From Loxodes magnus (taxonomy: Eukaryota > Ciliophora > Karyorelictea > Loxodida > Loxodidae), in assembly GCA_946699065.1 (NCBI GenBank), contig CAMPDV010000322.1, positions 1 to 64,000 on the forward strand: 64,000 bases of DNA, read 5' to 3'. Below are positions 1 to 64,000 of this stretch, piece after piece; positions within the stretch are counted from its first letter, which is position 1, and every line of letters starts with the position of its first letter. The notes under the pieces were generated by a model. That model made no database searches. It saw nothing but the letters and a program-made list of their open reading frames with translations, and was not told the DNA's origin. The position numbers and the translations under genes were made by a program.

Positions 1-2149
1 GTTAGATTTAAATTTAATTTTAAGTAAATCAAAAATAGTTAGATTTAGATTTAATTTTAAGTAAATCAAAAATAGTTAGATTTAAATTTAATTTTAAGTA
101 AATCAAAAATAGTTAGATTTAAATTTAATTTTAAGTAAATCAAAAATAGTTAGATTTAGATTTTATTTTAAGTAAATCAAAAATAGTTAGATTTAAATTT
201 AATTTTAAGTAAATCAAAAATAGTTAGATTTAAATTTAATTTTAAGTAAATCAAAAATAGTTAGATTTAGATTTAATTTTAAGTAAATCAAAAATAGTTA
301 GATTTAAATTTAATTTTAAGTAAATCAAAAATAGTTAGATTTAAATTTAATTTTAAGTAAATCAAAAATAGTTAGATTTAAATTTAATTTTAAGTAAATC
401 AAAAATAGTTAGATTTAGATTTAATTTTAAGTAAATCAAAAATAGTTAGATTTAAATTTAATTTTAAGTAAATCAAAAATAGTTAGATTTAGATTTAATT
501 TTAAGTAAATCAAAAATAGTTAGATTTAAATTTAATTTTAAGTAAATCAAAAATAGTTAGATTTCGATTTAATTTTAAGTAAATCAAAAATAGTTAGATT
601 TAAATTTAATTTTAAGTAAATCAAAAATAGTTAGATTTAAATTTAATTTTAAGTAAATCAAAAATAGTTAGATTTCGATTTAATTTTAAGTAAATCAAAA
701 ATAGTTAGATTTAAATTTACTTTTAAGTAAATCAAAAATAGTTAGATTTCGATTTAACTTTAAGTAAATCAAAAATAGTTAGATTTAAATTTAATTTTAA
801 GTAAATCAAAAATTGTTAGATTTAGATTTTATTTTAAGTAAATCAAAAATAGTTAGATTTAAATTTTATTTTAAGTAAATCAAAAATAGTTAGATTTAAA
901 TTTAATTTTAAGTAAATCAAAAATAGTTAGATTTAAATTTAATTTTAAGTAAATCAAAAATAGTTAGATTTAAATTTAATTTTAAGTAAATCAAAAATAG
1001 TTAGATTTAGATTTAATTTTAAGTAAATCAAAAATAGTTAGATTTAAATTTAATTTTAAGTAAATCAAAAATAGTTAGATTTAGATTTTATTTTAAGTAA
1101 ATCAAAAATAGTTAGATTTAAATTTAATTTTAAGTAAATCAAAAATAGTTAGATTTAAATTTAATTTTAAGTAAATTAAAAATAGTTAGATTTAAATTTA
1201 ATTTTAAGTAAATCAAAAATAGTTAGATTTAAATTTAATTTTAAGTAAATCAAAAATAGTTAGATTTAGATTTAATTTTAAGTAAATTAAAAATAGTTAG
1301 ATTTAAATTTAATTTTAAGTAAATTAAAAATAGTTAGATTTAGATTTTATTTTAAGTAAATCAAAAATAGTTAGATTTAAATTTAATTTTAAGTAAATCA
1401 AAAATAGTTAGATTTAAATTTAATTTTAAGTAAATCAAAAATAGTTAGATTTAAATTTAATTTTAAGTAAATCAAAAATAGTTAGATTTAAATTTAATTT
1501 TAAGTAAATTAAAAATAGTTAGATTTAAATTTAATTTTAAGTAAATCAAAAATAGTTAGATTTAAATTTAATTTTAAGTAAATCAAAAATAGTTAGATTT
1601 AAATTTAATTTTAAGTAAATCAAAAATAGTTAGATTTAGATTTTATTTTAAGTAAATCAAAAATAGTTAGATTTAAATTTAGTTTTAAGTAAATCAAAAA
1701 TAGTTAGATTTAGATTTTATTTTAAGTAAATCAAAAATAGTTAGATTTAAATTTAATTTTAAGTAAATCAAAAATAGTTAGATTTAAATTTAATTTTAAG
1801 TAAATCAAAAATAGTTAGATTTAGATTTAATTTTAAGTAAATCAAAAATAGTTAGATTTCGATTTAATTTTAAGTAAATCAAAAATAGTTAGATTTAAAT
1901 TTAATTTTAAGTAAATCAAAAATAGTTAGATTTTGATTTAATTTTAAGTAAATCAAAAATAGTTAGATTTAAATTTAACTTTAAGTATATCAAAAATAGT
2001 TAGATTTTGATTTAATTTTAAGTAAATCAAAAATAGTTAGATTTAAATTTAATTTTAAGTAAATCAAAAATAGTTAGATTTAGATTTAATTTTAAGTAAA
2101 TCAAAAATAGTTAGATTTAGATTTTATTTTAAGTAAATCAAAAATAGTT

Positions 2150-4560
2150 AGATTTCGAATTAATTTTAAGTAAATCAAAAATAGTTAGATTTCGATTTAA
2201 TTTTAAGTAAATCAAAAATAGTTAGATTTCGATTTAATTTTAAGTAAATCAAAAATAGTTAGATTTAAATTTAATTTTAAGTAAATCAAAAATAGTTAGA
2301 TTTAAATTTAACTTTAAGTATATCAAAAATAGTTAGATTTAAATTTAACTTTAAGTATATCAAAAATAGTTAGATTTTGATTTAATTTTAAGTAAATCAA
2401 AAATAGTTAGATTTAAATTTAATTTTAAGTAAATCAAAAATAGTTAGATTTAGATTTAATTTTAAGTAAATTAAAAATAGTTAGATTTAAATTTAATTTT
2501 AAGTAAATCAAAAATAGTTAGATTTAAATTTAATTTTAAGTAAATCAAAAATAGTTAGATTTAAATTTAATTTTAAGTAAATCAAAAATAGTTAGATTTA
2601 GATTTAATTTTAAGTAAATCAAAAATAGTTAGATTTAAATTTAATTTTAAGTAAATCAAAAATAGTTAGATTTAAATTTAATTTTAAGTAAATCAAAAAT
2701 AGTTAGATTTAAATTTAATTTTAAGTATATCAAAAATAGTTAGATTTAAATTTAATTTTAAGTAAATCAAAAATAGTTAGATTTCGATTTAATTTTAAGT
2801 AAATCAAAAATAGTTAGATTTCGATTTAATTTTAAGTAAATCAAAAATAGTTAGATTTAAATTTAATTTTAAGTAAATCAAAAATAGTTAGATTTAAATT
2901 TAATTTTAAGTAAATCAAAAATAGTTAGATTTAAATTTAATTTTAAGTAAATCAAAAATAGTTAGATTTAAATTTAATTTTAAGTATATCAAAAATAGTT
3001 AGATTTAAATTTAATTTTAAGTAAATCAAAAATAGTTAGATTTAAATTTAATTTTAAGTAAATCAAAAATAGTTAGATTTAGATTTAATTTTAAGTAAAT
3101 CAAAAATAGTTAGATTTAAATTTAATTTTAAGTAAATTAAAAATAGTTAGATTTCGATTCAATTTTAAGTAAATCAAAAATAGTTAGATTTAAATTTAAT
3201 TTTAAGTAAATCAAAAATAGTTAGATTTCGATTCAATTTTAAGTAAATCAAAAATAGTTAGGTTTAAATTTAATTTTAAGTATATCAAAAATAGTTAGAT
3301 TTCGAATTAATTTTAAGTAAATCAAAAATAGTTAGATTTAAATTTAATTTTAAGTAAATCAAAAATAGTTAGATTTAAATTTAATTTTAAGTATATCAAA
3401 AATAGTTAGATTTAAATTTTATTTTAAGTAAATCAAAAATAGTTAGATTTAAATTTAATTTTAAGTAAATCAAAAATAGTTAGATTTCGATTTAATTTTA
3501 AGTAAATCAAAAATAGTTAGATTTAAATTTAATTTTAAGTAAATCAAAAATAGTTAGATTTAAATTTAACTTTAAGTATATCAAAAATAGTTAGATTTCG
3601 ATTTAATTTTAAGTAAATCAAAAATAGTTAGATTTCGATTTAATTTTAAGTAAATCAAAAATAGTTAGATTTAAATTTAATTTTAAGTAAATCAAAAATA
3701 GTTAGATTTAAATTTAATTTTAAGTAAATCAAAAATAGTTAGATTTCGATTTAATTTTAAGTAAATCAAAAATAGTTAGATTTAAATTTACTTTTAAGTA
3801 AATCAAAAATAGTTAGATTTCGATTTAACTTTAAGTAAATCAAAAATAGTTAGATTTAAATTTACTTTTAAGTAAATCAAAAATAGTTAGATTTCGATTT
3901 AACTTTAAGTAAATTAAAAATAGTTAGGTTTAAATTTAATTTTAAGTAAATCAAAAATAGTTAGATTTCGAATTAATTTTAAGTAAATCAAAAATAGTTA
4001 GATTTCGATTTAATTTTAAGTAAATCAAAAATAGTTAGATTTAAATTTAATTTTAAGTAAATCAAAAATAGTTAGATTTAAATTTAACTTTAAGTATATC
4101 AAAAATAGTTAGATTTTGATTTAATTTTAAGTAAATCAAAAATAGTTAGATTTAAATTTAACTTTAAGTAAATCAAAAATAGTTAGATTTAAATTTACTT
4201 TTAAGTAAATCAAAAATAGTTAGATTTCGATTTAACTTTAAGTAAATTAAAAATAGTTAGGTTTAAATTTAATTTTAAGTAAATCAAAAATAGTTAGATT
4301 TAAATTTAATTTTAAGTAAATCAAAAATAGTTAGATTTCGATTTAACTTTAAGTAAATCAAAAATAGTTAGATTTAAATTTACTTTTAAGTAAATCAAAA
4401 ATAGTTAGATTTCGATTTAACTTTAAGTAAATTAAAAATAGTTAGGTTTAAATTTAATTTTAAGTAAATCAAAAATAGTTAGATTTCGAATTAATTTTAA
4501 GTAAATCAAAAATAGTTAGATTTCGATTTAATTTTAAGTAAATCAAAAATAGTTAGATTT
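2150..4560. repeat. CGA-enriched patch with GTTAGG and TTCGAATTAA units
   Basis: Inside domain 1 this stretch has far more CGA cores than its neighbours. It also has uncommon forms: CGA followed by an A in place of T14 (TTCGAATTAA, near 2,156, 3,303, 3,966 and 4,485), A17C units (TTACTTTTAAG), and GTTAGG units starting at 3,257, 3,923, 4,256 and 4,441. The GTTAGG spacings are 666, 333 and 185 bp, that is 18, 9 and 5 monomers. The GTTAGG then TTCGAATTAA then CGA series at 3,923 recurs at 4,441 (14 monomers). Domain 3 may descend from a patch like this, or the patch may have been copied in; sequence alone does not decide. Confidence 0.7.
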
Positions 4561-7139
4561 AAATTTAATTTTAAGTAAATCAAAAATAGTTAGATTTAGA
4601 TTTAATTTTAAGTAAATCAAAAATAGTTAGATTTAGATTTAATTTTAAGTAAATCAAAAATAGTTAGATTTAAATTTAATTTTAAGTAAATCAAAAATAG
4701 TTAGATTTAAATTTAATTTTAAGTAAATCAAAAATAGTTAGATTTAGATTTAATTTTAAGTAAATCAAAAATAGTTAGATTTAAATTTAATTTTAAGTAA
4801 ATCAAAAATAGTTAGATTTAGATTTAATTTTAAGTAAATCAAAAATAGTTAGATTTAAATTTAATTTTAAGTAAATCAAAAATAGTTAGATTTAAATTTA
4901 ATTTTAAGTAAATCAAAAATAGTTAGATTTAAATTTAATATTAAGTAAATCAAAAATAGTTAGATTTAAATTTAATTTTAAGTAAATTAAAAATAGTTAG
5001 ATTTAAATTTAATTTTAAGTATATCAAAAATAGTTAGATTTAAATTTAATTTTAAGTAAATCAAAAATAGTTAGATTTAAATTTAATTTTAAGTAAATCA
5101 AAAATAGTTAGATTTAGATTTTATTTTAAGTAAATCAAAAATAGTTAGATTTAAATTTAATTTTAAGTAAATCAAAAATAGTTAGATTTTGATTTAATTT
5201 TAAGTAAATCAAAAATAGTTAGATTTAAATTTAATTTTAAGTAAATCAAAAATAGTTAGATTTAGATTTAATTTTAAGTAAATTAAAAATAGTTAGATTT
5301 AAATTTAATTTTAAGTAAATCAAAAATAGTTAGATTTAAATTTAATTTTAAGTAAATCAAAAATAGTTAGATTTAAATTTAATTTTAAGTAAATCAAAAA
5401 TAGTTAGATTTAAATTTAATTTTAAGTAAATCAAAAATAGTTAGATTTAAATTTAATTTTAAGTAAATCAGAAATAGTTAGATTTAAATTTAACTTTAAG
5501 TAAGGCAAAGATAGTTTGATTTAAATTTAATTTTAAGTAAGGCAAAGATAGTTTGATTTAAATTTAATTTTAAGTAAATCAAAAATAGTTAGATTTCGAT
5601 TTAATTTTAAGTAAATCAAAAATAGTTAAATTTAGATTTAATTTTAAGTAAATCAAAAATAGTTAGATTTAAATTTAATTTTAAGTAAATCAAAAATAGT
5701 TAGATTTAAATTTAATTTTAAGTAAATCAAAAATAGTTAGATTTAAATTTAATTTTAAGTAAATCAAAAATAGTTAGATTTAAATTTAATTTTAAGTAAA
5801 TCAAAAATAGTTAGATTTAAATTTAATTTTAAGTAAATCAAAAATAGTTAGATTTAAATTTAACTTTAAGTATATCAAAAATAGTTAGATTTAGATTTAA
5901 TTTTAAGTAAATCAAAAATAGTTAGATTTAAATTTAATTTTAAGTAAATCAAAAATAGTTAGATTTAAATTTAATTTTAAGTAAATCAAAAATAGTTAGA
6001 TTTAAATTTAATTTTAAGTAAATCAAAAATAGTTAGATTTAAATTTAATTTTAAGTAAATCAAAAATAGTTAGATTTAAATTTAATTTTAAGTAAATCAA
6101 AAATAGTTAGATTTAAATTTAATTTTAAGTAAATCAAAAATAGTTAGATTTAAATTTAATTTTAAGTAAATCAAAAATAGTTAGATTTAAATTTAATTTT
6201 AAGTAAATCAAAAATAGTTAGATTTAAATTTAATTTTAAGTAAATCAAAAATAGTTAGATTTAAATTTAATTTTAAGTAAATCAAAAATAGTTAGATTTA
6301 AATTTTATTTTAAGTAAATCAAAAATAGTTAGATTTAAATTTAATTTTAAGTAAATCAAAAATAGTTAGATTTAGATTTAATTTTAAGTAAATCAAAAAT
6401 AGTTAGATTTAAATTTAATTTTAAGTATATCAAAAATAGTTAGATTTTGATTTAATTTTAAGTAAATCAAAAATAGTTAGATTTAAATTTAATTTTAAGT
6501 AAATCAAAAATAGTTAGATTTAAATTTAATTTTAAGTAAATCAAAAATAGTTAGATTTAAATTTAATTTTAAGTAAATCAAAAATAGTTAGATTTAAATT
6601 TAATTTTAAGTAAATCAAAAATAGTTAGATTTAAATTTAACTTTAAGTATATCAAAAATAGTTAGATTTAGATTTAATTTTAAGTAAATCAAAAATAGTT
6701 AGATTTAAATTTAATTTTAAGTAAATCAAAAATAGTTAGATTTAAATTTAATTTTAAGTAAATCAAAAATAGTTAGATTTAAATTTAATTTTAAGTAAAT
6801 CAAAAATAGTTAGATTTAAATTTAATTTTAAGTAAATCAAAAATAGTTAGATTTAAATTTAATTTTAAGTAAATCAAAAATAGTTAGATTTAAATTTAAT
6901 TTTAAGTAAATCAAAAATAGTTAGATTTAAATTTAATTTTAAGTAAATCAAAAATAGTTAGATTTAAATTTAATTTTAAGTAAATCAAAAATAGTTAGAT
7001 TTAGATTTAATTTTAAGTAAATTAAAAATAGTTAGATTTAAATTTAATTTTAAGTAAATCAAAAATAGTTAGATTTAGATTTAATTTTAAGTAAATCAAA
7101 AATAGTTAGATTTAAATTTAATTTTAAGTATATCAAAAA

Positions 7140-9800
7140 TAGTTAGATTTCGATTTAATTTTAAGTAAATCAAAAATAGTTAGATTTAAATTTAATTTTA
7201 AGTAAATCAAAAATAGTTAGATTTCGATTTAATTTTAAGTAAATCAAAAATAGTTAGATTTCGATTTAATTTTAAGTAAATCAAAAATAGTTAGATTTAA
7301 ATTTACTTTTAAGTAAATCAAAAATAGTTAGATTTCGATTCAATTTTAAGTAAATTAAAAATAGTTAGATTTCGATTTAATTTTAAGTAAATCAAAAATA
7401 GTTAGATTTAAATTTAATTTTAAGTAAATCAAAAATAGTTAGATTTAAATTTAATTTTAAGTAAATCAAAAATAGTTATGTTTAAATTTAATTTTAAGTA
7501 AATCAAAAATAGTTAGATTTAAATTTAATTTTAAGTAAATCAAAAATAGTTAGATTTAAATTTAATTTTAAGTAAATCAAAAATAGTTAGATTTAAATTT
7601 AATTTTAAGTAAATCAAAAATAGTTAGATTTCGATTTAATTTTAAGTAAATCAAAAATAGTTAGATTTAAATTTAATTTTAAGTAAATCAAAAATAGTTA
7701 GATTTAAATTTAATTTTAAGTAAATCAAAAATAGTTATGTTTAAATTTAATTTTAAGTAAATCAAAAATAGTTAGATTTAAATTTAATTTTAAGTAAATT
7801 AAAAATAGTTAGATTTAGATTTAATTTTAAGTAAATCAAAAATAGTTAGATTTAAATTTAATTTTAAGTAAATCAAAAATAGTTAGATTTAAATTTAATT
7901 TTAAGTAAATTAAAAATAGTTAGATTTCGATTTAACTTGAAGTAAATCAAAAATAGTTAGATTTAAATTTAATTTTAAGTAAATCAAAAATAGTTAGATT
8001 TAAATTTAATTTTAAGTAAATCAAAAATAGTTAGATTTAAATTTAATTTTAAGTAAATCAAAAATAGTTAGATTTAGATTTAATTTTAAGTAAATCAAAA
8101 ATAGTTAGATTTAGATTTAATTTTAAGTAAATCAAAAATAGTTAGATTTAAATTTAACTTTAAGTATATCAAAAATAGTTAGATTTTGATTTAATTTTAA
8201 GTAAATCAAAAATAGTTAGATTTAAATTTAATTTTAAGTAAATCAAAAATAGTTAGATTTAAATTTAATTTTAAGTAAATCAAAAATAGTTAGATTTAAA
8301 TTTAATTTTAAGTAAATCAAAAATAGTTAGATTTAGATTTTATTTTAAGTAAATCAAAAATAGTTAGATTTAAATTTAATTTTAAGTAAATCAAAAATAG
8401 TTAGATTTAAATTTAATTTTAAGTAAATCAAAAATAGTTAGATTTAAATTTAATTTTAAGTAAATCAAAAATAGTTAGATTTAAATTTAATTTTAAGTAA
8501 ATCAAAAATAGTTAGATTTAAATTTAATTTTAAGTAAATCAAAAATAGTTAGATTTAGATTTAATTTTAAGTAAATCAAAAATAGTTAGATTTAGATTTA
8601 ATTTTAAGTAAATCAAAAATAGTTAGATTTAAATTTAACTTTAAGTATATCAAAAATAGTTAGATTTTGATTTAATTTTAAGTAAATCAAAAATAGTTAG
8701 ATTTAAATTTAATTTTAAGTATATCAAAAATAGTTAGATTTTGATTTAATTTTAAGTAAATCAAAAATAGCTAGATTTAAATTTAATTTTAAGTAAATCA
8801 GAAATAGTTAGATTTAAATTTAACTTTAAGTAAGGCAAAGATAGTTTGATTTAAATTTAATTTTAAGTAAATCAAAAATAGTTAGATTTAAATTTAATTT
8901 TAAGTAAATCAAAAATAGTTAGATTTCGATTTAATTTTAAGTAAATCAAAAATAGTTAGATTTAGATTTAATTTTAAGTAAATCAAAAATAGTTAGATTT
9001 AAATTTAATTTTAAGTAAATCAAAAATAGTTAGATTTAAATTTAATTTTAAGTAAATCAAAAATAGTTAGATTTAAATTTAATTTTAAGTAAATCAAAAA
9101 TAGTTAGATTTAGATTTAATTTTAAGTAAATCAAAAATAGTTAGATTTAGATTTAATTTTAAGTAAATCAAAAATAGTTAGATTTAAATTTAACTTTAAG
9201 TATATCAAAAATAGTTAGATTTTGATTTAATTTTAAGTAAATCAAAAATAGTTAGATTTAAATTTAATTTTAAGTATATCAAAAATAGTTAGATTTTGAT
9301 TTAATTTTAAGTAAATCAAAAATAGTTAGATTTAAATTTAATTTTAAGTAAATCAAAAATAGTTAGATTTAGATTTTATTTTAAGTAAATCAAAAATAGT
9401 TAGATTTAAATTTAATTTTAAGTAAATCAAAAATAGTTAGATTTAAATTTAATTTTAAGTAAATCAAAAATAGTTAGATTTAAATTTAATTTTAAGTAAA
9501 TCAAAAATAGTTAGATTTAAATTTAATTTTAAGTAAATCAAAAATAGTTAGATTTAAATTTAATTTTAAGTAAATCAAAAATAGTTAGATTTAGATTTAA
9601 TTTTAAGTAAATTAAAAATAGTTAGATTTAAATTTAATTTTAAGTAAATCAAAAATAGTTAGATTTAAATTTAACTTTAAGTATATCAAAAATAGTTAGA
9701 TTTAGATTTAATTTTAAGTAAATCAAAAATAGTTAGATTTAAATTTACTTTTAAGTAAATCAAAAATAGTTAGATTTCGATTTAACTTTAAGTAAATCAA
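7140..9800. repeat. Left copy of a long-range duplicated satellite segment
   Basis: The order of monomer variants here is repeated at about 16,620-19,700. The GTTATG unit at 7,475 corresponds to 17,205 (9,730 bp apart, 263 monomers minus the one-base deletion near 14,889). The AAGGC unit at 8,833 corresponds to 18,748 (9,915 bp, 268 monomers minus the same deletion). Shared landmarks include CGA/CGA, an A17C unit, a CGATTCAA unit with C30T, two GTTATG units 259 bp apart, and CGA plus T18C/T21G. Further right come AAGGC, then CGA, AGA, and A27T/TGA pairs. The offset changes in whole monomers, so each copy has later gained or lost units. Confidence 0.75.
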
Positions 9801-12247
9801 AAATAGTTAGATTTAAATTTAATTTTAAGTAAATCAAAAATAGTTAGATTTAAATTTAATTTTAAGTAAATCAAAAATAGTTAGATTTCGATTTAATTTT
9901 AAGTAAATCAAAAATAGTTAGATTTAAATTTAATTTTAAGTAAATCAAAAATAGTTAGATTTAAATTTAATTTTAAGTAAATCAAAAATAGTTAGATTTA
10001 GATTTAATTTTAAGTAAATCAAAAATAGTTAGATTTAAATTTAATTTTAAGTAAATCAAAAATAGTTAGATTTAAATTTAACTTTAAGTATATCAAAAAT
10101 AGTTAGATTTTGATTTAATTTTAAGTAAATCAAAAATAGTTAGATTTAAATTTAATTTTAAGTAAATCAAAAATAGTTAGATTTCGATTTAATTTTAAGT
10201 AAATCAAAAATAGTTAGATTTAAATTTAATTTTAAGTAAATCAAAAATAGTTAGATTTAGATTTAATTTTAAGTAAATCAAAAATAGTTAGATTTAAATT
10301 TAATTTTAAGTAAATCAAAAATAGTTAGATTTAAATTTAATTTTAAGTAAATCAAAAATAGTTAGATTTAAATTTAATTTTAAGTAAATCAAAAATAGTT
10401 AGATTTAGATTTAATTTTAAGTAAATCAAAAATAGTTAGATTTAAATTTAATTTTAAGTAAATCAAAAATAGTTAGATTTCGATTTAATTTTAAGTAAAT
10501 CAAAAATAGTTAGATTTAAATTTAATTTTAAGTAAATCAAAAATAGTTAGATTTAAATTTAATTTTAAGTAAATCAAAAATAGTTAGATTTCGATTTAAT
10601 TTTAAGTAAATCAAAAATAGTTAGATTTAAATTTACTTTTAAGTAAATCAAAAATAGTTAGATTTCGATTTAACTTTAAGTAAATCAAAAATAGTTAGAT
10701 TTAAATTTAATTTTAAGTAAATCAAAAATAGTTAGATTTCGATTTAATTTTAAGTAAATCAAAAATAGTTAGATTTAGATTTAATTTTAAGTAAATCAAA
10801 AATAGTTAGATTTAAATTTAATTTTAAGTAAATCAAAAATAGTTAGATTTAAATTTAACTTTAAGTATATCAAAAATAGTTAGATTTAAATTTAATTTTA
10901 AGTAAATCAAAAATAGTTAGATTTAAATTTAATTTTAAGTAAATCAAAAATAGTTAGATTTAAATTTAATTTTAAGTAAATCAAAAATAGTTAGATTTAA
11001 ATTTAATTTTAAGTAAATCAAAAATAGTTAGATTTCGATTTAATTTTAAGTAAATCAAAAATAGTTAGATTTAAATTTAATTTTAAGTAAATCAAAAATA
11101 GTTAGATTTAAATTTAATTTTAAGTAAATCAAAAATAGTTAGATTTAAATTTAATTTTAAGTAAATCAAAAATAGTTAGATTTAGATTTAATTTTAAGTA
11201 AATCAAAAATAGTTAGATTTAGATTTAATTTTAAGTAAATTAAAAATAGTTAGATTTAAATTTAATTTTAAGTAAATCAAAAATAGTTAGATTTAAATTT
11301 AACTTTAAGTATATCAAAAATAGTTAGATTTAGATTTAATTTTAAGTAAATCAAAAATAGTTAGATTTAGATTTAATTTTAAGTAAATCAAAAATAGTTA
11401 GATTTAAATTTAACTTTAAGTATATCAAAAATAGTTAGATTTTGATTTAATTTTAAGTAAATCAAAAATAGTTAGATTTAAATTTAATTTTAAGTAAATC
11501 AAAAATAGTTAGATTTCGATTTAATTTTAAGTAAATCAAAAATAGTTAGATTTAAATTTTATTTTAAGTAAATCAAAAATAGTTAGATTTAAATTTAATT
11601 TTAAGTAAATCAAAAATAGTTAGATTTCGATTTAATTTTAAGTAAATCAAAAATAGTTAGATTTAGATTTAATTTTAAGTAAATCAAAAATAGTTAGATT
11701 TCGATTTAATTTTAAGTAAATCAAAAATAGTTAGATTTAAATTTAATTTTAAGTAAATCAAAAATAGTTAGATTTAAATTTAATTTTAAGTATATCAAAA
11801 ATAGTTAGATTTAAATTTAATTTTAAGTAAATCAAAAATAGTTAGATTTAGATTTTATTTTAAGTAAATCAAAAATAGTTAGATTTAGATTTTATTTTAA
11901 GTAAATCAAAAATAGTTAGATTTAAATTTAATTTTAAGTAAATCAAAAATAGTTAGATTTAGATTTAATTTTAAGTAAATTAAAAATAGTTAGATTTAAA
12001 TTTAATTTTAAGTAAATCAAAAATAGTTAGATTTAGATTTAATTTTAAGTAAATCAAAAATAGTTAGATTTAAATTTAATTTTAAGTAAATCAAAAATAG
12101 TTAGATTTAGATTTAATTTTAAGTAAATCAAAAATAGTTAGATTTAAATTTAACTTTAAGTAAATCAAAAATAGTTAGATTTTGATTTAATTTTAAGTAA
12201 ATCAAAAATAGTTAGATTTAAATTTAATTTTAAGTAAATCAAAAATA

Positions 12248-12913
12248 GTTAGATTTAGATTTAATTTTAAGTAAATTAAAAATAGTTAGATTTAAATTTA
12301 ATTTTAAGTAAATCAAAAATAGTTAGATTTAAATTTAATTTTAAGTAAATCAAAAATAGTTAGATTTAAATTTAATTTTAAGTAAATCAAAAATAGTTAG
12401 ATTTAGATTTAATTTTAAGTAAATCAAAAATAGTTAGATTTAAATTTAACTTTAAGTATATCAAAAATAGTTAGATTTTGATTTAATTTTAAGTAAATCA
12501 AAAATAGTTAGATTTAAATTTAATTTTAAGTAAATCAAAAATAGTTAGATTTAAATTTAATTTTAAGTAAATCAAAAATAGTTAGATTTAGATTTAATTT
12601 TAAGTAAATTAAAAATAGTTAGATTTAAATTTAATTTTAAGTAAATCAAAAATAGTTAGATTTAAATTTAATTTTAAGTAAATCAAAAATAGTTAGATTT
12701 AAATTTAATTTTAAGTAAATCAAAAATAGTTAGATTTAGATTTAATTTTAAGTAAATCAAAAATAGTTAGATTTAAATTTAACTTTAAGTATATCAAAAA
12801 TAGTTAGATTTTGATTTAATTTTAAGTAAATCAAAAATAGTTAGATTTAAATTTAATTTTAAGTAAATCAAAAATAGTTAGATTTAAATTTAATTTTAAG
12901 TAAATCAAAAATA
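12248..12913 (+). repeat. 9-monomer higher-order repeat, two copies
   Basis: Two adjacent 333-bp copies (12,248-12,580 and 12,581-12,913) share one unit order: AGA with C30T, AAA, AAA, AAA, AGA, AAA with T18C and A27T, TGA, AAA, AAA. Landmark pairs at 12,248/12,581 and 12,470/12,803 are both exactly 333 bp apart. The identical order of rare units indicates a recent tandem duplication. Confidence 0.88.
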
Positions 12914-15900
12914 GTTAGATTTAAATTTAATTTTAAGTAAATCAAAAATAGTTAGATTTAAATTTAATTTTAAGTAAATCAAAAATAGTTAGATTTAAAT
13001 TTAATTTTAAGTAAATCAAAAATAGTTAGATTTAAATTTAATTTTAAGTAAATCAAAAATAGTTAGATTTAAATTTAATTTTAAGTAAATCAAAAATAGT
13101 TAGATTTAGATTTTATTTTAAGTAAATCAAAAATAGTTAGATTTAAATTTAATTTTAAGTAAATCAAAAATAGTTAGATTTAGATTTAATTTTAAGTAAA
13201 TCAAAAATAGTTAGATTTAAATTTAATTTTAAGTAAATCAAAAATAGTTAGATTTAGATTTTATTTTAAGTAAATCAAAAATAGTTAGATTTAAATTTAA
13301 TTTTAAGTAAATTAAAAATAGTTAGATTTAAATTTAATTTTAAGTAAATCAAAAATAGTTAGATTTAAATTTAATTTTAAGTAAATCAAAAATAGTTAGA
13401 TTTAGATTTAATTTTAAGTAAATCAAAAATAGTTAGATTTAGATTTAATTTTAAGTAAATCAAAAATAGTTAGATTTAAATTTAACTTTAAGTATATCAA
13501 AAATAGTTAGATTTTGATTTAATTTTAAGTAAATCAAAAATAGTTAGATTTAAATTTAATTTTAAGTAAATCAAAAATAGTTAGATTTAAATTTAATTTT
13601 AAGTAAATCAAAAATAGTTAGATTTAGATTTTATTTTAAGTAAATCAAAAATAGTTAGATTTAAATTTAATTTTAAGTAAATCAAAAATAGTTAGATTTA
13701 GATTTTATTTTAAGTAAATCAAAAATAGTTAGATTTAAATTTAATTTTAAGTAAATCAAAAATAGTTAGATTTAAATTTAATTTTAAGTAAATCAAAAAT
13801 AGTTAGATTTAGATTTAATTTTAAGTAAATCAAAAATAGTTAGATTTAAATTTAATTTTAAGTAAATCAAAAATAGTTAGATTTAAATTTAATTTTAAGT
13901 AAATCAAAAATAGTTAGATTTAAATTTAATTTTAAGTAAATCAAAAATAGTTAGATTTAAATTTAATTTTAAGTAAATCAAAAATAGTTAGATTTAAATT
14001 TAATTTTAAGTAAATTAAAAATAGTTAGATTTAAATTTAATTTTAAGTAAATCAAAAATAGTTAGATTTAAATTTAATTTTAAGTAAATCAAAAATAGTT
14101 AGATTTAAATTTAATTTTAAGTAAATCAAAAATAGTTAGATTTAGATTTAATTTTAAGTAAATCAAAAATAGTTAGATTTAAATTTAACTTTAAGTATAT
14201 CAAAAATAGTTAGATTTTGATTTAATTTTAAGTAAATCAAAAATAGTTAGATTTAAATTTAATTTTAAGTAAATCAAAAATAGTTAGATTTAAATTTAAT
14301 TTTAAGTAAATCAAAAATAGTTAGATTTAAATTTAATTTTAAGTAAATCAAAAATAGTTAGATTTAAATTTAATTTTAAGTAAATCAAAAATAGTTAGAT
14401 TTAAATTTAATTTTAAGTAAATCAAAAATAGTTAGATTTAAATTTAATTTTAAGTAAATCAAAAATAGTTAGATTTAAATTTAATTTTAAGTAAATCAAA
14501 AATAGTTAGATTTAAATTTAATTTTAAGTAAATCAAAAATAGTTAGATTTAAATTTAATTTTAAGTAAATCAAAAATAGTTAGATTTAGATTTTATTTTA
14601 AGTAAATCAAAAATAGTTAGATTTAAATTTAATTTTAAGTAAATCAAAAATAGTTAGATTTAGATTTAATTTTAAGTAAATCAAAAATAGTTAGATTTAG
14701 ATTTTATTTTAAGTAAATCAAAAATAGTTAGATTTAAATTTAATTTTAAGTAAATCAAAAATAGTTAGATTTAGATTTTATTTTAAGTAAATCAAAAATA
14801 GTTAGATTTAAATTTAATTTTAAGTAAATCAAAAATAGTTAGATTTAAATTTAATTTTAAGTAAATCAAAAATAGTTAGATTTAAATTTAACTTTAAGTA
14901 TATAAAAATAGTTAGATTTTGATTTAATTTTAAGTAAATCAAAAATAGTTAGATTTAAATTTAATTTTAAGTAAATCAAAAATAGTTAGATTTAAATTTA
15001 ATTTTAAGTAAATCAAAAATAGTTAGATTTAAATTTAATTTTAAGTAAATCAAAAATAGTTAGATTTAAATTTAATTTTAAGTAAATCAAAAATAGTTAG
15101 ATTTAAATTTAATTTTAAGTAAATCAAAAATAGTTAGATTTAGATTTAATTTTAAGTAAATCAAAAATAGTTAGATTTAAATTTTATTTTAAGTAAATCA
15201 AAAATAGTTAGATTTAAATTTAATTTTAAGTAAATCAAAAATAGTTAGATTTCGATTTAATTTTAAGTAAATCAAAAATAGTTAGATTTAAATTTAATTT
15301 TAAGTAAATCAAAAATAGTTAGATTTAAATTTAATTTTAAGTAAATCAAAAATAGTTAGATTTAAATTTAATTTTAAGTAAATTAAAAATAGTTAGATTT
15401 AAATTTAATTTTAAGTAAATCAAAAATAGTTAGATTTAGATTTAATTTTAAGTAAATCAAAAATAGTTAGATTTAAATTTAATTTTAAGTAAATCAAAAA
15501 TAGTTAGATTTAGATTTTATTTTAAGTAAATCAAAAATAGTTAGATTTAAATTTAATTTTAAGTAAATCAAAAATAGTTAGATTTAAATTTAATTTTAAG
15601 TAAATCAAAAATAGTTAGATTTAAATTTAATTTTAAGTAAATCAAAAATAGTTAGATTTAGATTTAATTTTAAGTAAATCAAAAATAGTTAGATTTAAAT
15701 TTAATTTTAAGTAAATCAAAAATAGTTAGATTTAAATTTAATTTTAAGTATATCAAAAATAGTTAGATTTAGATTTAATTTTAAGTAAATCAAAAATAGT
15801 TAGATTTAAATTTAATTTTAAGTAAATCAAAAATAGTTAGATTTCGATTTAATTTTAAGTAAATCAAAAATAGTTAGATTTAAATTTAATTTTAAGTAAA

Positions 15901-17204
15901 TCAAAAATAGTTAGATTTAAATTTAATTTTAAGTAAATCAAAAATAGTTAGATTTCGATTTAATTTTAAGTAAATCAAAAATAGTTAGATTTAAATTTAA
16001 TTTTAAGTAAATCAAAAATAGTTAGATTTAAATTTAACTTTAAGTATATCAAAAATAGTTAGATTTAGATTTTATTTTAAGTAAATCAAAAATAGTTAGA
16101 TTTAAATTTAATTTTAAGTAAATCAAAAATAGTTAGATTTAAATTTAATTTTAAGTAAATCAAAAATAGTTAGATTTAAATTTAACTTTAAGTATATCAA
16201 AAATAGTTAGATTTAGATTTAATTTTAAGTAAATCAAAAATAGTTAGATTTAAATTTAATTTTAAGTAAATCAAAAATAGTTAGATTTAAATTTAATTTT
16301 AAGTAAATCAAAAATAGTTAGATTTAAATTTAATTTTAAGTAAATCAAAAATAGTTAGATTTAAATTTAATTTTAAGTAAATCAAAAATAGTTAGATTTA
16401 AATTTAATTTTAAGTAAATCAAAAATAGTTAGATTTAAATTTAATTTTAAGTAAATCAAAAATAGTTAGATTTAAATTTAATTTTAAGTAAATCAAAAAT
16501 AGTTAGATTTAAATTTAATTTTAAGTAAATCAAAAATAGTTAGATTTAAATTTAATTTTAAGTAAATCAAAAATAGTTAGATTTAAATTTAACTTTAAGT
16601 ATATCAAAAATAGTTAGATTTCGATTTAATTTTAAGTAAATCAAAAATAGTTAGATTTAAATTTAATTTTAAGTAAATCAAAAATAGTTAGATTTCGATT
16701 TAATTTTAAGTAAATCAAAAATAGTTAGATTTCGATTTAATTTTAAGTAAATCAAAAATAGTTAGATTTAAATTTACTTTTAAGTAAATCAAAAATAGTT
16801 AGATTTCGATTCAATTTTAAGTAAATTAAAAATAGTTAGATTTAAATTTAATTTTAAGTAAATCAAAAATAGTTAGATTTAAATTTAATTTTAAGTAAAT
16901 CAAAAATAGTTATGTTTAAATTTAATTTTAAGTAAATCAAAAATAGTTAGATTTAAATTTAATTTTAAGTAAATCAAAAATAGTTAGATTTAAATTTAAT
17001 TTTAAGTAAATCAAAAATAGTTAGATTTAAATTTAATTTTAAGTAAATCAAAAATAGTTAGATTTCGATTTAATTTTAAGTAAATCAAAAATAGTTAGAT
17101 TTCGATTTAATTTTAAGTAAATCAAAAATAGTTAGATTTCGATTTAATTTTAAGTAAATCAAAAATAGTTAGATTTAAATTTAATTTTAAGTAAATCAAA
17201 AATA

Positions 17205-18906
17205 GTTATGTTTAAATTTAATTTTAAGTAAATCAAAAATAGTTAGATTTAAATTTAATTTTAAGTAAATCAAAAATAGTTAGATTTAAATTTAATTTTA
17301 AGTAAATCAAAAATAGTTAGATTTAAATTTAATTTTAAGTAAATCAAAAATAGTTAGATTTCGATTTAATTTTAAGTAAATCAAAAATAGTTAGATTTAA
17401 ATTTAATTTTAAGTAAATCAAAAATAGTTAGATTTAAATTTAATTTTAAGTAAATCAAAAATAGTTATGTTTAAATTTAATTTTAAGTAAATCAAAAATA
17501 GTTAGATTTAAATTTAATTTTAAGTAAATTAAAAATAGTTAGATTTAAATTTAATTTTAAGTAAATCAAAAATAGTTAGATTTAAATTTAATTTTAAGTA
17601 AATCAAAAATAGTTAGATTTAAATTTAATTTTAAGTAAATCAAAAATAGTTAGATTTAAATTTAATTTTAAGTAAATCAAAAATAGTTAGATTTAAATTT
17701 AATTTTAAGTAAATTAAAAATAGTTAGATTTCGATTTAACTTGAAGTAAATCAAAAATAGTTAGATTTAAATTTAATTTTAAGTAAATCAAAAATAGTTA
17801 GATTTAAATTTAATTTTAAGTAAATCAAAAATAGTTAGATTTAAATTTAATTTTAAGTAAATCAGAAATAGTTAGATTTAAATTTAACTTTAAGTAAGGC
17901 AAAGATAGTTTGATTTAAATTTAATTTTAAGTAAGGCAAAGATAGTTTGATTTAAATTTAATTTTAAGTAAATCAAAAATAGTTAGATTTCGATTTAATT
18001 TTAAGTAAATCAAAAATAGTTAGATTTAGATTTAATTTTAAGTAAATCAAAAATAGTTATGTTTAAATTTAATTTTAAGTAAATCAAAAATAGTTAGATT
18101 TAAATTTAATTTTAAGTAAATCAAAAATAGTTAGATTTAAATTTAATTTTAAGTAAATCAAAAATAGTTAGATTTAAATTTAATTTTAAGTAAATCAAAA
18201 ATAGTTAGATTTCGATTTAATTTTAAGTAAATCAAAAATAGTTAGATTTAAATTTAATTTTAAGTAAATCAAAAATAGTTAGATTTAAATTTAATTTTAA
18301 GTAAATCAAAAATAGTTATGTTTAAATTTAATTTTAAGTAAATCAAAAATAGTTAGATTTAAATTTAATTTTAAGTAAATTAAAAATAGTTAGATTTAAA
18401 TTTAATTTTAAGTAAATCAAAAATAGTTAGATTTAAATTTAATTTTAAGTAAATCAAAAATAGTTAGATTTAAATTTAATTTTAAGTAAATCAAAAATAG
18501 TTAGATTTAAATTTAATTTTAAGTAAATCAAAAATAGTTAGATTTAAATTTAATTTTAAGTAAATTAAAAATAGTTAGATTTCGATTTAACTTGAAGTAA
18601 ATCAAAAATAGTTAGATTTAAATTTAATTTTAAGTAAATCAAAAATAGTTAGATTTAAATTTAATTTTAAGTAAATCAAAAATAGTTAGATTTAAATTTA
18701 ATTTTAAGTAAATCAGAAATAGTTAGATTTAAATTTAACTTTAAGTAAGGCAAAGATAGTTTGATTTAAATTTAATTTTAAGTAAGGCAAAGATAGTTTG
18801 ATTTAAATTTAATTTTAAGTAAATCAAAAATAGTTAGATTTCGATTTAATTTTAAGTAAATCAAAAATAGTTAGATTTAGATTTAATTTTAAGTAAATCA
18901 AAAATA
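17205..18906 (+). repeat. 23-monomer higher-order repeat, two tandem copies (851 bp each)
   Basis: Copy 1 is 17,205-18,055 and copy 2 is 18,056-18,906. Matching landmarks all lie 851 bp apart: GTTATG units at 17,205/18,056 and 17,464/18,315, the CGA plus T21G unit at 17,731/18,582, and the first AAGGC unit at 17,897/18,748. Left of 17,205 and right of 18,906 the orders diverge, so the breakpoints can be placed to one monomer. Copies look identical by eye. Confidence 0.93.
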
Positions 18907-19647
18907 GTTAGATTTAAATTTAATTTTAAGTAAATCAAAAATAGTTAGATTTAAATTTAATTTTAAGTAAATCAAAAATAGTTAGATTTAAATTTAATTT
19001 TAAGTAAATCAAAAATAGTTAGATTTAGATTTAATTTTAAGTAAATCAAAAATAGTTAGATTTAGATTTAATTTTAAGTAAATCAAAAATAGTTAGATTT
19101 AAATTTAACTTTAAGTATATCAAAAATAGTTAGATTTTGATTTAATTTTAAGTAAATCAAAAATAGTTAGATTTAAATTTAATTTTAAGTATATCAAAAA
19201 TAGTTAGATTTTGATTTAATTTTAAGTAAATCAAAAATAGTTAGATTTAAATTTAATTTTAAGTAAATCAAAAATAGTTAGATTTAGATTTTATTTTAAG
19301 TAAATCAAAAATAGTTAGATTTAAATTTAATTTTAAGTAAATCAAAAATAGTTAGATTTAAATTTAATTTTAAGTAAATCAAAAATAGTTAGATTTAAAT
19401 TTAATTTTAAGTAAATCAAAAATAGTTAGATTTAAATTTAATTTTAAGTAAATCAAAAATAGTTAGATTTAGATTTAATTTTAAGTAAATCAAAAATAGT
19501 TAGATTTAGATTTAATTTTAAGTAAATTAAAAATAGTTAGATTTAAATTTAATTTTAAGTAAATCAAAAATAGTTAGATTTAAATTTAACTTTAAGTATA
19601 TCAAAAATAGTTAGATTTAGATTTAATTTTAAGTAAATCAAAAATAG

Positions 19648-19682
19648 TTAGATTTAAATTTACTTTTAAGTAAATAAAATAG
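19648..19682 (+). repeat. 35-bp monomer, the only two-base deletion
   Basis: This A17C unit ends AAATAAAATA in place of AAATCAAAAATA, losing two bases at the C/A-run. The other 19 shortened monomers lose a single base. Sixteen of those are also at the C30/A-run, near 14,889, 37,876, 38,173, 40,058, 40,535, 40,945, 41,203, 43,050, 45,341, 46,709, 47,300, 48,744, 54,147, 58,989 and 61,985. The remaining ones are in the TTTAAA core at about 30,085, 34,302, 42,622 and 43,656. Confidence 0.8.
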
Positions 19683-19866
19683 TTAGATTTCGATTTAACT
19701 TTAAGTAAATCAAAAATAGTTAGATTTCGATTTAATTTTAAGTAAATCAAAAATAGTTAGATTTAGATTTAATTTTAAGTAAATCAAAAATAGTTAGATT
19801 TAAATTTAACTTTAAGTAAATCAAAAATAGTTAGATTTAAATTTAATTTTAAGTAAATCAAAAATA

Positions 19867-21457
19867 GTTATGTTTAAATTTAATTTTAAGTAAATCAAAA
19901 ATAGTTAGATTTAAATTTAATTTTAAGTAAATTAAAAATAGTTAGATTTAAATTTAATTTTAAGTAAATCAAAAATAGTTAGATTTAAATTTAATTTTAA
20001 GTAAATCAAAAATAGTTAGATTTAAATTTAATTTTAAGTAAATCAAAAATAGTTAGATTTAAATTTAATTTTAAATAAATCAAAAATAGTTAGGTTTAAA
20101 TTTAATTTTAAGTAAATCAAAAATAGTTAGATTTAGATTTAATTTTAAGTAAATCAAAAATAGTTAGATTTAAATTTAATTTTAAGTAAATCAAAAATAG
20201 TTAGATCTAAATTTAATTTTAAGTAAATCAAAAATAGTTAGATTTAAATTTAATTTTAAGTAAATCAAAAATAGTTAGATTTAAATTTAATTTTAAGTAA
20301 ATCAAAAATAGTTAGATTTAAATTTAATTTTAAGTAAATCAAAAATAGTTAGATTTCGATTTAACTTGAAGTAAATTAAAAATAGTTAGATTTCGATTTA
20401 ATTTTAAGTAAATTAAAAATAGTTAGATTTAGATTTAATTTTAAGTAAATCAAAAATAGTTAGATTTAAATTTAATTTTAAGTAAATCAAAAATAGTTAG
20501 ATTTAGATTTAATTTTAAGTAAATCAAAAATAGTTAGATTTAAATTTAACTTTAAGTAAATCAAAAATAGTTAGATTTCGATTTAATTTTAAGTAAATCA
20601 AAAATAGTTAGATTTAAATTTAATTTTAAGTAAATCAAAAATAGTTATGTTTAAATTTAATTTTAAGTAAATCAAAAATAGTTAGATTTAAATTTAATTT
20701 TAAGTAAATCAAAAATAGTTAGATTTAAATTTAATTTTAAGTAAATCAAAAATAGTTAGATTTAAATTTAATTTTAAGTAAATCAAAAATAGTTATGTTT
20801 AAATTTAATTTTAAGTAAATCAAAAATAGTTAGATTTAAATTTAATTTTAAGTAAATTAAAAATAGTTAGATTTAAATTTAATTTTAAGTAAATCAAAAA
20901 TAGTTAGATTTAAATTTAATTTTAAGTAAATCAAAAATAGTTAGATTTAAATTTAATTTTAAGTAAATCAAAAATAGTTAGATTTAAATTTAATTTTAAA
21001 TAAATCAAAAATAGTTAGGTTTAAATTTAATTTTAAGTAAATCAAAAATAGTTAGATTTAGATTTAATTTTAAGTAAATCAAAAATAGTTAGATTTAAAT
21101 TTAATTTTAAGTAAATCAAAAATAGTTAGATCTAAATTTAATTTTAAGTAAATCAAAAATAGTTAGATTTAAATTTAATTTTAAGTAAATCAAAAATAGT
21201 TAGATTTAAATTTAATTTTAAGTAAATCAAAAATAGTTAGATTTAAATTTAATTTTAAGTAAATCAAAAATAGTTAGATTTCGATTTAACTTGAAGTAAA
21301 TTAAAAATAGTTAGATTTCGATTTAATTTTAAGTAAATTAAAAATAGTTAGATTTAGATTTAATTTTAAGTAAATCAAAAATAGTTAGATTTAAATTTAA
21401 TTTTAAGTAAATCAAAAATAGTTAGATTTAGATTTAATTTTAAGTAAATCAAAGATA
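19867..21457 (+). repeat. 25-monomer higher-order repeat (925 bp)
   Basis: A GTTATG unit at 19,867 recurs at 20,792. A GTTAGG unit preceded by a G24A unit occurs at 20,089 and 21,014, and a T8C unit creating AGATCT lies near 20,205 and 21,130. All are 925 bp apart. About 18 consecutive monomers match; the second copy departs after about 21,457. A weaker third trace follows, with GTTAGG at 21,939 and AGATCT near 22,055, again exactly 925 bp on, although several surrounding units differ. This suggests an older third copy that has been partly overwritten. Confidence 0.88.
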
Positions 21458-24400
21458 GTTTGATTTAAATTTAATTTTAAGTAAATCAAAAATAGTTAGA
21501 TTTCGATTTAATTTTAAGTAAATCAAAAATAGTTAGATTTAAATTTAACTTTAAGTAAGGCAAAGATAGTTAGATTTAAATTTAATTTTAAGTAAGGCAA
21601 AGATAGTTTGATTTAAATTTAATTTTAAGTAAATCAAAAATAGTTAGATTTCGATTTAATTTTAAGTAAATCAAAAATAGTTAGATTTAGATTTAATTTT
21701 AAGTAAATCAAAAATAGTTAGATTTAAATTTAATTTTAAGTAAATCAAAAATAGTTATGTTTAAATTTAATTTTAAGTAAATCAAAAATAGTTAGATTTC
21801 GATTTAATTTTAAGTAAATCAAAAATAGTTAGATTTCGATTTAACTTGAAGTAAATCAAAAATAGTTAGATTTAAATTTAATTTTAAGTAAATCAAAAAT
21901 AGTTAGATTTAAATTTAATTTTAAGTAAATCAAAAATAGTTAGGTTTAAATTTAATTTTAAGTAAATCAAAAATAGTTAGATTTCGATTTAATTTTAAGT
22001 AAATCAAAAATAGTTAGATTTAAATTTAATTTTAAGTAAATCAAAAATAGTTAGATCTAAATTTAATTTTAAGTAAATCAAAAATAGTTAGATTTAAATT
22101 TAATTTTAAGTAAATCAAAAATAGTTAGATTTAAATTTAATTTTAAGTAAATCAAAAATAGTTAGATTTCGATTTAATTTTAAGTAAATCAAAAATAGTT
22201 AGATTTAAATTTAATTTTAAGTAAATCAAAAATAGTTAGATTTAAATTTAATTTTAAGTAAATCAAAAATAGTTAGATTTAAATTTAACTTTAAGTAAGG
22301 CAAAAATAGTTAGATTTCGATTTAACTTGAAGTAAATTAAAAATAGTTAGATTTCGATTTAACTTGAAGTAAATCAAAAATAGTTAGATTTAAATTTAAT
22401 TTTAAGTAAATCAAAAATAGTTAGATTTCGATTTAATTTTAAGTAAATCAAAAATAGTTAGATTTAAATTTAACTTTAAGTAAGGCAAAGATAGTTTGAT
22501 TTAAATTTAATTTTAAGTAAGGCAAAGATAGTTTGATTTAAATTTAATTTTAAGTAAATCAAAAATAGTTAGATTTAGATTTAATTTTAAGTAAATCAAA
22601 AATAGTTAGATTTAGATTTAATTTTAAGTAAATCAAAAATAGTTAGATTTAAATTTAATTTTAAGTAAATCAAAAATAGTTATGTTTAAATTTACTTTTA
22701 AGTAAATCAAAAATAGTTATGTTTAAATTTAATTTTAAGTAAATCAAAAATAGTTAGATTTCGATTTAATTTTAAGTAAATCAAAAATAGTTAGATTTAA
22801 ATTTAATTTTAAGTAAATCAAAAATAGTTAGATTTAAATTTAATTTTAAGTAAATCAAAAATAGTTAGATTTAAATTTAATTTTAAGTAAATCAAAAATA
22901 GTTAGATTTAAATTTAATTTTAAGTAAATCAAAAATAGTTAGATTTAAATTTAATTTTAAGTAAATCAAAAATAGTTAGATTTAAATTTAATTTTAAGTA
23001 AATCAAAAATAGTTAGATTTAAATTTAATTTTAAGTAAATCAAAAATAGTTAGATTTAAATTTAATTTTAAGTAAATCAAAAATAGTTAGATTTCGATTT
23101 AATTTTAAGTAAATCAAAAATAGTTAGATTTAAATTTAATTTTAAGTAAATCAAAAATAGTTAGATTTAAATTTAATTTTAAGTAAATCAAAAATAGTTA
23201 GATTTAAATTTAATTTTAAGTAAATCAAAAATAGTTAGATTTAAATTTAACTTTAAGTAAATCAAAAATAGTTAGATTTCGATTTAATTTTAAGTAAATC
23301 AAAAATAGTTAGATTTAAATTTAACTTTAAGTAAGGCAAAGATAGTTTGATTTAAATTTAATTTTAAGTAAGGCAAAGATTGTTTGATTTAAATTTAATT
23401 TTAAGTAAATCAAAAATAGTTAGATTTCGATTTAACTTTAAGTAAGGCAAAAATAGTTAGATTTCGATTTAATTTTAAGTAAATCAAAAATAGTTAGATT
23501 TAAATTTAATTTTAAGTAAATCAAAAATAGTTAGATTTAAATTTAATTTTAAGTAAATCAAAAATAGTTAGATTTCGATTTAATTTTAAGTAAATCAAAA
23601 ATAGTTAGATTTAAATTTAATTTTAAGTAAATCAAAAATAGTTAGATTTAAATTTAATTTTAAGTAAATCAAAAATAGTTAGATTTAAATTTAATTTTAA
23701 GTAAATCAAAAATAGTTAGATTTCGATTTAATTTTAAGTAAATCAAAAATAGTTAGATTTCGATTTAATTTTAAGTAAATCAAAAATAGTTAGATTTAAA
23801 TTTAATTTTAAGTAAATTAAAAATAGTTAGATTTAAATTTAATTTTAAGTAAATCAGAAATAGTTAGATTTAAATTTAACTTTAAGTAAGGCAAAGATAG
23901 TTTGATTTAAATTTAATTTTAAGTAAATCAAAAATAGTTAGATTTCGATTTAATTTTAAGTAAATCAAAAATAGTTAGATTTAAATTTAATTTTAAGTAA
24001 ATCAAAAATAGTTAGATTTAAATTTAATTTTAAATAAATCAAAAATAGTTAGATTTAAATTTAATTTTAAGTAAATTAAAAATAGTTAGATTTAAATTTA
24101 ATTTTAAGTAAATCAAAAATAGTTAGATTTAAATTTAATTTTAAGTAAATTAAAAATAGTTAGATTTAAATTTAACTTGAAGTAAATCAAAAATAGTTAG
24201 ATTTAAATTTAATTTTAAGTAAATCAAAAATAGTTAGATTTAAATTTAATTTTAAGTAAATCAAAAATAGTTAGATTTAAATTTAATTTTAAGTAAATCA
24301 AAAATAGTTAGATTTCGATTTAATTTTAAATAAATCAAAAATAGTTAGATTTAAATTTAATTTTAAGTAAATCAAAAATAGTTAGATTTCGATTTAATTT

Positions 24401-24565
24401 TAAGTAAATCAAAAATAGTTAGATTTAGATTTAATTTTAAGTAAATCAAAAATAGTTAGATTTAAATTTAATTTTAAGTAAATCAAAAATAGTTAGATTT
24501 AAATTTAACTTTAAGTAAATCAAAAATAGTTAGATTTCGATTTAATTTTAAGTAAATCAAAAATA

Positions 24566-25305
24566 GTTAGATTTAAATTTAACTTTAAGTAAGGCAAAGA
24601 TAGTTTGATTTAAATTTAATTTTAAGTAAATCAAAAATAGTTAGATTTCGATTTAATTTTAAGTAAATCAAAAATAGTTAGATTTAGATTTAATTTTAAG
24701 TAAATCAAAAATAGTTAGATTTAAATTTAATTTTAAGTAAATCAAAAATAGTTATGTTTAAATTTACTTTTAAGTAAATCAAAAATAGTTATGTTTAAAT
24801 TTAATTTTAAGTAAATCAAAAATAGTTAGATTTCGATTTAATTTTAAGTAAATCAAAAATAGTTAGATTTAAATTTAATTTTAAGTAAATCAAAAATAGT
24901 TAGATTTAAATTTAATTTTAAGTAAATCAGAAATAGTTAGATTTAAATTTAACTTTAAGTAAGGCAAAGATAGTTTGATTTAAATTTAATTTTAAGTAAA
25001 TCAAAAATAGTTAGATTTCGATTTAATTTTAAGTAAATCAAAAATAGTTAGATTTAGATTTAATTTTAAGTAAATCAAAAATAGTTAGATTTAAATTTAA
25101 TTTTAAGTAAATCAAAAATAGTTATGTTTAAATTTAATTTTAAGTAAATCAAAAATAGTTATGTTTAAATTTAATTTTAAGTAAATCGAAAATAGTTAGA
25201 TTTCGATTTAACTTTAAGTAAATCAAAAATAGTTAGATTTAAATTTAATTTTAAGTAAATCAAAAATAGTTAGATTTAAATTTAATTTTAAGTAAATCAA
25301 AAATA
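24566..25305 (+). repeat. 10-monomer higher-order repeat, two copies (370 bp each)
   Basis: Copies at 24,566-24,935 and 24,936-25,305 share the order AAGGC unit, AAA, CGA, AGA, AAA, GTTATG, GTTATG, CGA, AAA, AAA. The paired GTTATG units at 24,751 and 25,121 are 370 bp apart. A related but diverged series begins near 22,456. A separate seven-monomer series flanks the pair at a 1,036-bp (28-monomer) spacing: it starts with a CGA/G24A unit at 24,307 and 25,343. Confidence 0.85.
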
Positions 25306-26859
25306 GTTAGATTTAAATTTAACTTTAAGTAAATCAAAAATAGTTAGATTTCGATTTAATTTTAAATAAATCAAAAATAGTTAGATTTAAATTTAATTTT
25401 AAGTAAATCAAAAATAGTTAGATTTCGATTTAATTTTAAGTAAATCAAAAATAGTTAGATTTAGATTTAATTTTAAGTAAATCAAAAATAGTTAGATTTA
25501 AATTTAATTTTAAGTAAATCAAAAATAGTTAGATTTAAATTTAACTTTAAGTAAATCAAAAATAGTTAGATTTCGATTTAATTTTAAGTAAATCAAAAAT
25601 AGTTAGATTTAAATTTAACTTTAAGTAAATCAAAAATAGTTAGATTTAAATTTAATTTTAAGTAAATCAAAAATAGTTAGATTTAAATTTAATTTTAAGT
25701 AAATCAAAAATAGTTAGATTTAAATTTAATTTTAAGTAAATCAAAAATAGTTAGATTTAAATTTAACTTTAAGTATATCAAAAATAGTTATGTTTAAATT
25801 TAATTTTAAGTAAATCAAAAATAGTTAGATTTCGATTTAACTTTAAGTAAGGCAAAAATAGTTAGATTTCGATTTAACTTGAAGTAAATTAAAAATAGTT
25901 AGATTTCGATTTAACTTGAAGTAAATCAAAAATAGTTAGATTTAAATTTAATTTTAAGTAAATCAAAAATAGTTAGATTTAAATTTAATTTTAAGTAAAT
26001 TAAAAATAGTTAGATTTAGATTTAATTTTAAGTAAATCAAAAATAGTTAGATTTAAATTTAATTTTAAGTAAATCAAAAATAGTTAGATTTAGATTTAAT
26101 TTTAAGTAAATCAAAGATAGTTTGATTTAAATTTAATTTTAAGTAAATCAAAAATAGTTAGATTTCGATTTAATTTTAAGTAAATCAAAAATAGTTAGAT
26201 TTCGATTTAATTTTAAGTAAATCAAAAATAGTTAGATTTAAATTTAACTTTAAATAAATCAAAAATAGTTAGATTTAAATTTAATTTTAAGTAAATCAAA
26301 AATAGTTAGATTTAAATTTAATTTTAAGTAAATCAAAAATAGTTAGATTTAAATTTAATTTTAAGTAAATCAAAAATAGTTAGATTTAAATTTAATTTTA
26401 AGTAAATCAAAAATAGTTAGATTTAAATTTAATTTTAAGTAAATCAAAAATAGTTAGATTTAAATTTAATTTTAAGTAAATCAAAAATAGTTAGATTTAA
26501 ATTTAATTTTAAGTAAATCAAAAATAGTTATGTTTAAATTTAATTTTAAGTAAATCAAAAATAGTTAGATTTAAATTTAATTTTAAGTAAATCAAAAATA
26601 GTTAGATTTAAATTTAACTTTAAGTAAATCAAAAATAGTTAGATTTCGATTTAATTTTAAGTAAATCAAAAATAGTTAGATTTAAATTTAACTTTAAGTA
26701 AGGCAAAGATAGTTTGATTTAAATTTAATTTTAAGTAAGGCAAAGATAGTTTGATTTAAATTTAATTTTAAGTAAATCAAAAATAGTTAGATTTCGATTT
26801 AATTTTAAGTAAATCAAAAATAGTTAGATTTAAATTTAATTTTAAGTAAATCAAAAATA

Positions 26860-29800
26860 GTTAGATTTAAATTTAATTTTAAGTAAATCAAAAATAGTTA
26901 GATTTAAATTTAATTTTAAGTAAATCAAAAATAGTTAGATTTAAATTTAATTTTAAGTAAATCAAAAATAGTTAGATTTAAATTTAATTTTAAGTAAATC
27001 AAAAATAGTTAGATTTAAATTTAATTTTAAGTAAATCAAAAATAGTTATGTTTAAATTTAATTTTAAGTAAATCAAAAATAGTTAGATTTAAATTTAATT
27101 TTAAGTAAATCAAAAATAGTTAGATTTAAATTTAACTTTAAGTAAATCAAAAATAGTTAGATTTCGATTTAATTTTAAGTAAATCAAAAATAGTTAGATT
27201 TAAATTTAACTTTAAGTAAGGCAAAGATAGTTTGATTTAAATTTAATTTTAAGTAAGGCAAAGATAGTTTGATTTAAATTTAATTTTAAGTAAATCAAAA
27301 ATAGTTAGATTTCGATTTAATTTTAAGTAAATCAAAAATAGTTAGATTTAAATTTAATTTTAAGTAAATCAAAAATAGTTAGATTTAAATTTAATTTTAA
27401 GTAAATCAAAAATAGTTTGATTTCGATTTAACTTTAAGTAAGGCAAAAATAGTTAGATTTCGATTTAACTTGAAGTAAATTAAAAATAGTTAGATTTCGA
27501 TTTAACTTGAAGTAAATCAAAAATAGTTAGATTTAAATTTAATTTTAAGTAAATCCAAAATAGTTAGATTTAAATTTAATTTTAAGTAAATCAAAAATAG
27601 TTAGATTTAAATTTAATTTTAAGTAAATCAAAAATAGTTAGATTTAAATTTAACTTTAAATAAATCAAAAATAGTTAGATTTAAATTTAATTTTAAGTAA
27701 ATCAAAAATAGTTAGATTTAAATTTAATTTTAAGTAAATCAAAAATAGTTAGATTTAAATTTAATTTTAAGTAAATCAAAAATAGTTAGATTTCGATTTA
27801 ATTTTAAGTAAATCAAAAATAGTTAGATTTCGATTTAATTTTAAGTAAATCAAAAATAGTTAGATTTAAATTTAATTTTAAGTAAATCAAAAATAGTTAG
27901 ATTTAAATTTAATTTTAAGTAAATCAAAAATAGTTAGATTTAAATTTAACTTTAAGTAAATCAAAAATAGTTAGATTTCGATTTAATTTTAAGTAAATCA
28001 AAAATAGTTAGATTTAAATTTAATTTTAAGTAAATCAAAAATAGTTAGATTTAAATTTAACTTTAAATAAATCAAAAATAGTTAGATTTAAATTTAATTT
28101 TAAGTAAATCAAAAATAGTTAGATTTAAATTTAATTTTAAGTAAATCAAAAATAGTTAGATTTAAATTTAATTTTAAGTAAATCAAAAATAGTTAGATTT
28201 AAATTTAACTTTAAGTAAATCAAAAATAGTTAGATTTCGATTTAATTTTAAGTAAATCAAAAATAGTTAGATTTAAATTTAATTTTAAGTAAATCAAAAA
28301 TAGTTAGATTTAAATTTAATTTTAAGTAAATCAAAAATAGTTAGATTTAAATTTAATTTTAAGTAAATCAAAAATAGTTATGTTTAAATTTAATTTTAAG
28401 TAAATCAAAAATAGTTAGATTTAAATTTAATTTTAAGTAAATCAAAAATAGTTAGATTTAAATTTAACTTTAAGTAAATCAAAAATAGTTAGATTTCGAT
28501 TTAATTTTAAGTAAATCAAAAATAGTTAGATTTAAATTTAACTTTAAGTAAGGCAAAGATAGTTTGATTTAAATTTAATTTTAAGTAAGGCAAAGATAGT
28601 TTGATTTAAATTTAATTTTAAGTAAATCAAAAATAGTTAGATTTCGATTTAATTTTAAGTAAATCAAAAATAGTTAGATTTAGATTTAATTTTAAGTAAA
28701 TCAAAAATAGTTATGTTTAAATTTACTTTTAAGTAAATCAAAAATAGTTATGTTTAAATTTAATTTTAAGTAAATCAAAAATAGTTAGATTTAAATTTAA
28801 TTTTAAGTAAATCAAAAATAGTTAGATTTAAATTTAATTTTAAGTAAATCAAAAATAGTTAGATTTAAATTTAATTTTAAGTAAATCAAAAATAGTTAGA
28901 TTTAAATTTAATTTTAAGTAAATCAAAAATAGTTAGATTTAAATTTAATTTTAAGTAAATCAAAAATAGTTAGATTTAAATTTAATTTTAAGTAAATCAA
29001 AAATAGTTAGATTTCGATTTAATTTTAAGTAAATCAAAAATAGTAAGATTTAAATTTAATTTTAAGTAAATCAAAAATAGTTAGATTTAAATTTAATTTT
29101 AAGTAAATCAAAAATAGTTAGATTTAAATTTAATTTTAAGTAAATCAAAAATAGTTAGATTTAAATTTAATTTTAAGTAAATCAAAAATAGTTATGTTTA
29201 AATTTAATTTTAAGTAAATCAAAAATAGTTAGATTTAAATTTAATTTTAAGTAAATCAAAAATAGTTAGATTTAAATTTAATTTTAAGTAAATCAAAAAT
29301 AGTTAGATTTCTATTTAATTTTAAGTAAATCAAAAATAGTTAGATTTAAATTTAATTTTAAGTAAATCAAAAATAGTTAGATTTAAATTTAATTTTAAGT
29401 AAATCAAAAATAGTTAGATTTAAATTTAATTTTAAGTAAATCAAAAATAGTTAGATTTAAATTTAATTTTAAGTAAATCAAAAATAGTTATGTTTAAATT
29501 TAATTTTAAGTAAATCAAAAATAGTTAGATTTAAATTTAATTTTAAGTAAATCAAAAATAGTTAGATTTAAATTTAACTTTAAGTAAATCAAAAATAGTT
29601 AGATTTCGATTTAATTTTAAGTAAATCAAAAATAGTTAGATTTAAATTTAACTTTAAGTAAGGCAAAGATAGTTTGATTTAAATTTAATTTTAAGTAAGG
29701 CAAAGATTGTTTGATTTAAATTTAATTTTAAGTAAATCAAAAATAGTTAGATTTAAATTTAATTTTAAATAAATCAAAAATAGTTAGATTTCGATTTAAT

Positions 29801-31335
29801 TTTAAGTAAATCAAAAATAGTTAGATTTAAATTTAATTTTAAGTAAATCAAAAATAGTTATGTTTAAATTTAATTTTAAGTAAATCAAAAATAGTTAGAT
29901 TTCGATTTAATTTTAAGTAAATCAAAAATAGTTAGATTTAGATTTAATTTTAAGTAAATCAAAAATAGTTAGATTTAAATTTAATTTTAAGTAAATCAAA
30001 AATAGTTAGATTTAAATTTAATTTTAAGTAAATCAAAAATAGTTAGATTTAGATTTAATTTTAAGTAAATCAAAAATAGTTAGATTAAATTTAATTTTAA
30101 GTAAATCAAAAATAGTTAGATTTAAATTTAATTTTAAGTAAATCAAAAATAGTTAGATTTAAATTTAATTTTAAGTAAATCAAAAATAGTTAGATTTAAA
30201 TTTAATTTTAAGTAAATCAAAAATAGTTATGTTTAAATTTAATTTTAAGTAAATCAAAAATAGTTAGATTTAAATTTAATTTTAAGTAAATCAAAAATAG
30301 TTAGATTTAAATTTAATTTTAAGTAAATCAAAAATAGTTAGATTTAAATTTAATTTTAAGTAAATCAAAAATAGTTAGATTTAAATTTAATTTTAAATAA
30401 ATCAAAAATAGTTAGATTTAAATTTAATTTTAAGTAAATCAAAAATAGTTAGATTTAAATTTAATTTTAAGTAAATCAAAAAAAGTTAGATTTCGATTTA
30501 ATTTTAAGTAAATCAAAAATAGTTAGATTTCGATTTAATTTTAAGTAAATCAAAAATACTTAGATTTAGATTTAATTTTAAGTAAATCAAAAATAGTTAG
30601 ATTTAAATTTAATTTTAAGTAAATCAAAAATAGTTAGATTTAAATTTAATTTTAAATAAATCAAAAATAGTTAGATTTCGATTTAATTTTAAGTAAATCA
30701 AAAATAGTTAGATTTAGATTTAATTTTAAGTAAATCGAAAATAGTTAGATTTCGATTTAACTTTAAGTAAATCAAAAATAGTTAGATTTAAATTTAATTT
30801 TAAGTAAATCAAAAATAGTTAGATTTAAATTTAATTTTAAGTAAATCAAAAATAGTTAGATTTAAATTTAATTTTAAATAAATCAAAAATAGTTAGATTT
30901 AAATTTAATTTTAAGTAAATCAAAAATAGTTAGATTTCGATTTAATTTTAAGTAAATCAAAAATAGTTAGATTTAAATTTAATTTTAAGTAAATCAAAAA
31001 TAGTTAGATTTAAATTTAATTTTAAGTAAATCAAAAATAGTTAGATTTAAATTTAAATTTAAGTAAATCAAAAATAGTTAGATTTCGATTTAATTTTAAG
31101 TAAATCAAAAATAGTTAGATTTAAATTTAATTTTAAGTAAATCAAAAATAGTTAGATTTAAATTTAATTTTAAATAAGGCAAAGATAGTTTGATTTAAAT
31201 TTAACTTTAAGTAAGGCAAAAATAGTTATATTTCGATTTAACTTTAAGTAAATCAAAAATAGTTAGATTTCAATTTAATTTTAATCAAATCAAAAATAGT
31301 TAGATTTCGATTTAACTTTAAGTAAATCAAAAATA
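26860..31335 (+). repeat. Copy 1 of a 4.48-kb tandem segmental duplication
   Basis: This 4,476-bp block (121 monomers, one with a single missing base near 30,085) is followed directly by its duplicate. Rare landmarks recur at fixed offsets. The offset is 4,476 bp at the left (GTTATG at 27,045 to 31,521; AAGGC at 27,219 to 31,695). It is 4,217 bp for the rest: AAGGC 28,551 to 32,768; a unique TAGTAAG 29,041 to 33,258; ATCG 30,735 to 34,952; TTAATCAAAT 31,281 to 35,498. The 259-bp change means seven monomers, about 27,375-27,640, are present here and absent from copy 2. Those seven include GTTTG/CGA, two T21G CGA units and a unique ATCC unit. Confidence 0.95.
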
Positions 31336-34300
31336 GTTAGATTTAAATTTAATTTTAAGTAAATCAAAAATAGTTAGATTTAAATTTAATTTTAAGTAAA
31401 TCAAAAATAGTTAGATTTAAATTTAATTTTAAGTAAATCAAAAATAGTTAGATTTAAATTTAATTTTAAGTAAATCAAAAATAGTTAGATTTAAATTTAA
31501 TTTTAAGTAAATCAAAAATAGTTATGTTTAAATTTAATTTTAAGTAAATCAAAAATAGTTAGATTTAAATTTAATTTTAAGTAAATCAAAAATAGTTAGA
31601 TTTAAATTTAACTTTAAGTAAATCAAAAATAGTTAGATTTCGATTTAATTTTAAGTAAATCAAAAATAGTTAGATTTAAATTTAACTTTAAGTAAGGCAA
31701 AGATAGTTTGATTTAAATTTAATTTTAAGTAAGGCAAAGATAGTTTGATTTAAATTTAATTTTAAGTAAATCAAAAATAGTTAGATTTCGATTTAATTTT
31801 AAGTAAATCAAAAATAGTTAGATTTAAATTTAATTTTAAGTAAATCAAAAATAGTTAGATTTAAATTTAACTTTAAATAAATCAAAAATAGTTAGATTTA
31901 AATTTAATTTTAAGTAAATCAAAAATAGTTAGATTTAAATTTAATTTTAAGTAAATCAAAAATAGTTAGATTTAAATTTAATTTTAAGTAAATCAAAAAT
32001 AGTTAGATTTCGATTTAATTTTAAGTAAATCAAAAATAGTTAGATTTCGATTTAATTTTAAGTAAATCAAAAATAGTTAGATTTAAATTTAATTTTAAGT
32101 AAATCAAAAATAGTTAGATTTAAATTTAATTTTAAGTAAATCAAAAATAGTTAGATTTAAATTTAACTTTAAGTAAATCAAAAATAGTTAGATTTCGATT
32201 TAATTTTAAGTAAATCAAAAATAGTTAGATTTAAATTTAATTTTAAGTAAATCAAAAATAGTTAGATTTAAATTTAACTTTAAATAAATCAAAAATAGTT
32301 AGATTTAAATTTAATTTTAAGTAAATCAAAAATAGTTAGATTTAAATTTAATTTTAAGTAAATCAAAAATAGTTAGATTTAAATTTAATTTTAAGTAAAT
32401 CAAAAATAGTTAGATTTAAATTTAACTTTAAGTAAATCAAAAATAGTTAGATTTCGATTTAATTTTAAGTAAATCAAAAATAGTTAGATTTAAATTTAAT
32501 TTTAAGTAAATCAAAAATAGTTAGATTTAAATTTAATTTTAAGTAAATCAAAAATAGTTAGATTTAAATTTAATTTTAAGTAAATCAAAAATAGTTATGT
32601 TTAAATTTAATTTTAAGTAAATCAAAAATAGTTAGATTTAAATTTAATTTTAAGTAAATCAAAAATAGTTAGATTTAAATTTAACTTTAAGTAAATCAAA
32701 AATAGTTAGATTTCGATTTAATTTTAAGTAAATCAAAAATAGTTAGATTTAAATTTAACTTTAAGTAAGGCAAAGATAGTTTGATTTAAATTTAATTTTA
32801 AGTAAGGCAAAGATAGTTTGATTTAAATTTAATTTTAAGTAAATCAAAAATAGTTAGATTTCGATTTAATTTTAAGTAAATCAAAAATAGTTAGATTTAG
32901 ATTTAATTTTAAGTAAATCAAAAATAGTTATGTTTAAATTTACTTTTAAGTAAATCAAAAATAGTTATGTTTAAATTTAATTTTAAGTAAATCAAAAATA
33001 GTTAGATTTAAATTTAATTTTAAGTAAATCAAAAATAGTTAGATTTAAATTTAATTTTAAGTAAATCAAAAATAGTTAGATTTAAATTTAATTTTAAGTA
33101 AATCAAAAATAGTTAGATTTAAATTTAATTTTAAGTAAATCAAAAATAGTTAGATTTAAATTTAATTTTAAGTAAATCAAAAATAGTTAGATTTAAATTT
33201 AATTTTAAGTAAATCAAAAATAGTTAGATTTCGATTTAATTTTAAGTAAATCAAAAATAGTAAGATTTAAATTTAATTTTAAGTAAATCAAAAATAGTTA
33301 GATTTAAATTTAATTTTAAGTAAATCAAAAATAGTTAGATTTAAATTTAATTTTAAGTAAATCAAAAATAGTTAGATTTAAATTTAATTTTAAGTAAATC
33401 AAAAATAGTTATGTTTAAATTTAATTTTAAGTAAATCAAAAATAGTTAGATTTAAATTTAATTTTAAGTAAATCAAAAATAGTTAGATTTAAATTTAATT
33501 TTAAGTAAATCAAAAATAGTTAGATTTCTATTTAATTTTAAGTAAATCAAAAATAGTTAGATTTAAATTTAATTTTAAGTAAATCAAAAATAGTTAGATT
33601 TAAATTTAATTTTAAGTAAATCAAAAATAGTTAGATTTAAATTTAATTTTAAGTAAATCAAAAATAGTTAGATTTAAATTTAATTTTAAGTAAATCAAAA
33701 ATAGTTATGTTTAAATTTAATTTTAAGTAAATCAAAAATAGTTAGATTTAAATTTAATTTTAAGTAAATCAAAAATAGTTAGATTTAAATTTAACTTTAA
33801 GTAAATCAAAAATAGTTAGATTTCGATTTAATTTTAAGTAAATCAAAAATAGTTAGATTTAAATTTAACTTTAAGTAAGGCAAAGATAGTTTGATTTAAA
33901 TTTAATTTTAAGTAAGGCAAAGATTGTTTGATTTAAATTTAATTTTAAGTAAATCAAAAATAGTTAGATTTAAATTTAATTTTAAATAAATCAAAAATAG
34001 TTAGATTTCGATTTAATTTTAAGTAAATCAAAAATAGTTAGATTTAAATTTAATTTTAAGTAAATCAAAAATAGTTATGTTTAAATTTAATTTTAAGTAA
34101 ATCAAAAATAGTTAGATTTCGATTTAATTTTAAGTAAATCAAAAATAGTTAGATTTAGATTTAATTTTAAGTAAATCAAAAATAGTTAGATTTAAATTTA
34201 ATTTTAAGTAAATCAAAAATAGTTAGATTTAAATTTAATTTTAAGTAAATCAAAAATAGTTAGATTTAGATTTAATTTTAAGTAAATCAAAAATAGTTAG

Positions 34301-35552
34301 ATTAAATTTAATTTTAAGTAAATCAAAAATAGTTAGATTTAAATTTAATTTTAAGTAAATCAAAAATAGTTAGATTTAAATTTAATTTTAAGTAAATCAA
34401 AAATAGTTAGATTTAAATTTAATTTTAAGTAAATCAAAAATAGTTATGTTTAAATTTAATTTTAAGTAAATCAAAAATAGTTAGATTTAAATTTAATTTT
34501 AAGTAAATCAAAAATAGTTAGATTTAAATTTAATTTTAAGTAAATCAAAAATAGTTAGATTTAAATTTAATTTTAAGTAAATCAAAAATAGTTAGATTTA
34601 AATTTAATTTTAAATAAATCAAAAATAGTTAGATTTAAATTTAATTTTAAGTAAATCAAAAATAGTTAGATTTAAATTTAATTTTAAGTAAATCAAAAAA
34701 AGTTAGATTTCGATTTAATTTTAAGTAAATCAAAAATAGTTAGATTTCGATTTAATTTTAAGTAAATCAAAAATACTTAGATTTAGATTTAATTTTAAGT
34801 AAATCAAAAATAGTTAGATTTAAATTTAATTTTAAGTAAATCAAAAATAGTTAGATTTAAATTTAATTTTAAATAAATCAAAAATAGTTAGATTTCGATT
34901 TAATTTTAAGTAAATCAAAAATAGTTAGATTTAGATTTAATTTTAAGTAAATCGAAAATAGTTAGATTTCGATTTAACTTTAAGTAAATCAAAAATAGTT
35001 AGATTTAAATTTAATTTTAAGTAAATCAAAAATAGTTAGATTTAAATTTAATTTTAAGTAAATCAAAAATAGTTAGATTTAAATTTAATTTTAAATAAAT
35101 CAAAAATAGTTAGATTTAAATTTAATTTTAAGTAAATCAAAAATAGTTAGATTTCGATTTAATTTTAAGTAAATCAAAAATAGTTAGATTTAAATTTAAT
35201 TTTAAGTAAATCAAAAATAGTTAGATTTAAATTTAATTTTAAGTAAATCAAAAATAGTTAGATTTAAATTTAAATTTAAGTAAATCAAAAATAGTTAGAT
35301 TTCGATTTAATTTTAAGTAAATCAAAAATAGTTAGATTTAAATTTAATTTTAAGTAAATCAAGAATAGTTAGATTTAAATTTAATTTTAAATAAGGCAAA
35401 GATAGTTTGATTTAAATTTAACTTTAAGTAAGGCAAAAATAGTTATATTTCGATTTAACTTTAAGTAAATCAAAAATAGTTAGATTTCAATTTAATTTTA
35501 ATCAAATCAAAAATAGTTAGATTTCGATTTAACTTTAAGTAAATCAAAAATA
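31336..35552 (+). repeat. Copy 2 of the tandem segmental duplication (7 monomers shorter)
   Basis: This 4,217-bp block (114 monomers, one a base short near 34,302) begins where copy 1 ends. It even repeats copy 1's private one-base deletion and odd units (TACTTAG, AAAAAAAG, TTCTATTT, TTATATTT, TTCAATTT). The only clear single-base difference I noticed is an A to G at about 35,363 in copy 2. Such near identity implies a recent event. At 35,553 the next unit is CGA plus T18C/T21G with C30T, and the array changes character. Confidence 0.95.
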
Positions 35553-36989
35553 GTTAGATTTCGATTTAACTTGAAGTAAATTAAAAATAGTTAGATTTCG
35601 ATTTAATTTTAAGTAAATCAAAAATAGTTAGATTTCGATTCAATTTTAAGTAAATCAAAAATAGTTAAATTTCGATTCAATTTTAAGTAAATCAAAAATA
35701 GTTAGATTTCGATTTAATTTTAAGTAAATCAAAAATAGTTAGATTTAAATTTAATTTTAAGTAAATCAAAAATAGTTAGATTTCGATTTAATTTTAAGTA
35801 AATCAAAAATAGTTATGTTTAAATTTAATTTTAAGTAAATCAAAAATAGTTAGATTTCGATTTAATTTTAAGTAAATCAAAAATAGTTAGATTTCGATTT
35901 AACTTTAAGTAAATCAAAAATAGTTAGATTTCGATTTAACTTTAAGTAAATTAAAAATAGTTAGATTTCGATTTAACTTTAAGTAAATCAAAAATAGTTA
36001 GATTTCGATTTAACTTTAAGTAAATCGAAAATAGTTAGATTTCGATTTAACTTTAAGTAAGGCAAAAATAGTTAGATTTAAATTAGATTTTAAGTAAATC
36101 AAAAATAGTTAGATTTCGATTTAATTTTAAGTAAATCAAAAATAGTTAGGTTTAAATTTAATTTTAAGTAAATCAAAAATAGTTAGATTTCGATTTAACT
36201 TTAAGTAAATTAAAAATAGTTAGATTTAAATTTAATTTTAAGTAAATCAAAAATAGTTAGATTTAAATTTAACTTTAAGTAAATCAAAAATAGTTAGGTT
36301 TAAATTTAATTTTAAGTAAATCAAAAATAGTTAGATTTCGATTTAACTTGAAGTAAATCAAAAATAGTTAGATTTAAATTTAATTTTAAGTAAATCAAAA
36401 ATAGTTAGATTTAAATTTAATTTTAAGTAAATCAAAAATAGTTAGGTTTAAATTTAATTTTAAGTAAATCAAAAATAGTTATGTTTAAATTTAATTTTAA
36501 ATAAATCAAAAATAGTTAGATTTAAATTTAATTTTAAGTAAATCAAAAATAGTTAGATTTCGATTTAATTTTAAGTAAATCAAAAATAGTTAGATTTCGA
36601 TTTAACTTTAAGTAAATCAAAAATAGTTAGATTTCGATTTAATATTAAGTAAATAAAAAATAGTTAGATTTAAATTTAACTTTAAGTAAATCAAAAATAG
36701 TTAGATTTCGATTTAACTTTAAGTAAATCAAAAATAGTTAGATTTCGATTTAACTTTAAGTAAATCAAAAATAGTTAGATTTCGATTTAACTTTAAGTAA
36801 ATTAAAAATAGTTAGATTTCGATTCAATTTTAAATAAATCAAAAATAGTTAGATTTAAATTTAATTTTAAGTAAATCAAAAATAGTTAGATTTAAATTTA
36901 ATTTTAAGTAAATCAAAAATAGTTAGATTTAAATTTAATTTTAAGTAAATCAAAAATAGTTAGATTTAAAGTTAATTTTAAGTAAATCA

Positions 36990-39900
36990 AAAATAGTTAG
37001 ATTTCGATTTAACTTTAAGTAAATCAAAAATAGTTAGATTTCGATTTAACTTGAAGTAAATTAAAAATAGTTAGATTTCGATTTAACTTTAAGTAAATCA
37101 AAAATAGTTTGATTTCGATTTAACTTTAAGTAAATCAAAAATAGTTAGATTTCGATTTAATATTAAGTAAATCAAAAATAGTTAGATTTAAATTTAACTT
37201 TAAGTAAATCAAAAATAGTTAGATTTCGATTTAACTTTAAGTAAATCAAAAATAGTTAGATTTCGATTTAACTTTAAGTAAATCAAAAATAGTTTGATTT
37301 AAATTTAACTTGAATTAAATCAAAAATAGTTAGATTTCGATTTAACTTTAAGTAAATCAAAAATAGTTAGATTTCGATTCAATTTTAAGTAAATTAAAAA
37401 TAGTTAGATTTAAATTTAACTTTAAGTAAATCAAAAATAGTTAGATTTCGATTTAATTTTAAGTAAATCAAAAATAGTTAGATTTAAATTTAATTTTAAG
37501 TAAATCAAAAATAGTTAGATTTAAATTTAATTTTAAGTAAATCAAAAATAGTTAGATTTAAATTTAATTTTAAGTAAATCAAAAATAGTTAGATTTAAAT
37601 TTAATTTTAAGTAAATCAAAAATAGTTAGATTTCGATTTAACTTTAAGTAAATCAAAAATAGTTTGATTTAAATTTAATTTTAAGTAAATCAAAAATAGT
37701 TAGATTTCGATTTAACTTTAAGTAAATCAAAAATAGTTAGATTTAAATTTAATTTTAAGTAAATCAAAAATAGTTAGATTTAAATTTAATTTTAAGTAAA
37801 TTAAAAATAGTTAGATTTCGATTTAACTTTAAGTAAATCAAAAATAGTTAGATTTCGATTTAATTTTAAGTAAATCAAAATAGTTAGATTTAAATTTAAT
37901 TTTAAGTAAATCAAAAATAGTTAGATTTCGATTTAATTTTAAGTAAATCAAAAATAGTTAGATTTAAATTTACTTTTAAGTAAATCAAAAATAGTTAGAT
38001 TTAAATTTAATTTTAAGTAAATCAAAAATAGTTAGATTTAAATTTAACTTTAAGTAAATCAAAAATAGTTAGATTTCGATTTAATTTTAAGTAAATCAAA
38101 AATAGTTAGATTTAAATTTAATTTTAAGTAAATCAAAAATAGTTAGATTTAAATTTAACTTTAAGTAAATCAAAATAGTTAGATTTAAATTTAATTTTAA
38201 GTAAATCAAAAATAGTTAGATTTAAATTTAATTTTAAGTAAATCAAAAATAGTTAGATTTAAATTTAATTTTAAGTAAATCAAAAATAGTTAGGTTTAAA
38301 TTTAATTTTAAGTAAATCAAAAAGAGTTAGATTTCGATTTAACTTGAAGTAAATCAAAAATAGTTAGGTTTAAATTTAACTTTAAGTAAATCAAAAATAG
38401 TTAGATTTAAATTTAATTTTAAGTAAATCAAAAATAGTTAGATTTAAATTTAATTTTAAGTAAATCAAAAATAGTTAGGTTTAAATTTAATTTTAAGTAA
38501 ATCAAAAATAGTTAGATTTCGATTTAACTTTAAGTAAATCAAAAATAGTTAGATTTAAATTTAATTTTAAGTAAATCAAAAATAGTTAGATTTAAATTTA
38601 ACTTTAAGTAAATCAAAAATAGTTAGATTTAAATTTAATTTTAAGTAAATCAAAAATAGTTAGATTTAAATTTAATTTTAAGTAAATCAAAAATAGTTAG
38701 GTTTAAATTTAATTTTAAGTAAATCAAAAATAGTTAGATTTCGATTTAACTTTAAGTAAATCAAAAATAGTTAGATTTCGATTTAACTTTAAGTAAATCA
38801 AAAATAGTTTGATTTCGATTTAACTTTAAGTAAATCAAAAATAGTTAGATTTAAATTTAATTTTAAGTAAATCAAAAATAGTTAGATTTAGATTTAATTT
38901 TAAGTAAATCAAAAATAGTTAGATTTAAATTTAATTTTAAGTAAATCAAAAATAGTTAGATTTAAATTTAATTTTAAGTAAATCAAAAATAGTTAGATTT
39001 AAATTTAATTTTAAGTAAATCAAAAATAGTTAGATTTAAATTTAATTTTAAGTAAATCAAAAATAGTTAGATTTAAATTTAACTTTAAGTAAATCAAAAA
39101 TAGTTTGATTTCGATTTAACTTTAAGTAAATCAAAAATAGTTTGATTTAAATTTAACTTTAAGTAAATCAAAAATAGTTAGATTTAAATTTTATTTTAAG
39201 TAAATCAAAAATAGTTAGATTTAAATTTAATTTTAAGTAAATCAAAAATAGTTAGATTTAGATTTAACTTTAAGTAAATCAAAAATAGTTAGATTTAAAT
39301 TTAATTTTAAGTAAATCAAAAATAGTTAGATTTCGATTTAATTTTAAGTAAATCAAAAATAGTTAGATTTCGATTTAACTTTAAGTAAATCAAAAATAGT
39401 TAGATTTCGATTTAACTTGAAGTAAATTAAAAATAGTTAGATTTCGATTTAACTTTAAGTAAATCAAAAATAGTTTGATTTCGATTTAACTTTAAGTAAA
39501 TCAAAAATAGTTAGATTTCGATTTAATATTAAGTAAATCAAAAATAGTTAGATTTAAATTTAACTTTAAGTAAATCAAAAATAGTTAGATTTCGATTTAA
39601 CTTTAAGTAAATCAAAAATAGTTAGATTTCGATTTAACTTTAAGTAAATCAAAAATAGTTAGATTTCGATTTAACTTTAAGTAAATTAAAAATAGTTAGA
39701 TTTCGATTCAATTTTAAGTAAATTAAAAATAGTTAGATTTAAATTTAATTTTAAGTAAATCAAAAATAGTTAGATTTAGATTTAATTTTAAGTAAATCAA
39801 AAATAGTTAGATTTAAATTTAACTTTAAGTAAATCAAAAATAGTTAGATTTAAATTTAATTTTAAGTAAATCAAAAATAGTTAGATTTAAATTTAATTTT

Positions 39901-41250
39901 AAGTAAATCAAAAATAGTTAGATTTCGATTCAATTTTAAGTAAATCAAAAATAGTTAAATTTCGATTCAATTTTAAGTAAATCAAAAATAGTTAGATTTA
40001 AAGTTAATTTTAAGTAAATCAAAAATAGTTTGATTTAAATTTAATTTTAAGTAAATCAAAATAGTTAGATTTAAATTTAACTTTAAGTAAATCAAAAATA
40101 GTTAGATTTAAATTTAATTTTAAGTAAATCAAAAATAGTTAGATTTAAATTTAATTTTAAGTAAATCAAAAATAGTTAGATTTAAATTTAATTTTAAGTA
40201 AATCAAAAATAGTTAGATTTAAATTTAATTTTAAGTAAATCAAAAATAGTTAGATTTCGATTTAACTTTAAGTAAATCAAAAATAGTTAGATTTAAATTT
40301 AACTTTAAGTAAATCAAAAATAGTTAGATTTAAATTTAATTTTAAGTAAATCAAAAATAGTTAGATTTCGATTTAATTTTAAGTAAATCAAAAATAGTTA
40401 GATTTAAATTTAACTTTAAGTAAATCAAAAATAGTTAGATTTAAATTTAATTTTAAGTAAATCAAAAATAGTTAGATTTCGATTTTACTTTAAGTAAATC
40501 AAAAATAGTTAGATTTCGATTTAACTTTAAGTAAATAAAAATAGTTAGATTTAAATTTAATTTTAAGTAAATTAAAAATAGTTAGATTTCGATTTAACTT
40601 TAAGTAAATCAAAAATAGTTTGATTTCGATTTAACTTTAAGTAAATCAAAAATAGTTAGATTTCGATTTAATATTAAGTAAATCAAAAATAGTTAGATTT
40701 AAATTTAACTTTAAGTAAATCAAAAATAGTTAGATTTCGATTTAACTTTAAGTAAATCAAAAATAGTTAGATTTCGATTTAACTTTAAGTAAATCAAAAA
40801 TAGTTAGATTTCGATTTAACTTTAAGTAAATTAAAAATAGTTAGATTTCGATTCAATTTTAAGTAAATCAAAAATAGTTAGATTTAAAGTTAATTTTAAG
40901 TAAATCAAAAATAGTTTGATTTAAATTTAATTTTAAGTAAATCAAAATAGTTAGATTTAAATTTAACTTTAAGTAAATCAAAAATAGTTAGATTTAAATT
41001 TAATTTTAAGTAAATCAAAAATAGTTAGATTTAAATTTAATTTTAAGTAAATCAAAAATAGTTAGATTTCGATTCAATTTTAAGTAAATCAAAAATAGTT
41101 AAATTTCGATTCAATTTTAAGTAAATCAAAAATAGTTAGATTTAAAGTTAATTTTAAGTAAATCAAAAATAGTTTGATTTAAATTTAATTTTAAGTAAAT
41201 CAAAATAGTTAGATTTAAATTTAACTTTAAGTAAATCAAAAATAGTTAGA
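36990..41250. repeat. Repeated CGA / T19A / AAAGTTAA cassettes
   Basis: A series reading CGA plus T18C, GTTTG CGA, CGA with T19A (AATATTAAG), AAA with T18C, then two or three CGA plus T18C units occurs near 37,080-37,300, 39,440-39,710 and 40,570-40,860. Near it a T13G unit (AAAGTTAA), followed by a GTTTG unit ending in a one-base-shorter A run, starts at 39,991, 40,877 and 41,135. These spacings are 886 and 258 bp, that is 24 and 7 monomers after allowing for the known deletions. The copies are not all adjacent, so edges are approximate. Confidence 0.75.
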
Positions 41251-42502
41251 TTTAAATTTAATTTTAAGTAAATCAAAAATAGTTAGATTTCGATTTAATT
41301 TTAAGTTAATCTAAAATAGTTAGATTTCGATTTAACTTTAAGTAAATCAAAAATAGTTAGATTTAAATTTAATTTTAAGTAAATAAAAAATAGTTAGATT
41401 TCGATTTAACTTTAAGTAAATCAAAAATAGTTTGATTTAAATTTAATTTTAAGTAAATCAAAAATAGTTAGATTTAAATTTAATTTTAAGTAAATCAAAA
41501 ATAGTTAGATTTCGATTTAACTTTAAGTAAATCAAAAATAGTTAGATTTCGATTTAACTTTAAGTAAATCAAAAATAGTTAGATTTCGATTTAACTTTAA
41601 GTAAGGCAAAAATAGTTAGATTTCGATTCAATTTTAAGTAAATCAAAAATAGTTAGATTTAAATTTAATTTTAAGTAAATCAAAAATAGTTATGTTTAAA
41701 TTTAATTTTAAGTAAATCAAAAATAGTTAGATTTAAATTTAATTTTAAGTAAATCAAAAATAGTTAGATTTAAATTTAATTTTAAGTAAATCAAAAATAG
41801 TTAGATTTCGATTTAACTTTAAGTAAATCAAAAATAGTTAGATTTCGATTTAATTTTAAGTAAATCAAAAATAGTTAGATTTCGATTCAATTTTAAGTAA
41901 ATCAAAAATAGTTAGATTTCGATTTAACTTTAAGTAAATCAAAAATTGTTAGATTTCGATTTAACTTTAAGTAAATCAAAAATAGTTAGATTTAAATTTA
42001 ATTTTAAGTAAATCAAAAAAAGTTTGATTTAAATTTAATTTTAAGTAAATCAAAAATAGTTAGATTTCGATTTAATTTTAAGTAAATCAAAAATAGTTAG
42101 ATTTAAATTTAACTTTAAGTAAATCAAAAATAGTTAGATTTCGATTTAACTTTAAGTAAATCAAAAATAGTTAGATTTCGATTTAACTTTAAGTAAGGCA
42201 AAAATAGTTTGATTTCGATTTAACTTTAAGTAAATCAAAAATAGTTAGATTTCGATTTTACTTTAAGTAAATCAAAAATAGTTAGATTTCGATTTAACTT
42301 TAAGTAAATCAAAAATAGTTAGATTTAAATTTAACTTTAAGTAAGGCAAAAATAGTTAGATTTCGATTTAATTTTAAGTAAATCAAAAATAGTTAGATTT
42401 CGATTTAACTTTAAGTAAATAGAAAATAGTTAGATTTAAATTTAATTTTAAGTAAATCAAAAATAGTTAGATTTCGATTTAACTTTAAGTAAATAGAAAA
42501 TA

Positions 42503-43979
42503 GTTAGATTTAAATTTAATTTTAAGTAAATCAAAAATAGTTAGATTTCGATTTAATTTTAAGTAAATCAAAAATAGTTAGATTTAAAGTTAATTTTAAG
42601 TAAATCAAAAATAGTTAGATTTAATTTAATTTAAAGTAAATCAAAAATAGTTTGATTTCGATTTAACTTTAAGTAAATCAAAAATAGTTAGATTTAATGT
42701 TAATTTTAAGTAAATCAAAAATAGTTAGATTTAAATTTAACTTTAAGTAAATAAAAAATAGTTAGATTTAAATTTAATTTTAAGTAAATCAAAAATAGTT
42801 AGATTTAGATTTAATTTTAAGTAAATCGAAAATAGTTAGATTTCGATTTAACTTTAAGTAAATCAAAAATAGTTAGATTTCGATTTAACTTTAAGTAAAT
42901 CAAAAATAGTTAGATTTCGATTTAACTTGAAGTAAATCAAAAATAGTTAGATTTAAATTTAATTTTAAGTAAATCAAAAATAGTTAGATTTCGATTTAAC
43001 TTTAAGTAAATCAAAAATAGTTAGATTTCGATTTAATTTTAAGTAAATCAAAATAGTTAGATTTAAATTTAATTTTAAGTAAATCAAAAATAGTTAGATT
43101 TCGATTTAATTTTAAGTAAATCAAAAATAGTTAGATTTAAATTTACTTTTAAGTAAATCAAAAATAGTTAGATTTAAATTTACTTTTAAGTAAATCAAAA
43201 ATAGTTAGATTTAAATTTAATTTTAAGTAAATCAAAAATAGTTAGATTTAAATTTAACTTTAAGTAAATCAAAAATAGTTAGATTTCGATTTAACTTTAA
43301 GTAAATCAAAAATAGTTAGATTTTGATTTAACTTTAAGTAAATCAAAAATAGTTAGATTTAAATTTAATTTTAAGTAAATCAAAAATAGTTAGATTTAAA
43401 GTTAATTTTAAGTAAATTAAAAATAGTTTGATTTAAATTTAATTTTAAGTAAATCAAAAATAGTTAGATTTCGATTTAACTTTAAGTAAATCAAAAATAG
43501 TTAGATTTAATGTTAATTTTAAGTAAATCAAAAATAGTTAGATTTAAATTTAATTTTAAGTAAATCAAAAATAGTTAGATTTCGATTTAATTTTAAGTAA
43601 ATCAAAAATAGTTAGATTTAAAGTTAATTTTAAGTAAATCAAAAATAGTTAGATTTAATTTAATTTAAAGTAAATCAAAAATAGTTTGATTTCGATTTAA
43701 CTTTAAGTAAATCAAAAATAGTTAGATTTAATGTTAATTTTAAGTAAATCAAAAATAGTTAGATTTAAATTTAACTTTAAGTAAATAAAAAATAGTTAGA
43801 TTTAAATTTAATTTTAAGTAAATCAAAAATAGTTAGATTTAGATTTAATTTTAAGTAAATCGAAAATAGTTAGATTTCGATTTAACTTTAAGTAAATCAA
43901 AAATAGTTAGATTTCGATTTAACTTTAAGTAAATCAAAAATAGTTAGATTTCGATTTAACTTGAAGTAAATCAAAAATA
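42503..43979 (+). repeat. 28-monomer spaced duplication marked by an odd short monomer
   Basis: About twelve monomers starting at 42,503 recur from 43,537, an offset of 1,034 bp (28 monomers minus two single-base deletions). The order is AAA, CGA, AAAGTTAA, a distinctive 36-bp unit reading GATTTAATTTAATTTAAAG, GTTTG CGA, AATGTTAA, AAA with C30A, AAA, AGA with A31G, CGA, CGA, CGA with T21G. The 36-bp unit lies at 42,614 and 43,648. A second series, AAA/T18C, CGA, TGA with T18C, AAA, T13G with C30T, near 43,240 is likewise repeated near 43,980. Confidence 0.85.
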
Positions 43980-46900
43980 GTTAGATTTAAATTTAACTTT
44001 AAGTAAATCAAAAATAGTTAGATTTCGATTTAACTTTAAGTAAATCAAAAATAGTTAGATTTTGATTTAACTTTAAGTAAATCAAAAATAGTTAGATTTA
44101 AATTTAATTTTAAGTAAATCAAAAATAGTTAGATTTTAAGTTAATTTTAAGTAAATTAAAAATAGTTTGATTTAAATTTAATTTTAAGTAAATCAAAAAT
44201 AGTTAGATTTCGATTTAACTTTAAGTAAATCAAAAATAGTTAGATTTCGATTTAACTTGAAGTAAATTAAAAATAGTTAGATTTCGATTTAACTTTAAGT
44301 AAATTAAAAATAGTTAGATTTCGATTCAATTTTAAGTAAATCAAAAATAGTTAAATTTCGATTCAATTTTAAGTAAATCAAAAATAGTTAGATTTAAATT
44401 TAATTTTAAGTAAATCAAAAATAGTTAGATTTAAATTTTTCTTGAATTAAATCAAAAATAGTTAGATTTCGATTTAACTTTAAGTAAATTAAAAATAGTT
44501 AGATTTAAATTTAATTTTAAGTAAATCAAAAATAGTTAGATTTCGATTCAATTTTAAGTAAATTAAAAATAGTTAGATTTCGATTCAATTTTAAGTAAAT
44601 CAAAAATAGTTAGATTTAAATTTAACTTTAAGTAAATCAAAAATAGTTAGATTTAAATTTAATTTTAAGTAAATCAAAAATAGTTAGATTTCGATTTAAC
44701 TTTAAGTAAATCGAAAATAGTTAGTTTTCGATTTAACTTTAAGTAAATCAAAAATAGTTAGATTTAGATTTAATTTTAAGTAAATCAAAAATAGTTAGAT
44801 TCCGATTTAACTTTAAGTAAGGCAAAAATAGTTTGATTTCGATTTAACTTTAAGTAAATCAAAAATAGTTAGATTTCGATTCAATTTTAAGTAAATCAAA
44901 AATAGTTAGATTTCGATTCAATTTTAAGTAAATTAAAAATAGTTAGATTTCGATTTAACTTTAAGTAAATCAAAAATAGTTAGATTTCGATTAAACTTGA
45001 AGTAAATTAAAAATAGTTAGATTTCGATTTAACTTTAAGTAAATTAAAAATAGTTAGATTTCGATTCAATTTTAAGTAAATCAAAAATAGTTAAATTTCG
45101 ATTCAATTTTAAGTAAATCAAAAATAGTTAGATTTAAATTTAATTTTAAGTAAATCAAAAATAGTTAGATTTAAATTTAATTTTAAGTAAATCAAAAATA
45201 GTTAGATTTAAATTTAATTTTAAGTAAATCAAAAATAGTTAGATTTAAATTTAACTTTAAGTAAATCAAAAATAGTTAGATTTAAATTTAATTTTAAGTA
45301 AATCAAAAATAGTTAGATTTAAATTTAATTTTAAGTAAATGAAAATAGTTAGATTTCGATTTAACTTTAAGTAAATCGAAAATAGTTAGTTTTCGATTTA
45401 ACTTTAAGTAAGGCAAAAATAGTTAGATTTAGATTTAATTTTAAGTAAATCAAAAATAGTTAGATTTCGATTTAACTTTAAGTAAGGCAAAAATAGTTTG
45501 ATTTCGATTTAACTTTAAGTAAATCAAAAATAGTTAGATTTCGATTCAATTTTAAGTAAATCAAAAATAGTTAGATTTCGATTCAATTTTAAGTAAATTA
45601 AAAATAGTTAGATTTCGATTTAACTTTAAGTAAATTAAAAATAGTTAGATTTCGATTCAATTTTAAGTAAATTAAAAATAGTTAGATTTCGATTTAACTT
45701 TAAGTAAATTAAAAATAGTTAGATTTCGATTCAATTTAAAGTAAATCAAAAATAGTTAAATTTCGATTCAATTTTAAGTAAATCAAAAATAGTTAGATTT
45801 AAATTTAATTTTAAGTAAATCAAAAATAGTTAGATTTCGATTTAATTTTAAGTAAATCAAAAATAGTTAGATTTAAATTTAATTTTAAGTAAATCAAAAA
45901 TAGTTAGATTTAAATTTAACTTTAAGTAAATCAAAAATAGTTAGATTTAAATTTAATTTTAAGTAAATCAAAAATAGTTAGATTTAAATTTAATTTTAAG
46001 TAAATCGAAAATAGTTAGATTTCGATTTAACTTTAAGTAAATCAAAAATAGTTAGATTTAAATTTAATTTTAAGTAAATTAAAAATAGTTAGATTTCGAT
46101 TCAATTTTAAGTAAATTAAAAATAGTTAGATTTAAATTTAATTTTAAGTAAATCAAAAATAGTTAGATTTAGATTTAATTTTAAGTAAATTAAAAATAGT
46201 TAGATTTCGATTTAACTTTAAGTAAGGCAAAAATAGTTAGATTTAAATTTAACTTTAAGTAAATCAAAAATAGTTAGATTTCGATTTTACTTTAAGTAAA
46301 TCAAAAATAGTTAGATTTAAATTTAACTTTAAGTAAATCAAAAATAGTTAGATTTCGATTCAATTTTAAGTAAATTAAAAATAGTTAGATTTAAATTTAA
46401 CTTTAAGTAAATCAAAAATAGTTAGATTTCGATTTAACTTTAAGTAAATCAAAAATAGTTAGATTTCGATTCAATTTTAAGTAAATTAAATATAGTTAGA
46501 TTTCGATTTAACTTTAAGTAAATCAAAAATAGTTTGATTTCGATTTAACTTTAAGTAAATCAAAAATAGTTATGTTTAAATTTAATTTTAAGTAAATCAA
46601 AAATAGTTATGTTTAAATTTAATTTTAAGTAAATCAAAAATAGTTAGATTTCGATTTAATTTTAAGTAAATCAAAAATAGTTTGATTTCGATTTAACTTT
46701 AAGTAAATCGAAATAGTTAGATTTAAATTTAATTTTAAGTAAATCAAAAATAGTTAGATTTCGATTTAATTTTAAGTAAATCAAAAATAGTTAGGTTTAA
46801 ATTTAACTTTAAGTAAATCAAAAATAGTTAGATTTAAATTTAATTTTAAGTAAATTAAAAATAGTTAGATTTCGATTCAATTTTAAGTAAATTAAAAATA

Positions 46901-49414
46901 GTTAGATTTAAATTTAATTTTAAGTAAATCAAAAATAGTTAGATTTAGATTTAATTTTAAGTAAATCAAAAATAGTTAGATTTAAATTTAACTTTAAGTA
47001 AATCGAAAATAGTTAGATTTAAATTTAACTTTAAGTAAATCAAAAATAGTTAGATTTCGATTTTACTTTAAGTAAATCAAAAATAGTTTGATTTAAATTT
47101 AACTTTAAGTAAATCAAAAATAGTTAGATTTCGATTTAACTTTACGTAAATCAAAAATAGTTAGATTTCGATTTAACTTTAAGTAAATCAAAAATAGTTA
47201 GATTTCGATTTAACTTTAAGTAAATCAAAAATAGTTAGATTTCGATTTTACTTTAAGTAAATCAAAAATAGTTAGATTTCGATTTAACTTTAAGTAAATC
47301 GAAATAGTTAGATTTAAATTTAACTTTAAGTAAATAGAAAATAGTTAGATTTAAATTTAACTTTAAGTAAATCAAAAATAGTTAGATTTCGATTTAACTT
47401 TAAGTAAATCAAAAATAGTTAGATTTCGATTTAACTTTAAGTAAATCGAAAATAGTTAGATTTCTATTTAACTTTAAGTAAATAGAAAATAGTTAGATTT
47501 CGATTTTACTTTAAGTAAATCAAAAATAGTTAGATTTCGATTTAATTTTAAGTAAATCAAAAATAGTTAGATTTAAATTTAACTTTAAGTAAGGCAAAGA
47601 TAGTTTGATTTAAATTTAATTTTAAGTAAATCAAAAATAGTTAGATTTCGATTTAACTTTAAGTAAATCAAAAATAGTTAGATTTAAATTTAACTTTAAG
47701 TAAATCAAAAATAGTTAGATTTCGATTTAATTTTAAGTAAATTAAAAATAGTTAGATTTAAATTTAACTTTAAGTAAATCAAAAATAGTTAGATTTCGAT
47801 TTAATTTTAAGTAAATTAAAAATAGTTAGATTTAAATTTAACTTTAAGTAAGGCAGAGATAGTTTGATTTAAATTTAATTTTAAGTAAATCAAAAATAGT
47901 TAGATTTCGATTTAACTTTAAGTAAATTAAAAATAGTTAGATTTCGATTTAATTTTAAGTAAATTAAAAATAGTTAGATTTAAATTTAACTTTAAGTAAG
48001 GCAGAGATAGTTTGATTTCGATTTAATTTTAAGTAAATTAAAAATAGTTAGATTTAAATTTAACTTTAAGTAAGGCAGAGATAGTTTGATTTAAATTTAA
48101 TTTTAAGTAAATCAAAAATAGTTAGATTTCGATTTAACTTTAAGTAAATCAAAAATAGTTAGATTTAAATTTAATTTTAAGTAAATCAAAAATAGTTAGA
48201 TTTAAATTTAATTTTAAGTAAATAAAAAATAGTTAGATTTAAATTTAATTTTAAGTAAATCAAAAATAGTTAGATTTAAATTTAATTTTAAGTAAATCAA
48301 AAATAGTTAGATTTCGATTTAACTTTAAGTAAATCAAAAATAGTTAGATTTCGATTTAACTTTAAGTAAATCAAAAATAGTTAGATTTCGATTTAACTTT
48401 AAGTAAATCAAAAATAGTTAGATTTCGATTCAATTTTAAGTAAATTAAAAATTGTTAGATTTAAATTTAATTTTAAGTAAATCAAAAATAGTTAGATTTC
48501 GATTTAACTTTAAGTAAATCAAAAATAGTTAGATTTCGATTTAACTTTAAGTAAATCGAAAATAGTTAGATTTCGATTTAACTTTAAGTAAATCAAAAAT
48601 AGTTAGATTTCGATTTAACTTTAAGTAAGGCAAAAATAGTTAGATTTCGATTTAACTTTAAGTAAATCAAAAATAGTTAGATTTCGATTTTACTTTAAGT
48701 AAATCAAAAATAGTTAAATTTCGATTTAACTTTAAGTAAATCGAAATAGTTAGATTTCGATTTAATTTTAAGTAAATCAAAAATAGTTAGATTTCGATTT
48801 AACTTTAAGTAAATCAAAAATAGTTAGATTTAAATTTAATTTTAAGTAAATCAAAAATAGTTTGATTTAAATTTAACTTTAAGTAAATCAAAAATAGTTA
48901 GATTTCGATTTAACTTTAAGTAAATCAAAAATAGTTAGATTTCGGATTAATTTTAAGTAAATCGAAAATAGTTAGATTTAAATTTAATTTTAAGTAAATC
49001 GAAAATAGTTAGATTTAAATTTAACTTTAAGTAAATCAAAAATAGTTAGATTTCGATTTTACTTTAAGTAAATCAAAAATAGTTAGATTTCGATTTAACT
49101 TTAAGTAAATCAAAAATAGTTAGATTTAAATTTAACTTTAAGTAAATCAAAAATAGTTAGATTTCGATTTAATTTTTAGTAAATCAAAAATAGTTAGATT
49201 TAAATTTAACTTTAAGTAAATTAAAAATAGTTAGATTTAAATTTAATTTTAAGTAAATCAAAAATAGTTAGATTTAAATTTAATTTTAAGTAAATCAAAA
49301 ATAGTTAGATTTCGATTTAACTTTAAGTAAATCAAAAATAGTTAGATTTAAATTTAACTTTAAGTAAATCAAAAATAGTTAGATTTAAATTTAATTTTAA
49401 GTAAATCAAAAATA

Positions 49415-50968
49415 GTTAGATTTAAATTTAATTTTAAGTAAATCAAAAATAGTTAGATTTAGATTTAATTTTAAGTAAATCAAAAATAGTTAGATTTAAA
49501 TTTAATTTTAAGTAAATCAAAAATAGTTAGATTTCGAGTTAATTTTAAGTAAATCAAAAATAGTTAGATTTAAATTTAACTTTAAGTAAATTAAAAATAG
49601 TTAGATTTCGATTTAATATAAAAGAAAACAAAAATAGTTAGATTTCGATTTAACTTTAAGTAAATTAAAAATAGTTAGATTTAAATTTAATTTTAAGTAA
49701 ATCAAAAATAGTTAGATTTCGATTTAACTTTAAGTAAATCAAAAATAGTTAGATTTAAATTTAACTTTAAGTAAATCAAAAATAGTTAGATTTAAATTTA
49801 ATTTTAAGTAAATCAAAAATAGTTAGATTTAAATTTAATTTTAAGTAAATCAAAAATAGTTAGATTTCGATTTAACTTTAAGTAAATCAAAAATAGTTAG
49901 ATTTCGATTTAACTTTAAGTAAATCGAAAATAGTTAGATTTCGATTTAACTTTAAGTAAATCAAAAATAGTTAGATTTCGATTTAACTTTAAGTAAATCA
50001 AAAATAGTTAGATTTCGATTTAACTTTAAGTAAATCAAAAATAGTTAGATTTAAATTCAATTTTAAGTAAATCAAAAATAGTTAGATTTCGATTTAACTT
50101 TAAGTAAATCAAAAATAGTTAGATTTCGATTTAACTTTAAGTAAATCAAAAATAGTTAGATTTCGATTTAATTTTAAGTAAATCAAAAATAGTTAGATTT
50201 AAATTTAACTTTAAGTAAGGCAAAGATAGTTTGATTTAAATTTAATTTTAAGTAAATTAAAAATAGTTAGATTTAAATTTAATTTTAAGTAAATCAAAAA
50301 TAGTTAGATTTAGATTTAATTTTAAGTAAATCAAAAATAGTTAGATTTAAATTTAATTTTAAGTAAATCAAAAATAGTTAGATTTCGAGTTAATTTTAAG
50401 TAAATCAAAAATAGTTAGATTTAAATTTAACTTTAAGTAAATTAAAAATAGTTAGATTTCGATTTAATATAAAAGAAAACAAAAATAGTTAGATTTCGAT
50501 TTAACTTTAAGTAAATTAAAAATAGTTAGATTTAAATTTAATTTTAAGTAAATCAAAAATAGTTAGATTTCGATTTAACTTTAAGTAAATCAAAAATAGT
50601 TAGATTTAAATTTAACTTTAAGTAAATCAAAAATAGTTAGATTTAAATTTAATTTTAAGTAAATCAAAAATAGTTAGATTTAAATTTAATTTTAAGTAAA
50701 TCAAAAATAGTTAGATTTCGATTTAACTTTAAGTAAATCAAAAATAGTTAGATTTCGATTTAACTTTAAGTAAATCGAAAATAGTTAGATTTCGATTTAA
50801 CTTTAAGTAAATCAAAAATAGTTAGATTTCGATTTAACTTTAAGTAAATCAAAAATAGTTAGATTTCGATTTAACTTTAAGTAAATCAAAAATAGTTAGA
50901 TTTAAATTCAATTTTAAGTAAATCAAAAATAGTTAGATTTCGATTTAACTTTAAGTAAATCAAAAATA
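49415..50968 (+). repeat. 23-monomer higher-order repeat with a strongly diverged unit
   Basis: Copy 1 is 49,415-50,265 (851 bp). Copy 2 begins at 50,266 and follows it for about 19 monomers. Landmarks exactly 851 bp apart are the CGAGTT unit (49,535/50,386), the diverged TATAAAAG unit (49,600/50,451) and the AAATTCAA unit (near 50,056/50,907). After that, AAGGC units at 50,218 and 50,995 are only 777 bp apart, so copy 2 lacks two monomers. The unit length of 23 monomers is the same as in the repeat at 17,205-18,906, but the variants involved are different. Confidence 0.92.
49600..49636 (+). repeat. Most divergent monomer, with TATAAAAG
   Basis: The monomer keeps the normal 37-bp length and a CGA core, but positions 19-30 are rewritten to read ATAAAAGAAAAC, with several substitutions at once where other units have one to four. 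An identical unit lies at 50,451-50,487 as part of the 23-monomer duplication. It contains TATAAAAG, which resembles a TATA box, but nothing around it suggests a transcript. Confidence 0.85.
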
Positions 50969-53900
50969 GTTAGATTTAAATTTAACTTTAAGTAAGGCAA
51001 AGATAGTTTGATTTAAATTTAATTTTAAGTAAATCAAAAATAGTTAGATTTCGATTTTACTTTAAGTAAATCAAAAATAGTTGGATTTCGATTTAACTTT
51101 AAATAAATCGAAAATAGTTAGATTTCGATTTAACTTTAAGTAAATAGAAAATAGTTAGATTTAAATTTAACTTGAAGTAAATTAAAAATAGTTAGATTTC
51201 GATTTAACTTTAAGTAAATTAAAAATAGTTAGATTTCGATTTAACTTTAAGTAAATCAAAAATAGTTAAATTTCGATTCAATTTTAAGTAAATCAAAAAT
51301 AGTTTGATTTAAATTTAACTTGAATTAAATCAAAAATAGTTAGATTTCGATTTAACTTTAAGTAAATCAAAAATAGTTAGATTTCGATTTAACTTTAAGT
51401 AAATCGAAAATAGTTAGATTTCGATTTAACTTTAAGTAAATCAAAAATAGTTAGATTTCGATTTAACTTTAAGTAAATCAAAAATAGTTAGATTTCGATT
51501 TAACTTTAAGTAAATCAAAAATAGTTAGATTTAAATTCAATTTTAAGTAAATCAAAAATAGTTAAATTTCGATTCAATTTTAAGTAAATCAAAAATAGTT
51601 AGATTTCGATTTAACTTAAAGTAAGGCAAAAATAGTTAGATTTCGATTCAATTTTAAGTAAATTAAAAATAGTTAGATTTCGATTTAATTTTAAGTAAAT
51701 CAAAAATAGTTAGATTTCGATTTAACTTTAAGTAAATTAAAAATAGTTAGATTTCGATTTAACTTTAAGTAAATCAAAAATAGTTAGATTTCGATTTAAC
51801 TTTAAGTAAATCAAAAATAGTTAGATTTAAATTTAACTTTAAGTAAGGCAAAGATAGTTTGATTTAAATTTAATTTTAAGTAAATCAAAAATAGTTAGAT
51901 TTCGATTTTACTTTAAGTAAATCAAAAATAGTTGGATTTCGATTTAACTTTAAATAAATCGAAAATAGTTAGATTTCGATTTAACTTTAAGTAAATAGAA
52001 AATAGTTAGATTTAAATTTAACTTGAAGTAAATTAAAAATAGTTAGATTTCGATTTAACTTTAAGTAAATTAAAAATAGTTAGATTTCGATTCAATTTTA
52101 AGTAAATCAAAAATAGTTAAATTTCGATTCAATTTTAAGTAAATCAAAAATAGTTTGATTTAAATTTAACTTGAATTAAATCAAAAATAGTTAGATTTCG
52201 ATTTAACTTTAAGTAAATCAAAAATAGTTAGATTTCGATTCAATTTTAAGTAAATTAAAAAAAGTTAGATTTAAATTTAACTTTAAGTAAATCAAAAATA
52301 GTTAGATTTAAATTTAATTTTAAGTAAATCAAAAAAAGTTTGATTTAAATTTAATTTTAAGTAAATCAAAAATAGTTAGATTTCGATTTAACTTTAAGTA
52401 AATCAAAAATAGTTAGATTTCGATTTAACTTTAAGTAAATCAAAAATAGTTAGATTTCGATTCAATTTTAAGTAAATTAAAAATAGTTAGATTTCGATTT
52501 AATTTTAAGTAAATCAAAAATAGTTAGATTTCGATTTAACTTTAAGTAAATCAAAAATTGTTAGATTTCGATTTAACTTTAAGTAAATCAAAAATAGTTA
52601 GATTTAAATTTAATTTTAAGTAAATCAAAAATAGTTAGATTTCGATTTAACTTTAAGTAAGGCAAAAATAGTTTGATTTCGATTTAACTTTAAGTAAATA
52701 GAAAATAGTTAGATTTAAATTTAACTTGAAGTAAATTAAAAATAGTTAGATTTCGATTTAACTTTAAGTAAATTAAAAATAGTTAGATTTCGATTCAATT
52801 TTAAGTAAATCAAAAATAGTTAAATTTCGATTCAATTTTAAGTAAATCAAAAATAGTTTGATTTAAATTTAACTTGAATTAAATCAAAAATAGTTAGATT
52901 TCGATTTAACTTGAAGTAAATTAAAAATAGTTAGATTTCGATTTAACTTAAAGTAAGGCAAAAATAGTTAGATTTCGATTCAATTTTAAGTAAATTAAAA
53001 ATAGTTAGATTTAAATTTAATTTTAAGTAAATCAAAAATAGTTAGATTTCGATTTAACTTTAAGTAAATCAAAAATAGTTAGATTTCGATTTAACTTTAA
53101 GTAAATCGAAAATAGTTAGATTTCGATTTAACTTTAAGTAAATCAAAAATAGTTAGATTTCGATTTAACTTTAAGTAAATCAAAAATTGTTAGATTTCGA
53201 TTTAACTTTAAGTAAATCAAAAATAGTTAGATTTAAATTTAATTTTAAGTAAATCAAAAAAAGTTTGATTTAAATTTAATTTTAAGTAAATCAAAAATAG
53301 TTAGATTTCGATTTAACTTTAAGTAAATCAAAAATAGTTAGATTTCGATTTAACTTTAAGTAAATCAAAAATAGTTAGATTTCGATTCAATTTTAAGTAA
53401 ATTAAAAATAGTTAGATTTCGATTTAATTTTAAGTAAATTAAAAATAGTTAGATTTCGATTTAACTTTAAGTAAGGCAAAAATAGTTTGATTTCGATTTA
53501 ACTTTAAGTAAATCAAAAATAGTTAGATTTCGATTTTACTTTAAGTAAATCAAAAATAGTTGGATTTCGATTTAACTTTAAATAAATCGAAAATAGTTAG
53601 ATTTCGATTTAACTTTAAGTAAATAGAAAATAGTTAGATTTAAATTTAACTTGAAGTAAATTAAAAATAGTTAGATTTCGATTTAACTTTAAGTAAATTA
53701 AAAATAGTTAGATTTCGATTCAATTTTAAGTAAATCAAAAATAGTTAAATTTCGATTCAATTTTAAGTAAATCAAAAATAGTTTGATTTCGATTTAACTT
53801 TAAGTAAATCAAAAATAGTTAGATTTCGATTTAACTTTAAGTAAATCAAAAATAGTTAGATTTCGATTCAATTTTAAGTAAATTAAAAATAGTTAGATTT

Positions 53901-54667
53901 AAATTTAACTTTAAGTAAATCAAAAATAGTTAGATTTCGATTTAACTTTAAGTAAATTAAAAATAGTTAGATTTCGATTTAACTTTAAGTAAGGCAAAAA
54001 TAGTTAGATTTCGATTTAACTTTAAGTAAATCAAAAATAGTTAGATTTCGATTTAACTTTAAGTAAGGCAAAAATAGTTTGATTTCGATTTAACTTTAAG
54101 TAAATCAAAAATAGTTAGATTTCGATTTAACTTTAAGTAAATCGAAATAGTTAGATTTAAATTTAACTTTAAGTAAATCGAAAATAGTTAGATTTAAATT
54201 TAACTTTAAGTAAATCAAAAATAGTTAGATTTCGATTTAATTTTAAGTAAATCAAAAATAGTTAGATTTAAATTTAACTTTAAGTAAGGCAAAGATAGTT
54301 TGATTTAAATTTAATTTTAAGTAAATCAAAAATAGTTAGATTTCGATTTAACTTTAAGTAAATCAAAAATAGTTTGATTTAAATTTAACTTTAAGTAAAT
54401 CAAAAATAGTTAGATTTCGATTTAACTTTAAGTAAATCAAAAATAGTTAGATTTCGATTTAACTTTAAGTAAGGCAAAAATAGTTTGATTTCGATTTAAC
54501 TTTAAGTAAATAGAAAATAGTTAGATTTAAATTTAACTTGAAGTAAATTAAAAATAGTTAGATTTCGATTTAACTTTAAGTAAATTAAAAATAGTTAGAT
54601 TTCGATTCAATTTTAAGTAAATCAAAAATAGTTAAATTTCGATTCAATTTTAAGTAAATCAAAAATA

Positions 54668-55740
54668 GTTTGATTTAAATTTAACTTTAAGTAAATCAAA
54701 AATAGTTAGATTTAAATTTAATTTTAAGTAAATCAAAAATAGTTAGATTTCGATTTAATATTAAGTAAATCGAAAATAGTTAGATTTAAATTTAATTTTA
54801 AGTAAATCAAAAATAGTTAGATTTCGATTTAATATTAAGTAAATCGAAAATAGTTAGATTTAAATTTAATTTTAAGTAAATCAAAAATAGTTAGATTTCG
54901 ATTTAATATTAAGTAAATCAAAAATAGTTAGATTTCGATTTAACTTTAAGTAAATCAAAAATAGTTAGATTTCGATTTAATATTAAGTAAATTAAAAATA
55001 GTTAGATTTAAATTTAATTTTAAGTAAATCAAAAATAGTTAGATTTCGATTTAACTTTAAGTAAATTAAAAATAGTTAGATTTCGATTCAATTTTAAGTA
55101 AATCAAAAATAGTTAAATTTCGATTCAATTTTAAGTAAATCAAAAATAGTTTGATTTAAATTTAACTTTAAGTAAATCAAAAATAGTTAGATTTAAATTT
55201 AATTTTAAGTAAATCAAAAATAGTTAGATTTCGATTTAATATTAAGTAAATTAAAAATAGTTAGATTTAAATTTAATTTTAAGTAAATCAAAAATAGTTA
55301 GATTTCGATTTAATATTAAGTAAATCGAAAATAGTTAGATTTAAATTTAATTTTAAGTAAATCAAAAATAGTTAGATTTCGATTTAATATTAAGTAAATC
55401 AAAAATAGTTAGATTTCGATTTAACTTTAAGTAAATCAAAAATAGTTAGATTTAAATTTAACTTTAAGTAAATCAAAAATAGTTAGATTTAAATTTAATT
55501 TTAAGTAAATCAAAAATAGTTAGATTTCGATTTAATATTAAGTAAATTAAAAATAGTTAGATTTAAATTTAATTTTAAGTAAATCAAAAATAGTTAGATT
55601 TCGATTTAATATTAAGTAAATCGAAAATAGTTAGATTTAAATTTAATTTTAAGTAAATCAAAAATAGTTAGATTTCGATTTAATATTAAGTAAATCAAAA
55701 ATAGTTAGATTTCGATTTAACTTTAAGTAAATCAAAAATA
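54668..55740 (+). repeat. 8-monomer higher-order repeat with alternating T19A units, three copies
   Basis: Copies at 54,668-54,963, 55,149-55,444 and 55,445-55,740 (296 bp each) read AAA/T18C, AAA, CGA/T19A, AAA, CGA/T19A with A31G, AAA, CGA/T19A, CGA/T18C. The last two copies are adjacent. The first is separated by a five-monomer, 185-bp insert (54,964-55,148) that carries CGA/T19A with C30T, AAA, CGA with C30T, CGATTCAA and GTTAAA/CGATTCAA. Differences between copies are limited to the first monomer's GTTTG/GTTAG and C30T versus A31G in one unit. Confidence 0.9.
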
Positions 55741-56295
55741 GTTAGATTTCGATTTAATTTTAAGTAAATCAAAAATAGTTAGATTTAAATTTAACTTTAA
55801 GTAAGGCAAAGATAGTTTGATTTAAATTTAATTTTAAGTAAATTAAAAATAGTTAGATTTCGATTTAATTTTAAGTAAAACAAAAATAGTTAGATTTCGA
55901 TTTAACTTTAAGTAAATCGAAAATAGTTAGATTTCGATTTAACTTTAAGTAAATCAAAAATAGTTAGATTTCGATTTAATTTTAAGTAAATCAAAAATAG
56001 TTAGATTTAAATTTAACTTTAAGTAAGGCAAAGATAGTTTGATTTAAATTTAATTTTAAGTAAATTAAAAATAGTTAGATTTCGATTTAACTTTAAGTAA
56101 GGCAAAAATAGTTAGATTTCGATTTAACTTTAAGTAAATAGAAAATAGTTAGATTTAAATTTAACTTGAAGTAAATTAAAAATAGTTAGATTTCGATTTA
56201 ACTTTAAGTAAATTAAAAATAGTTAGATTTCGATTCAATTTTAAGTAAATCAAAAATAGTTAAATTTCGATTCAATTTTAAGTAAATCAAAAATA

Positions 56296-56961
56296 GTTTG
56301 ATTTAAATTTAACTTGAATTAAATCAAAAATAGTTAGATTTCGATTTAACTTTAAGTAAATCAAAAATAGTTAGATTTCGATTTAACTTTAAGTAAGGCA
56401 AAAATAGTTAGATTTCGATTCAATTTTAAGTAAATTAAAAATAGTTAGATTTAAATTTAATTTTAAGTAAATCAAAAATAGTTAGATTTCGATTTAACTT
56501 TAAGTAAATCAAAAATAGTTAGATTTCGATTTAACTTTAAGTAAATCGAAAATAGTTAGATTTCGATTTAACTTTAAGTAAATCAAAAATAGTTAGATTT
56601 CGATTTAACTTTAAGTAAATCAAAAATAGTTTGATTTAAATTTAACTTGAATTAAATCAAAAATAGTTAGATTTCGATTTAACTTTAAGTAAATCAAAAA
56701 TAGTTAGATTTCGATTTAACTTTAAGTAAGGCAAAAATAGTTAGATTTCGATTCAATTTTAAGTAAATTAAAAATAGTTAGATTTAAATTTAATTTTAAG
56801 TAAATCAAAAATAGTTAGATTTCGATTTAACTTTAAGTAAATCAAAAATAGTTAGATTTCGATTTAACTTTAAGTAAATCGAAAATAGTTAGATTTCGAT
56901 TTAACTTTAAGTAAATCAAAAATAGTTAGATTTCGATTTAACTTTAAGTAAATCAAAAATT
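56296..56961 (+). repeat. 9-monomer higher-order repeat, two copies (333 bp each)
   Basis: Copies 56,296-56,628 and 56,629-56,961 share the order GTTTG AAA with T21G/G24T (TTGAATTAAATC), CGA/T18C, CGA with AAGGC, CGATTCAA with C30T, AAA, CGA/T18C, CGA/T18C with A31G, CGA/T18C, CGA/T18C. The initial GTTTG landmarks lie exactly 333 bp apart. The period equals that of the 12.2-kb repeat but the unit types differ, so the two arose independently. Confidence 0.9.
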
Positions 56962-57775
56962 GTTAGATTTCGATTTAACTTTAAGTAAATCAAAAATAGT
57001 TAGATTTAAATTTAATTTTAAGTAAATCAAAAAAAGTTTGATTTAAATTTAATTTTAAGTAAATCAAAAATAGTTAGATTTCGATTTAACTTTAAGTAAA
57101 TCAAAAATAGTTAGATTTCGATTTAACTTTAAGTAAATCAAAAATAGTTAGATTTCGATTCAATTTTAAGTAAATTAAAAATAGTTAGATTTCGATTTAA
57201 TTTTAAGTAAATTAAAAATAGTTAGATTTCGATTTAACTTTAAGTAAGGCAAAAATAGTTAGATTTCGATTTAACTTTAAGTAAATCAAAAATAGTTAGA
57301 TTTCGATTTAACTTTAAGTAAGGCAAAAATAGTTTGATTTCGATTTAACTTTAAGTAAATCAAAAATAGTTAGATTTCGATTTTACTTTAAGTAAATCAA
57401 AAATAGTTGGATTTCGATTTAACTTTAAATAAATCGAAAATAGTTAGATTTCGATTTAACTTTAAGTAAATAGAAAATAGTTAGATTTAAATTTAACTTG
57501 AAGTAAATTAAAAATAGTTAGATTTCGATTTAACTTTAAGTAAATTAAAAATAGTTAGATTTCGATTCAATTTTAAGTAAATCAAAAATAGTTAAATTTC
57601 GATTCAATTTTAAGTAAATCAAAAATAGTTAGATTTCGATTCAATTTTAAGTAAATTAAAAATAGTTAGATTTAAATTTAACTTTAAGTAAATCAAAAAT
57701 AGTTAGATTTCGATTTAACTTTGAGTAAGGCAAAAATAGTTAGATTTCGATTTAACTTTAAGTAAATCAAAAATA

Positions 57776-60771
57776 GTTAGATTTCGATTTAACTTTAAGT
57801 AAATCGAAAATAGTTAGATTTCGATTTAACTTTAAGCAAATCAAAAATTGTTAGATTTAAATTTAACTTTAAGTAAGGGAAAAATAGTTAGATTTCGATT
57901 TAACTTTAAGTAAATCAAAAATAGTTAGATTTAAATTTAACTTTAAGTAAGGCAAAGATAGTTTGATTTTAATTTAATTTTAAGTAAATCAAAAATAGTT
58001 AGATTTCGATTTAACTTTAAGTAAATCAAAAATAGTTAGATTTAAATTTAACTTTAAGTAAATCAAAAATAGTTAGAGTTCGATTTAATTTTAAGTAAAT
58101 TAAAAATAGTTAGATTTCGATTCAATTTTAAGTAAATCAAAAATAGTTAGATTTAAATTTAATTTTAAGTAAATTAAAAATAGTTAGATTTCGATTTAAT
58201 TTTAAGTAAATTAAAAATAGTTAGATTTCGATTTAACTTTAAGTAAGGCAAAAATAGTTAGATTTCGATTTAACTTTAAGTAAATCAAAAATAGTTAGAT
58301 TTCGATTTAACTTTAAGTAAGGCAAAAATAGTTTGATTTCGATTTAACTTTAAGTAAATCAAAAATAGTTAGATTTCGATTTTACTTTAAGTAAATCAAA
58401 AATAGTTGGATTTCGATTTAACTTTAAATAAATCGAAAATAGTTAGATTTCGATTTAACTTTAAGTAAATAGAAAATAGTTAGATTTAAATTTAACTTGA
58501 AGTAAATTAAAAATAGTTAGATTTCGATTTAACTTTAAGTAAATTAAAAATAGTTAGATTTCGATTCAATTTTAAGTAAATCAAAAATAGTTAGATTTCG
58601 ATTCAATTTTAAGTAAATTAAAAATAGTTAGATTTCGATTTAACTTTAAGTAAATCAAAAATAGTTAGATTTCGATTTAACTTTAAGTAAATCAAAAATA
58701 GTTAGATTTCGATTCAATTTTAAGTAAATTAAAAATAGTTAGATTTAAATTTAACTTTAAGTAAATCAAAAATAGTTAGATTTCGATTTAATTTTAAGTA
58801 AATCAAAAATAGTTAAATTTCGATTTAACTTTAAGTAAGGCAAAAATAGTTAGATTTCGATTTAACTTTAAGTAAGGCAAAAATAGTTAGATTTCGATTT
58901 AACTTTAAGTAAGGCAAAAATAGTTTGATTTCGATTTAACTTTAAGTAAATCAAAAATAGTTAGATTTCGATTTAACTTTAAGTAAATCGAAATAGTTAG
59001 ATTTAAATTTAACTTTAAGTAAATAGAAAATAGTTAGATTTAAATTTAACTTTAAGTAAATCAAAAATAGTTAGATTTCGATTTAATTTTAAGTAAATCA
59101 AAAATAGTTAGATTTAAATTTAACTTTAAGTAAGGCAAAGATAGTTTGATTTAAATTTAATTTTAAGTAAATCAAAAATAGTTAGATTTCGATTTAACTT
59201 TAAGTAAATCAAAAATAGTTTGATTTAAATTTAACTTTAAGTAAATCAAAAATAGTTAGATTTCGATTTAACTTTAAGTAAATCAAAAATAGTTAGATTT
59301 CGATTTAACTTTAAGTAAGGCAAAAATAGTTTGATTTCGATTTAACTTTAAGTAAATAGAAAATAGTTAGATTTAAATTTAACTTGAAGTAAATTAAAAA
59401 TAGTTAGATTTCGATTTAACTTTAAGTAAATTAAAAATAGTTAGATTTCGATTCAATTTTAAGTAAATCAAAAATAGTTAAATTTCGATTCAATTTTAAG
59501 TAAATCAAAAATAGTTTGATTTAAATTTAACTTTAAGTAAATCAAAAATAGTTAGATTTCGATTTAATATTAGGTAAATCGAAAATAGTTAAATTTCGAT
59601 ATAATTTTAAGTAAATCAAAAATAGTTTGATTTAAATTTAACTTGAAGTAAATCAAAAATAGTTAGATTTAAATTTAATTTTAAGTAAATCAAAAAAAGT
59701 TATGATTCGATTTAATATTAAGTAAATCAAAAATAGTTAGATTTAGATTTAATTTTAAGTAAATTAAAAATAGTTAGATTTAAATTTAATTTTAAGTAAA
59801 TCAAAAATAGTTAGATTTCGATTTAATATTAAGTAAATCGAAAATAGTTAGATTTCGATTTAACTTTAAGTAAATCAAAAATAGTTAGATTTCGATTTAA
59901 TATTAAGTAAATCAAAAATAGTTAGATTTCGATTTAACTTTAAGTAAATCAAAAATAGTTAGATTTCGATTTAATTTTAAGTAAATCAAAAATAGTTAGA
60001 TTTAAATTTAACTTTAAGTAAGGCAAAGATAGTTTGATTTAAATTTAATTTTAAGTAAATCAAAAATAGTTAGATTTCGATTTAACTTTAAGTAAATCAA
60101 AAATAGTTAGATTTCGATTTAACTTTAAGTAAGGCAAAAATAGTTAGATTTCGATTTAACTTTAAGTAAAACAAAAATAGTTAGATTTCGATTTAACTTT
60201 AAGTAAATCAAAAATAGTTAGATTTAAATTTAACTTTAAGTAAATCAAAAAAAGTTATGATTCGATTTAATATTAAGTAAATCAAAAATAGTTTGATTTA
60301 AATTTAACTTGAAGTAAATCAAAAATAGTTAGATTTCGATTTAACTTTAAGTAAATCAAAAATAGTTAGATTTAAATTTAATTTTAAGTAAATCAAAAAT
60401 AGTTAGATTTCGATTTAACTTTAAGTAAGGCAAAAATAGTTTGATTTCGATTTAATTTTAAGTAAATCAAAAATAGTTAGATTTAAATTTAATTTTAAGT
60501 AAATCGAAAATAATTAGATTTAAATTTAACTTTAAGTAAATCAAAAATAGTTAGATTTCGATTTTACTTTAAGTAAATCAAAAATAGTTTGATTTAAATT
60601 TAACTTTAAGTAAATCAAAAATAGTTAGATTTCGATTTAACTTTAAGTAAATCAAAAATAGTTAGATTTCGATTTAACTTTAAGTAAGGCAAAAATAGTT
60701 AGATTTCGATTTAATTTTAAGTAAATCAAAAATAGTTAGATTTCGATTCAATTTTAAGTAAATCAAAAATA
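57776..60771 (+). repeat. Copy 1 of an about 3.0-kb (81-monomer) tandem duplication
   Basis: This 2,996-bp block is followed at once by a partly rearranged duplicate. Matching landmarks are an AAGCAAAT unit (57,835/60,831), a unique AAGGGA (57,877/60,873) and GTTGG (58,405/61,401), all 2,996 bp apart. After that the offset falls to 2,811 bp: TAGG at 59,571/62,382 and a GTTATGATTCG unit at 59,699/62,510. It is then 2,663 bp for the second GTTATGATTCG (60,254/62,917). The steps are 185 and 148 bp, or five and four monomers, missing from copy 2. Confidence 0.88.
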
Positions 60772-63508
60772 GTTAGATTTCGATTTAACTTTAAGTAAAT
60801 CGAAAATAGTTAGATTTCGATTTAACTTTAAGCAAATCAAAAATTGTTAGATTTAAATTTAACTTTAAGTAAGGGAAAAATAGTTAGATTTCGATTTAAC
60901 TTTAAGTAAATCAAAAATAGTTAGATTTAAATTTAACTTTAAGTAAGGCAAAGATAGTTTGATTTTAATTTAATTTTAAGTAAATCAAAAATAGTTAGAT
61001 TTCGATTTAACTTTAAGTAAATCAAAAATAGTTAGATTTAAATTTAACTTTAAGTAAATCAAAAATAGTTAGATTTAAATTTAACTTTAAGTAAATCAAA
61101 AATAGTTAGATTTCGATTTTACTTTAAGTAAATCAAAAATAGTTAGATTTAAATTTAATTTTAAGTAAATTAAAAATAGTTAGATTTCGATTTAATTTTA
61201 AGTAAATTAAAAATAGTTAGATTTCGATTTAACTTTAAGTAAGGCAAAAATAGTTAGATTTCGATTTAACTTTAAGTAAATCAAAAATAGTTAGATTTCG
61301 ATTTAACTTTAAGTAAGGCAAAAATAGTTTGATTTCGATTTAACTTTAAGTAAATCAAAAATAGTTAGATTTCGATTTTACTTTAAGTAAATCAAAAATA
61401 GTTGGATTTCGATTTAACTTTAAATAAATCGAAAATAGTTAGATTTCGATTTAACTTTAAGTAAATAGAAAATAGTTAGATTTAAATTTAACTTGAAGTA
61501 AATTAAAAATAGTTAGATTTCGATTTAACTTTAAGTAAATTAAAAATAGTTAGATTTCGATTCAATTTTAAGTAAATCAAAAATAGTTAAATTTCGATTC
61601 AATTTTAAGTAAATCAAAAATAGTTAGATTTCGATTTAACTTTAAGTAAATCAAAAATAGTTAGATTTCGATTTAACTTTAAGTAAATCAAAAATAGTTA
61701 GATTTCGATTCAATTTTAAGTAAATTAAAAATAGTTAGATTTAAATTTAACTTTAAGTAAATCAAAAATAGTTAGATTTCGATTTAACTTTAAGTAAATT
61801 AAAAATAGTTAGATTTCGATTTAACTTTAAGTAAGGCAAAAATAGTTAGATTTCGATTTAACTTTAAGTAAATCAAAAATAGTTAGATTTCGATTTAACT
61901 TTAAGTAAGGCAAAAATAGTTTGATTTCGATTTAACTTTAAGTAAATCAAAAATAGTTAGATTTCGATTTAACTTTAAGTAAATCGAAATAGTTAGATTT
62001 CGATTTAACTTTAAGTAAATCAAAAATAGTTTGATTTAAATTTAACTTTAAGTAAATCAAAAATAGTTAGATTTCGATTTAACTTTAAGTAAATCAAAAA
62101 TAGTTAGATTTCGATTTAACTTTAAGTAAGGCAAAAATAGTTTGATTTCGATTTAACTTTAAGTAAATAGAAAATAGTTAGATTTAAATTTAACTTGAAG
62201 TAAATTAAAAATAGTTAGATTTCGATTTAACTTTAAGTAAATTAAAAATAGTTAGATTTAAATTCAATTTTAAGTAAATCAAAAATAGTTAAATTTCGAT
62301 TCAATTTTAAGTAAATTAAAAATAGTTTGATTTAAATTTAACTTTAAGTAAATCAAAAATAGTTAGATTTCGATTTAATATTAGGTAAATCGAAAATAGT
62401 TAAATTTCGATATAATTTTAAGTAAATCAAAAATATATTGATTTAAATTTAACTTGAAGTAAATCAAAAATAGTTAGATTTAAATTTAATTTTAAGTAAA
62501 TCAAAAAAAGTTATGATTCGATTTAATATTAAGTAAATCGAAAATAGTTAGATTTCGATTTAACTTTAAGTAAATCAAAAATAGTTAGATTTCGATTTAA
62601 TATTAAGTAAATCAAAAATAGTTAGATTTCGATTTAACTTTAAGTAAATCAAAAATAGTTAGAATTCGATTCAATTTTAAGTAAATTAAAAATAGTTAGA
62701 TTTAAATTTAACTTTAAGTAAATCAAAAATAGTTAGATTTCGATTTAACTTTAAGTAAATCAAAAATAGTTAGATTTCGATTTAACTTTAAGTAAGGCAA
62801 AAATAGTTAGATTTCGATTTAAATTTAAGTAAAACAAAAATAGTTAGATTTCGATTTAACTTTAAGTAAATCAAAAATAGTTAGATTTAAATTTAACTTT
62901 AAGTAAATCAAAAAAAGTTATGATTCGATTTAATATTAAGTAAATCAAAAATAGTTTGATTTAAATTTAACTTGAAGTAAATCAAAAATAGTTAGATTTC
63001 GATTTAATTTTAAGTAAATCAAAAATAGTTAGATTTAAATTTAATTTTAAGTAAATCAAAAATAGTTAGATTTCGATTTAACTTTAAGTAAGGCAAAAAT
63101 AGTTAGATTTAAATTTAATTTTAAGTAAATCGAAAATAGTTAGATTTAAATTTAACTTTAAGTAAATCAAAAATAGTTAGATTTCGATTTAACTTTAAGT
63201 AAATCAAAAATAGTTAGATTTCGATTTAACTTTAAGTAAGGCAAAAATAGTTAGATTTAAATTTAATTTTAAGTAAATCAAAAATAGTTAGATTTCGATT
63301 TAATTTTAAGTAAATCAAAAATAGTTAGATTTAAATTTAATTTTAAGTAAATCGAAAATAGTTAGATTTAAATTTAACTTTAAGTAAATCAAAAATAGTT
63401 AGATTTCGATTTAACTTTAAGTAAATCAAAAATAGTTAGATTTCGATTTAACTTTAAGTAAGGCAAAAATAGTTAGATTTCGATTTAATTTTAAGTAAAT
63501 CAAAAATA
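60772..63508 (+). repeat. Copy 2 of the about 3.0-kb tandem duplication, shortened
   Basis: This block starts at the CGA/A31G unit at 60,772 that matches 57,776. It carries the same AAGGGA, GTTGG, ATATAATTTT and GTTATGATTCG landmarks in order, with two internal losses of five and four monomers and a small local gain near 63.1-63.4 kb. The end is placed near 63,508 from the last matching units and is uncertain by a few monomers. Private changes, such as AATATATTG near 62,435, show that it has had time to diverge slightly. Confidence 0.8.
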
Positions 63509-63545
63509 GTTAGATTTAAATTTAATTTTAAGTAAATCAAAAATA
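63102..63545 (+). repeat. 6-monomer repeat, two near copies (222 bp each)
   Basis: Units at 63,102 and 63,324 both start the order AAA with A31G, AAA/T18C, CGA/T18C, CGA with AAGGC, and then one AAA and one CGA unit, whose order is swapped between the copies. The period is 222 bp. A third partial start (AAA with A31G, AAA/T18C, CGA/T18C) lies near 63,840. This is the shortest clear higher-order period in the window. Confidence 0.75.
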
Positions 63546-64000
63546 GTTAGATTTCGATTTAATTTTAAGTAAATTAAAAATAGTTAGATTTCGATTCAAT
63601 TTTAAGTAAATCAAAAATAGTTAGATTTAAATTTAATTTTAAGTAAATTAAAAATAGTTAGATTTCGATTTAACTTTAAGTAAATCAAAAATAGTTAGAT
63701 TTCGATTTAATTTTAAGTAAATCAAAAATAGTTAGATTTAAATTTAATTTTAAGTAAATCAAAAATAGTTAGATTTCGATTTAATTTTAAGTAAATCAAA
63801 AATAGTTAGATTTCGATTTAATTTTAAGTAAATTAAAAATAGTTAGATTTAAATTTAATTTTAAGTAAATCGAAAATAGTTAGATTTAAATTTAACTTTA
63901 AGTAAATCAAAAATAGTTAGATTTCGATTTAACTTTAAGTAAATCAAAAATAGTTAGATTTCGATTTAATTTTAAGTAAATCAAAAATAGTTAGATTTAA

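What the first reader, a model, noticed from the sequence alone, without database searches (positions are those of the whole stretch)
35500..35620. Sharp boundary between satellite subfamilies at 35,552/35,553
Left of this point AAA-core units with AATTTTAAG predominate. Right of it CGA-core units with T18C do. The switch happens within one or two monomers, exactly at the right edge of the 4.2-kb duplicate. Gradual mutation would give a gradient; an abrupt edge points to a rearrangement that joined two separately homogenised arrays, or an expansion front. In centromeric arrays such edges can separate the active core from older flanks.
Basis: partly seen in the sequence, partly recalled or inferred. 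Interest (0 to 1): 0.7.

Follow-up and report, generated by a model that had tools for sequence, protein, structure and literature searches.

The report
Mosaic edge in a ciliate satellite
In a long stretch of 37-base repeats, probably from a ciliate genome, a more uniform stretch gives way to a more varied one through a patchwork zone rather than a clean cut, which ordinary local duplication and exchange of repeats can explain.

Summary
The window is one unbroken 37-bp satellite array (contig C322; genome size, tubulin frames and COX1 suggest the Loxodes magnus macronuclear assembly). A composition change near the given point is real: the joint best split is 35,405, four monomers left of 35,552/35,553; CGA core goes from 15% to 59%, T18C from 10% to 54%, far beyond shuffles. 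In windows of 3 kb or more it is the largest or near-largest step in 294 kb. It is not a clean edge. Each marker alone fits a 5-6 kb-wide sigmoid better than a sharp step; only the joint CGA+C18 unit fits a sharp step. From 35.4 to 50.7 kb the array is a clumped mixture of both types. The duplicate's right edge is 35,552, but both copies (26,860-31,335; 31,336-35,552) end with the same four right-type monomers, so most simply the boundary predates the duplication. Best reading: the mixed margin of a locally expanding, homogenised domain. Caveats: reads were not available, and the left domain reaches the assembler's 96% overlap threshold out of register. A centromere role is untested.

The parts
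1..64000 (+). 37-bp satellite array, consensus GTTAGATTTAAATTTAATTTTAAGTAAATCAAAAATA, 1,731 monomers by cyclic alignment
   Evidence: (TRF: period 37, 1730.3 copies, 93% match)
1..35404 (+). AAA-rich, more uniform domain: CGA 144 of 957, C18 100 of 957
   Evidence: local pairwise identity 0.93-0.97
26860..31335 (+). tandem duplicate, copy 1 (121 monomers, 4,476 bp)
   Evidence: identical at lag 121 (monomers 726-739), then at lag 114 (746-846) but for one base
31336..35552 (+). tandem duplicate, copy 2 (114 monomers, 4,217 bp), abutting copy 1; one base differs (35,363)
27341..27599 (+). 7-monomer block in copy 1 that is missing from copy 2 (placement can slide by one monomer)
31188..31335 (+). 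four monomers that score as right-type at the end of copy 1, now inside the AAA-rich domain
   Evidence: the monomer at 31,225 is right-diagnostic (0 in the left, 48 in the right training set)
35405..35552 (+). the same four monomers at the end of copy 2; the best-fitting composition change begins here
   Evidence: two words from 35,385-35,515 occur exactly only here and in copy 1 in the 706-Mb genome
35405..50709 (+). mosaic transition zone: CGA 203 of 414, C18 193 of 414, mixture of both flanking types
37477..39324 (+). largest left-type block (50 monomers) inside the transition zone
   Evidence: HMM; median mismatches 92 against the left domain, 151 against 50-100 kb
36071..36551 (+). left-type block of 13 monomers inside the transition zone
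   Evidence: median mismatches 28 against the left domain, 46 against 50-100 kb
50710..64000 (+). CGA-rich, more varied domain: CGA 252 of 360, C18 226 of 360; goes on beyond the window

Best explanation
This is the margin of a locally expanding, homogenised domain inside a long 37-bp satellite array. Shown: the left 35 kb is more uniform and AAA-rich, the right is more varied and CGA/C18-rich, and between them lies a zone with the marker association and clumping of a mixture of the two. Shown: a 4.2-4.5 kb tandem duplication ends at the margin, and each copy ends with the same four right-type monomers; most simply the margin existed before that duplication. Inferred: unequal sister-chromatid exchange or replication-based duplication multiplies segments of the left domain, pushing it outward, and the same out-of-register exchanges shuffle blocks of both types across the margin. 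The steepest point of the change, about 35.4 kb, is then the present outer end of the last amplified segment.
For: Change point at 35,405, the only split kept in the window at the strictest penalty and one of five kept over 294 kb. The transition zone fits a 35:65 mixture of left and right compositions and is clumped (block-mean variance 2.13 times shuffles, 0 of 1,000 reached it; left domain 1.24, P 0.049; 50.7-64 kb 1.37, P 0.059), with HMM blocks of 13-50 monomers. CGA-C18 phi is 0.38 in the zone against 0.13 and 0.11 on either side. Left-diagnostic monomers thin out up to about 50 kb, with two later ones at 57,961 and 60,957. Nested layers: AGA core 95 of 580 before 21,458 against 19 of 377 after (p 4e-8), T27 37 of 580 against 1 of 377 (p 2e-7). 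Abutting tandem duplication, one base different. Near-exact repeats of 10-75 monomers occur elsewhere along the array, so the process is general.
Against: With a logistic trend in the model, the best added step for CGA and for 'either' is a fall at 4,589, not a rise at 35 kb; only C18 (35,886) and both (35,442) put it here. A smooth trend with short-range correlation gives as large an 80-monomer step in 13% of 400 simulations for CGA+C18, 3.8% for C18 and 0.5% for CGA. The 'right-type' blocks of the zone are no closer to the right domain than to the left by mismatch count (medians 63 against 61, and 73 against 69); the right domain's own diversity leaves that test little power. Right-diagnostic monomers also occur at 25 places left of 35,405, some at 34,665-34,961, so the four at the end of the duplicate could be an island and the margin could lie at 35,553. 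Near-exact repeats are not concentrated on the left (5 of 197 start in 0-20 kb, 20 of 197 in 20-40 kb), although that count required six non-consensus monomers and so is biased against uniform regions. No left-type block of the zone is a near-exact copy of a left segment: best 65 mismatches over 50 monomers. Direction of spread is inferred, and the left domain is cut by the contig end.
Confidence: 0.6

Rival explanations
1. Assembly effect: the left domain is so uniform that the assembler could not keep reads in register, so the order, length and duplicate there are partly artificial, and the visible edge marks where the array becomes resolvable.
For: The Loxodes magnus paper used Falcon with a 96% identity overlap threshold at about 20-30x and says that misassembly of low-complexity repeats likely caused the size difference between its assemblies (PMC11441545, sections 8 and 25). 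In the left domain 16.2% (5 kb) and 17.9% (10 kb) of sampled wrong-register overlaps reach 96%, against 0-0.11% in five stretches to the right. The contig begins inside this domain. No second contig carries the two junction words exactly.
Against: Sampled left segments match segments at 50-96 kb at most 92.8% over 5 kb, so a false overlap straight across should fail; the change should sit inside reads (or a chimera). Mis-tiling shuffles order but does not by itself create a composition change or variants nearly confined to the left (T27, AGA+T16).
Confidence: 0.25
2. Clean join of two separately homogenised arrays by one rearrangement at 35,552/35,553.
For: The joint CGA+C18 unit prefers a sharp step at 35.4 kb; a duplication edge lies 148 bp away; for CGA alone 35,553 loses only 2.0 log units.
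Against: Types interleave to the right for about 4 kb at least; single markers prefer a broad transition; pairwise identity declines gradually; right-type monomers sit at the ends of both copies of the duplicate; all four AAA/CGA x T18/C18 combinations are common.
Confidence: 0.08
3. Smooth gradient: composition drifts along the array by mutation and very local exchange, and 35.4 kb is only its steepest chance point.
For: A sigmoid with w = 5-6 kb beats the sharp step for CGA, C18 and 'either' by 5-31 log units; the best extra step over a logistic trend is elsewhere for CGA and 'either'; smooth trends give the joint-unit step in 13% of simulations.
Against: Marker association inside the zone fits admixture, not independence, and the zone is clumped; a smooth trend seldom gives the CGA step (2 of 400).
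Confidence: 0.07

Closest known systems
Layered alpha-satellite arrays of primate centromeres (PMC11062924; passages seen)
   Same: Blocks of high internal identity next to more diverged layers of the same satellite
   Different: 37-bp monomers, and TRF (periods up to 500) reports no longer unit in the window; no kinetochore evidence; layers here differ by a few per cent; probably a ciliate genome
Low-complexity tandem repeats of Loxodes magnus (PMC11441545; sections 8 and 25 and search passages seen)
   Same: Very likely this genome: 706 Mbp macronuclear assembly, 231 Mbp of low-complexity tandem repeats
   Different: The parts seen describe no 37-bp family ('37 bp' and 'satellite' have 0 occurrences in the main text) and no internal structure of any array

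Membership tests
Satellite DNA (long head-to-tail tandem array) | one short unit repeated head to tail over tens of kilobases | tested here: met
   Period 37, 1,730 copies in the window; 7,952 monomers over 294 kb of the contig
Layered or expanding satellite array | stretches of one satellite with stepwise different composition and internal identity | tested here: met
   Splits at 21,458, 35,405 and 46,975 or 50,710 depending on penalty and span; identity about 0.96 to 0.91, though the identity falls gradually
Layered or expanding satellite array | recent segmental duplications concentrated in the youngest layer | tested here: inconclusive
   The longest one ends at the margin, but the 197 near-exact repeats are spread along the array
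Clean junction of two homogenised arrays | one breakpoint with pure types on each side | tested here: not met
   Interleaved blocks, broad single-marker transition
Centromeric satellite (active core) | binds the centromeric histone / kinetochore | not testable with these tools
   No chromatin data; 'centromer' has 0 occurrences in the main text of PMC11441545

The most novel reading that the evidence does not exclude
The AAA-rich end of this array is an active, germline-transmitted expansion core of a karyorelict ciliate, possibly its centromere, with a visible mixed margin and a duplication caught extending it.
Probability: 0.06. Interest if true: 0.6.

Novelty: new member of a known kind. 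Interest (0 to 1): 0.25.

Why it matters
It gives a worked, base-level example, probably in a ciliate, of how two variants of one satellite meet: by block admixture rather than a clean cut, with the likely order of one duplication relative to the margin readable from shared monomers. It also shows a practical hazard: the uniform end of the array is where a 96% overlap threshold cannot keep reads in register.

Tried and rejected
Clean two-array junction: rejected by interleaving and sigmoid fits. Discrete subfamilies: rejected, all four marker combinations are common. Exact coincidence of change point and duplicate edge: disfavoured, not excluded (35,553 loses 2.0, 4.2 and 4.6 log units for CGA, C18 and both). 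With copy 2 removed the best split moves to the matching place in copy 1 (31,188-31,225). A simple single-lag 4.2-kb duplicate: replaced by an abutting tandem duplication with a 7-monomer difference. Left-type blocks as recent copies of left segments: searched without gaps, none near-exact. The same test on the right-type blocks did not tell the domains apart. The junction on a second contig: two exact words, none. Papers: 0 papers hold both 'Loxodes' and 'satellite DNA'; four hold 'Loxodes' and 'centromere', listing only seen, except PMC13273997, of which passages were seen; searches for a 37-bp satellite in ciliates or with centromere showed, in the listings, nothing that I could tie to this repeat; two further literature searches (listings) and one on satellite boundaries (listing) were used for background only.

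Full report
What the window is. TRF reports a 37-bp tandem array over the whole 64,000 bases. A cyclic alignment cut it into 1,731 monomers. The window is the first 64 kb of contig C322 (344,956 bp) of a 705,730,643-base genome in 7,843 contigs. With the loci that could be fetched I read C322:1-294,000, which is this satellite throughout (7,952 monomers), and 334,001-344,000, which is the same satellite in the opposite orientation. 294,001-334,000 and the last 956 bases were not read.

Organism. COX1 in this genome matches chains of entries 7w5z and 8b6h best among solved structures; I recall these as Tetrahymena, the output does not name the organism. The tubulin rows printed all have in-frame TAA, many also TAG or TGA. 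The Loxodes magnus paper gives 706 Mbp for the macronuclear assembly, 4 mitochondrial contigs in it and NCBI table 27 with UGA as stop or W (PMC11441545); that table 27 reads TAA and TAG as Q is recalled. The identification is an inference from size, code and COX1; no record name was seen.

Is the observation there? Yes in substance. The best single split for the CGA core is 35,442, for C18 35,405, for both 35,442; support intervals of 2 log units are 34,702-35,553, 35,294-35,886 and 35,294-35,442. Gains of 187, 203 and 197 log units compare with maxima of 10.6, 9.1 and 11.5 in 1,000 monomer shuffles and 45.5, 43.1 and 55.3 in 1,000 shuffles of 20-monomer blocks. Over 294 kb, 35,405 is one of five splits kept at the stricter penalty (others 106,123, 133,738, 205,335, 224,270). 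With windows of 80 monomers or more the step near 35 kb has no rival, except for the joint unit at 80 monomers, where 104,422 is close (0.30 against 0.31); with windows of 10-20 monomers there are 10 to 402 places as steep, depending on marker and window. Immediately left, 8 of 38 monomers are CGA and 1 of 38 C18; immediately right 23 of 38 and 17 of 38.

How sharp? Sigmoids of fixed width were fitted to the window and to 0-100 kb. For CGA, C18 and 'either', w = 5-6 kb centred at 38-40 kb is best and a sharp step (grid of positions) is worse by 5 to 31 log units. For monomers that are both CGA and C18 the sharp step at 35.4 kb is best, by 1.3-3.8 units over w = 3 kb. A two-state HMM using scores trained outside the zone (left below 27 kb, right 47-110 kb; scores halved) gives R 35,368 (19 monomers), L 36,071 (13), R 36,552 (25), L 37,477 (50), then R from 39,325, at two switching rates; at a higher rate more blocks appear up to 43.6 kb, and one 3-monomer R block at 27,415. 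A least-squares split of the same score falls at 39,325, with 35,368 and 35,405 tenth and eleventh. Added to a logistic trend, the best extra step is at 35,442 for both and 35,886 for C18, but at 4,589, downward, for CGA and 'either'. Simulated smooth trends with short-range correlation reach the observed maximal 80-monomer step in 0.5% (CGA), 3.8% (C18) and 13% (both) of 400 runs each; the trend parameters were set by hand. So a step is moderately supported on top of a broad transition.

What the transition is. From 35,405 to 50,709 the counts of CGA/C18, CGA/not C18, other/C18, other/not C18 are 134, 69, 59, 152. A mixture of the left and right compositions with 65% right expects 128.5, 80.8, 54.7, 150.0 (chi2 2.31, p 0.32); independence expects 94.6, 108.4, 98.4, 112.6 (chi2 60). 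The all-site score is clumped (variance of 10-monomer means 2.13 times shuffles, 0 of 1,000 as high; left domain 1.24, P 0.049; 50.7-64 kb 1.37, P 0.059; 64-100 kb 1.29, P 0.023). This is what exchange of blocks between two types would produce. Ungapped comparison places the left-type blocks with the left domain (median mismatches 28 against 46, 92 against 151, 34 against 61 for left and 50-100 kb), but does not place the right-type blocks with the right (61 against 63, 69 against 73); the right domain is so varied that this half of the test has little power.

The duplicate. Monomers 726-739 equal 847-860 at lag 121, and 746-846 equal 860-960 at lag 114 with one base different. Copy 1 is therefore 26,860-31,335 and copy 2 31,336-35,552, abutting exactly, differing by a 7-monomer block near 27,341-27,599. 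In five shuffles that keep regional composition the lowest mismatch count per 25 monomers was 11 to 16; the duplicate's best 25 have 0. Both copies end with the same four monomers (31,188-31,335; 35,405-35,552), all scoring right-type; one, at 31,225 and 35,442, is found 0 times in the left training set and 48 times in the right. Most simply, the composition change was there before the duplication, whose breakpoint fell 148 bp beyond it. The alternative, a right-type island at the end of the duplicated segment with the margin at 35,553, is not excluded: right-diagnostic monomers occur at 25 places left of 35,405. Two words from 35,385-35,515 occur exactly in the genome only here and in copy 1. 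Duplications as such are common: 197 near-exact repeats of at least 10 monomers (at least six non-consensus, lag under 1,200 monomers), the next longest 75 monomers at 254,139-259,689.

Age and layering. Pairwise identity in 80-monomer windows (self-pairs included) is 0.947-0.971 over 0-20 kb, 0.931-0.953 over 20-39 kb and 0.905-0.922 from 43 kb on, with no outstanding jump at 35.4 kb. AGA core and T27 fall sharply near 21.5 kb (p 4e-8 and 2e-7). The commonest T27 monomer occurs 35 times in the genome: 25 on C322 left of 26 kb, one at 67.5 kb and nine on contig C4634. The 35.4-kb step is thus one of several nested layers, which suggests repeated local expansion on the left, cut off by the contig end.

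Assembly. The paper assembled about 20-30x HiFi reads with Falcon at a 96% identity threshold (section 25). In the left domain 16.2% of sampled wrong-register 5-kb overlaps and 17.9% of 10-kb overlaps reach 96%; in five stretches to the right 0 to 0.11% do. Order and length of the left domain, and the duplicate, need reads. Sampled overlap of left with 50-96 kb sequence peaks at 92.8%, so the composition change itself is unlikely to come from a false overlap.

Verdict. The centromere suggestion is untested.

Noticed in passing
contig C322:334,001-344,000 (L033): The satellite runs in the opposite orientation near the contig's right end; listed plus-strand matches reach 324.2 kb, so an inversion point or fold-back lies between about 324 and 334 kb.
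   Followed up: partly
window 21,458: A second, weaker composition step inside the left domain: AGA core and T27 units drop sharply.
   Followed up: partly
contig C4634:25,115-28,740: A left-domain monomer (T27) recurs nine times on this other contig with different spacing, so it does not look like a simple overlap of C322's start; the contig could not be fetched.
   Followed up: partly
contigs C714:18,590-21,919 and C322:321,431-324,202: Matches to the query have nearly the same spacing on both contigs, as expected of an allele or overlapping contig.
   Followed up: no
contigs C5505 (25,467 bp) and C5958: Each carries two COX1 copies in opposite orientation about 10 kb apart, a palindrome-like mitochondrial contig or a fold-back artefact.
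   Followed up: no
contig C441:147,748-175,110: Tubulin matches repeat nine times at 3,342-bp spacing on one strand, a tandem tubulin array.
   Followed up: no
L029, C322:254,139-259,689: A 75-monomer abutting tandem duplication elsewhere in the array, similar in kind to the one at the margin.
   Followed up: no
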